A stretch of DNA of 64,000 nucleotides from Cordylochernes scorpioides (taxonomy: Eukaryota > Arthropoda > Arachnida > Pseudoscorpiones > Chernetidae). Location: NCBI GenBank assembly GCA_030710605.1, contig CP092882.1, positions 20,532,446-20,596,445 on the forward strand, written 5' to 3'. Position numbers and translations under genes: made by a program. Shown piece after piece: positions 1 through 64,000 of the stretch (position 1 is its first letter; the number at the start of each line of letters is the position of its first letter). The notes beneath the pieces were generated by a model. It was not told the origin of the DNA. It saw only the letters and a list, made by a program, of their open reading frames with translations, and ran no database searches.

Positions 1-130
1 GGCTCATTTGGATTTGAGGTGTGGTTGAATTAAAATAGGAAATTTGAAAGGCAAAAATATGGGTGGGATTAGAAATAGGTTTAATTATAAAGTAAGTGTT
101 GAGAGATTAAAAGAGGCTGTATACAATATA

Positions 131-338
131 CACTCATTGACCAAACTTAAGGGAGTTGTACCTTTTAGCATGTTTATCAGGATTCAGACAATAACTCTGA
201 AAGATATTTGATACACAGTAACCTTTATTGAAGAGACCCAAGATAACCAAGTGTGACAAAATTGCCTGTCTTTTTAAAAAAAACTAGACAACGGTCTACA
301 TAAAAACTTTTTACTTCATTAAGTTTGGTCCATGAGTG
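131..338. mobile_element. Mariner-type MITE with inverted ends
   Basis: The two ends are inverted copies of CACTCATKGACCAAACTTAA and each is flanked by TA, as in Tc1/mariner elements. The roughly 208-bp interior has no coding capacity. A second, end-eroded copy lies near 27095-27280 and shares the interior. Confidence 0.75.
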
Positions 339-384
339 TATATATACAGTATATAAAGTGAATTATTTTGGTAATAAAGTAAAA

Positions 385-559
385 CTACCACTCTTTAAAG
401 GACATCTAGTTGTAGAGCTAGTGTGTCCTTTTGAAAGAGATGTCCTTTTACCAGAGTTGCTTAATAGTAAAAATGTTCATTTTGGAGATTAAAACTGTCC
501 ATTGTAGAGATGTGTCCTCTAGCAGGAGTGTCTTCTCATGGAGGTGTGTTCTACTGTAT
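385..559. repeat. MITE of the CAGTAGAACCTC family
   Basis: Shares the phrases 'AAAGGACA', 'TAGTAAAAATG' and a closing 'GGAGG...TTCTACTGTA' with about a dozen copies of a roughly 180-bp family. Full copies begin CAGTAGAACCTC and end in its inverse next to TA, which suggests a non-autonomous Tc1/pogo-type element. This copy has a degraded left end. Confidence 0.6.
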
Positions 560-799
560 GTATTTAAGAAGCAGACAAAGTCAGGGTGAAGCCAACAATT
601 AGAATGTACCATGTATTTTATACTTTCAAACACAGTAAAACCAAGCTAAAACTCACCTGGGATATAGCAAAACTTCTCCTATAAAAAAAACCTGATATAA
701 TCCCCATTTTTATTTTGTAATTACTGTGAACTATGGCTATAATAAACCATGGCTATAGTGAACCTTAGGTTCAGTGCCATTGGGGTTCACTATAGAGGT

Positions 800-850
800 G
801 TTATTTCTTATCCCCTTTTGCAAAGATTACACAAATTCTACATGAGTTCA
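800..850 (-). repeat. 3' tail fragment of an RNase H-type non-LTR element
   Basis: On the minus strand this reads as the 3' end 'TGTGTAATCTTTGC...GGGGATAAGAAATAAC', matching the ends of the better preserved copies at 59482-59780 and 62774-63235. Confidence 0.55.
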
Positions 851-959
851 AGAATGGGGTGTAGGGGTGCAGCTTTCGTTGATCATGGCACCATGAAGCA
901 AGCACACTTTGGTGAAAGTCTGATTTTGCCTGTAATTGTGAGGCCATTCCTAACATGGA

Positions 960-1110
960 AGTAGAAGCCTTTGCTGCCGACTCTAACATGAGTACAGACG
1001 CAGCTCCTCCTGGAGAGGGACTTTGCTGAGGTCTATCAACCGAGTCAGTTGAACTCAGGATTTACTAGGGGTTTTTACTGTATGTAAATTGGATGAGGTA
1101 CCAGTTGGAG
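960..1110 (-). repeat. Diverged fragment of the (GAA)n-tailed repeat
   Basis: Phrases such as 'CTAACATGAGTACAGACGC' and 'CAGTTGAACTCAGG' match the fuller copies at 17577-17905 and 32465-32830. Confidence 0.5.
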
Positions 1111-1210
1111 TGGGATTCACCCTGTGATGAAGACCCTGACGAAGTGCCATTTTGTTAATTTTTTGGCCCTAAATATCATTGTTGAAGTAAACCTCCCCGG
1201 TGTGTGACAG

Positions 1211-1282
1211 GCCAAACTGGAGGAAGCCAAGAAGAAGAAAGAAGCCCCCTCCAAGAAAAAGAAATCGAAAGAAGAACTTTGA
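1211..1282 (+). CDS. Possible terminal exon of a gene, lysine-rich with KEEL end
   Basis: A good acceptor (GTGTGTGACAG) is followed by 23 sense codons and a TGA. The peptide begins AKLEEAKKKKEAP and ends KKKKSKEEL. GC content is well above the flanks. A basic tail ending in a KDEL-like tetrapeptide is typical of soluble ER-lumen proteins retrieved by the KDEL receptor. The run of lysines before the signal resembles the end of ERp57/PDIA3-type disulfide isomerases, but that is only suggestive. Upstream exons would lie left of the window, and none was recognised in 1-1210. The same stretch is also open in another frame (1200-1382) without a familiar ending. The gene would converge tail to tail with sin3 across 17 kb of repeats. 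Confidence 0.42.
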   Translation, partial: AKLEEAKKKKEAPSKKKKSKEEL

Positions 1283-1835
1283 GTTCCTCCCATCCCCTTT
1301 TCACCCACTAACACCATGTACATTGACACCAGAGATTTTTGTAGCTTTTTTTATAACAACACCTGTGCAATTCCAATTGTGAAATGATAATATTTTCTAT
1401 CATGTTTAGTAATTTTTTGTTTATATCTTTTTTAAACTTTTTCATTTCTCTACAAGACTCTTAAGTTTTTCTTTTATTTCATTACATTAATATATATATA
1501 TATTTTTTAATTTAAACATGAAAGGGAACATATTTTTGAGTTTGTTTATGAAAATCATGGAACCCATTTTTTTCTCTCTTCTGTGCATTTATTTCTAACA
1601 CTATTTATTTATTAAGTTTTTCTATTAAAGAATCTGAGCTAGTTTGAAACTCTTTCTCTCTCTGCTTTTTTTTTACATAAAAAATAAAAGTTATTTTTTG
1701 ATCTACTGTCTCTTCATTAAATAGGGGAAACCACATTTGTGATGTAGTCAACTTTTTAAAATGCTGGGCAGGTTTTTCCCAATGATGAACCAACTGAGAA
1801 TTGTATGGGTGAACATCAATATTTCAAAAAGAAGA
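1283..1835. other. A/T-rich stretch, possible 3' UTR
   Basis: No coding signal. AATAAA occurs at 1683-1688 and ATTAAA nearby, so this could be the 3' UTR of the exon ending at 1282. Otherwise nothing is recognised. Confidence 0.35.
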
Positions 1836-1912
1836 ACCCCTGCCTACTTCTACCCACCATGATTATCATGGCCTGTACCACGTGTACTAGGGATAAGCAA
1901 AAGAAAAAAAAG
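1836..1912 (+). repeat. tRNA-SINE, 3' end fragment
   Basis: Contains the diagnostic 3' block 'CCACCATGATTATCATGG...CTAGGGATAAGCAAAAG' with an A-rich tail. Confidence 0.75.
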
Positions 1913-1926
1913 AAGAACCTTTCTTT

Positions 1927-2090
1927 GATAAGGCACAATTTAGATTATAGATTATAAACACAAGGTAATAAGACCAAATCCAAATAAATAATAGTCAGTA
2001 CTTTTGTCTGAAGATGGTAACAACGCTGTTACCGAAACGTCACACACTATTCATTTGGATTTGGTCTTATTACCTTGTGTTTAAGAACCT
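1927..2090. repeat. Foldback repeat with hammerhead-like core
   Basis: Left arm runs from 'GATAAGGCACAATTT' through 'AAGGTAATAAGACCAAATCC'. The right arm is its inverse and carries CTGAAGATGG, a hairpin, then CCGAAACGTC. The pattern recurs throughout the window, and the fullest copy is 41311-41603. Confidence 0.75.
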
Positions 2091-2405
2091 TTTTTTTTAA
2101 TTATCTTTATTTAGTACACGTGGTACAGGCCATGATAATCATGGTGGGTAGTTAGCGACTGCTTTTTACTGTAAGCGCACCACATGTCTACAATGTGTAA
2201 AGCAGTTCGACTTTGCACTTACAAATATGCCAGAGCCCCGTTTGTTTACTTGCACTCGCTGGTGGGGTTGGACTTTTGCAAGAATCGGGGGCCATTGGAG
2301 CATTTTTTTTTTTTTCAAACAGAAAAAAGTGTCCAATGCGGGAATCGAACCCGGGTCATAGTGGTCGAAAACCAAACGGTTTGCCAGCCTTCCACCGACC
2401 CCCGT
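2088..2405 (-). mobile_element. tRNA-derived SINE, near full length
   Basis: On the minus strand there is a tRNA-like head with B box GGGTTCGATTCCCGC, then a conserved body ('GCACTCGCTGG' region), the block 'CCACCATGATTATCATGGCC', and an A-rich tail. These are the pol III promoter parts expected of a tRNA SINE. It adjoins, and may have landed in, the older copy at 2406-2640. Confidence 0.85.
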
Positions 2406-2640
2406 GCTTTTACTGTAAATGCACCACATGTCTACACTTATAGAAAACAGTTTGACTTTTTTACTTACAAATCTGCCAGAGGTCATTTAGTTACTTACTG
2501 GTGTGGTAGGATTTTTTAGTAAGAATCAGGAGCCATTGAAGCATTTTCTGAAGAAAGAAAAAATCTCAATACAGGATTTGTTCCCGGGATGTGGCTGTCA
2601 AAATGGATGGTGTCTACCTTGCTCCCCACCAACCCTGCAA
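2406..2640 (-). repeat. Old diverged tRNA-SINE
   Basis: Recognisable body and head ('TGCACCACATGTCTAC', 'TCCCGGG' region), but with many substitutions and no A-rich end of its own. Confidence 0.6.
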
Positions 2641-2769
2641 TGGCCTACAACAACGAGTGGTCACCCCCCTGCTGACCAAAGTAAAAATTCTCCCCCCATT
2701 ATAACTGTGAAAATGAATAGGAACTATGTTGTTTTCTCACCATGAAGGAATAGAATGTAGAGGCCAAAT

Positions 2770-2863
2770 ATCCTTTTTTTTTCTTATCCCTAGTACATGT
2801 GGTACAGGCCATGATAATCATGATGGGTAGAAGTTGGCGACTGCTTTTATTGTTAGTGCACCA
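2770..2863 (-). repeat. 3' half of a SINE split by a Penelope-like element
   Basis: The SINE reads in from its A tail to '...GTGCACCAC' and stops abruptly. The next consensus bases (ATGTCTAC) resume at 4369, after the Penelope-like insertion. Confidence 0.8.
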
Positions 2864-3454
2864 CTGGAGAGAAATAGAATCTTCAGAGAATTAAAAAACA
2901 ACAATTACCCTAGCAGTTTTGTCGAAAAACATTTTTATAAACCAAAATCTCCACCTTTAAATAACACCCCTGATCAATCAAAAAAACTTTACTGCTCCCT
3001 CCCCTACAGCTACGGCTCTGAACGCATCGCCAGAGTCCTAAAGAGATACAACATCATAACTACCTATCAATCATCTTTAAATTTAAAAAAGGCCCTACGC
3101 CATCCAGACACTAAACAAATCAACAAAATGGAAAACAAAACCAACGTAATTTACAAAATACCTTGCAACAATTGCCAAGCTAATTATATAGGTGAAACCA
3201 GCAAACCACTTAAAGATCGTTTAAATCAACACAAATCAGGACTAAGGAATTACAACCCACTGTCTCTCCTTGTAGATCATGCACTGAAAAACAACCACAC
3301 TCCGGATTTCGAAAATACAGCTGTTTTATACCAGAACATTAAAGAAAAACACTGCCGATTGTTCTTAGAAAGCTGGGCCTCTGCAGAAGACACAGAAAGC
3401 ATAAATAGAAAAATTGATTTACCGGACATCTACACACCATTTAGATCTTCTTAA
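2864..3454 (+). pseudogene. 5'-truncated Penelope-like element, GIY-YIG endonuclease end
   Basis: About 196 codons are open from the SINE junction to a TAA. The segment holds a GIY-YIG nuclease core: 'NVIYKIPCNNC', then 'YIGET' and 'RLNQHKSG', followed by a glutamate-bearing 'LESW' and the family ending 'INRKIDLP'. In Penelope-like retroelements this nuclease follows the reverse transcriptase and nicks the target. The reverse transcriptase is absent here, as expected for 5' truncation during target-primed insertion. There is no proper start codon and the piece is presumably dead. Confidence 0.85.
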
Positions 3455-3540
3455 TTTTTTTGTCTAATCATTTTAATTTCAATTAGTTATTTTTATTTTT
3501 AAATTGACTTATTTTATACTATTTTAAAGGGAGAGGTGCC

Positions 3541-3597
<57 letters not shown>

Positions 3598-4368
3598 TAA
3601 CTTTGCTTTATTTAATTTTTTTTGCTTTAATGAATTTTTAAATTTTGTTGTAATACCCGCGATTTCTTTAATTATATTTTCACACATTAGTAATCCCCTG
3701 TAATTAATACATACCACTTGTTTAATTTTTTTTCATTTATCGCTTCAAAACGCAAAAGTATTGATACATTAAATATATAACATATTACATGTAATACTTT
3801 AAACTTTTTTAGTTTCCACTTTTTAATTTAATTTTTCTCATTTATTGATCCTAAATTGTTTTAACTTCCATTTCAATGCATTTTTATAATTTTTTTTACT
3901 TACATATAAATCGATCTCCTTAAATTTTGAAATTAATTTTTTTAAATACCCACATTTTTTTGTTAAACGTTTTAAAAAAGTTCATACAGTTTATTGTTTA
4001 AATCATTTTAAATTTAATTTCAAATGTTTTAATAGATACATATATTTTTACATTTATCTCTTAATGAATTATTTTTATGTACTTATTACAATTTTTTTAA
4101 AATATAAAGATAGAACTCATTTTTTCCTTTAATATTTAAATATATTTTACATATTTGATTGCAATTTTTATAATAATTTTTTCATTCACAAATTTCTCCC
4201 ACCTACTCTGTATTTTAATTGATTTCAACTGTGATATTATAACACTATGCGGCGCTGAGTTTGTGTGTACAAAAATGTAATGCCTCGATAAAGGTTGGCG
4301 TTCAGCCAGCCGAAATATTGGCAAAATAAATATTTTAGTAAATCCAATATATGCCTTTTTATTATCTA
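3455..4368 (+). mobile_element. 3' region of the Penelope-like element
   Basis: A/T-rich non-coding tail of the same insertion, with a poly(T) run at about 3541-3589. Near its end, 4282-4320 forms a GGTTGGC/GCCAGCC hairpin followed by CGAAATATTGGC. That layout resembles the hammerhead motif known from Penelope-like termini, here with degenerate core bases. The element ends in 'CCTTTTTATTATCTA', a string also seen inverted near 55147-55260. Confidence 0.7.
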
Positions 4369-4595
4369 ATGTCTACATATGTGAAGAGCAGTTCAAATTT
4401 GCACTTACAAATGTCCCAGAGCCCCATTTGTTTACTTGCACTTGGTGGTGGGGTTGGACTTTTGCAAGAATTGGGAGCCATTAGAGCATTTTTTAAAAAA
4501 ATCTATAAAAAGTGCCCAATGCGGGAATCGAACCCGGGTCATTCATAGCGGTCAAAAACCAATGGTTTAGACCATCCTTCCACCGACCCCCCCCA
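4369..4595 (-). repeat. 5' (tRNA-head) half of the split SINE
   Basis: Continues the copy broken at 2863. It has body, linker and head with B box GGGTTCGATTCCCGC on the minus strand, then the GGTCGGTGG start. Confidence 0.8.
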
Positions 4596-4904
4596 GCCAA
4601 ATATCCTTTCTGACTAATTAAAAATAGCTAACCACGTTTTGGGCTGTTGGTCCTCATCAGAATGGTGCAAGCTGTTCCTCAACAACCAACAATTAATTTA
4701 TATTTATTCCAAGAGATGGCACAAGCTATTAGACACTTAGTTGCACGATCAGATGTATTTATTTTCTTAATTTCCCACCTGATCCCAGTAAAATTCAACT
4801 TTTGTACTATTTTTTCACATAGTTTGGTATTCTCATGCCCTTCCAGGTGTAATTAAATACCTATATATTATATATTTATAAATATATGTAATTCTACTAT
4901 CCTC
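4596..4904. other. No recognised feature
   Basis: A/T-rich sequence with no convincing coding or repeat structure. Confidence 0.4.
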
Positions 4905-5185
4905 AAAGCTTATGTCCATAGTTCTTCTAAAATACCCATTCCAAGAGTCTACCAACAGTATCACTATAAAAGGAAGTTCCAAAAATGCAATATAACAGCG
5001 GTATGGTAGATTAAACTGGCGAAACCGCTGGGAGGGTTCACCACTGATGAGCCAGGCCCTCCCTTTAATTTTTCCATTGCAGTAAGGGCAGTAGAAATTG
5101 TTTAATTTCAAAAAGAATCTTACGCCTTTAAAATAGTTTCGAATTTTGATAACAGATGGCGCGCAAGTGCATCAAATTAAATACC
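4905..5185 (+). repeat. Hairpin repeat family HP1
   Basis: Contains a 10-bp stem (TGGCGAAACC with GGTTCACCA) and a second GGGAGGG/CCCTCCC pairing around CTGATGAGCC. These are followed by 'TTGCAGTAAGGGCAGTAG' and 'AACAGATGGCGC'. Related copies lie near 9050, 10385, 13285, 40470, 41650 and 54480. Confidence 0.7.
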
Positions 5186-5284
5186 TGTTTCATGATTTTT
5201 CAGATATTTGAGATTAAAATGAGTCTATCCTAAATATGACCTAACATATTGTATGCAAATAAAAAATGTTACAGATTATATTAA

Positions 5285-7525
5285 CCCTTAACTGGACGGG
5301 TTGGGTAGATTCCGCCCATGCATAAACTTAATATAGGAAAAATATATATTTTTCGTTTACTGAGAGCTAACAGCTTTGGTGTATTCTAATTTTACAGTGA
5401 TACAAACAATTTCCATTCATCGTTTAAAAATATAAGTTTTGGGAGGGCGGTTAAATTTGCATGTGTGGGCGGATTCCGCCCATGCCGTCCAGAAGCGTGA
5501 GAATTTTTCATGTTAGGGTTATAGCTGATTGCTCATTCTCGAGTCGCTTTCTTCCGCTATTTTTTAGCTTCCATTCATAAAATAAGACTTCTTTCTCTGG
5601 CTAAGTAGAATTTATTCTTTTAGATTAAAAAAAACAACTTCCTTAATTTTTTTTATCAAGGTAAGACTTTTTATTTTTGAAATTCTATTTATAATGGAAG
5701 ACGAAATTTTGAATAAGAATTTTGACGATGATTCTGAAACTGAAAATTATTCATTGAAGGAATCTTCAGATGTCAGTACAGATGAGGAATGTGATTCAAT
5801 TCTTACCACTGTTCAAATGTCTTCAAGTAATTGTTTCATTGGGAAAAATGGCTATAAGTGGAACAAGAATCATGCAATAATTGGAAGAACCCGTTCTCAT
5901 AACATAATTACACACTTACCTGGTCTGAAAGGCCCTGCTAAACCGAAGCCAAATTGTGGCATAGATATATTCAACTTATTTTTTACTGCCGTAATTATAA
6001 AACAAATATCTGAATTTACAAATGCAAAAATTGAAGAATTTCGCCAAAGAATTTCAGATTTGACCAAAAGTACTTACTCAAATTTTACAAGTGAAATAGA
6101 AATAAGAGCATTCTTAGGTTTGTTGTATCTAGCTGGAGTTTACAAATCAGGTCATGAAAATGTAGAATCTTTGTTTGCCTCAGATGGAACAGGCCGTGAC
6201 ATTTTTCGCTCTGTAATGAGTGTGAAGCGTTTCCTTTTTCTATTACTTTGTATTAGATTTGATAATTTCAAGACAAGATGCAAAGAAGATAGACTCTCAC
6301 CCATAAGAGATATTTTCCAAACCATTATTGAAAAATTTCAAAGTTGTTATACACCTGCTGAATACCTTACTGTTGACGAAATGCTTGTAGGGTTTCGGGG
6401 AAAATGTCCATTCAAAATTTATATACCCTCAAAACCTAATAAATATGGGATAAAAATAGTGATACTAGCAGACTCAAGAACACATTATATGTATAATGCA
6501 ATGGTATATACAGGAAAATCTAAAACTCCAAAGTCAAAAGAACTATCCCTGCCAACCCAAATAGTTTTAGATATTAGTCGACCACTTTGGAAGAGTAATA
6601 GAAATATTACAGCAGACAACTGGTTTACTTCAATAGAATTAGTTGATAAGTTGAAAGAACATGGCCTTACATATTTAGGAACGATGAGAAAGAACAAACC
6701 TCAGATTCCACCACAATTCCAACCGCATCCTAAAAGAGAATCAGGAACATCTATTTTTGGTTTCTCTGGAACAAAAACTTTAGTCTCCTATGTTCCCAAA
6801 AAATAAAATCAGTAATCCTTATATCTTCGATGCATCATGACAATAAATGTGATGAAACAACAGGAAAACCTGACATTATAATGAATTATAATCTAACAAA
6901 AGGAGGTGTAGATACCATTGACCAAATGGTCTCTAATTTTTCTACCTCTCGTCGATCCAGAAGATGGCCTTTGGCACTTTTTTATGCCCTCTTAGATATC
7001 ACAGCTCTGAATTCTTACATCATCTTCAACTATCAGATTGATAAAAAGGATCAAAAAGAAAGAAGTACCTTTATTGTTGATCTTGGGAGATCCTTGATTG
7101 ATGAACACCTGGCCACACGTAATCTAAATTCCCTCCCGCTGGAATTACAGATGACAATAAAAAAATTCAAAAATAATGATGGTTCAAGTACATCAAGAGG
7201 ATCTACGATGCCACAAGAATCTGATACTCCAAAAAGGTGCTACAAATGTCCATCAAAAAATGCGGGAAAAGTGAAAACCTTATGCTCTGTATGTAAACTA
7301 ACCGTCTGTAAAAAATATTTCTTAATTATTTGTGAAAACTATAAATACATTATATTTAGAATTTTTAGAAGTCAAAATCTATATTAACATTTGTAATCAT
7401 TAAATAATCTTTCAAATATTGATTTAATTCATTATTTAGCGCTTTTTTCGTAAAGGTACATATGTGGGTTGAATCTACCCACCCCGTCCAGTTACGTAAG
7501 AAAAAATCACCCGTCCAGTTAAGGG
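5285..7525 (+). mobile_element. piggyBac element with TTAA target duplication
   Basis: Both ends carry the inverted repeat CCCTTAACTGGACGGG, and TTAA flanks it at 5281-5284 and 7526-7529, the signature of piggyBac insertion. Just inside each end a second copy of the AACTGGACGGG...GTAGATTC motif forms a sub-terminal repeat. Length is about 2.24 kb, with one transposase gene inside. Confidence 0.93.
5694..7387 (+). pseudogene. piggyBac transposase, single frameshift
   Basis: The 370-codon first part has an acidic N-terminus and the DDE-fold region of piggyBac, with 'LTVDEMLVGFRGKCPFKIY' and 'KYGIKIVILAD'. After a frame change at the A run near 6799-6804, the second part continues with 'MHHD', 'GKPDIIMNYN' and 'KGGVDTIDQM', family landmarks around the last catalytic aspartate. 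It ends in a cysteine-rich zinc-binding segment (CYKC ... CSVC ... C). One homopolymer indel is the only clear lesion, so the copy is either recently dead or affected by a sequencing error. It is a cut-and-paste enzyme acting on the inverted repeats that flank it. Confidence 0.9.
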
Positions 7526-7683
7526 TTAATAAAGTTATGGCCTATGACAAAAAATATGGCGGTGATAGCATATAGGAGATAAGATCTGATAATTATAACT
7601 TATCTGATTATAAAATATAATATATGAAATATAATAACAGTGTTATTATATTTCAATTCAAAATATATTACATATTCATTTAT

Positions 7684-8103
7684 GCAAAGGAGGTTGTCGG
7701 TGGAAGGATGGTCTAAATCGTTGATTTTAGACTGCTACAACCTGGGTTTGCTTCCCGCATTGGACACTTTTTTTTATGATTTAAAAGAAAAAAATAATCC
7801 AATGGCCCCTGAGCCAATGTTAACTCACAGATTAAAAACAATTAATTTGGCAGTATTATTTGTTTACAAACACGTGCAAAAACTTATAAATGCTCCAATG
7901 GCCCCTGATTCTTGCAAAAGTCCAACCCCATCAGCGAGTGCAAGTAACCAAATGGGGCTCTGGCACATTTGTAAGTGCAAAGTCGAACTGCTTTTCACAT
8001 GTGTAGACATGCGGTGCGCTTACAGTAAAAGCAGTTGCCTACTTCTACCCACCATGATTATCTTGGCCTGTACCACATGTACTAGAGATAAGCAAAAAAA
8101 TTT
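7684..8103 (+). mobile_element. tRNA-SINE, long variant with inserted block
   Basis: Head at 7690 (GTCGGTGGAAGG), B-box-like GGGTTTGCTTCCCGC, then a roughly 95-bp extra segment with 'ACTCACAGATTAAAAACAAT' before the normal body and A-rich tail. The same extra block is at 25838-25935, so it defines a subfamily. Confidence 0.75.
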
Positions 8104-8449
8104 AAGCAAAGGATTGGTGTTCCTCCAGTGCCCTTGAAATACTAAAATTGTCACACAAAGAAACCTAATTTTTTTTTATTTCTGGATCAAAAATATGTTA
8201 TTTTTATTCTGATATAAAATATCGTCTGTAAATTGATACCTAGTTACAGAGCTGAAGTGTCTATTAATAAAAGTTTATAATTATTAAAATAGTAATTAAC
8301 AAATTCTATGTTTGAAATTATGGAAGTGGCTTCTATTATTGTGTGTGTGTGTGTGTGTGGTATATGCAATTATCCCTATGAAAATTCAAAACTATTATAG
8401 ATGTGTATGATTCTTTTAAAAATTAAATAATGTTCTCTACTTCCATTAC
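8104..8449. other. A/T-rich, with a (GT)n microsatellite
   Basis: A pure GT run lies at about 8339-8358. Nothing else is recognised. Confidence 0.5.
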
Positions 8450-8879
8450 TGATAAGGCACAATTTGGATTATTCAATATTCTATATACAGTTACGAGCGT
8501 CATTCTTCATCAGTCATCTCTGTCACGGTTTGCTTTTTTTTTTTTTGGAATGGCGCTCTCCTATTGGTTGGCTACGATCACGCCACCTTTGCCCCCCCCC
8601 ACTCGCTTTTTCGTTTTTGTAACTATTGTGTTGGAGCGGGTCGCTCCTTAAATAAATGCATATATTAGTTAATAACCAAATGGAATCCTCTCTTTCTTTT
8701 TCCCAGTAAGAGACGCCTACGGAAGCCAACAGTACATAGACAGATAAAGCACATAGGCTATAGTTATTAACTAACATATGCATTTATTTAAGGCGCCAAT
8801 TTATAATTGTAACAAATAGTATTTGAATCATAACATTCAATCGGGTAAAACGCGGGCGTTGGCTGGGTCATTCGGCTAG
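8450..8879 (+). mobile_element. Non-autonomous Helitron
   Basis: The 3' end has a GC hairpin (GCGGGCGTT...) followed about 10 nt later by CTAG before T, the Helitron CTRR-T terminus. The body contains a CCAAT-like 'CCTATTGGTTGGCTACG'. Body and end recur at 58348-58753, and a body fragment is inverted near 29400-29585. The 5' boundary is not certain. Confidence 0.65.
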
Positions 8880-8880
8880 T

Positions 8881-8985
8881 AGATTATAAACACAAGGTAA
8901 TAAGACCAAATAAATAAATAGTGTGTGACGTTTCAGTAACAGCGTTGTTACCATCTTCAGACAAAAGTGTTGAATGATTTTTGTT
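8881..8985. repeat. Half copy of the foldback repeat
   Basis: One arm only: 'AAGGTAATAAGACC', then GACGTTTC, a hairpin and CATCTTCAG, the minus-strand hammerhead-like core. It starts right at the Helitron terminus. Confidence 0.65.
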
Positions 8986-9049
8986 TAGATATCTCTCTGT
9001 TTTTTTAAGATTGAAAATGATGTTTTATGGTTACTCTTGTTCTGGTCTG

Positions 9050-9200
9050 AGGCTCTTGACTCCCATTAATTTTTCATTACAGTAAGGGCAGTAGAGAAAA
9101 TTATTTAAATGTTAAAAGAATCATACCCATCTATAATACCTCTTTGAATTCTCATAACAGATGGGCTATTAATTCATCATAATTTAATTATCCCTATATT
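9050..9200 (+). repeat. HP1 repeat fragment
   Basis: Shares 'TTACAGTAAGGGCAGTAG' and 'AACAGATGG' with the fuller HP1 copy at 4905-5185. Confidence 0.5.
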
Positions 9201-9237
9201 TAGGACTAAATTACTTTTTTTATTTTCTGATTAAAAA

Positions 9238-9455
9238 AAAAAATGCTCCATAGACCCCCGATTCTTTCAAAAGTCCAACCCCACCAGCGAGTGCAAGTCA
9301 CCAAACGGGGACTCTGGCACATTTGTAAGTGCAAAGTCGAACTGCTTTCACATGTGTAGACATGTGGTGCACTTAGAGTAAAAGCAGTCGCTTACTTCGA
9401 CCCACCATGATTAGCATGGCCTGTACCACATGTACTAGGGATAAGCAAAAAAAAA
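9238..9455 (+). repeat. tRNA-SINE lacking its head
   Basis: Body from 'AATGCTCCATAGACCCCCGA' to 'CTAGGGATAAGC' with A-rich tail. The tRNA-like part is absent. Confidence 0.75.
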
Positions 9456-9797
9456 AATTACATATTGGATTCAAACAGATTATTTTGATAAAATATTGTT
9501 ACGATGAGAAAGCAAGGAAAAACCCGCCGTGGTAGCAAGTAGAGTCAGTTTGACCATATGTGTTCACCCCATGGTGAGGATGGACCAGTTAAGAAGAAAT
9601 TCCATCTGACAGTCAGCAGTGAAGTCCCTGTTGTTGGATGATGTATGTTATTTGTTCTCCATGAATACACAAAGATAAAAAAATCAGCAGTCACACGGTG
9701 CAAACAGAGATCCTTATTGATCCAGCATGCTCATTTGGTCATCCTCGACACAGCAGCAGCATAAATGTATCAAAGAAATTTTTCCATCATTACAAAT
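9456..9797. other. No recognised feature
   Basis: Mixed-composition sequence without coding signal or obvious repeat match in this window. Confidence 0.4.
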
Positions 9798-9970
9798 ACG
9801 GTAGAATTTCTGTGAAAGATCACTCTCACTAGAGGAGACCTCTCTACAAAGGACAGTTTTCATCTGCAAAATTACTATTTTTACTATTTAACAACTCCCT
9901 AGTAAGAGGACACCACTCCCTAAAGGACACTTTAGCTCTGCAATTAGGTGTCCTTTACAGGGATGTTCTA
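9798..9970. repeat. MITE of the CAGTAGAACCTC family
   Basis: Contains the family phrases 'CTACAAAGGACAGTTTTCAT', 'TTTTTACTATTTAACAACTC' and 'CCTAAAGGACACTTTAGCTC', with diverged ends. Confidence 0.65.
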
Positions 9971-9979
9971 CTTGTTTGT

Positions 9980-10177
9980 TTTTTTTGCTTATCCCTAGTA
10001 CATGTGGTACAGGCAATGATAATCATGGTGGGTAGAAGAAGGTGACTGCTTTTATTGTAAGTGCACCACATGTCTAAACATGTGAAAAGCAGTTCGACTT
10101 TGCACTTACAATGTGCCAGAGCCCCATTTGGTTATTTGCACTCGCTGGTGGGGTTGGACTTTTGCAAGAATCGGGAG
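9980..10177 (-). repeat. tRNA-SINE, 3' two-thirds
   Basis: A-tail end and body are present up to 'GCAAGAATCGGGA'. The head is missing, and the next bases look like a MITE end (GGAGGTTCTACTATA). Confidence 0.75.
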
Positions 10178-10384
10178 GGAGGTTCTACTATACTACTATC
10201 TGTCTTTCTATAAATTTGAAGTAAAAGATCCCAACAGATTAATCAAGGCAATTTGTTCTTTATTGTAAAACTTGAAGCTTCAGTAAGGAGTCACTGTCAT
10301 AGTGTCAAGTTTGAAATATGCAAATAGGCTAATAATATACAAATATGTATATTTCTTTTAAAATATGTGATAAATGGTTATTTC

Positions 10385-10560
10385 TGTGAGGACATTGGCT
10401 GCTGGGATTACCAGATCCAAAAAAAAAAAAGGTTCAATACTGATGAGCCCGGTCCTCACAATTATTTTTATCCTTGCAGTAAAAGCAGTATGAAATTATT
10501 TTATTAATAAAATAATCCTTTATATACACGTGTGTCATAAATATTTCAAATTTACAATAT
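10385..10560 (+). repeat. HP1 repeat fragment
   Basis: 'GTGAGGACATTGG' pairs with 'CGGTCCTCAC' around ACTGATGAGCC, followed by 'TTGCAGTAAAAGCAGTA', as in the other HP1 copies. Confidence 0.5.
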
Positions 10561-10734
10561 TCTTTTGCTTCATCTATACATTGTCAAAAGGACTCACCTT
10601 AAAAAAATAATTGTCTAAAAACAATGTTCAGGTCTATTTGAAAGTTTGTGGGTGTGGTGTGATATCTTTTCTTGATATGTCTTATATATATATATTTTTT
10701 TTATCTCAAGAAGTCCATGCATCACCAGACCAGG

Positions 10735-11140
10735 TCAAGAATATTTCGCAAAGGGTTTCCACGCCACCCAGGAGGTACCTGCTCAGCGCGTTAGCCTTTG
10801 TTTATAGTGGCGCTTCGCCTCCCGTAGAAGCCCTATTCCACTCTTCTGGCACAACCAGAGCATCCAACTCGCTCGAGATAACTCGGCCGAGCTAATGATC
10901 CAAGCCCTGCCAGGAACTGGTCTGCCGATGCTATGGACTCCGTCTCAAAGAGTCAGGGGAGGGGATGGATATCTGAGGAAACAAACGGACAGAGTCTCAA
11001 AGCAGACCCGCCTTCTACCTCATTTCCCAACTGACTGGACCATTGTTGGACCGTTGGAAACGAGATATCTATTGAGCTTTCTTAAAAGTTCTAATATTTA
11101 ATATAAATGATATTTTGATCCAATATATGCCTTTTTAATT
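10735..11140 (+). repeat. Unclassified GC-richer repeat with Penelope-like end
   Basis: About 360 bp of higher GC sequence ending near 'CCAATATATGCCTTTTTAAT', the same string that closes the Penelope-like element at 4368. No protein is recognised. It may be an untranslated part of a related element. Confidence 0.35.
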
Positions 11141-11387
11141 AAAGTTCTAATATATTTATTTATATGAGAAAATTGAGGATATATAATTCGAAAATTGATA
11201 CCATGAAAATGGATATTTTACTAAAGATTCTGCGATGTGAAAACCTTTTATAATTTCAAAATTATATTAAATGAAACAAAATAACATTAAATGAAAAAGA
11301 TGTGATATTTTAAGCTCCATTATTCAAACAAAAAGTTGTTTAAAATACAAATATATAACCTTTTTAACTTTCATTCTTTTTATTATT

Positions 11388-11695
11388 ATTTTTTTGCTTA
11401 TCCCTAGTACACGTGGTACAGGCCATGATAATCATGGTGGGTAGTTAGCGACTGCTTTTACTGTAAGCGCACCACATGTCTACACATGTGAAAAGCAGTT
11501 CGACTTTGCACTTACAAATGTGCCAGAGCCCCGTTTGGTTACTTGCACTCGCTGGTGGGGTTGGACTTTTGCAAGAATCGGGGGGCCATTGGAGCATTTT
11601 TTTTTTCTTTAAACAGAAAAAAGTGTCCAATGCGGGGATTGAACCCGGGTCGTAGTGGTCGTAAACCAAACGGTTTAACCAGCCTTCCACCGACT
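11388..11695 (-). mobile_element. tRNA-derived SINE, full length
   Basis: Complete minus-strand copy with head (GGTGGAAGGCTGG), B-box-like GGGTTCAATCCCCGC, body and A-rich tail. Confidence 0.85.
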
Positions 11696-11739
11696 CTTTT
11701 TTAAAATGATTAAATATCAGAATTTATTTATTTATTTTG

Positions 11740-11800
11740 TTCTACAGGGAGAATCCTGTATGGTACGTGTGCCCAATAAAGGCTTTTGTTGTTGTTGAAA
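11740..11800 (+). repeat. 3' end of a non-LTR element with TTG repeats
   Basis: 'GAATCCTGTATGG' then 'CAATAAAGGCTTTTGTTGTT' matches the tail of the RT-bearing fragment at 61201-61258. Confidence 0.6.
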
Positions 11801-12112
11801 TATCAGAATTTATTGATTAAAAAATATTTCTGTACTCATTATTGTGAATAAAGACTAGAAATAAATTCGAGACTTGCTATAAATTTACACTTTAAAGTAA
11901 TAAAAGAAACTTATATAGAATTATACATTCTTTATTTTATTTTTAAAAAATATATATGAAAAAATAATAGAAAAATAAAAGATAAGTGGGTCAGGTGTTG
12001 ATATTAAAAATAAAGAAGGCATCTCCTGACCACGAGCACATGTGCTTTTTAGATGGCAGAGCGCCATCTAGTGGAGCAAAAATAAACTAAACGTTTATTT
12101 AACTTGCCCCGT

Positions 12113-12258
12113 GATATTTGGCCAACCCAATTTCTTGATAAATCAAGAAAAGCCATCCACGAACGCGTGGAGTAGGCTGTAACCACTGCGACCAAAAAGA
12201 TTTTTGGTCCCAGAGGCTTCTTGAGAAATCAAGAAATGGGTATTTAAGGCCAAATTTG
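12113..12258. repeat. Multi-hairpin inverted repeat (cloverleaf-like)
   Basis: Outer arms (TTTGGCC...CCCA and TGGGTATTTAAGGCCAAA) enclose four stems in series: TTTCTTGAT/ATCAAGAAA, CCACG/CGTGG, GACCAAAA/TTTTGGTC and TTCTTGA/TCAAGAA. No protein is encoded. It could be a structured RNA, the folded end of an element, or a recombined pair of inverted repeats. Confidence 0.6.
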
Positions 12259-13284
12259 CGTAAATATATATATATATTTTCCTAAATTATTCTTGACATA
12301 ATTTTTCTCTAATAAGAAAAATAAATTTAACACAATGAAATGTGTGGCACATATAAAAAATATATATATATAAGTAAGATTGGATATTTCCCCAGCTCTC
12401 TCTGCACAGAATTGGAACATTGAATTTGTCTGCACTCTAGAGTTAGATGGTATTCAGAGACACCAATCTGTATAGCAATGAACCTGGAACGACTCTTATT
12501 TAACTGGACACAATGAGAGGAGTTTAAAAATCCTTGGAACCTTTGTACCAAAGATTGTCTCATACATTTTCAGGAAACCATAGATTCCTTTGTACTAACA
12601 CAATCAATCATTATTTTATTTGATATTTTTTTCAAACTTCATGCAAGCTGGTGTTATAGTGAATTCAATGACCTGATAATTTGTCTATAAAAATAAAGTT
12701 CACCTCTCCTGTCAAAATAGACTCTAAAACTAAGCCCTCTCTATTTGTAATGCGTTTGTTAGTTGGCGTTAAGAAGCAAGAAGTATCTGGAAGATTAAAA
12801 GAAAAGTCTTTATGTTCTTTAGCCTAACTCCCGACATAAGTTTACATATATATGTGGATATATATTACAATCAGTCAAAGAGACAACTCCACAGAGTACC
12901 ATCAGTGATGTGCTCACTGATGATTTACTATATATCCTGTAGGTATGCCAGCTGCCGTCTCCGCAAACTAGCGGACTGGCTGACAAAGCCACAGAATCAG
13001 TTTTGGCAGACTTAGAAGCATTCACCTGGTGATAGTTTGCTGAAACAGTCTCAAACGGAGATGGCAATTAGTTTCAGCGTCTATTTTGACTGGAGAGGTG
13101 ACTTTTATTTTTATAGATCAATTTCCTCCAGGCAAAATTCACATTTGATAATTTGTATTTTACTCAAGGAATTTAGAAATCTAGGTGATTTGTGTTCCTA
13201 CAGAAAAGTATACAAGAAATATGAACTATTTTTAAGGCAATTAATTCTTTTTGAATTAAAACAATTTCTACTGTCCTTACTGCA
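12259..13284. other. No gene recognised
   Basis: A/T-rich sequence with short inverted segments. 'TTCACCTCTCCTGTCAAAATA' near 12699 is the reverse of 'TTTTGACTGGAGAGGTGA' near 13084. This suggests a foldback pair about 370 bp apart around an unrecognised core. Confidence 0.4.
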
Positions 13285-13517
13285 ATGATAAAATAGTGGG
13301 AGGGCCTGGCTCATCAGTGGTGAAACCTCCCAATGGTTTTGTCAGTTTAATCTACCATACCACTGTTATATTGTATTTAACTGTTTTGCTTTTATACTGA
13401 AACTAAAGCTAGACTCTTGTAAAGGATATTTGAGAAACTATTTTATCATATTGCAGTAAGGGCAGTAGAAAATTGTTTCAATTTTAAAAAATCATGCGCA
13501 TAAAAAAAAAGTATATA
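13285..13517. repeat. HP1 repeat pair, interrupted by Tigger
   Basis: 13285-13390 is an HP1 core on the minus strand and 13450-13517 starts a plus-strand HP1 copy. The latter continues after the Tigger insertion at 16232-16280 ('TTTCTTATAATGGATGGTGC'). Confidence 0.6.
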
Positions 13518-16231
13518 CACTTCGTTCTCTTTTTATGCGGTTTTTTTTTTTATGCGGTTTTGGAGTTATGCGGTGCAAGAAAAAAAAAATTTATTCGAAT
13601 TTCGAAATTTTATTTTTTTGGTGATTCACTTTTTCTGAAAACGAATAAGAATAACAACTACAACTCTACTATTACGCAATCAATACAAAGAAAGAATTTT
13701 GTAACGTCCTGGTTGTATGTTAAGTTATCCAACAAACAGTAGAGGGGAAGTTCCAATGTCTTTTATTCCGCGCCTGCCGGTGTCTTACACAACTCGTGCA
13801 AAACCGAAATCAAAACTGAAAACCCGCCGGCGTGCCAGCTGCCGTTACAAATTTCTTTTTTATTTTATTGACATGTTTTCTCTTGATTTGTTCTTAAAAC
13901 AAAAGAGACAAAAACAAAAATACCTCGTCAAAATTGCGTGTTTTTATGCTGCATTTTGTTTTTGTATGAAACTAATTAAAAAAGCCTGCATATTGGAAAG
14001 CATTAGAAAATAAAACTTTGTGAAAGAAGGTTACTACCGAAAACCGGAAGATAAATTTACTCAAGTGAATTGTAAGTTTTTTTGAATAATTTTAGTGCGT
14101 AATTGTACATTAAGTTTTTTCTATAATTTTTAGTCCTCTTAAAGAAAATGTGTGACAATAATAAAAAACAAAAAAGAAGTGCAATTTCGCTAGAAACCAA
14201 AATTATAATTCTCGATTGCTTGGCGAAAGGAGAAAGATCAACAGCAATAGGTAAACGTTATAATTTAGGCGAATCTACTATAAGAGCAATAAAAAAAAAT
14301 GAAGCGGCAATAAGAAGATCAGTCAGATCTGGTACAAATTTGAGTTCTAAAATTTCATCATATTCAAGAGGCACTTTAATAGAAAAAAACAGAAAAGGCT
14401 CTCGTAATTTGGATTGAAGATTTAACTCAAAAAAGAATTCCGTTAGATGGACATTTAATCAAGATGAAAGCCCTTAAATTTTACAAGGAGTTAAAAGAAT
14501 CAGAGCCATCTACATCTTCACGTGAAAGTAATCCACAATTCTCTGCCAGCACAGGGTGGTTAACTGGTTTTATAAAAAGACATTCTTTTCATAATCTAAA
14601 AATAAAAGGTGAGGTGGCTTCTGCAGATGAAGAAGCTGCTAGAAAATATCCTGAAAAGTTGGCTAAAATTATTAAAGATGGAGGATATTGTGCCCATCAA
14701 ATCTTCAATGCTGATGAAACAGGATTTTTTTTGAAAAAAATGCCAACCCGTACTTACATTGCAAAGTCCGAAAAAAATGCCAGTGGTTTTAAAGCTGCTA
14801 AAGATCGAGTTACTTTATTGCTGTGCAGCAATGCATCTGGCGATCGAATGTTAAAACCGCTGCTTGTAAATCGATCTTTAAAACCACGTGCATTAAAAGG
14901 AAAAGACTTAAATACACTGCCCGTACATTGGATGGCAAACAAGAAGGCCTGGGTAACAACGGCTATTTTCACTGAATGGTTCAATAAATGCTTCGTACCC
15001 GAAGTAGAAAATTATATGAAAGAGATGGGTCTCGAATTTAAGATCTTATTAATTCTTGACAATGCACCAGGTCATCCAAACTTAGAACATCCAAATATAA
15101 AGGTAGTTTTTTTCCCTCCAAACACAACGAGCCTAATTCAACCATTAGATCAGGGAATTATTTCAACATTTAAAAAATATTATGTAAAATTCACTTTCCA
15201 ATTCATTTTCGATAAACTGGAATCCGATACAATAACAGTTACTGAAGTTTGGAAACAATTTAATATCTTGAACTGTGTAGATCATGTTGCGTTAGCAATT
15301 GCCGAGATAAAATCACAAACTTTAAATGCATGTTGTAAAGCTGCTTGGCCTGAATGCGTATCAAAGAGAAATGAATCAAATAGAACAACAATAGTAACAT
15401 CAGATATTATTTCAATTGCTAAGGAAATAGGTGGGGAAGGTTTTGATGATTTTGGCGAGCATGATATAGAAGAATTGCTTGTGGACGAAGCCCTAAATGA
15501 TGATGATATTTTGGAAAGTATGGTAGATACTACTAAAGATTTCGAAACAGTAGATAGCGAACTGGAAGATGTTACTCCACTGGACGAAAAATTACTTCGG
15601 GAAGGCCTTCAACTTTCCGGTAAATTGGAAAAATTTTTTTATTCAAAATGATAATGATGTAGAACGCGCCTTAAAATTCCAACGTGATCTGAAATTTTGT
15701 ATGTCTGGCTACAGAGAACTCTACAAAGAACTAGTCAAGCCATCACAGCGTTTGATTACTGACTACCTTGTCAAAGAAAAAAAAAATCACTGAAGTTCCT
15801 AAAGAAGCATTACCATGTAGATCTGATGACGTAATTTTATCTTCAAGTGATGAAAGTGATCTTGCACCACTCCACAAACGGGTTCGCACATTATCAGACA
15901 GCGAATAATGATGAAAACATTCTTAATATGATTTTAAATAAAGTTTTGTTTATGTTTTTTTTTTTACATATTAAGTTTTGTTTTTGTTATTAACACACAT
16001 ATGTGCCATTTATTAAAATATGATGAGAAAAAAATTAAATCTTATTATTTATAAATCTTTTTTTATGCGATTTCTGGTGCATTTTAAAACATTATTTAGG
16101 TTTTATGCGATTTTTTTAATAAATGGAACGTATCCATCATTTTACATATAAATGTATGTCTTTTTTTGTGCGATTTTTTTTAATGCGGATTCCCCTGGAA
16201 CGCATCTACCGCATAAAAAAAGAACCAAGTG
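13518..16231 (+). mobile_element. Tigger/pogo-type element
   Basis: Inverted ends CACTTSGTTCTYTTTTTATG with TA duplications at 13516-13517 and 16232-16233. Length 2,714 bp. Sub-terminal 'TTATGCGATTT' motifs repeat at both ends. It holds one transposase gene and sits inside an HP1 repeat. Confidence 0.9.
14148..15908 (+). pseudogene. Tigger/Jerky-type DDE transposase, frameshifted
   Basis: N-terminal psq/CENP-B-like helix-turn-helix ('KRSAISLETKIIILDCLAKG', 'GESTIRAIKKNE'), then the second CENP-B-type DNA-binding domain. The catalytic domain follows with 'FNADETGFF' (first D), 'LLILDNAPGHP' (second D) and 'IQPLDQGII' (third D region). The acidic C-terminus ends 'LSDSE'. The frame breaks near 14385 (A run), 15640 (T run) and 15780 (A run). 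All three breaks are in homopolymers, so either the copy is recently inactivated or base-calling is at fault. The enzyme would cut and paste at TA sites. Domestication looks unlikely because the inverted ends are intact around it. Confidence 0.9.
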
Positions 16232-16544
16232 TATTTCTTATAATGGATGGTGCGCTTAATGCATCATAGAAATGTATATTTTACATATTCTCTATCTTTG
16301 GGGCATGAAGGCCCTTTTAAAGGCCTTCATCAGTACAAGGGCGGCTTCATAACATCCTACTGAGATGGGTGTGAAATCAGTTGAATTTACCAAACAGGTG
16401 TTTAAGTTGGCAAGGGCCACTTTTCAGGCAAGATTACAACATAAAGTTGTGGTAGGATGATAGTCATGTAACAAAAAAGGCACCACTCCCTTCATACATC
16501 AGAACGATGCACTGTACATCACCCCAGTAAAAAAATTTTACTAA

Positions 16545-16857
16545 TTTTTTTTTTTGCTTATACCTAGTACACGTGGTACAGGCCATGATATTCATGGTGG
16601 GTAGTTAGCGACTGCTTTTTTGCTGTAAGCGCACCACATGTCTACACATGTGAAAGCAGTTCGACTTTGCACTTACAAATGTGCCAGAGCCCTGTTTGAT
16701 TACTTGTACTCGCTGGTGGGGTTGGACTTTGCAAGAATCGGGGGCCATTGGAGCATTTTTTTTTTTAAACAGAAAAAAAGTGTCCAAAGCGGGAATCGAA
16801 CCCGGGTCATAGTGGTTGAAAACCAAACGGTTTAACCAGCCTTTCACCGACCCCCCC
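16545..16857 (-). mobile_element. tRNA-derived SINE, full length
   Basis: Complete minus-strand copy: head, B box GGGTTCGATTCCCGC, body, A-rich tail. Confidence 0.85.
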
Positions 16858-17139
16858 ATTTTACCCATCACTTTACTAGTGATGATCAAGCCACACCAGT
16901 TTTACAGGAGGTGATATTGTCACTGAATCATTATTTTAAATATTCTGTTGTTTATCTTCATAAATATTTGCATAGTCATCACCCCTTACCATGCTTGTAA
17001 ATTACCACTTGAAAAATCCTTTTGACACATTTTGCAATATATAGGTTTAATTAATTAATAAATTATTTTTAATTAAGCTTTTTGAAATACTTGTCTTCTC
17101 TACCATGACAATATAATTATTGAGGAAAGAAGTCTGATA

Positions 17140-17265
17140 ACAAAAAGGTATTAAGACCAAATCCAAATAAATAGAGTGTGACTAAGAGCTTTGTTACCAT
17201 CTTCAGACAAAAGTGCTGAGAACAAGTCAACAAGAGATAAGGCACAATTGTGCCTTATCAAGTTT
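17140..17265. repeat. Foldback repeat, worn copy
   Basis: 'AGGTATTAAGACCAAATCC', then the decayed core and 'AAGGCACAATTGTGCCTTAT'. Confidence 0.55.
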
Positions 17266-17576
17266 TTTATAACAATTTCCATTCAGAGTTCAAATTCAAC
17301 CTTCTTAGCATTCAAATGTGATTTTATTAAAATGCTTTAATAAGTCCTTCATAGGCTTTAATAAGCCCTTCAATATATTCTAAGCAAACACAGTAGAACT
17401 CTCTATACACACTATCAATCTACTATTATTCAAACACAAAAAAAAAAAAAAATCCTTACTAATTTCCCTCTAAATTATGGAATGGCTCAAATTTGGATGA
17501 ATTAAAAATGGCAATCCAAAAGGAAGTTACCCAATCTTTTAAACATGATTATAGTAAATGATATGAAGTATTGTGT
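17266..17576. other. No recognised feature
   Basis: A/T-rich with short A runs and no coding signal. Confidence 0.4.
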
Positions 17577-17905
17577 CTTCTTCTTCTTCTTTCTTATCTT
17601 CACACTGGATGAAGTAGAATGCGTCTGCCTTTGTCATTAAGACTGGGAGCACTACTCAGTGGCAGGCCGACTTTGCTCCAAAAGAAATGGCAGCCTCTAA
17701 CATGAGGAACAGACGCCATGTGCAGCCGCTCCTAACATGGAGTACAAACGCTGCTCATCCTGTATCCCTAGATCAGGAGCCCTTACAGGGTACTATCAGC
17801 CGGGCCAGCTGAACCCAGGTTTTTTACCGAGCTTGTTACTGCTCCCCCTCCTCCTTTTTCATCCAGGCTTAGGACCGGCAAAGGCAGAGTTTCCGGCGAA
17901 GTATT
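17577..17905 (-). mobile_element. (GAA)n-tailed repeat, possible SINE
   Basis: About 330 bp of higher GC, ending on the minus strand in 'AGATAAGAAAGAAGAAGAAG'. The opposite-orientation copy is 32465-32830 and a fragment lies at 960-1110. Without an RNA pol III box the origin is unclear. It could also be the 3' end of a non-LTR element. Confidence 0.6.
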
Positions 17906-18351
17906 GTGTGAATTAGATAGGTTATGATACAGTGAAAATCCTGTCTCATATATATTTTAAGTTTAATTGTTCCCACAGAGTATATGTGTAAGATCACAAG
18001 TAAATAGGTGCTAACTGTAAGAAGATAAGTTTCCCGTTGTTTACTATGTTATAAGTTTCTCATTTATTTTGTTCTTGTAAATCAATAATGTTTAATTAAT
18101 ATTCTTGGAATCAGTATCTTTAAAAAGTCTAAGCAAAGTCAACATATCCCCTCCCTGTGATAAACCACTTTTATGAAATCAAAATTTCCATGAACATGAG
18201 ATACCATATCAGAATCAACAACAAGTCTCCAAGGAAAATTGTTGTTGATTGTGATCAAAGGATTCTAACCATTTAATGAGATATGTTTGTGTGGTCTCTT
18301 GTGAGAGGTTTTACTTGTACTAGTTGATATATATCTAATTTGATCTTGTTA
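17906..18351. other. No recognised feature
   Basis: A/T-rich intergenic sequence downstream of sin3. Nothing supported. Confidence 0.4.
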
Positions 18352-18501
18352 CAGTAGAACCTCTATGAGAGAGAACCCTCCCGGTAGAGGACACCTCTCT
18401 ACAAAGGACAATTTTCATAGCCAAAATAACCATTTTTACTATTATTAACTCTACAGTAAGAAGAGTAGATTCCTCTCTACAAAGGACAGTTTGGTCCTGG
18501 T
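18352..18501. repeat. MITE of the CAGTAGAACCTC family
   Basis: Begins TACAGTAGAACCTCTATGAG and retains the 'CTACAAAGGACA' phrases. The right end is lost. Confidence 0.65.
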
Positions 18502-18614
18502 GTTGTCATTCAGAGAAAATATATTTCCCTAGTGTACCTATTAATCTCTAGTTGTTTGATATGTTGGTGGAGTAATTAAATATAGAGGTCTAGAGGGGTT
18601 ATATTATTTCAACT

Positions 18615-18620
18615 TTTATT
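18615..18620 (-). terminator. sin3: Candidate sin3 polyadenylation signal
   Basis: AATAAA on the minus strand about 108 nt past the sin3 stop codon, a normal distance for a short 3' UTR. Confidence 0.5.
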
Positions 18621-18727
18621 TAAAAATGAAATGAAATTTAAAAAAGAGGACAATTTTAGATATGAAGGAGGCGAATTCATTCAGATTCACTATTTGACAG
18701 TGTTATGTCTTGAAGTAATGAAAATTA

Positions 18728-21700
18728 TTAAACAACTTCGGGCAATGAGGAAGGTGAATTTTGGGGCAATGATGGAGAATCTTGAGTAATTTCTGAAATT
18801 GATTCTTGGGATATTGCTGAGGAATCTTGGGGCATTGTGGAAGATGGCTCTTTGTGCATTGGTGAAGAATCACGGGGAATTGTAGATGATAATTCTTGGG
18901 TCATTGGTGAAGGAAGTCTTTGGGGCATTGAAGATGATGGTTCTGGCAGTATTGATGAATAATTTTGGGACAGTGAGGAATCTTGGGGTATTGTGGAAGA
19001 TGTTTCTTCAGGCATTGGTGAAGGAGATTCTTGTAGCATGGGCAAATGCATGGGAATTGGTGAGGATGGTTCTTGGGGCATTGGTGAGGATGGTTCTTGG
19101 GGCATTGGTGAAGATGGTTCTTGGGGCATTGGTGAAGATGGTTCTTGGGGAATTGGTGAGGATGGTTCTTGGGGAATTGGTGAGGATGGTTCTTGGGGCA
19201 TTGGTGAAGATGGTTCTTGGGGCATTACATAAGATGGTTCTTGGGGCATTGGTGAAGATGGTTCTTGGGGAATTGGTGAAGATGGTTCTTGGGGCATTGA
19301 TGAGGATGGTTCTTGGGGTATTACATACGATGGTTTTTGGGGTATTGGTGAAGATGGTTCTTGGGGCATTGGTGAGGATGGTTCTTGGGGCATTGGTGAG
19401 GATGGTTCTTGGGGCATTGGTGAAGAGGGTTCTTGGGACATTACAGAAGTTAGTTCTTGGGGAATTGGTGAAGATAGTTCATTGGGAATTGCAGAAGATA
19501 GTTCTTGAGACATTGGTGAAGATAGTTTGTGGGGAATTGGTGAAGATGGTTCTTGTGGTATTAATGAAGATGGTTCTTGGGGCATTGGTGAAGAGGGTTC
19601 TTGGGGAATTGAAGAAGATGGTTCTTGCCATATTAATGAAGATGGCTCTTGGGGCATTACAGAAGCTAGTTCTTGGGGAATTGAAGAAGAGAGTTCTTGG
19701 GGCATTACAGAAGCTAGTTCTTGGGAAATTGAAGATGAGGGTTCTTGGGGCATTACAGAAGCTAGTTCTTGGGGAATTGAAGAAAAGGGTTCTTGGGGCA
19801 TTACAGAAGCTAGTTCTTGGGGAATTGAAGAAGAGGGTTCTTGGGGCATTACAGAAGCTAGTTCTTGGGGAATTGAAGAAGAGGGTTCTTGGGGCATTAC
19901 AGAAGCTAGTTCTTGGGGAATTGAAGAAGAGGGTTCTTGGGGGATTACAGAAGCTAGTTCTTGGGGAATTGAAGTAGAGGGTTCTTGGGGCATTACAGAA
20001 GCTAGTTCTTGGGGAATTGAAGAAGAGAGTTCTTGGGGCATTACAGAAGCTAGTTCTAGTCCTTGGGGAATTGAAGAAGATGGTTCTTGGGGCATTGGTA
20101 AGGACAGTTCTTGGGGCATTGGTGAAGATGGCTCTTGGGGCGTTACAGAAGCTAGTTCTTGGGGCATTAATGAAGAATCATTGGGTAATGTGGAAGATGG
20201 TTCTTGGTATATGGGTGAAGAATCATGGGATATTGTGGAAGAAGGTTCTTGGTGCATTGATGAATAATCTTGATACATTGGTGAATGTACAATTGACGAA
20301 AAATTATGGGCTACCATTGGCGATACATCTTGTGATATTGAGGAAGATGGAAGCATTGATGAAGAATCTTGGGACATTGATGAATATTGGGGCTTTGGTG
20401 AAAGAGTTTGCCTAGGCATTGAAGATAGTTCTGGTAGAATTGATGAGAAATCCTGGTGCTTTGGTGAAGGGGGATCTTGGGTTATTGAAGAAGTGGAAGA
20501 TATATTTTGAGAAATCGGTAGTGAAGATAGGCCTTGGGGCAATGGTTCTTGTAGCATGGATGATGAATCTTGGGACATTGAAGAAGGTGCTTCTTGGAGC
20601 ATGGATGAGCAAGTTTCTTGAGATTTTGGAGAATCTCTGGGCATTGAAGAAGAATCTTGGGGTATTGCAGAAATTGAATCATGGTACAATGGCGAAGAGG
20701 ATGGGTCTTGAGGTATTGAAACAGATGAAACTTGAAGCATTGCAAATGATGTGCTATGAGGCAATGTGGATAGTGGTTCTTGAGGCAACGAAGAAGCTGA
20801 ATCGCATTGCATAGCTACAGGTGGATCCTGGGAGGTAAGTGACAAAAGTTGAGGAGGGGATTCCGGTGTTGTGGTAGAAGAATGCTTGGAGCCTGCCGAC
20901 AACAGGGGAGAGCCTTGCAGAAAGGAGGAGGTTGGGATGTGGGGCAGAGAGGAGGAATCTACAGATATGGCTGAACCAAGGGATGATGAGGTAGAAGATG
21001 GTTCCTGAGAGATGTCCTGAACAAAGGATGGGGGGAGCAAAGATGGTTCTGCCAGTAGAGAAGCTGCTTGGGAAAATAAAGGCAGTGGATTTTGTGGCAT
21101 CAAAGAGGAAGATGTGGAAGTTATATTGGGTGATGAAGATTCAGGGGTTGAGGTGTTGACCTGTGCTGTGGAGTCCAGGTGAAACTCTATATAGGGGCCT
21201 TGCGACAAGGAAGAGGATGGTTCTTCAGATAATGCGGAATTTGATTGATCTGGGGATATGGAATAAGGGCATTCGGGCAATGCTGAAGATGATTCATCAG
21301 GAATAGTCAAATACGGACCATTTGACAGTGCTGTTGATGACTCATCAGGAGGTGCTGGGCCGGAGGCGTCAGGCAGGGCTGAAGAGGATTCACTAGGAGG
21401 TACTGAAGACAATTCATCAGGTGCCACTGAATTAGAACTGTCAGGCAATACTGATGAACCATCAGGAACTATTGAATAGGTGCCATTAGGTAATGAAGAT
21501 TCATCGGGTAAAATGAAATATGTGACAGTGGACAATGCAGAGGATTCATCAGGAGACGTTGAATGTGTGGCATCAGGCAATACTGATGCGTCATCAGGAG
21601 GTGTTGAGGTGTTAGAGCCATCAGGCAATGCAGATGACGAATCATCGGGGATTGTGAAATATGTGGCAGTGGGCAATGCAGATGACTCACCCGGAGGTGT

Positions 21701-24496
21701 TGACTGTGTGGCCTCTGGCAACATTGATGAATCATCATCAGGAGGTTCTGGATAAGTAACATCAGGAGGCTTTGAATAAGAGCCATCAGGCAAGGCAGAT
21801 GATGAATCATCAGGGATTGTGAAGTATTCAGGCTCAACCACTGATGCCTCATCAGATGTTGAATGGGTGATGTCAATCACTGATGACTCATTGGGAGGTG
21901 TTGAATCAGAGGAGCCATCAGGTAATGCTGATGAAGAATCATCAACAATCATAAAATAGGAGGTTTTGGGAAATGTGGATAACTGATCTTTTGGTTCTAA
22001 ATAGGTGGCATCAGGCACTACTGATGACCCATCAGAGGATGTTGAATGTGCGGTATCAGGCAATACTGCTGACTCGTCAGGAGGTTCTGAATAAGTGGCT
22101 TTAGGCAATGTTGATGATTCACCAGGAGATGTTGAATGTGTAACATCAAGTACTACTATTGATTCATCGGGAGGAGTTGCATATGAAGCATCGACTGAGG
22201 AAGATTCGTCGGCAGTTGATACAGCAAGTTGCATAGAGGAGGATTCATCAGGGAGGGCAGAAGGTATTGCATTCTGAACGTCAGGCAGCGCAGGGGTTGT
22301 TTCAGCAGGGGCTGAGGTAGGTAGTGAAGAAGCTAAGGAGAATGAAGGCCCAGGACGAAACAGGGAATGTTTCAAATGAGCTTTCTTAAATAAATACCTG
22401 GATTTAGCTTCTCTAAGACGGGCTGCCAGGGAGTAGCTGTCTTCATAGGATGGATAACCCCCCAAGGAAGGTTTAAGTGGAAACCTGGTGAGGTCATCAG
22501 AGGATGTCGAGGTGCTGTCATCAGTTGGTGAATCCCCAGAATCCCGATTCAACTCTTTAAAATCCTCTGGATATTGCAACATAAGGTAGTCAATGTTACT
22601 GAGAGGCTTTGGCAAAGGAGACATGGGCTCCTTTTTGACAACTATATTTTCATAAACTATCAATGGAGACATGGAGTCATCTCTGGGAACACCATCTGGT
22701 GATGGAGACATGTCTTTGGGAACAGCAGCATTAGGATCCTCAAGCAGTGATGGCATGGAGTTGTCCTCAAGAACTGGAGGTTTAAGAACCTCTGGCAATG
22801 GAGACATGGAGTCATCTTTGGGAAGTTCTTCTGAATTAGGATCTTCTGGCAAAGGAGACATGGAGTTATCTTTGGGAAGTGCTGAATTAGGATCTTCTGG
22901 CAAGGGAGACATGGAGTCATCTATGAGAAGTTCTGAATTAGGATCTTCTGGCAAAGGAGACATGGAGTCATCTTTGGGAAGGGCTGAATTAGGATCTTCT
23001 GGTAATTCAGACAAGGAGTCACCTTTGGATAGTGCTGAATTAGGATCTTCTGGCAAGGGAGACATGGAGTCATCTATGAGAAGTTCTGAATTAGGATCTT
23101 CTGGCAAAGGAGACATGGAGTCATCTTTGGGAAGTGCTGAATTAGGATCTTCTGGTAATTCAGACATGGAGTCATCTTTGGGAAGTGCTGAATTAGGATT
23201 TTCTGCTAATTCAGACATGGAGTCATCTATGAGAAGTTCTGAATTAGGATCTTCTGGCAAAGGAGACATGGAGTCATCTTTGGGAAGTGCTGAATTAGGA
23301 TCTTCTGGTAATTCAGACATGGAGTCATCTTTGGGAAGTGCTGAATTAGGATCTTCTGGCAAGGGAGACATGGAATCATCTTTGGGAAGTTCTGAATAAG
23401 GATTTTCTGGCAAAGAAGACATGGAGTCATATTTGAGAAGTGCTGAATTAGGATCTTCTGGCAAGGGAGACATAGACTGGTCTTCAAGAACAGCAGATTT
23501 TAAAACTTCTGGCAATGGAGTCCTGGAGTCACCATCAGATTCCTCTGGCAATGCAGTAATAGATTTGTCTTCAGGAACAGAAGATTTAAGAACCCCTGGC
23601 AATGGAGTCTTGGAGTCACCATCAGGCATTGCTGGCAATGAAGACATAGATTGGTCATCAGGAGCAGCAGATTTAAGTTCCTCTGGAAATGGAACCCTGG
23701 AGCCACTATCAGGTACTGCTGGCAATGGAACCCTGGAGTTCCAATCATGTTCCTCTGGTAATGGAGTCCTGGAGTCACCATCAGGTTCGTCTGGTAATGG
23801 AGTCCTGGAGTCACCATCAGGTTCCTCTGGCAAAGAAGAATTGGAGACACCATCAGGTATTGCTGTCAATGGAGTCCTGGAGTCACCATCAGGTTCCTCT
23901 GGCAAAGAAGAATTGGAGACACCATCAGGTATTGCTGTCAATGGAGTCCTGGAGTCACCATCAGGTTCGTCTGGTAATGGAGTCCTGGAGTCACCATCAG
24001 GTTCCTCTGGCAAAGAAGAATTTGAGTCACCATCAGGTATTGCTGGCAATGGGGACCTGGAGTCACCATCAGGTTCCTCTTGCAAAGAAGAATTTGAGTC
24101 ACCATCAGGTATTGCTGGCAATGGAGACCCGGGGTCACCATCAGGTTCCTCCAGCAATGGAGACCTAGAGTCACCATCAGGTTCCTCTTGCAAAGAAGAA
24201 TTTGAGTCACCATCAGGTATTGCTGGCAGTGGAGACATGGATTGGCAATCAGGAGGCAAGCAATGTGGCCTGACATAACGGCGGACACGGCGTAACCGGC
24301 GACGAGGTACCTTGTACCTGGTAATGGGAAAGTAAGGGGCTATCCAGGGGCTGCCTTCCTTCTTGGCCCGGGCTCTGCAGGCCATGAACCAATCCATGCA
24401 GGCATCCTCCTCCTCCTCCGTCACATGGTCCTCCACCCACTTGGCATGCCAGTCCTCAAACCTGGAGGTTTTGATGGAGGAGAGGGTGCGATGGTT
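18728..24496 (-). CDS. sin3: sin3 exon 16: conserved Sin3 end plus giant repeat tail
   Basis: The exon opens after a 66-bp intron (acceptor GTGTTACAG) in phase 0 with NHRTLSSIKTSRFEDWHAKW, matching the C-terminal 'RFQ.W..KW..EHV' block of Sin3 proteins. 'PITRYKV' aligns with the usual last residues of Sin3 ('KYRV'). Ordinary Sin3 proteins stop about there. This frame stays open for about 1,840 more codons to a TAA. The tail is low-complexity, rich in S, P, D, E and Q, and built of several repeat blocks listed separately. It is predicted to be disordered and PEST-like, with very many S-P sites. A linker near 22320-22660 contains VKKEP, a sumoylation-type motif. The absence of stops over 5.5 kb, in frame with conserved sequence, supports translation, but no transcript evidence is available here. 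Confidence 0.85.
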   Translation of the reverse strand, partial: NHRTLSSIKTSRFEDWHAKWVEDHVTEEEEDACMDWFMACRARAKKEGSPWIAPYFPITRYKVPRRRLRRVRRYVRPHCLPPDCQSMSPLPAIPDGDSNSSLQEEPDGDSRSPLLEEPDGDPGSPLPAIPDGDSNSSLQEEPDGDSRSPLPAIPDGDSNSSLPEEPDGDSRTPLPDEPDGDSRTPLTAIPDGVSNSSLPEEPDGDSRTPLTAIPDGVSNSSLPEEPDGDSRTPLPDEPDGDSRTPLPEEHDWNSRVPLPAVPDSGSRVPFPEELKSAAPDDQSMSSLPAMPDGDSKTPLPGVLKSSVPEDKSITALPEESDGDSRTPLPEVLKSAVLEDQSMSPLPEDPNSALLKYDSMSSLPENPYSELPKDDSMSPLPEDPNSALPKDDSMSELPEDPNSALPKDDSMSPLPEDPNSELLIDDSMSELAENPNSALPKDDSMSELPEDPNSALPKDDSMSPLPEDPNSELLIDDSMSPLPEDPNSALSKGDSLSELPEDPNSALPKDDSMSPLPEDPNSELLIDDSMSPLPEDPNSALPKDNSMSPLPEDPNSEELPKDDSMSPLPEVLKPPVLEDNSMPSLLEDPNAAVPKDMSPSPDGVPRDDSMSPLIVYENIVVKKEPMSPLPKPLSNIDYLMLQYPEDFKELNRDSGDSPTDDSTSTSSDDLTRFPLKPSLGGYPSYEDSYSLAARLREAKSRYLFKKAHLKHSLFRPGPSFSLASSLPTSAPAETTPALPDVQNAIPSALPDESSSMQLAVSTADESSSVDASYATPPDESIVVLDVTHSTSPGESSTLPKATYSEPPDESAVLPDTAHSTSSDGSSVVPDATYLEPKDQLSTFPKTSYFMIVDDSSSALPDGSSDSTPPNESSVIDITHSTSDEASVVEPEYFTIPDDSSSALPDGSYSKPPDVTYPEPPDDDSSMLPEATQSTPPGESSALPTATYFTIPDDSSSALPDGSNTSTPPDDASVLPDATHSTSPDESSALSTVTYFILPDESSLPNGTYSIVPDGSSVLPDSSNSVAPDELSSVPPSESSSALPDASGPAPPDESSTALSNGPYLTIPDESSSALPECPYSISPDQSNSALSEEPSSSLSQGPYIEFHLDSTAQVNTSTPESSSPNITSTSSSLMPQNPLPLFSQAASLLAEPSLLPPSFVQDISQEPSSTSSSLGSAISVDSSSLPHIPTSSFLQGSPLLSAGSKHSSTTTPESPPQLLSLTSQDPPVAMQCDSASSLPQEPLSTLPHSTSFAMLQVSSVSIPQDPSSSPLYHDSISAIPQDSSSMPRDSPKSQETCSSMLQEAPSSMSQDSSSMLQEPLPQGLSSLPISQNISSTSSITQDPPSPKHQDFSSILPELSSMPRQTLSPKPQYSSMSQDSSSMLPSSSISQDVSPMVAHNFSSIVHSPMYQDYSSMHQEPSSTISHDSSPIYQEPSSTLPNDSSLMPQELASVTPQEPSSPMPQELSLPMPQEPSSSIPQGLELASVMPQELSSSIPQELASVMPQEPSTSIPQELASVIPQEPSSSIPQELASVMPQEPSSSIPQELASVMPQEPSSSIPQELASVMPQEPFSSIPQELASVMPQEPSSSISQELASVMPQELSSSIPQELASVMPQEPSSLIWQEPSSSIPQEPSSPMPQEPSSLIPQEPSSPIPHKLSSPMSQELSSAIPNELSSPIPQELTSVMSQEPSSPMPQEPSSPMPQEPSSPMPQEPSSPIPQKPSYVIPQEPSSSMPQEPSSPIPQEPSSPMPQEPSYVMPQEPSSPMPQEPSSPIPQEPSSPIPQEPSSPMPQEPSSPMPQEPSSPMPQEPSSPIPMHLPMLQESPSPMPEETSSTIPQDSSLSQNYSSILPEPSSSMPQRLPSPMTQELSSTIPRDSSPMHKEPSSTMPQDSSAISQESISEITQDSPSLPQNSPSSLPEVV
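18990..19440 (-). repeat. Tail block: 24-bp units, PQEPSSPM
   Basis: Near-identical 24-bp units give an 8-residue repeat PQEPSSPM with P/I, M/I and S/Y changes. Because 24 is a multiple of 3, expansion keeps the frame. Confidence 0.9.
19440..20095 (-). repeat. Tail block: 48-bp units, PQELASVMPQEPSSSI
   Basis: A 16-residue unit made of two related 8-residue halves, repeated about ten times with few changes. It seems to be a duplicated and diverged form of the neighbouring 8-residue repeat. Confidence 0.9.
20900..22260 (-). repeat. Tail block: degenerate PDESS-type repeats
   Basis: Loose 13-17 residue units around 'PDESSSALPD..YST'. They are much more diverged than the flanking blocks, so probably older. 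Confidence 0.8.
22660..23490 (-). repeat. Tail block: 51-bp units, EDPNSALPKDDSMSPLP
   Basis: A 17-residue unit repeated about 15 times with A/E and PKD/LID alternation. Some pairs of units are duplicated together. Confidence 0.9.
23500..24235 (-). repeat. Tail block: PDGDSRTPLPEE-type units
   Basis: 12-13 residue units (PDGDSRTPLPEE, PDGDSNSSLQEE) repeated from just after the conserved Sin3 end. Confidence 0.88.
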
Positions 24497-24562
24497 CTGT
24501 AACACCCCCAACAATGGTATGAGTGGGCTCAGGGGGGGGGGCTAGGTGATGCCTGCACTCAC

Positions 24563-25113
24563 CTGGTGGGCGGTCACCAGGGCCCTGTCCCAGTAGAGCA
24601 GGAAAGAGGTCCCCTGGAGGAGGGACAGGTGGAAGGAGTACTTTTCAATGTCCACCTCCTGCCTGTCCCACACGTGGAATCTGCCGGCCTGGAGGGGATC
24701 CTGGCACCTCTCCTGCCCCAACCTCTTGTTCCTGGGGAGGAACACAGGCAGCACAGGCTGTACAGGGAGGGAGGGTGCTGCGGTGATGTCCAGATAAGCT
24801 TCCTTGTACTCCTCCAACTCCTGCATGGCGTCCGCAAAGTAAGGCTCACTCTCATCCTCTTGATTGATGCAGAGCAGCTCCATGGCTATATCGCCCTGGT
24901 GCTGGTGAACACACGCAGGATGACAAATGTCCTTTCATCACAGTTATTGTCACTCACAGAGGTGACCTTGAAGATGTGGTCATGGACAGTGGGCAGAGTC
25001 TCCACCCTCCTGCGGTAGTAGAGTTCAAGGGAGCGGGAGACCTGGTCTGTGGTGAAGAAGGGTTCCATCAGACGGAGGAACTCGGTGCAAGGGTCCGCTA
25101 CCAGTTTCTGGAG
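24563..25113 (-). CDS. sin3: sin3 exon 15, with apparent one-base deletion
   Basis: Begins after acceptor TCTACAG with LQKLVADP, which follows TRQ of exon 14 as in other Sin3 proteins ('RQLQ'). It continues through 'SDNNCDERTFVI', then 'IAMELLCINQ', 'VFLPRNKR' (a well-conserved Sin3 motif) and ends 'RALVTAHQ' before donor GTGAGT. The two halves are in different frames. The change falls at the C run 24894-24896 (G run in the gene). Exon length is 551 nt, while phase 0 in and out requires 552. One lost base therefore explains both facts. Confidence 0.88.
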
Positions 25114-25164
25114 CTGTAGACACATCTCTCACATCACTATAGTGGCCTCACTATAATTGACACT

Positions 25165-25312
25165 ACAGTACAACATACCTCCATGGGAGGACACTTCTCT
25201 ACAGAGGACATTGACAAAATGACCAGTTTTACAAAATAGCAACATGAGAACATCTCTCCCTAAAGAACGCTTTGGCTCTACAACTAGGTGTTATAAAAGA
25301 GGTAGATCTACT
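25165..25312. repeat. MITE of the CAGTAGAACCTC family, diverged
   Basis: Family phrases 'CCTCCATGGGAGGACA', 'CTCTCCCTAAAGAACGC' and a GTAGATCTACTG end. Confidence 0.6.
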
Positions 25313-25834
25313 GGACAATTGAACATTGCTTTGTGTAAAACAAAATAAATTTTGATGGGAGGATAGAGTAAACCTCACTAAAATGGGATTATGGTGAATC
25401 CGACCTTATAACAAACCTAAGGGAATTTTTCATTCCATTGAAAATACCATTGCTATAACAAACTTTGGCTTTTTTAAATAACAAACTACCCCTATCATAT
25501 TGTCGCAATTTTAAATGAATAGAGGTACACACAAACACAGAGCTATTTCAGCAGGTTTTATTATTAAATTAAGGCTCAAAAATTGAGTGATATCTTTCTC
25601 ACCTTTTATCTAAAGAAAAAAGAAGGAAAATATATACAGTTACAAAATTTACATAACTTCGAACTATTAAAATATTTACATATTTAATAATTAAACAATT
25701 ACTTTGATTTCACTCTAAACAAATTTCGCGACAATATATACCTAATTTTAAGTCCCAAAATAATAAATTATAATACTTAGCTTATATAAAAAAACTTATA
25801 ATTTTTACTTGACTAACTTTTTTAAATAGTAAAA
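25313..25834. other. A/T-rich intron, no recognised feature
   Basis: Intron 14 of sin3. No coding signal. Confidence 0.4.
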
Positions 25835-26130
25835 TTTTGAGCCAATGTCAACTCACAGATTAAAAACAATTAATTTGGCAGTATTGTTTGTTTACAAACA
25901 CGTGCAAAAACTTATAAATGCTCCAATGGCCCCCTGATTCTTGCAAAAGTCCAAACCCACCAGCGAGTGCAAGTAACCAAACGGGGCTCTGGCATATTTG
26001 TAAGTGCAAAGTCGAACAGCTTTTCACATGTGTAGCCACGTGGTGCACTTACAGTAAAAGTGGTCGCCTATTTCTATCCACATTGATTATCATGGCCTGT
26101 ACCATGTGTACTAGGGATAAGCAAGAAAAA
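25835..26130 (+). repeat. tRNA-SINE, long-variant body without head
   Basis: Shares the block 'ACTCACAGATTAAAAACAAT...' with 7790-7890, then the usual body, 'GTGTACTAGGGATAAGC' and A-rich tail. Confidence 0.75.
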
Positions 26131-26307
26131 ACATATTCTATTTTTGCCAATGTTATTTACATTTCTCTGCACTCTTATTAATTAACATCTTTATATTCAA
26201 CACAAACACAACAACAACACATCAAGTTTAAAGTGGAAAATATTTACAAATGACTTCCAAAAATAAGAAAAATGACAAGAGAAAAAGTTTTTCTTAAAAT
26301 ATATACA

Positions 26308-26484
26308 AGTAGAACCTCTCTATAAAGGACACCTATTTGGAGAAACAAAGTGTTCTTTAGAGAGAGATGTCTTCTTACTGGAGAGTTGCTAAATAGTAAA
26401 AATGGTAATTTTGTCAATGAAAACTGTCCTTTATAAAGAGGTATCCTCTAGCGCAAGTGTCCTCTCAAGGAAGTTTTACTATAT
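26308..26484. repeat. MITE of the CAGTAGAACCTC family
   Basis: 'AGTAGAACCTCTCTATAAAG' start with a decayed right end 'GGAAGTTTTACTATAT'. Confidence 0.65.
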
Positions 26485-26572
26485 ATCAATAGATAAAAGT
26501 AGCCATTATATTACAGCTTTTGTAAGTGAACACAATGCAAGAGAGAGAAAAACTTAAAAACAACTTTAAAAA

Positions 26573-26692
26573 AAAATTATCCCTAGTATATGTGGTACAG
26601 GCCATGATAATCATGGTGGCTCTTTGTTGGTGACTACTTCTACAGTAAGTGCACCACATGTGCAAAGCATTGCAACTTTTATACTTACAAGT
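26573..26692 (-). repeat. Older SINE, 3' part, split by a younger SINE
   Basis: Diverged minus-strand copy ending at TATACTTACAAGT. The rest resumes at 27007. Confidence 0.8.
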
Positions 26693-27006
26693 AGGGGGGT
26701 CGGTGGAAGGCTGGTTAAACCGTTTGGTTTCGACCACTACGACCCGGGTTCGATTCCCGCATTGGACACTTTTTATGTTTAAAATAAAAAATGCTCCAAT
26801 GGCCCCCGATTCTTGCAAAAGTCCAACCCCACCAGCGAGTGCAAGTAACCAAACGGGGCTCTGGCACATTTGTAAGTGCAAAGTCGAACTGCTTTCACAT
26901 GTGTAGACATGTGGTGCGCTTACAGTAAAAAGCAGTCGCTAACTACCCACCATGATTATCATGGCCTGTACCATGTGTACTAGGGATAAGCAAAAAAATA
27001 TATATA
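26693..27006 (+). mobile_element. tRNA-derived SINE, full length, with 13-bp target duplication
   Basis: Head GGGGGGTCGGTGGAAGGCTG, B box GGGTTCGATTCCCGC, body and A-rich tail. TATACTTACAAGT occurs on both sides (26680-26692 and 27007-27019). This is the cleanest copy for defining the family ends. Confidence 0.93.
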
Positions 27007-27085
27007 TATACTTACAAGTGTGCCAGAGCCCCATTTGGTTACTTACACTCGCTGGTAGAGTTGGACTTTTGCAAAAATTGGGAGA
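27007..27085 (-). repeat. Remainder of the split older SINE
   Basis: Continues the copy at 26573-26692 from 'ACTTACAAGTGTGCCAG' to 'GCAAAAATTGGGA'. Confidence 0.78.
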
Positions 27086-27094
27086 CTTTGGAGG

Positions 27095-27280
27095 AAGTTG
27101 TACCTTTTAACATGTATATTGGGATTCTGAACAATAACTCTGAAATATATTTATACAGAGTGACCTTTATTGAAGACTCACAAGATAATCAAGTGTGAAC
27201 AATATTGCCTCTGTCTCCTTAAAAAAAATAGTTGACCGGTGACATCAAAGACTTTTCTTTAAGTTTTGTCCATATGTGTG
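27095..27280. repeat. Second copy of the mariner-type MITE
   Basis: Interior matches 150-325 ('GTTGTACCTTTTAACATG', 'CTTTATTGAAGA'). The inverted ends are mostly lost. Confidence 0.6.
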
Positions 27281-27475
27281 GAGTGTGTAATAATATTATC
27301 TTAAAATAAAATTTTATATATTATAGTATGCAATTAATAAAACTTTGGCTAGGATTCGTCATGATTTTAAATTAGACAAAAAGGTGAAGTTATAATATTT
27401 AAATGATCACAAGAATCAATCATCAAAAAGGACATCATTGTGTCTATTTAGATATACAGCTTTAATATATGGAAA

Positions 27476-27655
27476 TACAGTTAAACCTGTCTATAGCGCA
27501 CCCTCTTGTGATTCAAAAAAATAGGGTGCTATAGAGAGGGGGTGCTATAGACTGGTCAATTTTAATGTAAATCGCATCGTTCTATGTATTTAAAATTGGG
27601 TGCCATAGAGAGGAAGGCACTATTTAGAGGGGGTGCTATAGACAGGTTTATCTGT
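27476..27655. mobile_element. MITE with CAGTTAAACCTGTCTATAG ends
   Basis: Left end ACAGTTAAACCTGTCTATAG and right end the inverse (CTATAGACAGGTTTATCTGT), flanked by TA. Internal 'GGGTGCTATAGAGAGGGG' segments repeat. An opposite-orientation copy is at 37045-37190. Confidence 0.75.
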
Positions 27656-27821
27656 ATATTAATTTGTGGGAAATAAAAAAAAAAAAAAAAGCAATCATTA
27701 TTAAGAGATGGCCTTTTTTTTTCTGTTCTTTTATGTAACTATCCCTCAATAGCCTCTGAAACTATAATGAACCAAAATTTCAGTCCCATAGGGGTTCTTC
27801 ACTATAGGGAGGTTCTACTGT

Positions 27822-27975
27822 ATAGTGATACAAGGTTATAAGATCAAATGAATTAATAGTATACGATGATTTGGTATAAATGCTGTTCCCGAAACTATCA
27901 CACACTATTGATTTATTTGGATTTGAACTTATTACCTTGTAGTTCTAATTTATAATCCAAATTGTGCCTTATATC
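27822..27975. repeat. Foldback repeat, worn copy
   Basis: 'CAAGGTTATAAGATCAAAT', a broken core, then 'TTGGATTTGAACTTATTACC' and 'ATCCAAATTGTGCCTTAT'. Confidence 0.6.
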
Positions 27976-28765
27976 ACTGTATACTAATCTATAAAGGTCA
28001 CTTCTCTCTGGTCAAAATAGAACCAAGAACTATGTGCCATCTATTGACCATCTCTGTAAACTAGTAGACTCAGGTCAGTTGACAAAGCCATGATACCACT
28101 TTTGGGTAAATAATTTATTTATTTCACAAAAGTGATAGTGGCTCAGGTCACTCTAGGGAGATTTCTCTTGTAGTGCCACTCTACCCTGCACCAATACTCT
28201 GCAAGCCATGTGCCCATTGTATGGTGTGTATCGTTGGGCTATTCAAGGAGATCTTCAACATTCGCTGTGGGATCTGTAAAACTCCTACTGAAAAAAAAAA
28301 GTCATTTTTAAATGTTAATTCTTTGTAGTAAAATTTTGCCCCCGTATAATTTTTCGATTAAGAAAGGGTGCTACAAAACAATAAGCGCAAGACATTTATT
28401 TCAAACATGAAAGCAGATAAGGGCTCCAGGAAGAACCTGTGGATGGAAGGAAGGCTAGACCAGATTGTAATAGAAGAAACCCGTCGTCCATTGTTGTAGC
28501 AGCAGCTCTTGAGAGAAAAATTATAATTATCTATGAGGTTAATAGGGTTGAACCTCGTTATAACTGAATCCCTTGTGACCAAGAGATTTTATGTTGCTTA
28601 CAGTAGAGCTGTAAACAAAGACTGACCTACTTCAGACACATAAGGTGAACTAATGGTTTAGAAAAGATGTTAGGAAAAACTTGAAGGAAGAGAGGAAGAC
28701 TTGTAAGTGATGATCACTAACAAATCAAATTGGAGAATATTTCTCCATATAGTCACCAAATGTCG
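27976..28765. other. Intron 14, no recognised feature
   Basis: No exon of the sin3 series is expected here and none is seen. Confidence 0.4.
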
Positions 28766-28767
28766 AC

Positions 28768-29076
28768 TTTTTTTTTGCTTATCCCTAGTACATGTGGTAC
28801 AGGCCACGATAAACATAGTGGGTAGTTAGCGACTGCTTTTACTGTAAGCGCACCACATGTCTACACATGTGAAAAGCAGTTCGACTTTGCACTTACAAAT
28901 GTGCCAGAGCCCCGTTTGGTTACTTGCACTCGCTGGTGGGGTTGAACTTTTGCAAGAATCGGGGGCCATTGGAGCATTTTTTTTTTAAACAGAAAAAAGT
29001 GTCCAATGCGGGAATCGAACCCGGGTCGTAGTGGTCGAAACCAAACGGTTTAACCAGTCTTCCACCGACCCCCTAA
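28768..29076 (-). mobile_element. tRNA-derived SINE, full length, with 8-bp target duplication
   Basis: Complete minus-strand copy. GTCGACTT occurs at 28762-28769 and again at 29077-29084. Confidence 0.88.
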
Positions 29077-29099
29077 GTCGACTTGATGTACGCTAACAA

Positions 29100-29275
29100 C
29101 AAAAATAGTAGAACTACCTCTCTGTAAATACAACACCTAATTGCAGAGCCAAATTGTACTTTAGGGGGAGAGGTGTCCTCTTTACCACAATAAAGAAAAA
29201 TACTAATTTTGACAAAAAAGTGAAAATTGTCCTTTGTAAAGAGATGTCCATCTATATCCATGGAAATTCTACTGT
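29100..29275. repeat. MITE of the CAGTAGAACCTC family
   Basis: 'AGTAGAACTACCTCTCTGTA' start, shared interior, 'GGAAATTCTACTGTATA' end. Confidence 0.65.
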
Positions 29276-29399
29276 ATAATCATGGTTAAAACTATTGAGA
29301 TTTCTAAAAACTTGGGGCTTTGGAATTGGGATGTTGTAACCGCAATGTGGTTACAGCAAGCCCTCAGGCTGTAAATAACCCGGGGCGCCCGCGTGGCAG

Positions 29400-29585
29400 G
29401 CGAGCATTCTACCACTGAACCAAAAGCAAACGGTGACAGAAGTGTCTCGCGCATTGGCGGCACCAAATGATGGGGGGGGGGGGCAAAGGTGGCGTGATCG
29501 TAGCCGACCAATAGGAGGGCGCCATTCCAAAAAAAAAGCAAACCGTGACAGAGGCGACGAAGAATGACGCTCGTAACTGTATGTA
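29400..29585 (-). repeat. Helitron body fragment, inverted
   Basis: Minus-strand match to 8500-8600, including the 'CCTATTGGTCGGCTACGATC' region and a G run. No Helitron terminus is present. Confidence 0.5.
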
Positions 29586-29587
29586 TA

Positions 29588-29765
29588 TATAGTAGAACCT
29601 CCCTGTAAAGGACACCTTATTGCGGAGCCAAAGTGTCCTTTAGGGAGAGGTGTCCTCTTACCAGAGAGTTTCTAAAGAGTAAAAATGGTGCTTTAGCAAT
29701 GGAAACTGTCCTTTGTAGAGAGGTGAGCTCTAGTGCGAGTGCCCTCTAATGGAGGCTCTACTTTA
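29588..29765. repeat. MITE of the CAGTAGAACCTC family
   Basis: 'TAGTAGAACCTCCCTGTAAA' start and 'GGAGGCTCTACT' end, good interior. Confidence 0.7.
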
Positions 29766-29864
29766 TAAAAGAGGTTGTTATAATAACAGGGTTATGCTGT
29801 ATAGTGCTAACATATGTTACAATGAAATCCAACAAATCCATTGTTATCTCTAAGAGCAGTATAC

Positions 29865-30031
29865 CTGTCTGGTCAAGTTCAGCACAACACGATCCAGGCT
29901 GTAGGCCTTGTAGGCATGGAGAGTGAGCAGCCGACGCAGCTTGTCCTCGAAGATGGCCACGTCGTAGATCCCATCTAGCATGCAGCAGACGTAGTTGAGC
30001 AGGCTGCGGAAGTGGCCGTCTGGGTGGTCTT
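29865..30031 (-). CDS. sin3: sin3 exon 14
   Basis: Encodes EDHPDGHFRSLLNYVCCMLD, then 'FEDKLRRLLTLHAYKAYSLD' and ends 'LNLTRQ', matching the Sin3 stretch 'F....R.LLDG....YED.LR....IHAY.A...D'. Acceptor GGATAG and donor GTATAC. The phase-1 entry joins exon 13 and the phase-0 exit joins exon 15. Confidence 0.9.
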
Positions 30032-30129
30032 CTATCCTCCCCCACACACCAGCTCAGATTAACTTGTTGTGTGACACAGGGGGTGTTGGTTCATCAGGGG
30101 GAAACAATCAGAGAGCTATGGGAAGTCTT

Positions 30130-30560
30130 TTTTTTTTTAAATCATTATTATCTCAAGTACATGCGGAACCAGCCATGATGTTGTTGTTTCTTATCCCCTT
30201 GTGCAAAGATTATACAAATCCCATGAGTCTATGCTCCTCAAGCTGTTTGATGATAAGCAGCAGCCTCTCCCAAAGGTCTGACATACCATGATAATCCTAG
30301 TGAGTAATTTGCAATTACTTTTACACTAAGTTGCACCTCATTTCAAAACATGTAGAAGTGCAGTTCACCTTTTGCACCCACAAGTATGCCAGAGTCTTGT
30401 TTTGTTATTTTGCTATCGTTGGTGGGGTTGGAACAAGAATCGGAGACAAGTGAAACAATTTTATCTCATAAAAAGTGCCTGATACAGGATTTGATACCGG
30501 GTCGTAGCTGTCAAAAATGGATGGTGATGGATTTGCGCCATCCTTCACCAACTCCCTGAA
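30130..30560 (-). repeat. Old SINE carrying a nested non-LTR tail
   Basis: A much diverged minus-strand SINE is broken at about 30178-30278 by the inverted 3' end of an RNase H-type non-LTR element ('GTTGTTGTTTCTTATCCCC'). Confidence 0.6.
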
Positions 30561-31135
30561 AGTGTCCATCACTATTGGTCAAGTTATCTCCTACTTCACT
30601 CTTCTAACCATTTTATTAGACTGAAGAGAGATAACAAACTAGCAGAATATCTTTGAATGAACAATAATAAAAGCTGTATATAATGGTGAGAGAGAGCCTG
30701 ACATTTTTATAAAGTAAAAACCTTAACGATCCCTAGTTAAAGGATATAATTGTGTGTGCAATAAAATATACATAATTAAAATAGAAAAATGAAAGAATAA
30801 ATAAAAAATATTTTTTTTTAAACAATAAAAAAAGAAACTATAAATCAAACTCAATAAAAAAAATAATAATAAAAAAAAGAATTTCTTTTTAAATCAAACT
30901 CCTTTGTTTATTACATAGACTTTAATAAAACATAAAGAGAGGCTATTAAGGTTTAGAGAGATTGTGATCTAATACACAGAGTAAAACTTTGTTACAGTGA
31001 AAAATTCAATGACTTGACTGAACTTTGGTTATAAGGGAAGATTCACTATATTTACCTAGCAAGGTTTTACTGAACATAACTACAGTGTAGTTATATGAAA
31101 CAAAGTTTGATTTTGAGAGATGTTCTACTGAATCA
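30561..31135. other. A/T-rich intron 13, no recognised feature
   Basis: Long A-rich and T-rich runs, no coding signal. Confidence 0.4.
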
Positions 31136-31137
31136 GA

Positions 31138-31585
31138 AAAGAGAAATCTGTGACCCGGGATCAAATCCCACATTGGGCACTTTGAAGAAAAAAAAAAGGC
31201 TTCAATGCTACCCTATTTAATAGTCTCAAATTTGCACAGTTGTGGAAATCATGGTAGGTGGGTGCTTGAAACGGTAAATATGCAAACTTTTGTAGTTAAA
31301 AGACAACAGGGGCATGTTTGGTTACTTACAATCACAGGTGGGGTCTGACAAGGGATTGAATTCTGTACTGAGAACTTTTTTTTAAATTGCTTCACTACCC
31401 GCCCATTCTTGTAGATCCCAACCCCTCCAGTGAATGCAAGTGACCAGATAGGGCTATGACCTACTTGTAAGTGAAAAAAATCAAACTGCTTTCCATATGA
31501 GTACACATGTGATGCACATGCAGTAAAAGCAGTCACTAACTACCCATCATGATTATCATGGCCTGTACCACATGTCCTAGGGATA
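31138..31585 (+). repeat. Two old SINE pieces
   Basis: 31138-31205 is a head fragment with a decayed B box (GGGATCAAATCCCAC). 31370-31585 is a diverged body and 3' end, 'CACATGTCCTAGGGATAA'. Confidence 0.6.
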
Positions 31586-31595
31586 ATTACAAATA

Positions 31596-31796
31596 AGATT
31601 CAAGGTAATAAGACCAAATCCAAATAAATAAATAGTGTGTGACGTTTCGGTAACAGCATTGTTACCATCTTCAGACAAAAGTACTGAATGAGAAATTGAA
31701 ACCGAAAACATCACACACTATTTATTTATTTATATTTGGTCTTATTACCATGTGTTTATAATCTAGAATCCAAATTGTGCCTTATCACATATAAAA
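31596..31796. repeat. Foldback repeat
   Basis: Left arm with GACGTTTCGG and CATCTTCAG, right arm with a damaged core, closing 'AATTGTGCCTTATCA'. Confidence 0.75.
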
Positions 31797-31867
31797 TTCT
31801 ATTTTAAAGAAACTAGCAAGGGGAAGAAGATGGAGATAGTTTCAAGTAAAAGTTATATTTAGTGGGA

Positions 31868-32025
31868 GAAGGTAATAAGACCATATCCAAATAATTAAAT
31901 AAATAGTTTCTGATGTTTCGGTAACTGCGTTGTTACCGAAACGTCACAAACTATTTATTTGGATTTGGTCTTATTACCTTGTGTTTATAAGCTATAATCC
32001 AAATTGTGCCTTATTATTTAGTGGG
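31868..32025. repeat. Foldback repeat, short spacer
   Basis: The arms meet at 'GGTAACTGCGTTGTTACCGA', so almost the whole unit is one palindrome. Confidence 0.78.
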
Positions 32026-32063
32026 AAGTATACTAGAATTGATGGTGTGATGTGAAAGGTTAC

Positions 32064-32205
32064 CTGAAGGGTTGGCATTGGTCATCTCATCAGCCTTGGT
32101 CTTGAGGTCCACCATCCTCTCCTTGAAGATGTAGAGGAGGCGGAGAGTGAGGTACCAGGGAGCCGTACAGAACAGCAGCCGGTGTTTGGCTTCCTCTCCT
32201 ATGGC
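32064..32205 (-). CDS. sin3: sin3 exon 13
   Basis: Encodes AIGEEAKHRLLFCTAPWYLT, then 'LRLLYIFKERMVDLKTKADE'. It aligns with the Sin3 C-terminal-domain motif 'LF..NNWY.F.RLH..L..RL'. Acceptor ATAGCAG, donor GTAACC, phases 0 and 1. The usual NNN before WY is replaced by TAP. Confidence 0.88.
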
Positions 32206-32249
32206 CTGCTATCACACTCTCCATGTGAATACATCACATGTTTGAAGCC

Positions 32250-32352
32250 AAATGGCTGCTTTACCACATATGTAGACCTGTCGTGCACTTGCAGTAAATG
32301 CTAACTACTATCCACCATGATTATCATGGCCACATTTACTAGATGGATAAAA
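32250..32352 (+). repeat. tRNA-SINE 3' fragment
   Basis: 'CCACCATGATTATCATGGCC' preceded by diverged body. Confidence 0.55.
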
Positions 32353-32464
32353 ATTTTAAAACAAGAGGCCAAGAGTTTCGGATCCTAAATTTGATTCTGT
32401 TATGCTACCTGCAGACCAAGCTTTTAATTCAAATGATAAGGCACAATTAACACTATTTATTTAT

Positions 32465-32830
32465 TTATCTTAACTCTGCCTTTGCCGGTCCCAAGCCCGG
32501 ATAAAAAAGGAGGAGGGGGAGCAGTAACAAGCTAACTAAAAAACCTGGGCTCAGCTGGCCCGGCTGATAGTACCCTGCAAGGGCTCCTAATCCAGGGATA
32601 CAGGATGAGCAGCGTCTGTACTCCATGTTAGGAGCAGCTGCACATGGCGTCTGTTCCTCATGTCAGAGGCGGCCATTTCTTTTGGAGCTAAGTCGGCCTG
32701 CCACTGAGTAGTGCTCCCAGTCTTAATGACAAAGGCAGACGCATTCTACTTCTCCCGGTCATGATCTCAAGCTTTACAAGCTTGACACCCTAATATGATT
32801 GAGTGGAGATAAGAAAGAAGAAGAAGAAGA
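32465..32830 (+). mobile_element. (GAA)n-tailed repeat
   Basis: Opposite-orientation copy of 17577-17905, ending 'GAGATAAGAAAGAAGAAGAA'. Confidence 0.65.
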
Positions 32831-33290
32831 TTTATTTGGATTTGGTCTTATTACCTTCTCTTTGGTTCAACTTTACCCCAGGAAATCAGAATTTAGGGTT
32901 GAATTAAAGTCAGTGTTGAATTAGAGTCATTTGAATTGAGGAGGCAGTTCTACAGTCTTTGTAAATAAGACCTATCACTTTGACTTTAAAGTCCAAATTC
33001 ATCCTATCATCGTTTTTTTAAATCACAATCATATTTAAGACCCCCAAAAATACTTGAGATATCCCCGAAATTATGCACACACATCGACAGTGGCACCTCA
33101 CTATAACAGCTTCCTTACAACAGAGCAACTTGGTGTTATAACATTATAAATCTAAGGTTCCAAGTTTTAAGTCCCAATTGTTTTAACAGTGGTTAAAACA
33201 TGATTTAGAGCAACATAAAATCTTGTATGTAAGTGATGCTTTTATAACAAGGTTAACTTTATTTTCTTATATTTGACATTTTTAATATTT
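32831..33290. other. Intron 12, no recognised feature
   Basis: A/T-rich, no coding signal. Confidence 0.4.
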
Positions 33291-33293
33291 CAG

Positions 33294-33602
33294 TGTGGGG
33301 GGGTCGGTGGAAGGCTGGGTAAACCGTTTGGTTTTCGACCACTAGGACCCGGGTTCAATTCCCGCATTGGGCACTTTTTTCTGTTTAAAAAAAAAAAAAT
33401 GCTCCAATGGCCCCCGATTCTTGCAAAAGTTCAACCCCACCAGCGAGTGCAAGTAACCAAACGGGGCTCTGGCATTTGTAAGTGCAAAGTCGAACTGCTT
33501 TTCACATGTGTAGACATGTGGTGCGCTTACAATAAAAGCAGTCGCTAACTACCCACCATGATAATCATGGCCTGTACCCCGTGTACTAGGGATAAGCAAA
33601 AA
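33294..33602 (+). mobile_element. tRNA-derived SINE, full length
   Basis: Head GGGGGGTCGGTGGAAGGCTG, B-box-like GGGTTCAATTCCCGC, body and A-rich tail. Confidence 0.88.
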
Positions 33603-33717
33603 ATATATATTTCATAGTAAGGGAAAGATCTTTTAAAAATTAACTTCTATGCTTTAGTTTTAAGAGTATATAGAGTATAATTGACTGACTATATTTCAAC
33701 AGTTAGCACAAAACACA

Positions 33718-34025
33718 CTTTTTTTTTCAAATATCCCTAGTACACGTGGGCCATGATAATCATAGTGGGTAGAAGTTGGTGACTGCTTTTACTGTAAATG
33801 CACCACATGTCTACACATGTGAAAAGCAGTTCGATTTTTGCACTTACAAATATGCCAGAGCCCCGTTTAGTTACTTGCACTCGCTGATGGGGTTGGACTT
33901 TTACAAGAATAGGGGGCCAATGGAGCATTTTTTTTTAATCAGAAAAAAGATGTCCAATGCGAAATTCGATCCCGGGTTGTAGCGGTCGTAAACAAACAGT
34001 TTAGACCAGCCTTCCACAGACTCCA
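33718..34025 (-). mobile_element. tRNA-derived SINE, somewhat diverged
   Basis: Complete layout on the minus strand with a worn B box (GGGATCGAATTTCGC). Confidence 0.8.
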
Positions 34026-34296
34026 TTAAACCCCACTTAATGCCTACTACAATATAACAGAAAGCATCCTTCTATTGGGCATGCTGAATTGAGTACTCTT
34101 GACGGTGTTAATATTTAAATATCTATATAAATATTTTTTACTAAGAAGTAGTTTTTATAGAGTTATAATAATTGCCATATATAATTTAAATTTTGGCCTA
34201 TGCTTGGGGGCTCGAGCCTGCATGTAAAGCTTAGACACTAGAAGATTGGAAAAGGTTGAGGAAAAAAGGAGAAATAACCTTACTTAATGTTACACA
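34026..34296. other. Intron 12, no recognised feature
   Basis: Nothing supported. Confidence 0.4.
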
Positions 34297-34462
34297 AGGT
34301 AATAAGACCAAATCTAAATAAATAGTATGTGATATTTGGGTAACAACTCTCAATTGAATGAAAAAAAATGAAAAAGTTAACAATGCTGTTACCAAAAGGT
34401 CACCCACAATTTATTGATTTGTTCTTATTATCTTGTGCTTCTAATCTTTAATCCAAATTGTA
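34297..34462. repeat. Foldback repeat, worn copy
   Basis: 'CAAGGTAATAAGACCAAATC', damaged core, then 'CTTATTATCTTGTGCTTCTA'. Confidence 0.6.
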
Positions 34463-34559
34463 CTTTATCAATCATTTAATTTAGAATTGAATAATTGAAT
34501 GTGAACTGCAAATGTGAGAAGTTGTAAAAAAATTTTTTAATTATACAGTAGAACCTGCC

Positions 34560-36045
34560 TGTAAAAAAAACAATGGTTGCCTGTAAAGTCGGTTTTACGG
34601 GCGAAGATTTTACGTGACAACGGTAGAATATTTATTGATATGAATATAATTAAATTGCACAATAGGAACAAGGAATTGAATGAAAATAAGAATTGCACAA
34701 ATTTTAACTATAGAAATATATTTTGTTTACTAAAACATTGTACATGTAAACTAAAACTTAACTAATTCCTATTTGAGTGATTTTGTTGAGGATAGGACGA
34801 TGATAGGAGAAATATGAAATGAAAGGAAGTGTTTCTGCTGTAATGTGTCTTGCGAAAGTCAAGTCGATAGTTGTTCCTTTTAACGTAGTTGACTTAGAAA
34901 CGTTTGATACGCAATCAAGATTATACGTATTTTTCATGAATTTAAGAAACGAGTTGTCAGGCTTTACGTTTTTGTTAAAATCACCACACAGAAGAATCGG
35001 TATACTAGAATCAACTTGCACGAACGGTGGCACGTACTGGCTGTTGTGAATGTACGGACCGAGTCCTTGCCATAGTAACATTCCAATATCCTGCATACTA
35101 GCTCCTGGATGAATATATACAGCACCGAGTATAAACTTGAAGCTAGTATTAGCGGCGAAGCAAGTAACTTCAGTCATGCACATGTCACCCTTGGTTTTAA
35201 TGACACGAGTTACGTCTGTAATCGCAACTTGGAACACTTCCGCCGTAGATGTCGATGATAATTTACGATAGATCGCCACTCCACCAGCCGCGTTGGTATT
35301 TGAAAATCAAAACACTTATTCAGATCGAAGGTTCAAATTTTTGCTAAATAAATTTGAAATTAAATAAAATTTGTAATTGTAAATGATGAAGTTGAAAATT
35401 AAAACATTTACTTAAATTAGATGTTAAAATTCTTGCTCAACACAGTTTAAATAAAGTTTTCTTATATCTGCCACTTTTTCTTAATATTTGTAATTTTAAA
35501 GAATCAATTCGAAAATCAAAACATTTATTCAGATCGAAGGTTCAAATTTTTGCTAAATAAATTTGAAAAAATTTAAAATTTGTAAAATAATAATTAATTA
35601 ATTAATTAATTTTAAACTAATAATTTACTTAACACTATCAACATTTATCAATAGTATGACATAACCTATAAACTCAGTTTCTCAACTTTTGTGTCAATCT
35701 AACAATTAATCAATCAATCATAGTTTACGATAATGAAATATCAGTGTACAATTATTTACCTTTATTGTTGTAGTTGTTGTAAATGACGAATCTAAGCACT
35801 CCACATTTTCACTACAGACACAGCTGACGATACTTTAACCACACGTGTGAACTTGTATTATGACGCTTTCTTGTTTTTCCAACGCCAAGAACGTTCGAGA
35901 AAGACAAAGACAGAGACAAGCATGCGCCGATTCAATGCGCCTAATTCTCTAGCGCTGTGCGCGCAGCACTCTCGTTCGATGACTCTTTTTCATAAGTGAC
36001 TCCCAGCCGCAACCTAATTTAAGACGTTGTCACGTCAAAAGGACT
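34560..36045 (-). mobile_element. Unclassified element with endonuclease fragment, inserted in a MITE
   Basis: A MITE of the CAGTAGAACCTC family is cut after 'CAGTAGAACCTGCCTGTAAA' and resumes at about 36045 ('AAGGACTCCTAATTGCAG'). Inside, near the ends, ACGTGACAACG (34610) and CGTTGTCACGT (36024) are inverted copies. Two 45-bp direct repeats begin at about 35307 and 35508 ('AAAATCAAAACA...'). The only protein is the endonuclease fragment at 34758-35279. Confidence 0.6.
34758..35279 (-). pseudogene. Endonuclease/exonuclease/phosphatase-fold fragment
   Basis: About 173 codons resemble the C-terminal part of an APE-like endonuclease: 'GAVYIHPGA', then 'ILLCGDFNKN' (the conserved GDFN motif), 'TTIDLTFAR' and 'YFSYHRPIL' (the SxHxP catalytic end, with Tyr before His). 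Such domains occur in non-LTR retrotransposons and in some Helitron-like (Helentron) elements. No reverse transcriptase or helicase is next to it. The N-terminal third of the fold is missing, so it is a fragment whose parent class is open. Confidence 0.7.
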
Positions 36046-36202
36046 CCTAATTGCAGAGCCAAAGTGTTCTTTAGAGAGAGAGAGAGGTGTCCTCTTACCT
36101 GAGAATTTGTAAATGGTAAAAATAGTAATTTTGCAAATAAAAACTGTCCTTTGTAGAGAAGTGTTCTCTAGCGGGAGTGTCCTCTTATGGAGGTTCTACT
36201 GT
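36046..36202. repeat. Right part of the split MITE
   Basis: Continues the CAGTAGAACCTC MITE started at 34554, ending 'GGAGGTTCTACTGTA'. Confidence 0.75.
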
Positions 36203-36315
36203 ATTTCGAACGATAGGACTCTTTTAAATTGTAAGGTGCACACAGCACATATAAAGTTTCAATTAAATACCCCCTAAAAGTTAAAGACTTGTGTTGCTCC
36301 AACATCACCTCTTAC

Positions 36316-36614
36316 ATAGACCACATAGGTGGGTTGCCAAGTTACCATGGGGTTGGAGGTAAAGGCCAACACGGGGAGTTCAGGGGTTGGGATGTCTTCT
36401 AAGGCTTCGGCATAGTTGATCATGGGAGGTTTGGGCAGTCCCTGCTCATCAAGTTGTTGGTTGTTGGAGTCAGTGGGGAGATCCTGGTCTATGGGGCCGG
36501 CAGCTTGCTGCTCTTGGGCGGTCTCTTCTCCTTCCATAGGACCTGGAGCCACTCTGGGGTGTTCCGGAGGTGGAGGTGGTGGTAGTGGAACTGGCGGTGG
36601 AGGAGCTGGGCACA
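36316..36614 (-). CDS. sin3: sin3 exon 12, proline-rich insert
   Basis: Phase-1 acceptor GGGGGACAG and donor GTAAGAG after TYVVY. The 100 codons start with a polyproline run (VCPAPPPPVPLPPPPPPEHP) followed by an acidic, glutamine-rich stretch. It lies between conserved C-terminal-domain pieces, where Sin3 proteins usually have a variable acidic linker. The polyproline could bind SH3, WW or profilin-type domains. Confidence 0.82.
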
Positions 36615-37044
36615 CTGTCCCCCAACTCTTTTATAGACAGGCGGTGTCACATTAAATGATACACAACAATAATAACAAAATAGAGATTATATCCTAAGTT
36701 GATTAATCACCTGGATCAGTATATTATCAAAAGAAGAACAAAATTGTGAAATGAAGGGTTGTTTATTGTAAGGTCTTCATCTAGCTGAGCTTTTGAGTAT
36801 TTCTGCCCTTCTACAAGGGGAATAAAACTAAAGAAAGAGATTTTCCCAAGATCATGAAATATTCAGAATCACCCAAGAGGTGTTTGTCAAACTGCCACTT
36901 TTGGCCCTGACACTGTCTGCTAAATAAGTCCCTAGATGGTGCAGAGGGGAAGAAAGAGGTAACCTTTCTTTTTGGATCAATTTTCTACCAGCAACATTTA
37001 CACATTATTAGGTTTTAAAATTGACCTTAAACTATATATATACA

Positions 37045-37190
37045 GTTAAACCTGTCTATAGCACCCCCTCTAAATAGCACCCGATTTTAAATATGTAGTA
37101 CAATGCGATTTACATTAAGAGTGACCTGTCCATAGCACCCTATTTTGGTGAGTCCCAAGAGGGGGCGCTATAGACAGGTTTAACTGTATA
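37045..37190. mobile_element. MITE with CAGTTAAACCTGTCTATAG ends
   Basis: Inverse copy of 27476-27655. Ends ACAGTTAAACCTGTCTATAG and CTATAGACAGGTTTAACTGT, flanked by TA. Confidence 0.82.
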
Positions 37191-37204
37191 TATATATATA
37201 TACA

Positions 37205-37388
37205 TACAGTAGAACCTCCAAGAGAGGACACTCTTGCTAGAAAACTCTTCTTTACAAAGGATGGTTCTCAACACCAAAATGACCATTTTTACTATTTATC
37301 AACTCTCCAGTAAGAGAACACCTCTCCCTAAAGGACACTTTATCTCTACAACTTGGTGTCCTTTACAGAGAGGTAGTTCTACTGTATA
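37205..37388. mobile_element. MITE of the CAGTAGAACCTC family, best-preserved copy
   Basis: Starts TACAGTAGAACCTCCAAGAG and ends GAGAGGTAGTTCTACTGTA, TA on both sides. Good reference for the family. Confidence 0.82.
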
Positions 37389-37633
37389 TAATAATAAGAG
37401 AACTCAAAATAATTAGAGCAAAAATAAAAATGGATAATTTCACATTTTTACAGATAGATGGCGCCATATGTTGTGTACAAACAAGAGAGAGAGAGAGATA
37501 TGGAGGACCATCATGGAGGTTATTCTTTGGACTTCCTCATGACATTATCATCCTGTCAGGAAGTTGAAATCTAGCTTAGCAATTGTCAGGATTACACTTA
37601 TCACTGGGGACACTAGATCCTCTGGTATCTCAC

Positions 37634-37801
37634 CTTCCATTATGACATCGTCCTCATCTCCGCTGTCCAGAGAGACAGAGATCATCCGGGGCGGAGTGAC
37701 GGGTTCTCCGGACTCCAGCACCAGAGTGGGCAGGTCCAGGAACTGGGGGATGGGCACCAGGAGCAGCTCAATGATGGCCTTCTTCTCCTCCTTGCTCAGT
37801 T
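37634..37801 (-). CDS. sin3: sin3 exon 11
   Basis: Encodes ELSKEEKKAIIELLLVPIPQ and then an acidic run 'SLDSGDEDDVIME'. It corresponds to the Sin3 segment where 'I...L....PDL' is followed by an acidic patch. Acceptor CCTTCCAG, donor GTGAGA, phase 1 at both ends. Confidence 0.87.
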
Positions 37802-38069
37802 CTGGAAGGTGACAACAACATCCACATCAATACTGTGGGTGAGAGAACATAGGAGAATGGTTTTCTAAGCAAGATTAGAATGCGGGGAAACTGGAATATG
37901 GAGCAGGATCTCAACCATTTTAATATACTGGAATACCAATTTAATAGGATTTCAAGGGACCACGAAAAATCTGCATAATGTGATGATGTTAACATTTTGG
38001 CTAACAATTTAAAGAACTATTATATTTGATTAATGTGATGTGAGGCAAACAATATATTCACACAAAAAT

Positions 38070-38240
38070 GATAAGGTACAATTTGGATTATAGATTAGAA
38101 CTACAATGTAATAAGACAAAATTCAAATAAATAAAGTGTGTTTTTTAATTTATTTGGATATTAAACACAAGGTAATAAGAGCAAATCCAATTGTCTTATT
38201 ACTTTGTAGTTTTACTCTATAATCCAAATTGTACCTCATA
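38070..38240. repeat. Foldback repeat, worn copy without core
   Basis: Inverted 'GGTACAATTTGGATTATAGA' and 'CTATAATCCAAATTGTACCT' arms. The hammerhead-like centre is lost. Confidence 0.6.
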
Positions 38241-38820
38241 TCATACCTTGTAGTTCAAATATCCACACAAATACAACCTCATTAAAATATGGTTGTTAGG
38301 AGTTGTTGGACTTATAATAAATAAAAGATTTGATAGTTTATTTTGAAAAAAATAAAATTAAAATTTTTTTACAAAAAAAAAATCAGGAGTATTGACAAGC
38401 ATAGTAGGATTAGCAATATGCAGCAAATTAAATTCAATAATAAATAAAAAAAATTAATTAGTAATCTGTGACTTATTAACTGCAAATATCCTATTTTAGA
38501 ACAGCACACAACTTGGTTAGGACATTATAATTCTAAAGTTTCACGCTATAACCACATGAAACCTTGGTTCTAGAGATGATACAATTTTAGAGAGAGGATT
38601 AATTCTATTTAGTTTCGGAGAAAAACACATCAACAAATAGTTTATTTTATATAACTCCCGATGTTTCAGTGACTTCCTGTCCCCTGAATCAACTTCCAAC
38701 CAACAAATGATCTTCAAAATCTATTTAGTTTATTTATATGTGAGAGGTGTAAGACCACCACAGAAGAAATCAGAGAATTATTGAAACAATCAGTGTCAAA
38801 TTATATTGACAAATATTTGC
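38241..38820. other. A/T-rich intron 10, no recognised feature
   Basis: No coding signal. Confidence 0.4.
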
Positions 38821-38829
38821 AATCTTATC

Positions 38830-39110
38830 ATATCTTATCTCAGGTTTTAGTGGAAAGAATTTGTGTTTTCGTTTGTTTGTGAACAAATCTCTCCCGCCTT
38901 CTCATTGGACGAATGTGGCCATGTTTGTATATAAAGGGGGCTATGGTATGAGTCGAGGCGAGTGTGGTGGATTATCGTGTGGAGACACTTAAAGTGTTCT
39001 CTGCGTGCTATATCCCTGTCTGGCAATCTCATCGCATACCTGTGTAACCCCGGTCCGATCCCTACCTAAGCAGCAATAAAGCTAAGTACTTGTTTTTTAT
39101 TTTATTTAAC
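38830..39110 (+). repeat. Possible solo LTR
   Basis: GTATATAAAGGGGG looks like a TATA box at about 38926. About 140 nt later there is GCAATAAAGC followed by a T-rich stretch, a promoter-plus-polyA layout typical of LTRs. No second LTR or coding region was found. Confidence 0.38.
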
Positions 39111-39315
39111 AAATTGTGATTTATTATTTACTTTTTTTTGTGTGTTGTACTTCTGAGTCCACGATTTTTCTGTCTTTAAGTTACTCCTACTTTAGGCCCT
39201 AGTATATTGTATTTGTGTGTTAACCCGTAAATAGTAACATTTGTCATCAGAATTACCGAGTAGAAAAGAGGTGTTAAACAAGCTTAGAATGTTGAAGTGT
39301 AGGGAAGTGACTCAC

Positions 39316-39409
39316 CCACATTGTGGTTGATGAAGTAGATGACCAGTGAGGCCATGTCTTGGTACACCATGGCCAGCTGTCCCATGTTCAGCAACAGGTG
39401 GGGTCCAAC
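39316..39409 (-). CDS. sin3: sin3 exon 10
   Basis: Encodes VGPHLLLNMGQLAMVYQDMA then SLVIYFINHNV, matching Sin3 'GPHL...Y.D...L.DAA.LI.....'. Acceptor AGGAAG, donor GTGAGT, phases 0 and 1. Confidence 0.88.
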
Positions 39410-39514
39410 CTTCCTGGCAGCTCCCCGTGGTGTGGACTTCCTCCTCTGTCCTCACACACACCAACATGTCGTAGGGCAGGTTCCATAGAACTACAGCTAT
39501 ACTACTAGCTGGTA

Positions 39515-39688
39515 CACTACAACAACCTCTCAATAGAGGACATCTCTCTACACAGGACACTTTTCATCGCTATAATTAAAACTTTTTACTATTTAGCAAC
39601 TCCCAAGTAAGAATAAACCTCTTCTTAAAGGATATTTGGCTCTGTAACTTGGTGACGTCCTTTACAGAGCGGTAGTTCTACTGCATAA
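39515..39688. repeat. MITE of the CAGTAGAACCTC family
   Basis: Interior intact, left end changed to 'CACTACAACAACCTCTCAAT'. Confidence 0.65.
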
Positions 39689-39814
39689 TATCTTTATGCA
39701 AGATCCCAAGGAATTGATGCAACTTATACAGTAGAGGACACTCCACCTCCATGAGTACCATTTGGGAATTCTTTGTTCAAATTTACCTATAATGGATATG
39801 TTAACAGGACCTTT

Positions 39815-39900
39815 GGGAGAGACTGCTGCTTATCATCAAACAGTTCGGGGAGCATGGACTTAAGAAATTTGTGTAATCTTTGCACAAGGGATAAGAAAAT
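39815..39900 (+). repeat. 3' tail of the RNase H-type non-LTR element
   Basis: 'GACCTTTGGGAGAG', then 'TTGTGTAATCTTTGCACAAG' and 'GGGATAAGAAAA'. Confidence 0.65.
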
Positions 39901-40130
39901 ACTATACATCCTGTGAGCAGCATAAAAAAATGATCAATTACCTCTTGGAATGATCATGTCTCCATAATTGCTACTGTCTTAACCAGTTTTTTAATGAGGA
40001 AGTATTCATGGTTTATATATGGTCTCTCTCACAAGAGATGCTTTACTCTACTATTTCTAAGTAAAACCACACTGATCCGACACTCTTACTACTTATAAAT
40101 GACTGCGGCGTATAATTATAAAGCTATACA

Positions 40131-40386
40131 AACAGTTTAACGAGTTTAAAGAGTTAAAAGAGTTCCCGCTCCTGGACACTTTTATTTTTCCGTTCGCCAT
40201 TACTCTTCATATTTTTCACCCTTCCATACGTCATCCATTCATATATCGACCATCACTCTTCATATATTCAACCTTTTCATACGTCATCCAAAAGTTAGAA
40301 ATATTAAATATTTCTCTTTGAAATTAAAAATGATTTTTCATAAATAAAAAAGAAACTTATGCGGTTAAACTGGTTGTATAGCTTTA
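40131..40386. mobile_element. MITE-like element with GCTATACAAMCAGTTTAAC ends
   Basis: Inverted ends at about 40133 and 40384. ACTCTTACTACT occurs nearby on both sides (40082 and 40386) and could be part of a target duplication. No coding. Confidence 0.45.
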
Positions 40387-40699
40387 CTCTTACTACTACT
40401 TTTTAAATAATTGAAACTATGTTTCTACAGAGAAAGCTCTAAATGAAATGTTGAATTATTTTTTTCTTAATGAGAAGGTTCATAACTGATAAGCCATGTC
40501 CTTACATAAAAAAATAAAAATTGATCATTGCAGCATGTGGTCTCTGTTAGAATATAATTCTTTTTTTTTTTTTTTTTCAATTTGAAAAAGTGCCAATAAA
40601 AATTTGCATCAATTTTCAGTGTTAAAAGAAACTAAGATGATATAGTCTATCAAGAATGTATTTAGAAGGTTTTGCCCTGGTTAAAAATAAATAAGACAA

Positions 40700-40815
40700 T
40701 GATTAGGTACAATTCTAATTATAGATTAGAAACACAAGGTAATGAGACCAAATCCAAATAAATAACAGCATGGTGGTAACATCATTTTTACTACATACTT
40801 ACATCAGACAAAAGT
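40700..40815. repeat. Foldback repeat, worn copy
   Basis: 'GATTAGAAACACAAGGTAAT' arm with remnants of the core. Confidence 0.6.
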
Positions 40816-40884
40816 ACTGAGAAAGAAAAATAAATCCCAGCTGAAATAAGACCAAAGAATCAATATTGAAGCCCATCTACTGAC

Positions 40885-41068
40885 CTCATCATAGAGGGCA
40901 TAGATATTGTTGAGGAGGGCTTTAGAGCGCAACCGGTGGAGGTCATTGATGCGGAAGTTGATGCCGCGGCTGTCCAAGGAGCGCAGGTAGAAGGTGTCAA
41001 TGACCTTCTTCCAGTAGCAGTTGTACTTGATCTGGGCCACCCGCCATTCCTCCAACTTGGCCCGCAGC
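40885..41068 (-). CDS. sin3: sin3 exon 9
   Basis: Encodes LRAKLEEWRVAQIKYNCYWK then 'FYLRSLDSRGINFRINDLHR' and 'SKALLNNIYALYDE'. This is highly similar to Sin3 'K.EEW..AQ..FN..W......YLKSLDH.G..FK..D...LRSK.LL.EI...YDE', the end of the HDAC-interaction region. Acceptor TGTCACAG, donor GTCAGT, phases 2 and 0. Confidence 0.93.
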
Positions 41069-41126
41069 CTGTGACAACAATCATAGTAATGTCCCATTCT
41101 GTGCTGTCTCCTGTGTGTCAACTCAC

Positions 41127-41207
41127 CTCTTCATCACCAGTGGGATAGCTACCACAGGATTGTCCTTCAAGCCCTGGAAGAGATCCTCAGCCTTGTCTCC
41201 GTACAAC
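41127..41207 (-). CDS. sin3: sin3 exon 8
   Basis: Encodes LYGDKAEDLFQGLKDNPVVA then IPLVMK, matching 'IYGDKA..II..LKKNP..AVP.VLKR'. Acceptor GTCTCCAG, donor GTGAGT, phase 2 on both sides. Only 58 bp of intron separates it from exon 9. Confidence 0.93.
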
Positions 41208-41310
41208 CTGGAGACATCAAACTTTGTCACATTGGGTAGATGCCGCGACAGGAACTTCCAAATGTGTAAAATAAAAAGTGGACCCCAACCAAAACAAGCC
41301 TCTAACATTG

Positions 41311-41603
41311 ATAAGGCACAATTTAGATTATAGATTATAAACACAAGCTAATAGACCTAATCCAAATAAAAAAATAGTGTGTGACGTTTCGGTAACAGCG
41401 TTGTTACCATCTTCAGACAAAAGTACTGAATGAGAGAATTTTACCACAGCATGCTGTGATAACAGGAACTATTTAAAAGCATGCTGTGGTAAAATTCTCT
41501 CATTCAGTACTTTTGTCTGAAGATGGTAACAACGCTGTTACCGAAACGTCACACACTATTTTTTTATTTGGATTTGGTCTTATTACCTTGTGTTTATAAG
41601 CCT
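41311..41603. repeat. Foldback repeat, full length with hammerhead-like core in both arms
   Basis: The left arm (41311-41434) and right arm (41470-41603) are near-perfect inverses. Each carries CTGAAGATGG, hairpin GGTAACA/TGTTACC with loop ACGC, then GAAACGTC (left arm on the minus strand). The spacer also contains an inner inverted pair, GCATGCTGTGGTAAAATTCT. No protein is encoded. Confidence 0.88.
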
Positions 41604-41649
41604 CTAACATAAAATTAGCTATGATACATTAGCGTGCCATCTTTCTTCT

Positions 41650-41790
41650 CTTCTGTTATGAGAATTCGAAACTATTATAGGCGCATATGATTCTTTTAAA
41701 AATGACACAAGTAAGGGCAGTAGAAATTTGTTTAATTTTTAAAAGAATCATATGCATCTATAATAGTTTCGAATTCTCATAAAATGAGCT
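41650..41790. repeat. HP1-related palindrome
   Basis: 'GAGAATTCGAAACTATTATA' and its inverse 'TATAATAGTTTCGAATTCTC' enclose 'AGTAAGGGCAGTAG'. Confidence 0.65.
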
Positions 41791-42311
41791 GTTCAAGACT
41801 TCAAAAAGAGGATATTTACAATTAGAGGTTATAAAACAACTACACAATGTATCCAAGAGATCATTTAGATGGGTTTGAACCAGAGCTAAAAGGAAGGGAA
41901 ATGTGGTTGTAGCCTCACACCACTCAACCAACAATTCAGAACTAGTGAACCCGGCACTGGCCTACTACATTTTACACTTGGGACCAAGATTTTATATTAG
42001 CACTAGCGAACCCGGCCACGCGTTGCAGTGGCTAAATTGAAATATGTTGAATTAACATTATACTAAACTATTCAGTACAGTAAAGTTAATATTCACTAAT
42101 AAAGATAAAAATGTTTTAGCCGATCTAAAGCCCAACGGGATTGAGAATGGAACGTTACGTTAAAATTTGAAAGTGATTTTTATATATATAGACAATATAG
42201 CCCTTCATTGTAATCATTGATTATAATCACTGCATTAATAAATGTCAGTCTTCCCAGTATTCTTTTACCTATGTATGGAAATTTTGGTTTGAATTAGTGA
42301 ACTACTGCGAA

Positions 42312-42801
42312 TTTGTAGACGAATGACCCGGGCAACGCCCGGGTTCACACGATTAAATGTATATTACATATGGAAGATGGACGTAGTTCCCGGAGGGCAC
42401 AGGCGAGGTCACTCTGCCCCCGCGCAACTGTCCAACCGGGAGCGCCCCGCGGCGTCAAAATCGTCACGCGTTCTAGAGGGCGCTGCTCGGCCGTCAGCCG
42501 GGAGATCTCATTTACTCGGCGGGGGCAGGGAAGTCACGTGCTGCGCCGGCAGCCAATCGTCGCGCGCCGCCATCGCCCGTCTCCCGCGAGGGGGCGCTGA
42601 TTGCGAGTGAATTCACGTTTTATTGTAAATAAAAATGCAACGAAAGGTTATTTCTAAAGAGTAATTAGCCAGAAACCATCCCTGTAGTATACTAAACATC
42701 TTCCCAAAGTTTCATCACGATTGGTTGAGCGATGTAGAAGATTATCACTCACGGACGGACCAACGGACCAACCAACAAACATCCATTTTTATATATATAG
42801 A
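42312..42801 (-). mobile_element. Non-autonomous Helitron with GC-rich interior
   Basis: On the minus strand the 5' end is TCTATATATATAAAAATGG, a classic Helitron 5' start. The 3' end has the hairpin CCCGGGCGTTGCCCGGG followed by TCATTCGTCTAC (CTAG expected). 42365-42610 is strongly GC- and CpG-rich, unlike all its surroundings, and looks like captured DNA. Confidence 0.78.
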
Positions 42802-43236
42802 TAAGCATGTTAATATAAATGGGACTTAAGAATGAGGGTGTTATAATCAATTTTCTATTATAATGGAATTATATTGCACTCTATTCACAACTTATAAATA
42901 ACATAGAAGTGGCAATTCCACCACCCAATTTATATTGGACAAAGATTCCAAGGCTAAAACACGGAGCAAGACCATGTCTACCTCCAGTAACTACAACTCC
43001 CCATAACAACAAGGAAGCTGTTGGTAATGGTACACTGATTTTATTTCAGCTTGCTTGTTATTTTGGTTCTTTTAAATTTTGCTAGCAAAAACTGAGTGAT
43101 GAGGCAGTTTCGGATGTATGGAACACATTCTCTATTGATTATTAAAAGCTTGAATTTTGGAATTCCTTTAATTCAACACTTACTTTAATTCAACAGTTTT
43201 AAAAATCCCAATCAGCCTATTTCTTTAAAACAACTG

Positions 43237-43385
43237 ACACAAAGGTACAATTTGGATTATAAATAATAAAAGGTAATAAGACCAAATCCGAATAAATAAA
43301 TAGTGTGTGATGTTTTGGTAACAGTATTGTTACCATCATCAGACACTATTTATTTATTTGCTTTTATTACCTTTTAACAGATTAT
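43237..43385. repeat. Foldback repeat, worn copy
   Basis: 'AAAGGTAATAAGACCAAATC' arm, core with ATCATCAG, short right arm. Confidence 0.65.
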
Positions 43386-43489
43386 AATTCAATACAGACT
43401 TTGATTCAACTGAAAAGGATTCTGATCCCTTGGGGTGTTGAGTTAAAGAAGTTGGAGGATTGTATAAAGGTGTAACAAAGACAGAACAT

Positions 43490-44126
43490 TCAAAGAAAAA
43501 CAGGGTAATATACGTTCCAAAGATCGAAAATCTCTCATCTTTCAACACATGGCAGATTTCGACCATTCCTTTAATTTAGACGATACGATTTCTGTATACA
43601 GGGATATTGGAAACAAGTACCAACGCTTGGTTCTGGAAGCACTGGTGTCCAACTGTACTCCCAGTTTTAACCGGAAGATTGATCTCCCACCGCAATATAC
43701 AATATTTTACGGCCTCACTCGCTGATATGTTTCTGGGTTTTATTGTTATTTACGGTTCAATTTTTATCTCCGTGTTTTGCCTTCAGATTTAATTTTTATC
43801 TCCGTTTTTGCCTCTATTTCTCACACAGAGTTTGGTTTTATTTTTATTTGTAAATATGCAAATTCCCCTTTCCAATCTCCAGTATGTAAAATTCCTTATT
43901 CTTTGCGCGTATATATGTAAATATTTTCGCTTATAAATATGGCACTTTTTTGTCTACACTTGTATTAGACCTGAAGAAGGGCAGTTGCTGCCTGAAAGCT
44001 TGTCGGGTTCTATTAAAAGAATCTTACCACGTTAAAAAAAAAAAAAAAAAATTAAAAGAATCTTACCACGTTACCCTGTTTTTCTTTGAATATTACAGCG
44101 TGGCGATATGATGTCTGATCCTAACC
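43490..44126 (+). mobile_element. Truncated Penelope-like element with 14-bp target duplication
   Basis: CAAAGACAGAACAT lies on both sides (43476-43489 and 44126-44139). The ends are inverted (AAAGAAAAACAGGGTAA and its reverse). 43549-43725 encodes a GIY-YIG protein tail ending 'NRKIDLPPQY', as in the element at 2864. The 3' region has CCTGAAGAAGGGCAG, a hairpin and CTGAAAGCTTGTC, a hammerhead-like terminus. 'ATTAAAAGAATCTTACCACG' is then duplicated around an A run. Confidence 0.82.
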
Positions 44127-44172
44127 AAAGACAGAACATGTACCACAATGTGTAGAAAGAGGCAGGGCATAC

Positions 44173-44330
44173 CTGCGTATGGTGAGGAAGTGAAGAATGT
44201 TGGAAGTACTGTGCAGGGAGTCGTCCAGCACAAAGCTCTTCTTCTCCTCGCTACTCATGTTCTCAATCTTGGCCTGGAGCTCCTCCAGGTGGGTCAGGGT
44301 GTATTGGCTGGTGGAGATGGCATGGTCCAG
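44173..44330 (-). CDS. sin3: sin3 exon 7
   Basis: Encodes LDHAISTNQYTLTHLEELQA then 'SSEEKKSFVLDDSLHSTSNI', aligning with Sin3 'LD..LETN..TI..LE..QKKLS.M..E....F.LDD.LGGTSEVI'. Acceptor GTACTGTAG, donor GTATGC, phases 0 and 2. Part of the HDAC-interaction domain. Confidence 0.92.
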
Positions 44331-44384
44331 CTACAGTACATCTATCTCTCTTGGACAGTGTTCATATATACATATTGTTATATC

Positions 44385-44490
44385 ATATTTGTAAGTGCAA
44401 AGTCGAACTGCTTTTCACATGTGTAGACATGTGGTGCACTTACAGATGATTATCATGGCCTGTACCACGTGTACTAGGGATAAGCAAAAA
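44385..44490 (+). repeat. tRNA-SINE 3' fragment
   Basis: Body from 'TTTGTAAGTGCAAAGTCG' to 'CTAGGGATAAGCAAAAATAA'. Confidence 0.7.
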
Positions 44491-44539
44491 TAAAAATATC
44501 ATCTCTACATCTGCCCCTCTATTTATTCAAAATAATCTA

Positions 44540-44755
44540 TGATATTTGGATTATAAACACAAGGTAATGAGACCAAATCCAAATAAACAAATAGTGTGTG
44601 ACGTTTCGGTAACAGCGTTGTTACCATCTTCAGACAAAAGTACTGAATGAAGTACTGAATACTGAATATTGTCTGAAGATGGTAACAACGCTGTTACCGA
44701 AACGTCACACACTATTTATTTGGATTTGGTCTTATTACCTTGTATTTATAGTATC
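44540..44755. repeat. Foldback repeat
   Basis: Both arms carry the CTGAAGATGG-hairpin-GAAACGTC core, with a very short spacer made of 'AGTACTGAAT' repeats. Confidence 0.85.
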
Positions 44756-45122
44756 ATTCCTTTTGTAACATTGTTATTGTTTATATGTTGATTATTTATA
44801 TTGAGTGAGGAGTGACGGACGCGAAGACTAAAGATCACCAACTACGAAGAAGTCTCTCAACAAATAAACATAGTAACCTTAGTAGGTAAGTTATTCATTA
44901 TTTACTTTTTTAAAATTTACCTTGATTATGGAAACCCACTCGGGGAAACATGTACGAGACAAAGAAGGAGAGAATGGATCACATGGAGGCATGGATCACA
45001 CAGACTATATTACAGCTATTATATCTGATCCATGTCGATAACATCTCTCTTCATTTGTTTCTGGATTTTCCTGTTGAAGAGCAAATTTTGCTTGAAAGCT
45101 TGCAACACCTCAAAATAAAGAA

Positions 45123-45322
45123 ACTCTTGCAAAATTCCAACCCCACCAGCGAGTACAAGTAACCAAACGGGGCTGTGGCACATTTGTAAGTGCAAAGTCG
45201 AACTGCTCTTCACATGTGTAGACATGTGGTGCACTTACAGTAAAAGCAGTCGCCTACTTCTACCCACCATGATTATCAAGGCCTGTACCACTTGTACTAG
45301 GGATAAGCAAAAAAAAAAAAGA
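45123..45322 (+). repeat. tRNA-SINE body and tail, without head
   Basis: From 'CTTGCAAAATTCCAACCCCA' to the A run. Upstream 45070-45120 is a Penelope-like end (CTGTTGAAGAGC...GAAAGCTTGC). Confidence 0.75.
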
Positions 45323-45554
45323 AACTCTTTGCCCAAAAAGCTAGTTTTCCTTATTCAAAACTATTCAAATTTTAACAAACAAAAAGCAAAAAAAAAAGTT
45401 GTGGTAAGATTATTTTGTATTGTCCTACTTGTTCCAGTCTATACCCCAATTCATGGAGGATGTGCACATCTAGCATGCCTAGAGACTTGTTCAGGAAGAA
45501 CTGTTTGACTTGATGCATTCTTGAATGTGCTGTGGGGATGAATTTGAGGTGACC

Positions 45555-45845
45555 TTGATAAGGCACAATTTGGATTATAGATTATAAACACAAGGTAATA
45601 AGACCAAATCCAAATAAATAAATAGTGTGTGACGTTTCGGTAACAGCATTAAACCTGAAGGGTTTTTACCCGAAAGCTTGCACCTATTCATCAATAAAAG
45701 AAACTCGTCTTCCTTCACCATGTTTTTCGTCTAATAAAAGTACAGAATGTTCAGTACTTTTGTCTGAAGATGGTAACAACGCTGTTACAGAAACGTCACA
45801 CACTATTTATTTATTTGGATTTGGTCTTATTACCTTGTGTTTGAG
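45555..45845. repeat. Foldback repeat interrupted by a Penelope-like end
   Basis: The left arm breaks off after 'GGTAACAGCATT'. The insert 'AAACCTGAAGGGTTTTTACC' with hairpin and CGAAAGCTTGC follows. The right arm then returns with the full core. Confidence 0.78.
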
Positions 45846-45923
45846 GTGACCTGTTCATTTTGATTAAGTAAATCCACATATCACATATTTCTCAATATAA
45901 ATGTGTTGAGAGAGATAGATTAC

Positions 45924-46046
45924 CTCAAACCTCTCGTCCTCACAGCGGTACATCTTCTCCTCAAAGGGAGTCTTGGGGGTGGTGAGGAAGGAGGTGGCTT
46001 GTTCGTCGGACCAACAAGGGAAGGAGATGTATGTGTCGTTGAGGAC
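45924..46046 (-). CDS. sin3: sin3 exon 6
   Basis: Encodes [20 protein letters not shown] then '[19 protein letters not shown]'. This is the most recognisable Sin3 block (VLNDTWVSFPSWSED ... [17 protein letters not shown]) in the HDAC-interaction domain. Acceptor GATGTGTAG, donor GTAATC, phase 0 at both ends. Confidence 0.96.
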
Positions 46047-46234
46047 CTACACATCACTCAACATTTAATATTGGGATGGAGAACATTTCCTGGTGACATA
46101 AATATGTGGATAGAATAGCCTGCTGTGAAGTCACTAAACTGCCTTGTTAGCAGTAACTACCTTCAAGAGGAAGAAGAAGTGAAGAAGATCAGAATGTTTT
46201 TTTGACCAAAAGTTTTTATGATGTGATTACACAA

Positions 46235-46325
46235 TAAACAATAGAACATGAGAGGACACTCCCAATAGAGAAAACCTCTCCACACTTTGCAGGTGTAGTC
46301 AATTACAGAGATGTAGTTCTATTAG
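46235..46325. repeat. MITE remnant
   Basis: 'GAGGACACTCCCAATAGAGA' and 'GAGATGTAGTTCTATTAGAG' remain of the CAGTAGAACCTC family. Confidence 0.45.
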
Positions 46326-46584
46326 AGTGTGTGAGGCAATAGGAAACCATGGCTGCATTAATAGTCCCACCATATATAGGTGACAGGAGTTTAATTCCAC
46401 TCTACCCGTTGTTGTAGGTTTATGGTTATAATCTCCCTATTTGCTATAGAAGAAACACAAGTTCTTTTATAAGACAACAACCATACAAGACTTCGGGTAA
46501 GATGTCCTTCTAAGGACTTTTGTACCCATAGAAGGATGTCTTGTCCAAAAGCTTGTACAATTGTCCTCTTATAAAAAAAACTCG

Positions 46585-48215
46585 GTGGATGAGAGGGTAA
46601 CATGCTCGATTCCCAACAATAAGTCAGTGGATGAGAGGGTAACACGCTCGATTCCCAACAATAAGTCAGTGGATGAGAGGGTAACACGCTCGATTCCCAA
46701 CAATAAGTCAGTGGATGAGAGGGTAACACGCTCGATTCCCGACAATAAGTCAGTGGATGAGAGGGTAACACGCTCGATTCCCGACAATAAGTCGGTGGAT
46801 GAGAGGGTAACACGCTAGATTCCCGACAATAAGTCGGTGGATGAGAGGGTAACACGCTAGATTCCCGACAATAAGTCGGTGGATGAGAGGGTAACACGCT
46901 CGATTCCCGACAATAAGTCGGTGGATGAGAGGGTAACACGCTCGATTCCCGACAATAAGTCGGTGGATGAGAGGGTAACACGCTCGATTCCCGACAATAA
47001 GTCGGTGGATGAGAGGGTAACACGCTCGATTCCCGACAATAAGTCGGTGGATGAGAGGGTAACACGCTCGATTCCCGACAATAAGTCGGTGGATGAGAGG
47101 GTAACACGCTCGATTCCCGACAATAAGTTGGTGGATGAGAGGGTAACACGCTCGATTCCCGACAATAAGTCGGTGGATGAGAGGGTAACACGCTCGATTC
47201 CCGACAATAAGTCAGTGGATGAGAGGGTAACACGCTCGATTCCCCACAATAAGTCAGTGGATGAGAGGGTAACACGCTAGATTCCCGACAATAAGTCAGT
47301 GGATGAGAGGGTAACACGCTAGATTCCCGACAATAAGTCAGTGGATGAGAGGGTAACACGCTAGATTCCCGACAATAAGTCAGTGGATGAGAGGGTAACA
47401 CGCTCGATTCCCGACAATAAGTCAGTGGATGAGAGGGTAACACGCTCGATTCCCGACAATAAGTCGGTGGATGAGAGGGTAACATGCTCGATTCCCGACA
47501 ATAAGTCGGTGGATGAGAGGGTAACACGCTCGATTCCCAACAATAAGTCGGTGGATGAGAGGGTAACACGCTCGTTTCCCGACAATAAGTCGGTGGATGA
47601 GAGGGTAACACGCTCGATTCCCGACAATAAGTCGGTGGATGAGAGGGTAACACGCTAGATTCCCGACAATAAGTCAGTGGATGAGAGGGTAACACGCTCG
47701 ATTCCCAACAATAAGTCGGTGGATGAGAGGGTAACACGCTCGTTTCCCAACAATAAGTCGGTGGATGAGAGGGTAACACGCTCGATTCCCGACAATAAGT
47801 CGGTGGATGAGAGGGTAACACGCTCGATTCCCGACAATAAGTCGGTGGATGAGAGGGTAACACGCTAGATTCCCGACAATAAGTCGGTGGATGAGAGGGT
47901 AACACGCTCGATTCCCAACAATAAGTCGGTGGATGAGAGGGTAACACGCTCGATTCCCAACAATAAGTCGGTGGATGAGAGGGTAACACGCTCGATTCCC
48001 GACAATAAGTCGGTGGATGAGAGGGTAACACGCTCGATTCCCGACAATAAGTCGGTGGATGAGAGGGTAACACGCTCGATTCCCGACAATAAGTCAATGG
48101 ATGAGAGGGTAACACGCTCGATTCCCGACAATAAGTCTGTGGATGAGAGGGTAACACGCTCGATTCCCGACAATAAGTCTGTGGATGAGAGGGTAACACA
48201 CTCGATTCCCGACAG
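46585..48215. repeat. 42-bp tandem array (about 39 copies), tRNA-like unit
   Basis: Unit starts GTCGGTGGATGAGAGGGTAA and continues CACGCTCGATTCCCGACAAT, then AA. Copies differ at only a few sites. The unit reads like the 5' half of a tRNA (D-arm region with an A-box-like GATGAGAGGGTAACACGC). After the last copy, 48216-48240 supplies a T-arm-like GGGATTGAATCCCGC. Because 42 is a multiple of 3, long reading frames appear on both strands, but they are side effects of the repeat. Lies in sin3 intron 5. Confidence 0.93.
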
Positions 48216-48551
48216 TCATGAACCGGGATTGAATCCCGCTTTAAAAATTGTTTAATATGTCTAACCTTCACATATTATTCATTGTTTCAATTATCATGAA
48301 CTAGGTTGCTCTTGCTGAGCGGTACCTATTAATGTGATTTGAACCAGAGATCCTCTTATAAAAGAAGCTCTTCTCCCCAACTTGTGTTTTTTCTTCAATA
48401 GTGCCAATTATTGAAATTTAGATGTCAATAAACCTCATAGAACCAGCATATCAGATGTCCATTATTAAAGGTGACCAACAAGTCAAACCAATCCATATAA
48501 GTAAAATAATAGATCCAGGTAAAAAGAAAAGAAAGGTAAGTATGGCCATAC

Positions 48552-48691
48552 CTCCCTACAGAGGTCAGTTCTGCCGGAACAAGAAGGGTGAGGGTAGGTG
48601 CTGGGCAGGATGCGGTAACTGGCTCCTTTGGCCTTCAGACTGTAGTAATCTGAACACACATAGCGGCTGATCACACGGCAATCCACCAAAC
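48552..48691 (-). CDS. sin3: sin3 exon 5
   Basis: Encodes 'VDCRVISRYVCSDYYSLKAK', 'GASYRILPSTYPHPSCSGRT' and 'DLCRE', matching the start of the HDAC-interaction domain ('C.R.G.SYRALP.SY..P.C.GRT..C.E'). Donor GTATGG, phase 0. The acceptor chosen (GACGGAG before GTTTGG) satisfies phase 1 and gives 140 nt, but its polypyrimidine tract is poor, so the start is less certain. Confidence 0.88.
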
Positions 48692-49374
48692 CTCCGTCAT
48701 TATCTTCATATGTAGTTCTTCTATACAGTTCCTCCATTGTATCCTTCACATCACTCACATATTTTTTTGAACATATAAAGATTGTCTTTTCTTTGTTGAG
48801 ATGGCCTCTATAATTATACAACCTGATCTGGTACATTTTTTACCCTTTGTTCTATTTTTTAATGAAATAAATATTTGTTGCAAAACACCAAACTCTCGAG
48901 CAGGTCCTGGTCCCCAGTAGTGCAATGTTTCTCTATCTAGACCTCTCAACCTACCTTCCAGTCCAATTCTTCCTACCATTCTATCCATTTCACCTCCCAT
49001 AATTTTCTTCAACAATCCATTTCACCTTAATTTTTGTCTTATTTAATTTCAAGATCCTTTTCTGATGAGATCTTAAACAAATTTCATTCCTCTCTCAATC
49101 TTCTAAGGACTTTTTCATTTCTGACACTGTTAACCCATTTTCCTCCAGAGCCACATTTCAAATTCTGCTAATCTTTCCTTTGTCCTTCCCAATGGCCAAG
49201 TCTTTGACCCAGACAATATATTCCACTCCAATTCTGACTACCATAGCATAGAGCGAGGTTGAAGTTATCAAGTACTAAGAACAAAATCAGCTGCACAATC
49301 TATATAAAGAGTTTTGAAGTGCAACATTGGTATGCTAAATGCACTAAATTGAGGGGGGATGATTCCTCTTAAAT

Positions 49375-51700
49375 TCTTGCAACCAACCATGGACTTGTTA
49401 TGGTCTCAGAGCAACCAACCTTGGAATAGTTGTAGTCACAAGGTGAACAATTTTTCCATTGTTGTAGAACACAAGGCAACCAACTTTGCCATTGTTGTGG
49501 TCACAGACTAACCAAATTTGCCCATGTTGCAGTCACAAGGCAACCAACTTTGCCATTGTTGTAGTCACAGACTAACAAATTTTGCCATTGTTGCAGTCAC
49601 AATGCAACCAACTTTGCTATTGTTGTAGTCACAGACTAACCAACTTTACCATTGTTGTAGTCAGAGACTAACAAATTTTGTCATTGTTGCAGTCACAAGG
49701 CAGCCAACTTTGCTATTGTTGTAGTCACAGACTAACCAACTTTACCATTGTTGTAGTCACAGACTAACAAATTTTGCCATTGTTGCAGTCACAATGCAAC
49801 CAACTTTGCTATTGTTGTAGTCACAGACTAACCAACTTTACCATTGTTGTAGTCACAGACTAACAAATTTTGCCATTGTTGTAGTCACAAGGCAACCAAC
49901 TTTGCTATTGTTGTAGTCACAGACTAACCAACTTTACCATTGTTGTAGTCACAGACTAACAAATTTTGCCATTGTTGCAGTCACAAGGCAGCCAACTTTG
50001 CTATTGTTGTAGTCACAGACTAACCAACTTTACCATTGTTGTAGTCACAGACTAACAAATTTTGCCATTGTTGCAGTCACAAGGCAGCCAACTTTGCTAT
50101 TGTTGTAGTCACAGACTAACCAACTTTACCATTGTTGTAGTCACAGACTAACAAATTTTGCCATTGTTGCAGTCACAATGCAACCAACTTTGCTATTGTT
50201 GTAGTCACAGACTAACCAACTTTACCATTGTTGTAGTCACAGACTAACAAATTTTGCCATTGTTGTAGTCACAAGGCAACCAACTTTGCTATTGTTGTAG
50301 TCACAGACTAACCAACTTTACCATTGTTGTAGTCACAGACTAACAAATTTTGCCATTGTTGTAGTCACAAGGCAACCAACTTTGCTATTGTTGTAGTCAC
50401 AGACTAACCAACTTTACCATTGTTGTAGCCACAGGCTAACAAATTTTGCCATTGTTGAAGTCACAAGGCAACCAACTTTGCCATTGTTGCAGTCACAGGC
50501 TAATCAACTTTACCATTGTTGTAGTCACAGACTAACAAATTTTGCCATTGTTGAAGTCACAAGGTAACCAACTTTGCCATTGTTGTAGTTTCATGGCAAC
50601 TAACTTTGCCATTGTTGTTGTCACAGAGTAACCAACTTTGTCATTGTTTTAGTAACAGAGCAACCAACTTTCCCATTGTGAAGCCACAAGGTAACCAACT
50701 TTGCCATTGTTGTTGTCACTGAGTAACCAACTTTGTCATTGTTTTAGTAACAGAGCAACCAACTTTCCCATTGTGAAGCCGCAAGGTAACCAACTTTGCC
50801 ATTGTTGTTGTCACTGAGTAACCAACTTTGTCATTGTTTTAGTAACAGAGCAACCAACTTTCCCATTGTGAAGCCACAAGGTAACCAACTTTGCCATTGT
50901 TGTTGTCACTGAGTAACCAACTTTGTCATTGTTTTAGTAACAGAGCAACCAACTTTCCCATTGTGAAGCCACAAGGTAACCAACTTTGCCATTGTTGTTG
51001 TCACTGAGTAACCAACTTTGTCATTGTTTTAGTAACAGAGCAACCAACTTTCCCATTGTGAAGCCACAAGGTAACCAACTTTGCCATTGTTGTTGTCACT
51101 GAGTAACCAACTTTGTCATTGTTTTAGTAACAGAGCAACCAACTTTCCCATTGTGAAGCCACAAGGTAACCAACTTTGCCATTGTTGTTGTCACTGAGTA
51201 ACCAACTTTGTCATTGTTTTAGTAACAGAGCAACCAACTTTCCCATTGTGAAGCCACAAGGTAACCAACTTTGCCATTGTTGTTGTCACTGAGTAACCAA
51301 CTTTGTCATTGTTTTAGTAACAGAGCAACCAACTTTCCCATTGTGAAGCCACAAGGTAACCAACTTTGCCATTGTTGTTGTCACTGAGTAACCAACTTTG
51401 TCATTGTTTTAGTAACAGAGCAACCAACTTTCCCATTGTGAAGCCACAAGGTAACCAACTTTGCCATTGTTGTTGTCACTGAGTAACCAACTTTGTCATT
51501 GTTTTAGTAACAGAGCAACCAACTTTCCCATTGTGAAGCCACAAGGTAACCAACTTTGCCATTGTTGTTGTCACTGAGTAACCAACTTTGTCATTGTTTT
51601 AGTAACAGAGCAACCAACTTTCCCATTGTGAAGCCACAAGGTAACCAACTTTGCCATTGTTGTTGTCACTAGTAACCAACTTTGCCATTGTTGAAATGCA
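49375..51700. repeat. Higher-order tandem array, 96-bp then 95-bp trimers of a 32-bp unit
   Basis: The basic 32-bp unit is 'CAACTTTGCCATTGTTGTAG...'. In 49.5-50.45 kb three variants alternate to give a 96-bp period. In 50.66-51.65 kb a different set, one with 31 bp (CAACTTTCCCATTGTGAAGC), gives a 95-bp period of almost identical copies. The edges are more diverged single units. Lies in sin3 intron 4. Confidence 0.92.
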
Positions 51701-52032
51701 CGGCTATCAACTTTGGGAATATGTAGTTACAGGGCAACTAACTTCAAAATTTTGGTCACAAGACAACCAATGTTATAACGAACAAGAAAACTTTGATAAA
51801 GATGAGTGGATTACACATTTAAAAAAAAAAAAAATCAACATTATTAAAGATTATCTTTATATCCAAGATATCTCTGAGTTTTTTTAAATGCTACACACCC
51901 ATATATATTACCAAGTAGGTAGTTTATCTATTTAGACCTGTGGTGATGTTACATCTTAGATTTTCAGCTTTCCACACCTTGAAACCCCATGATCCAACAT
52001 ATATGCCACCCAGTTAAAACAGAACAACTTAC

Positions 52033-52160
52033 CAACTTCATGTTCAAAATCTTCCGGGATGTCTTTAGTGGGGAGGTCCGTGCGGACCAGGACCCCCTCG
52101 TCTGGCTCTCCTTCCAGTCCCAGAATGTTGCGCATGCCCAGGCACAGCTCCGGGTAGCCC
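52033..52160 (-). CDS. sin3: sin3 exon 4, end of PAH3
   Basis: Encodes GYPELCLGMRNILGLEGEPD then 'LPTKDIPEDFEHEV'. GYPEL..... matches the last PAH3 helix ('KFPELFNWFK.FLG'). Acceptor GTTCTAG, donor GTAAGT, phases 2 and 1. Confidence 0.88.
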
Positions 52161-52399
52161 CTAGAACCCTACACTGTTGTCCAATGATTTAATATATGCT
52201 AGGGCAGAGCTTTAGTTAGTTGCTCTCTTATTATAGGCAATATAAGACAAAATCCAAGTTAATTAATAAAGAGTGAATTTTCTGGTAGAGCGTGGTTAGC
52301 ATCATCAGATGGTACTGAATGAGAAAAGGTATAGCAGCATATTTTTAATAGTTGGTAGTGTTATAGGTAGGAAGGTACACAATGATGAAATTGTAAAAG

Positions 52400-52612
52400 A
52401 TTTTTTTTTTTTGCTTATCCCTAGTACACGTGGTACAGGCCATGATAATCATGGTGGGTAGTTAGTGACTGGTTTTACTGTAAGCGCACCACATGTTTAT
52501 ACATGTGAAAAGCAGTTCGACTTTGCACTTACAAATGTGCCAGAGCCCCGTTTGGTTACTTGCACTCGCTGGTGGAGTTGGACTTTTGCAAGAATCGGGG
52601 GGGGGGGGCCAT
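52400..52612 (-). repeat. tRNA-SINE, 3' two-thirds
   Basis: A-rich end, conserved block and body to 'GAATCGGGGGGG'. Head lost. Confidence 0.75.
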
Positions 52613-53229
52613 TGGATCTTTTTTAAGATTTTGTAAAAGATTATGAAAGGAAGACATTTCATTCAAGACAAAGAAGATAATTTTATAGGCATTGGTATTC
52701 CCTGTGGTCACTTAAGGATGTGAGAGATGGACTCTCAGAAGAGAAGGAAGAAAAAGAATCAAAACCTTTGAAATGTGGACATGGACAAAGCTACTGAAAG
52801 TGCTGTGGATAGATAAAAGATCGAATGTCTCAATCTGAAATGGAATTAATCCTGTTAGATCCACCTAGAATCCTAAATATGTAAACAAAGACTGACATGC
52901 TTCGGACCTATAATGAGAACAATGGTTTAGAAAAGAACATTGTGTTGGGATTGAAGAAAAAGAAGCATGAGAGGAAGAGCTACAATGAGCTGGCTAGAAG
53001 GGGTCAAGAAAACTACTGGAAGGTCACTAGGTGAACCTATTAGAGATTAAATTGTAGAATATTTATCCATTTAGTCGCCAAAAGTCGAATTCAACTTGAT
53101 GGACGCTAACAACAAATGTTATCAGTTGTGTAAACAAGATAACTGATAAGAAGAAAATAATTTTCTAAGAATCCTAAATGTTTACATAATTGGTAACACT
53201 ACCAACTATTAAAAATTTCCTGTGATAAT
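52613..53229. other. Intron 3, no recognised gene
   Basis: Contains 'GAGCTGGCTAGAAGGGGTCA', repeated at 53468-53487, so part of an unnamed repeat. Nothing else recognised. Confidence 0.4.
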
Positions 53230-53345
53230 TTTCCTCAATTAGTACTTTTGTCTGATGATGATAACAACACTGTTGCCGAAACATTACATTAGATTTGGTC
53301 TAATTATACCTTGTGTTTCTAATATCTATAATCTAAATTGTACAA
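53230..53345. repeat. Foldback repeat, one worn arm
   Basis: 'CTTTTGTCTGATGATG', hairpin remnant and CCGAAACATTACAT, then 'ATTTGGTCTAATTATACCTT'. Confidence 0.6.
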
Positions 53346-53659
53346 CCTTTTAACCTTTATTGTTCAACCTACAACAACTAGGTAATGAAGGTCATTAATA
53401 TAGGCTAAAAAGACTTATCACATTATTCACACAATATAGAAGGAGCATGAGAGGAAGACCTGCAATGAGCTGGCTAGAAGGGGTCAAGAAAACTACTGGA
53501 AGGTTACTAGGTGAACTCTATTGAACATGTTCCACATACATAAACATTATATACATATGATCTGTAGTGTGTCCCTCTACCGTGGTAACACAACTCATAT
53601 TCAAAACCCAAGTGTGCTGGGTACACCAGCCAAGTTCAACACCAAGGGTAAATTATCAT

Positions 53660-53930
53660 CTACTTATATAATTGCCTTATTCTGTCTGTGTGAAGTTCAC
53701 GGATAGATTTTGGTCATCAACGCGCGCATCATCATTATGATCATTATCTAATGATAATAATTATTATTATTAATCTACTTATAAAATTGCCTTATTCTGT
53801 CTGTGTGAAGTTCACGGATAGATTTTGGTCAGAATGGATAAAATAAAAAAAGTGTCAAGGGATGGGAATCGAACCCACGACCTTCCGCTTACCGGGCAGA
53901 TGCCATGACCACTAGGCTATATATTATATA
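53660..53930 (-). repeat. Second tRNA-like repeat
   Basis: On the minus strand near 53862-53925, TAGCCTAGTGG (A box) and GGTTCGATTCC (B box) are correctly spaced. The anticodon stem pairs poorly and the 3' end lacks a normal acceptor match, so it is a tRNA-derived repeat, not a tRNA gene. 'CCTTATTCTGTCTGTGTGAA' segments are duplicated at 53677 and 53792. Confidence 0.55.
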
Positions 53931-54265
53931 TAAATTAAATATTAAAACTATATATTCAAATTATTCTACTTAGCTCACGAACAGCGCCCTCTATCAAGGT
54001 TATAAATACGTATAAAATTGAAATATTTTAAAAATTTTATTAATAATAGTTCGCTTACTAATTAGAATACTTGATCTAAATCGAAATATTTATAGACGCT
54101 CGCTCGATTTGAAGATTTATATCGTAACTAATCTGACTGTAAAGTTTGGAGCGGGACGTTTCACAAGAGTGACATCCACGGCGCCAATTTATAATTGTAA
54201 CGAATAGTGTTTGAATAAAACATTTAATCGGGTAAACCCGGGCGTTGCCCGGGTCATTCGTCTAG
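53931..54265 (+). repeat. Helitron 3' end region
   Basis: Ends CCCGGGCGTTGCCCGGG, then TCATTCGTCTAG before T, the Helitron terminus. 'GGCGCCAATTTATAATTGTA' also matches the copies at 8790 and 58668. The 5' end is not determined. Confidence 0.68.
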
Positions 54266-54469
54266 TTATATAATATCAAATATATTAGGTACTGCTGTCT
54301 CCAAAATGCCATCCATCATGGAACACCATGGTGGTAGATGGTAACCCAATGCTGTTAAACTGTTACCTATAAATCATTTATTTGGCTTTCATCATTTTTT
54401 AGCCCTCTTATGATATTCGGAAAATTGAAAACTACTTCTACAGACCTTATTTACATTCCAATAATATAA

Positions 54470-54700
54470 AATTATATTAGGTGGGGCCTGGCTCATCAGT
54501 GGTGAAACCCTCCCATGGTTTCGCCAGTTTGATTATCTTACCACAGAGACCCACCTCTCTACTATTGTGATTACCTCACATAGAGGGTGGAATTGAGGGG
54601 GAGGAAAGCAGGGTTGATAAATGCCGACATAAGACACCCCGTCTGATATAGCAATCTGGTAGGTTAAACTGGTGAGATGGCTAAAAGATGAACAATACAC
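54470..54700 (-). repeat. HP1 repeat
   Basis: Minus-strand core TGGCGAAACC ... GGTTTCACCACTGATGAGCC, the best stem of the family. Confidence 0.65.
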
Positions 54701-55140
54701 ATTACATTTTATAAGGTCCGTAGAAATATATTGTAGTGATGAAATAATTAGCAAGTTGTATGGCAATTAAGAACAATTTAATAAAGCGAGAGAAATTTAT
54801 ATAAAGTTTATACAGGTTGTTTATATGAGAGCAAAGAAAAGAAGCACTAGCGCGAGCGGGGGAAAAGAATCACTGGCGCAGCGCGTGCGTTCGTGCAAGG
54901 GCTCGCCTGGAACAACCCGGCGCTGGCACGAGCTTACTGTTCCATGAAGTCGGCCCATGCTACAATATTTTAAGGTATATATAGATGGAAATTTCGCCAG
55001 GAGGAAATTGAACTATAAAAATAATTGTCACCTCTTCTTTTGGCTTTGTGACTTGAGTCCGCTCGTTTGTGGAGACAGTCAATAGATAGCACTTAATTTT
55101 AACATTTTTGACAGAAGAGGCAACCCTCACACATTTATAT
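54701..55140. other. Intron 3, no recognised feature
   Basis: A short GC-rich patch at 54840-54950 is unexplained, and no exon of the series is expected. Confidence 0.35.
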
Positions 55141-55287
55141 ATTAGATAATAAAAAGGCATATATATATTAGATTTAATAAAAGATTTATTTTGCCAATAT
55201 TTCGGTATATTTCTAATATAGGTCTTTTTATTATCTAATGAATTGAATATGGATTGCTCTATTTTCAAAACATTTATATATATATAC

Positions 55288-55782
55288 CCGGCTTCGCCCG
55301 GGTTTTACCCGAGTAAAAGTTTGTCTAACGAATCTCTCGATAAAGTGAACATTTTTTCCCGGTCCCTTGAAAAATACTCGATAAGTTGAATAAAATCAAT
55401 ATTAAATGGTTCCCTCGGTAATTGGAAGTTAAAGGAATAGTATCTTGCCTTGGAATTGTATCATTATTCTTGTCTCAAATAAATTGCCGTGTCATCCTGA
55501 ATTTTGTCTTTCCTAATTTTCTACATTACAAAATCATTGTATCATCATGATAATATTTAGAGCAGATTGTTGAATTATAACAGATAAATTAGAATATTTA
55601 TCTTGATTATTTCTAGGCGAAAAGTTATTTCAAAAATTTTATTTGCTAGAAACCTTCCCAGTACTATACTAAATAACTTCCCAAAGTTTCATGGCGATCC
55701 AATGAGTGGTTTGGTCAGGCATAAAGGACAAACAAACAAACAAACAGACACACACACATACATTCATTTTTATATATATAGA
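55288..55782 (-). mobile_element. Non-autonomous Helitron, variant
   Basis: Minus-strand 5' end TCTATATATATAAAAATGAA, interior 'TTCCCAAAGTTTCATGGCGA' like the copy at 42700, and a 3' hairpin CCCGGGCGAAGCCGGG. The final CTRR is not visible. Confidence 0.65.
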
Positions 55783-55998
55783 TTTAAAATAGTATTTATA
55801 GATGAGTATAATAATCAAAAGGTAAGGTGACCCTTTAATACATATAATGTATGCTTTCAGGTTTAACGCCCTTGCAACAACCTGAAGATGATTAATTCTC
55901 AAACCTGTCAAAAAACATGTAAGCTTGTGATATATAAACTTCACCTTTTTATTATTAAATACATCTACTACACACTGATATGCCATTGTTGTTGTTTT

Positions 55999-56280
55999 TG
56001 TAGGGGACATGTAAAAATTATTGTTTTGTATTTCTATTTTATGTAAATTTTATTTGCTTTTAAAAATTCATATTTGTTTGTTGCAAATATGCAAAATTTT
56101 TATTATCTAATTTATATATATATATATTTTATTTAATTGAATTCATTCTTCTTCTCATTCTTTTTTGGTTGCCTGAACAAAATAGCCATAGCGAGGTGTA
56201 GCCATAGTGATCGTAATAAAAAGGCTTGATTTTATAAAGAAATTATTTATGTGGAGTGTCATTGCTTAACCACCACATAA
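55999..56280 (+). repeat. 5' LTR of gag-only element
   Basis: 282 bp, TGTAGGGGACATG...ACCACATAA. Same length and nearly the same sequence as 57718-57999. Differences seen are in the TA microsatellite. Confidence 0.9.
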
Positions 56281-56323
56281 ACTGGTGAGCCGAACAAAAG
56301 AACAAGCACAACGAATTGATAAA

Positions 56324-56938
56324 ATGAAAAGTGATGAAACTGAGAGAGTTGAGACTTATAAGGTAAATATTAAACTTTCACCTTTCTGGATTGAAAGACC
56401 TGATATATGGTTTCATCAAGTTGAGGCTCAGTTCTTGATAAATAATATAAAGACAGAAAATACGAAATTCAATTATTTAATCGCTCAATTGGACCCAAAG
56501 TATGTCGAAAACTTCTGGTATATAATTACCTCTAAAGAAATAAATAAATATTCAGAGGCAAAAGAGAGACTTCTTAGAATATTTAAAGATGGCGAATCAA
56601 AAAGAATTCGAAAACTGCTATCGGGAATTGAACTAGGTGATCTAAAGCCTAGCCAGCTGTTGCAGAAATTGAGATCATTAGCAACAGAGGACTTATCCGA
56701 TAAATTTATAAAGACGCTATGGCTCGAAAGACTACCACAGGCAATTCAGCAAATTTTAATAATTAGCGAGGAAGAGCTCGACAAATTGGCAGTAATGGCT
56801 GATAGAATAGCCGAATTAAACCTCAAGGCGGAGATCTACGAGGCAGCTAAGCCGGAGAATGAAACAAAAATGTTATTAAAAAAAAATAGAATCTCTGGAA
56901 CAGAAAATAGAGAGTATGAAAATGGAGCATCAAGGTAG
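56324..56938 (+). CDS. Ty3/gypsy-type gag protein of a short LTR element
   Basis: About 204 codons from ATG to TAG. The motifs 'FWIERPDIWFHQVEAQF', 'LLSGIELGDLKPSQLLQKLR' and 'LWLERLPQAIQQIL' are those of Ty3/gypsy gag capsid domains common in arthropods. Gag assembles the particle that carries element RNA. No zinc knuckle, protease, reverse transcriptase or integrase follows. The frame opens into a tandem array and then the 3' LTR. The frame is intact, so the element may once have moved with enzymes from a complete relative. Confidence 0.85.
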   Translation: MKSDETERVETYKVNIKLSPFWIERPDIWFHQVEAQFLINNIKTENTKFNYLIAQLDPKYVENFWYIITSKEINKYSEAKERLLRIFKDGESKRIRKLLSGIELGDLKPSQLLQKLRSLATEDLSDKFIKTLWLERLPQAIQQILIISEEELDKLAVMADRIAELNLKAEIYEAAKPENETKMLLKKNRISGTENREYENGASR

Positions 56939-57005
56939 ATCTCGTGACCGAAGATCATGTGATTATTACTACAATGCGCGCTCCCGTTCCCGATCTAAGG
57001 GCGGA

Positions 57006-57492
57006 TACCAAGTATGCTATACCAGGACTACCAAGTATGCTATACCAGGACAACCAAGTAAGCTATACCAGGACAACCAAGTATGCTATACCAGGAGTAC
57101 CAAGTATGCTATACCAGGAGTACCAAGTATGCTATACAAGGAGTACCAAGTATGCTATACCAAGAGTACCAAGTATGGTATACCAGGAGAACCAAGTATG
57201 CTATACCAGGAGAACCAAGTATGCTATACCAGGAGTTCCAAGTATGCTATACCAGGACTACCAAGTATGCTATACCAGGACTACCAAGTATGCTATACCA
57301 GGAGTACCAAGTATGCTATACCAGGAGTACCAAGTATGCTATACCAGGAGTACCAAGTATGCTATACCAGGAGTACCAAGTATGCTATACCAGGAGTACC
57401 AAGTATGCTATACCAGGAGAACCAAGTATGCTATACCAGGACAACCAAGTATGCTATACCAGGAGAACCAAGTATGCTATACCAGGAGAACC
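57006..57492 (+). repeat. 23-bp tandem array in the LTR element
   Basis: About 21 copies of CAAGTATGCTATACCAGGAG plus 3 nt (TAC, AAC or CTAC-like variants). Since 23 is not a multiple of 3, each frame cycles through the same 23-residue repeat (contains MLYQEYQVCYTR and KYAIPG). All three forward frames are open throughout. Confidence 0.92.
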
Positions 57493-57717
57493 AAGAATGT
57501 TCCACAAAGAGAATCAGTATGTTAAACCAGCAGTGGAGATCCCATCATACCTGCCAGCAGAGAAGATCCCATCGGGCCTTCCAGTAAACCGCAACCATCC
57601 AAGCCTGGTGTGCGGTTCTATTTGCCAAAGGAGACCCGCAGCGCGGAAGATGGTAAAAACTCCTTCCAGGTACAATGAGTCTATTGGACGTGATTTCCGT
57701 CACTAGAAGGGGAGTGA

Positions 57718-57999
57718 TGTAGGGGACATGTAAAAATTATTGTTTTGTATTTCTATTTTATGTAAATTTTATTTGCTTTTAAAAATTCATATTTGTTTGT
57801 TGCAAATATGCAAAATTTTTATTATCTAATTTATATATATATATTTTTAATTTAATTGAATTCATTCTTCTTCTCATTCTTTTTTGGTTGCCTGAACAAA
57901 ATAGCCATAGCGAGGTGTAGCCATAGTGATCGTAATAAAAAGGCTTGATTTTATAAAGAAATTATTTATGTGGAGTGTCATTGCTTAACCACCACATAA
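57718..57999 (+). repeat. 3' LTR of gag-only element
   Basis: 282 bp, preceded by the purine-rich AGAAGGGGAGTGA, a polypurine tract for plus-strand priming. Confidence 0.9.
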
Positions 58000-58013
58000 T
58001 GTCGACTTTTTTT

Positions 58014-58320
58014 TCCACCGGGGGTGGGTGGAAGGATGGTCTAAACCATTGGTTTTCGACTGCTATGATCTTGGATCGAATCTCACATTGGGCACTTTTT
58101 TTTCTAATTAAAAAAATGCTCCAATGACCCCCGATTCTTGCAAAAGTCCAACCCTACCAAGCAAGTGCAAGTAACCAAATGGGGCTCTGGCACATTTGTG
58201 AGCGCAAAGTCGAACTGCTTTTCACATGTGTAGACATGTGGTGCACTTACAGTAAAAGCAGTCCCTAACTACCCACCATGATTATCATGGCCCGTACCGC
58301 GTGTAACTAGGAATAATTAT
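58014..58320 (+). mobile_element. tRNA-derived SINE
   Basis: Head GGGGTGGGTGGAAGGATGG, worn B box (GGATCGAATCTCACA), body and 3' block. Confidence 0.78.
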
Positions 58321-58339
58321 ATATAAAAAAAACTTTTGA

Positions 58340-58753
58340 TTATTCTATATACAGTTACAAGCGTCATTCTTCATCTCCTAATAATCAGTTTTCATCTCTG
58401 TCACCGTTTGCTTTTTTTTTGGTATGGCGCCCTCCTATTGGTTGGCTACGGTCACGCCACCTTTGCCCCCCCCCACTTGCTATTTCGTCTTTGTAACTAT
58501 TGTGTTGGAGCGGGTCGCTCCCTAAATAAATGCATATATTAGATAATAACCAAATGGAATCCTCTCTTTCTTTTTCCCAGTAAGAGACGCCTACGGAAGC
58601 CAACAGTACATAGACAGATAAAGCACATAGGCTATAGTTATTAACTAACATATGCAATTATTTAAGCCGCCAATTTATAATTGTAACAAATAGTATTTGA
58701 ATCAAAACATTCAATCGGGTAAAACACGGGCGTTGCCCGGGTCATTCGGCTAG
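58340..58753 (+). mobile_element. Non-autonomous Helitron
   Basis: Same family as 8450-8879. Ends CACGGGCGTTGCCCGGG, then TCATTCGGCTAG before T. Confidence 0.72.
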
Positions 58754-59152
58754 TTATATACATCTACTACTAATATGCTGTTGTTGTTGCTAGTGTCAAC
58801 CTTTGGTGACAATCACTCACAGCACATCTAGTGACCTTCTGGTAGCTTCTTTGAACCTGGGATTGCAGTGGTTTTTTTTAGATCTTTCCTTGCTCTTTCC
58901 CCATATACATATGCAGTACAACCTCCATGAAAGGACACCTCTCTATAAAGGACAATTTTCATCACCAAAATGACTATTTAGTAACTCTCCGGTAAGCTTT
59001 CCCTTCCAGCTAGCTCATTGGAGGTCTTCCTTCTACTAATATATGGATGATTATTTTCAGCAGCAAAAAAACCCAACAAATTTATCAAGATTTTAAACAA
59101 GAGAGAGAGTGAACTAAAAAAAAAAAGATATTGGAGACACAGACTGACTCAC
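58754..59152. other. Intron 3, mostly unrecognised
   Basis: A MITE fragment of the CAGTAGAACCTC family is at about 58915-59000. The rest is unassigned. Confidence 0.4.
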
Positions 59153-59274
59153 CCCATGGCTTCCTTGGTCCGTTCGTACAGCTCAAACCTGGAGATGATG
59201 TCTTGGTTATAGAGATTGATGAGCTTGAGGAAGTTCTCATAGGCTCCTGGGTCCTTGCTCAGGGTCTGTTGGAC
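59153..59274 (-). CDS. sin3: sin3 exon 3, PAH3 core
   Basis: Encodes VQQTLSKDPGAYENFLKLIN, then 'LYNQDIISRFELYERTKEAM', matching PAH3 'FFDKVRKALR...AYENFLRCL.LFNQEIISR.ELV....PFLG'. Acceptor CTATCCAG, donor GTGAGT, phases 0 and 2. PAH3 is the third paired amphipathic helix, a four-helix protein-binding fold. Confidence 0.94.
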
Positions 59275-59464
59275 CTGGATAGTACAGAATGATCTCAGAA
59301 GTCTGTCTATGTGATGTATAAACTCAACACAATAGAAAGGTAAATAACTGGAAGTATTTATCTAAAAATTGAAAACTATATACATTGTCAGACTTCTTTA
59401 ATTCTTGATTAGGTACAATTTGGATAAACAAAAATCAACAAGAACTGGAGGATCCCACCTAAGC

Positions 59465-59780
59465 ACAGCTGGTACAGTGGAGTGGACCCAGGAGGAGCTC
59501 TGAACCTCAGAAATAGACAGCATCAAACAACACTAACAAGATTTAGAACAAGCCATCTCAAGCCATTGAAGATAGAAAATAATAACAAAATCTACCCTAC
59601 TTGCCCAAAATGTAGCTTGGCACCTGCAGCTCCAGAACACATTATGGCTTGCATTAGATGTACTAAACAGGACCTTTGGGAGAGGCCGCTGCTTATCATA
59701 AAACAGCTTGAGGAGCACGAACTCATAGAATTCGTGTAAATCTTTACACAAGGGGATTAGAAACAACAACAACAACAACA
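59465..59780 (+). repeat. Non-LTR element 3' end with zinc-finger-like protein tail
   Basis: Frame 59482-59739 encodes 'QTTLTRFRTSHLKPL', 'CPKCSLAPAAPEHIMAC', a C-terminal cysteine/histidine motif following RNase H in many arthropod non-LTR elements. Ends in CAACAACAACAA repeats. Confidence 0.75.
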
Positions 59781-60039
59781 AAAATTTGGATTATAGATAC
59801 AAGAAAATAAGACTTAATCACAATAAATTAAAGGTTGGAATTCATGTAATCTTTACACAAGGGGATAAGAAACAACAACAAATTAAAGGTGTGTGACGTT
59901 TTGATAACAACATTGTTGTTATTTGGATTAGGTCTTATTTTCTTGTTTCTTTAATTCTTCATCCCTCCTCCAAGGGATAATAGATGGTTTAGTTAGTTGG
60001 CTAAATTGAAGTAATTTGGCTGGGGTTTTGAAAATAAAA

Positions 60040-60215
60040 GTATATAGACTAGAACATCTAGTTGCAGAGTAAAAGTGTCCTTTAGGAAAAAGTTTAATGA
60101 ATGAAAGGAAGTGTTCTCTTACCGGAAAGTTACTAAATAGTTAAAAATAGTAATTTTGGTGATGAAAACTATCCTTTATAGAGAGGTGTCCTTTCATGGA
60201 GGTTCTACTGCATAT
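60040..60215. repeat. MITE of the CAGTAGAACCTC family
   Basis: 'TAGAACATCTAGTTGCAGAG' start, 'CATGGAGGTTCTACTGCATA' end. Confidence 0.65.
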
Positions 60216-60336
60216 GTATATGGGGAAAGAGCAAGGAAAGATCTCCTAAAAAACACTTCAATCCTAGATTTAAAGGAAATAACCTATTATTTAATAAATG
60301 ATTTGAAAACAAAACATTAATTCATTAAACTCTGCA

Positions 60337-61197
60337 ATGAAACTGTTTGATTCTATTGTGATGGCTGTTTTGATGTATGCTGCTCCAATTTGGGCAACAG
60401 AGTATAAAGATTTATTAGACCATATACAACATACATTTATTCGTAGGTTCTTGAATTTGCCTAGATATACACCAGGATACATAATAAGACCAGAAACAGG
60501 CCGCGTCTCATTAATAATAACAGCTCTGAAATTGACCTTGAAATATTGGCTGAGGGTGCTGAGTATGGATACAAATAGATTGCCTCGAATATGTTTAAAT
60601 AGAATGAGGCAAATATCCTGTGCTACAGGTGCGCCCATCGGGTTTATAAAACAATTAAGCAATTTACTCAATAATAACGGATCCTCGTGGCTTACTTATT
60701 GTAATGATCCTGATTCACTAAGAAATGCTATCCCAGGAATATTAAGAACTGCGATAGAGCAAACAATACAAAATGACCTAACAAGAATAACCCAATCAAA
60801 GTTATATTCCCACTATAGAGATATATATACAACGTTTACCACCGAAGAATATTTCTTAAGTGAACTCCCTTTTCCTGTCATCAGATTAATCGCACAATTT
60901 AGAACCCTTTCAATTTTTTTCAGAGAACACCATCTGATTTTATTGAGGCGTGAAGACATGAAATGCACTTTCTGTGGATCAGGAATAACAACGGAGATGT
61001 TGCACTGCTTATTTGACTGTGCTGCTCTTTCTGAGGAAAGACGAAAACTAAATGATAAAACGGGGCAACTTTGTCCTTCATTTCCGGCACTAATTAATGA
61101 AATATCAAAGAATAGGTATATAGCGATGGCGATATTTGGATTCCACAAGACTATATCCCGGAAAAAGGCCACACAGTGTTCTCCCCATCCCTTGTGA
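60337..61197 (+). pseudogene. C-terminal part of a non-LTR reverse transcriptase protein
   Basis: 286 open codons. 'DSIVMAVLMYAAPIWATE' is the post-RT segment 'L.Y....W' of Jockey/R1-like elements. The piece then has 'RRFLNLPRYTPGYIIRPETG' and a CTFC...HCLFDC zinc-binding end. The catalytic YxDD box is absent, as expected for a 5'-truncated insertion. The 3' end (CCTGTATAGGGCG, AATAAAGGC, TTG repeats) follows directly at 61201-61258. The clean frame suggests a fairly recent insertion. Lies in sin3 intron 2. Confidence 0.85.
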
Positions 61198-61258
61198 ACT
61201 GGCGAATCCTGTATAGGGCGAGAGGCCCTAAATAAAGGCTTTTTGTTGTTGTTGTTGA

Positions 61259-61866
61259 TTTGAAAACAAAACAAGATATTTTGAAATGACAAAGTAGGTA
61301 TATATAAAAGGGCGTACCTAAATCTGTAAAGAAAAAAAAAAATTTTTTTTTTCAATATTTCGAGAGATTGCTCCCTGTTTATAAATACAATAAATTGATA
61401 AAGAGGGAGCAATCTCTCAAAATATTTTGAGAAAAAAATTGTTTTTTTTTTCGTTACAGATCCAGGTACTCCCTTTTATATGAACTTAATTGATGGATCG
61501 CCTTTTGACTTAAAGTAGGTATGGTTCTTTTTTAAAAGGCGCTTGATATTTATGAGATAAAATATTTAATAACAAAATTTTCATTTAATATTTCAGAATT
61601 TAATATGTTTTTAACCTCAATTACCTCATGAGAGAACAAAAAATAGGTTTTTAGTGGCTGCTAGTCATTAAGGGAGCCAATCATTAATGGCTTACACAAG
61701 GGAAATTTAATTGTGCTTTACAAGGTTGGTCACTCATGGGATGAATCACTTGTGTGTATGGAAGTCTCTACTGTATTCCACATTTTGAAAAAAAAAAAAA
61801 AACAGAGAAGCAGGTGTTATAAAAGAAAAAAAAAATGGAATATATGAAATATAAAATAGGAATTAC
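61259..61866. other. Intron 2, palindromic A/T-rich stretch
   Basis: 61320-61450 contains inverted 'GAGAGATTGCTCCCT' and 'AGGGAGCAATCTCTC' around a short spacer, resembling an inverted Penelope-type end. Otherwise nothing recognised. Confidence 0.4.
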
Positions 61867-61953
61867 TTTATCAAAGAAGCGATACTCAGCATAAGTGGCG
61901 TATTGGGCAACTTTGGCGTAGCTAGGGTCGACGTAGCTGGGCAGCTTGTATTT
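61867..61953 (-). CDS. sin3: sin3 exon 2, start of PAH3
   Basis: Encodes KYKLPSYVDPSYAKVAQYAT then YAEYRFFDK, the entry to PAH3 ('FFDKV'). Acceptor TTTGTGCAG, donor GTAATT, phase 0 both sides. Confidence 0.9.
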
Positions 61954-61997
61954 CTGCACAAACACAATTACACTTATGAGGTTAGATAATAGAAATT

Positions 61998-62185
61998 GAG
62001 GTAATAAGACCAAATCCAAATAAATAAATAGTGTGTAACGTTTCGGTAACAGCATTGTTACCATCTTCAGACAAAAGTCTGTAACAACGCTGTTACCGAA
62101 ACGTCACACACTATTTATTTATTTGGATTTGGTCTTATTACCTTGTGTTTATAATCTACAATCAAAATTGCGCCTCATCGATAAT
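61998..62185. repeat. Foldback repeat
   Basis: Inverted arms meeting at 'ACAAAAGTCTGTAACAACGC'. The left arm keeps the full core and the right has lost the CTGAAGATGG part. Confidence 0.78.
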
Positions 62186-62770
62186 AGAAATTGAAAACCC
62201 ACAGGAGTCAACCAAACCTAATCTTTGAAGCCACCATACAGAGTTCATCTATTTGATCAAAAATCAGTTATATTATCCATAACTTGTACAGCTCGAGGAG
62301 CATGAATTCATGGAATTCGTGTAATCTTTACACAAGGGGATAAGAAACAACAACATAACCTGTACTAGCTGAGAGAAAACATCATTTGATGACATCCCAA
62401 ATTATTTAGTGCAAAAAATATTTGTAGATAAATGAATGTAAATTCTTTGCTTCTCTCTCTCTCTCTGGCTACTGTATTGATTTAACATTTGTAACTTTAT
62501 CTTGGAAAACAGCCAACCACAAAAGCACAAACACAAATTAATGGAATATCAAAGCTTTCATCATTTAATCTGTAAAATTTGGTATTCCATCATCACAAAG
62601 GTATCTACAAACTGTACAATGAGCCAAGGTCATTATCCTCCTAGCAAAATTTTCAAGGATTATGTAAAGATATGTAAATAATTGAACCACATTCCCAACC
62701 TTCAGTGTAGATTGTAACTAAAGTGCAGCTCTAGTGAGGATGTATTCAGGTAAATAAGAATTGAGGTCCT
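62186..62770. other. Intron 1, mostly unrecognised
   Basis: A non-LTR 3' tail is at about 62285-62355 ('TCTTTACACAAGGGGATAAG'). Nothing else supported. Confidence 0.45.
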
Positions 62771-62773
62771 CAC

Positions 62774-63235
62774 ATGTTGGCATTGAAGGCAATGAAGCGG
62801 CTGATGCGCTAGCGAAAAAAAGGTACGCAAAAGAACCCTTGCCACAGAAAAAAAAAAACTTACTTTTAAAGAAATGGAAACAGTAGCCAAAACAAAATTA
62901 AACAAGAACTGGAGGATCCCAACTAAGCATAGTTGGTACAGTGGAGTGAACCTAGGAGGAACTCTGAACATCAGAAATAGACAGCATCAAACAACACTAA
63001 CAAGATTTAGAACAGGCCATCTCAAGCCATTGAAGATAGAAAATAATGACAAAATCTACCCCACTTGCCCAAAATGTTGCTTGGCACCTGCAGCTCCAGA
63101 ACACATTTTGGCTTGGATTAGATGCACTAAACAGGACCTTTGGGAGAGGCCACTGCTTATCATAAAACAGCTTGAGGAGCATGGACTTATGGAATTTGTG
63201 TAATCTTTACACAAGGGGATAAGAAACAACAACAG
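62774..63235 (+). pseudogene. Non-LTR fragment: RNase H end and zinc-finger-like tail
   Basis: Near 62776 the frame reads HVGIEGNEAADALAKK, the RNase HI 'HxGIxGNExAD.LA' motif. After an internal frame change, 62874-63203 encodes 'RNRQHQTTLTRFRTGHLKPL' and 'CPKCCLAPAAPEHILAW'. The 3' end is TAATCTTTACACAAGGGGAT then AAC repeats. Same family as 59465-59780. Confidence 0.8.
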
Positions 63236-63736
63236 AATTGAGGTTGTGTTAGTAAAGTAAAACTTGTCTTACTGGGGTCCTGCTACAAGCTGTAAAAATG
63301 GCTAAAACCACATGAACTTTAGGGTTACCTAATAATAAATGTACATAAGAGAGTCTATATGCTGAACAACGTTATATATATATACATCTATATAAATAAC
63401 ATTTTAAAAAAATTTAATGATGTGGTATGATTGTGTTTGTTCCACAGAGATGTTCCCACAGTATATGGATGAAACTTTGCAGAGATATAGAGAAAATTGG
63501 GTCTTATTTGCCACTGTTTCAACCCTAGATTATGCAAATTAATAAAAATAAATAGCCTAATTTGCATATTACCGTGTTGTAAAATTATGACGATGAGAGT
63601 GAAGGAAAATGCTATCATGAAAACTACTGATAATACCAACAACGTTAGATTGAACAATATAGATTAGACCAGCATGGCTACTAGCTAAGGAACCATTCGT
63701 GGCCTAGTAAACAACAAAACAGAGTAGAAAGATTAC
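63236..63736. other. Intron 1, no recognised feature
   Basis: A/T-rich with a (TA)n run near 63370. No coding signal. Confidence 0.4.
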
Positions 63737-63844
63737 CTTAGGTAGTGGTGATAATGATATATCATCATCTTCTTCGTCAACATCACTCCTCCGTCTCTTG
63801 AGGCTGGAGAAACACTTGCTGCCGCCATTTTCCTGTTGACCAGA
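63737..63844 (-). CDS. sin3: sin3 exon 1 of this window (basic and acidic linker before PAH3)
   Basis: Encodes QENGGSKCFSSLKRRRSDVD, EEDDDISLSPLPK. A basic KRRR likely acts as part of a nuclear signal, as the KKK-rich linker before PAH3 does in other Sin3 proteins. Donor GTAATC. Two phase-0 acceptors are possible (exon end at 63832 or 63844). Confidence 0.78.
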
Positions 63845-64000
63845 CTGGGCATTAGATGTAGGTTAGCTGATGGTAGAAGAATGGATAGTTATAACTGAAC
63901 CTCTCTTGCGGTGACAACACTACTTTAGACCAAGATGTTGTTAGAACAGTAACTTATAAAAGTATCAATAGAACTGCTGGATATGTACAATCCCTTTTTC

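Follow-up and report, generated by a model that had tools for sequence, protein, structure and literature searches.

The usual account of Sin3 is of a conserved scaffold that binds transcription factors through its N-terminal PAH domains. The C-terminal domain (CTD) of RNA polymerase II is a long, Ser/Pro-rich run of tandem repeats at the C-terminus of the protein. In Drosophila, Sin3A isoforms that differ at their C-terminus arise by alternative splicing (PMC5902990). The isoform SIN3 220 has 315 unique C-terminal residues, predicted to be unstructured and possibly protein-binding, and its complex contains Caf1-p55, KDM5/LID and EMSY, none of them shared with SIN3 187 (PMC5902990); lethality is rescued by a SIN3 220 transgene and not by SIN3 187 (PMC10651107).

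We analysed a stretch of 64,000 nucleotides from the pseudoscorpion Cordylochernes scorpioides (assembly GCA_030710605.1, contig CP092882.1, positions 20,532,446 to 20,596,445), hereafter the window, which carries a Sin3-like gene on its minus strand. Compared by description, this gene resembles Drosophila SIN3 220 in joining a Sin3 scaffold and its HDAC-interaction domain (HID) to a C-terminal extension past the shared part. The extension, however, is 1,859 residues long, against 315 in the fly protein, and SIN3 220 is described as a splice form of a single Sin3A gene whereas the window gene is a separate paralog. Since a functional, disordered SIN3 220 extension is on record in the fly, a long disordered C-terminal extension of Sin3 is not new in kind, and the statement in the preliminary description that Sin3 proteins end within a few residues of their terminal motif does not hold for the fly isoform. 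What is new here is how long the tail is, its minisatellite make-up, its restriction to a divergent paralog and the absence of a detectable PAH2. Among the titles and abstract openings returned by a full-text literature search, no Sin3 of this sort is described.

The last exon and its open reading frame

The last exon of the gene reads past the usual Sin3 end without a stop across a repetitive tail, as the preliminary description had claimed. It starts at 24496, after the acceptor TTACAG/AAC (24497/24496), and opens with NHRTLSSIKTSRFEDWHAKWVEDHV...PYFPITRYKV. The RYKV that corresponds to the usual end finishes at 24308. Sin3 proteins typically terminate shortly after this YRV-type motif; here 1,859 in-frame codons follow, close to the tail of about 1,840 residues first proposed. 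The exon lies in a stop-to-stop frame of 1,937 codons (24541-18731, minus strand), closed by TAA at 18730-18728, with a polyadenylation-type signal 108 bases further on. The features of the locus are collected in Table 1.

Two alignments, weak but concordant, identify the first residues of this exon as the Sin3 C-terminus. A human SIN3 query matches 24925-24380 in tblastn, reading through an intron, with 24% identity (E 1e-4, a weak match). On contig C12 the genome carries a conserved Sin3, whose last exon aligns with the exon described here at 32% over 56 residues (E 0.007 and 0.011, also weak). The Pfam Sin3a_C match of the joined core ends upstream of the last exon.

Over the tail, the sense frames contain 0, 57 and 149 stop codons and the antisense frames 199, 35 and 60. 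In 300 first-order Markov shuffles of the tail the mean is 78.6 stops and the minimum 52, and the longest open frame reaches 244 codons. Because repeats alone can hold a frame open, we place weight on the less repetitive 885 codons at 22816-20162: these too are free of stops, where the two remaining sense frames contain 22 and 79, so repeats alone are an insufficient cause of the open frame.

Table 1 Features of the Sin3-like gene, in window coordinates and in the order of transcription.
Feature	Position	Strand	Basis
PAH3 start KYKLPSYVDPSYAK...FFDK	61867..61956	-	weak: tblastn E 0.014; 11 bits
PAH3 exon	59153..59274	-	Pfam PAH 29 bits, cut-off 21.3
Tentative exon, PAH3-HID interval	51978..52160	-	splice pattern only
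HID start exon, 5' end unsettled	48552..48666	-	tblastn, splice pairing
HID exon	45924..46046	-	tblastn, splice pairing, genome profile search
HID exon, 3' end by alignment, donor unsettled	44172..44330	-	Pfam, tblastn
HID exon RLYGDKAEDLFQGLKDNPVVAIPLVMKR, 5' end unsettled	41127..41215	-	tblastn, splice pairing
HID exon LRAKLEEWRVAQ...NNIYALYDE	40885..41068	-	tblastn, splice pairing
Tentative exon ELSKEEKKAIIELLLVPIPQFL...	37617..37802	-	position and by-eye similarity only; no consistent splice pair
Tentative proline-rich exon	36310..36630	-	position and open frame only
Tentative exon LLFCTAPWYLTLRLLYIFKERM	32095..32178	-	weak tblastn, E 0.83
Sin3a_C exon EDHPDGHFRSLLNYV...NLTRQ	29865..30041	-	tblastn, splice pairing, genome profile search
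Sin3a_C exon LQKLVADP...HIFKVTS	24958..25113	-	splice sites by eye
Sin3a_C exon GDIAMELL...VTAHQ, between a 62-bp and a 66-bp intron, phase 0 on both sides	24563..24895	-	splice sites by eye; tblastn
Terminal exon of the divergent paralog, comprising the Sin3 C-terminus, the 1,859-residue tail and TAA	18728..24496	-	ORF, alignments
Sin3 C-terminus NHRTL...PITRYKV, the usual Sin3 end	24308..24496	-	tblastn up to 24380; match to C12 last exon
Basic linker PRRRLRRVRRYVRPHCLPPDCQ (net charge +7), which may be a nuclear localisation signal	24242..24307	-	segment charge
Array 1, 12-residue (36 bp) unit PDGDSRTPLPEE, 13 copies in register	23642..24241	-	repeat analysis
Array 2, 17-residue (51 bp) unit PEDPNSALPKDDSMSPL	22817..23641	-	repeat analysis
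Patch outside the repeats, containing the VKKE motif and one predicted helix (YEDSYSLAARLREAKSRYLFKKAHLK)	22262..22816	-	sequence, model
Degenerate acidic S/P/D repeats, PDESSSALPDATYST type	21212..22261	-	repeat analysis
S/Q/P-rich segment, weakly repetitive	20162..21211	-	composition
Array 3, 8-residue (24 bp) unit PQEPSSPM / PQELASVM	19052..20161	-	repeat analysis
S/P/Q-rich C-terminal tail end	18731..19051	-	composition
AATAAA polyadenylation-type signal, 108 bases 3' of the stop	18615..18620	-	sequence

A divergent paralog in a genome with a conserved Sin3

With human SIN3 as tblastn query, Sin3-like exons are found along the minus strand from 61956 down to 24496. The hand-joined core scores 113 bits against Sin3_corepress (PF08295, the HID; cut-off 25), and the exon ending at 46046 alone reaches 50.5 bits in the genome search; the HID of the joined core matches the solved human Sin3B 8bpa with an E-value of 5e-70. 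Against Sin3a_C (PF16879) the core scores 83 bits (cut-off 26.8), covering profile positions 49-237 of 281. One Sin3a_C exon alone reaches 36.8 bits in the genome search, while the two short-intron exons before the last exon, taken by themselves, stay below the Pfam cut-off (15.4 bits for 24958..25113 and 11.7 bits for 24563..24895). The gene thus has the HID and Sin3a_C of canonical Sin3, SIN3A and SIN3B.

The PAH domains, towards the 5' end, are weakened. PAH3 is partial and scores 29 bits both with Pfam PAH and with a custom PAH3 profile. Of PAH1, the second half alone is found, at 20 bits, in an exon at 67983, 4 kb beyond the window. For PAH2, the best score in the 124 kb around the gene is 9.9 bits, against 144 bits for the canonical protein of contig C12, with PAH profiles built from Sin3 relatives. 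As the interval between PAH1 and PAH3 contains no sequence gap, PAH2 has been lost, split or altered past recognition; an exon split or strongly altered would escape a profile search.

The three phase-0 junctions at the 3' end (RQ/LQ, FKVTS/GDIAMELL and AHQ/NHRTL, placed by eye, with the first donor taken from splice pairing) align with homologous residues of other Sin3 proteins. Further upstream, automatic splice pairing failed to join 2 of 14 exon pairs consistently, namely those flanking the 37.8-kb exon, and some of its choices elsewhere were set aside in the hand-joined model; the middle of the gene model is therefore only partly settled.

We searched the whole assembly of the window (2.62 Gb in 24 contigs) for both domain profiles. 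Sin3_corepress has seven matches, four on contig C12, one in the window and two on contig C2, the latter belonging to a very divergent Sin3-like frame; Sin3a_C has five, four on C12 and one in the window. The C12 matches mark a conserved Sin3 at 80.51-80.53 Mb, whose HID shares 69% identity with the human SIN3 query. It is present in block copies of about 86-97% DNA identity, which may be haplotypes or a tandem duplication. Both copies end in YALYHLYRST and a stop at the equivalent place, with no tail. The C-terminal exon pair of the window gene has no second copy in the genome.

Across 347 aligned core columns the window gene shares 42.7% identity with the C12 Sin3; for the 18 database relatives in the alignment, the highest value is 45.2%. 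Among 7,983 scored candidates, the core finds 705 relatives, the best 120 of which match it at 42-47% over about half of the query or at 30-35% over most of it. The length range covered by this search was about 1,000 to 3,170 residues, and longer relatives fall outside it. A long C-terminal tail is absent from all of these best 120 of 705 relatives. In 117 of the 120, 34-58 residues separate the start of the WLMG box from the end of the protein; the remaining three lack the exact WLMG pattern, yet likewise terminate nearby. Short ends are thus the rule in this set, the fly isoform notwithstanding. By these comparisons the window gene differs from canonical Sin3 in its identity of about 43%, in having no detectable PAH2 and in carrying the tail, where canonical proteins stop no more than about 60 residues from the WLMG box.

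A quick tree places the window gene on a very long branch, which makes its position unsafe. Moreover, 6 of the 24 selected relatives, including lice and crayfish, were dropped from it for want of an anchor motif, which is why both cores were also scored against the full set of the 120 best relatives. Among these, the C12 core scores highest with Rhipicephalus (a tick) and five further proteins; lice, molluscs, a nemertean and crayfish fall below these six, and Ornithodoros and Varroa, likewise from the ticks and mites, score lower by the same measure. Four of those five proteins end like the Rhipicephalus protein and one does not. Taken by itself, this comparison makes a chelicerate source likely. 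Judged by sequence comparison, the window gene is a divergent Sin3 paralog and not the main Sin3 of the genome. The preliminary description had taken it for the Sin3 of the organism, and here it needs correction.

Composition and coding signals of the tail

The tail consists of 22% Ser and 17% Pro, with Leu, Asp and Glu at about 8-9% each, and its three arrays bear out the repetitive S/P/D/E/Q-rich make-up described earlier. Composition shifts abruptly near 24240. Summed by segment, the net charge is about -224: the linker PRRRLRRVRRYVRPHCLPPDCQ contributes +7 and the remainder -231. The VKKE sumoylation-type motif reported before is present once. A single-sequence fold of the 185-residue non-repeat patch has a mean pLDDT of 55.8 and helices of 26 and 5 residues; it covers 185 of the 1,859 tail residues and, for an orphan sequence, is weak evidence. 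Together with the composition, it suggests that the tail is probably disordered, in line with the initial proposal.

The tail had also been likened to the CTD of RNA polymerase II, as a heavily phosphorylatable assembly platform. The two do share length, richness in Ser and Pro, tandem repetition and a C-terminal position. In contrast to the CTD, the tail is strongly acidic and is built from units of 8, 12 and 17 residues, with no heptads; its S/T-P pairs number 70, under the 83.9 ± 7.1 (sd) expected from 2,000 shuffles of identical composition. On account of this deficit and of the non-heptad units, we reject the specific proposal of a CTD-like platform. Taken as a whole, the earlier interpretation is partly supported.

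Several signals bear on whether the tail is translated. In the 555-bp non-repeat patch the period-3 signal is 6.2, above the maximum of 5.5 in 300 equally long samples drawn from the mostly intronic region 26000-45000. Two longer tail segments reach 41 and 21, values probably inflated by their own repeats. All 11 tail repeat rows with a score of at least 80 have a period that is a multiple of 3, although these rows overlap and are not independent; at a score of at least 50 the count is 17 of 18, the exception being a poor row of period 26. Elsewhere in the window, one of three multi-base arrays has such a period.

Copies within the arrays were also compared by a dN/dS-type measure. The outcome is in favour of the reading frame for array 3 (0.61 versus 1.21 and 0.96), ambiguous for array 1 (0.72 versus 0.74 and 1.18) and not in its favour for array 2 (0.84 versus 0.75 and 1.36); an intronic control array gives 0.83, 0.63 and 0.73, likewise below 1. 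Purifying selection among repeat copies is accordingly a weak signal, clear in one array of three. Third-position GC is 0.30 in the tail against 0.54 in five core exons: the tail does not have the codon make-up of the core.

An alternative is that the tail is untranslated in most or all transcripts, through splicing near RYKV or the coexistence of short and long forms, its repeats being 3' untranslated or intronic minisatellites that are open by chance. By eye, two donor-like sites lie at RYKV, CAG/GTACAA (GT at 24317) and AAG/GTACCT (GT at 24310), and make a shorter spliced form possible; the C-terminal isoforms of Drosophila Sin3A are, in the account cited above, products of alternative splicing. 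The weak test within the arrays and the different third-position GC point the same way, as do other non-coding minisatellites of the window, one of which, of 42 bp (46582-48214), lies between two sin3 exons, outside the gene model, within a 627-codon ORF. Against this stand the stop-free 885 less repetitive codons, the period-3 signal of the non-repeat patch and the uniform repeat periods in the tail, where two of the three arrays elsewhere break the rule. We hold this alternative to be unlikely, though deserving of serious attention.

The tail has no found relatives, so its conservation cannot be demonstrated. Protein searches with ORF residues 600-790 and 580-980 return no hit at E<=1 among 1,116 and 7,995 scored candidates, respectively. 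A Pfam search of the whole ORF leaves the tail without a match, and a PDB search of the non-repeat patch finds none. At the protein level the patch occurs in one place in the genome, its own locus; at the DNA level it matches itself and, weakly, its own adjoining arrays (five matches).

These searches bear on the idea that the tail comes from another gene lying downstream, either still distinct or recently fused to sin3, and continues the sin3 frame by accident. The compositional break and the tail-free canonical Sin3 of the same genome would suit it, but the patch has no second genomic copy and no Pfam or PDB match, and the frame runs unbroken from the Sin3 C-terminal exon, leaving no room for intergenic space; we regard it as improbable. 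Equally doubtful is a decaying pseudogene with the open tail as a relic, which the very long branch, the undetected PAH2, the half PAH1 and the exon junctions with no consistent splice pair might suggest, but which sits poorly with about 43% identity kept across 347-372 aligned core residues in open core exons, with a HID at 113 bits and with a 1,937-codon frame unlikely to last long unconstrained.

Possible function of the paralog and its tail

The sequence data are best explained by a genuine second Sin3 gene in the window, one that evolves fast and keeps the HID and most of Sin3a_C. On balance, we think it probable that this paralog functions as an HDAC scaffold and bears an acidic, disordered arm. 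Its protein would then still scaffold class I HDACs. The tail may have originated when the usual stop was lost or downstream sequence was joined on; minisatellites of 24, 36 and 51 bp may then have expanded and lengthened it, with the frame constrained to stay open.

The tail would form a negatively charged disordered arm. By analogy with what is thought of the Drosophila SIN3 220 tail, its role could be paralog-specific, adding partners or altering stability, and it perhaps takes over the recruiting role of the weakened PAH domains. Nuclear import could be aided by the basic linker at the junction, and if the tail has a specific binding site, the best candidate is the one helix predicted in the non-repeat patch.

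A bolder and tentative reading, which we put forward as a possibility and not as the expected outcome, is that of a second kind of animal Sin3, one that has mostly dropped its PAH docking module and grown, at the opposite end, a giant, locus-specific acidic disordered arm from minisatellites. The scaffold would thereby have exchanged docking through folded domains for a disordered tail, and the paralog would be free to evolve because the conserved Sin3 covers the normal work.

If true, a paralog with the HDAC half retained, no detectable PAH2 and a tail about six times as long as the fly SIN3 220 extension would be a natural experiment on corepressor specificity shifting into disordered sequence. 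The genome also encodes an unmodified Sin3, so that what the tail does could be tested directly. It would also show that intragenic minisatellites can build very long protein regions.

Further Sin3 genes in the assembly

The conserved Sin3 gene, which has the normal C-terminal end and no tail, is present twice on contig C12, in blocks that are ~86-97% identical. The copies are arranged by half: the front halves are grouped, as are the back halves. This doubling looks like either uncollapsed haplotypes or a tandem duplication. On contig C2, two copies of a very divergent Sin3-like gene are spaced 125 kb apart; in each, the HDAC-interaction domain (39 bits) and the sequence upstream of it share a single open frame, which is 333 codons long in one copy and 361 in the other.

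Features in the window and at related loci of the same assembly (L, locus handles outside the window; bare coordinates, window positions)
Feature	Position	Strand	Detail
Conserved Sin3, two copies	C12, 80.505-80.577 Mb (L008-L013, L019-L020)		
Sin3-like gene, two copies	C2, 11.398 and 11.523 Mb (L004, L005)		
Open frame, 1,690 codons	C12, ~80.587-80.592 Mb (L021-L022)		expanded short tandem repeats
42-bp minisatellite	46582-48214		39 copies; sin3 intron
32-bp tandem array	49395-51693		intronic
23-bp tandem array	57006-57499		intronic
Transposase	5586-7387	+	two overlapping frames; DDE_Tnp_1_7 (Pfam)
Transposase	14127-15651	+	two overlapping frames; CENP-B_N, HTH_Tnp_Tc5, DDE_1
GIY-YIG domain fragment	2831-3454	+	23.1 bits (cut-off 22.6)
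Endonuclease/reverse-transcriptase fragment	34761-35306	-	weak, 17.2 bits (below cut-off 27.4); sin3 intron

Traces of mobile elements

We take the first transposase to be of piggyBac type and the second of pogo/Tigger type. The GIY-YIG fragment is possibly part of a Penelope-like element.

Tandem repeats in open frames

The 42-bp minisatellite, which served as a control, sits in an open frame of 627 codons, and an intronic array that is itself open cautions against taking repeats as coding. Close to the conserved Sin3 lies the repeat-rich open frame of contig C12, whose first 897 codons gave no match in Pfam. The Cordylochernes scorpioides genome may be rich in giant coding minisatellites.
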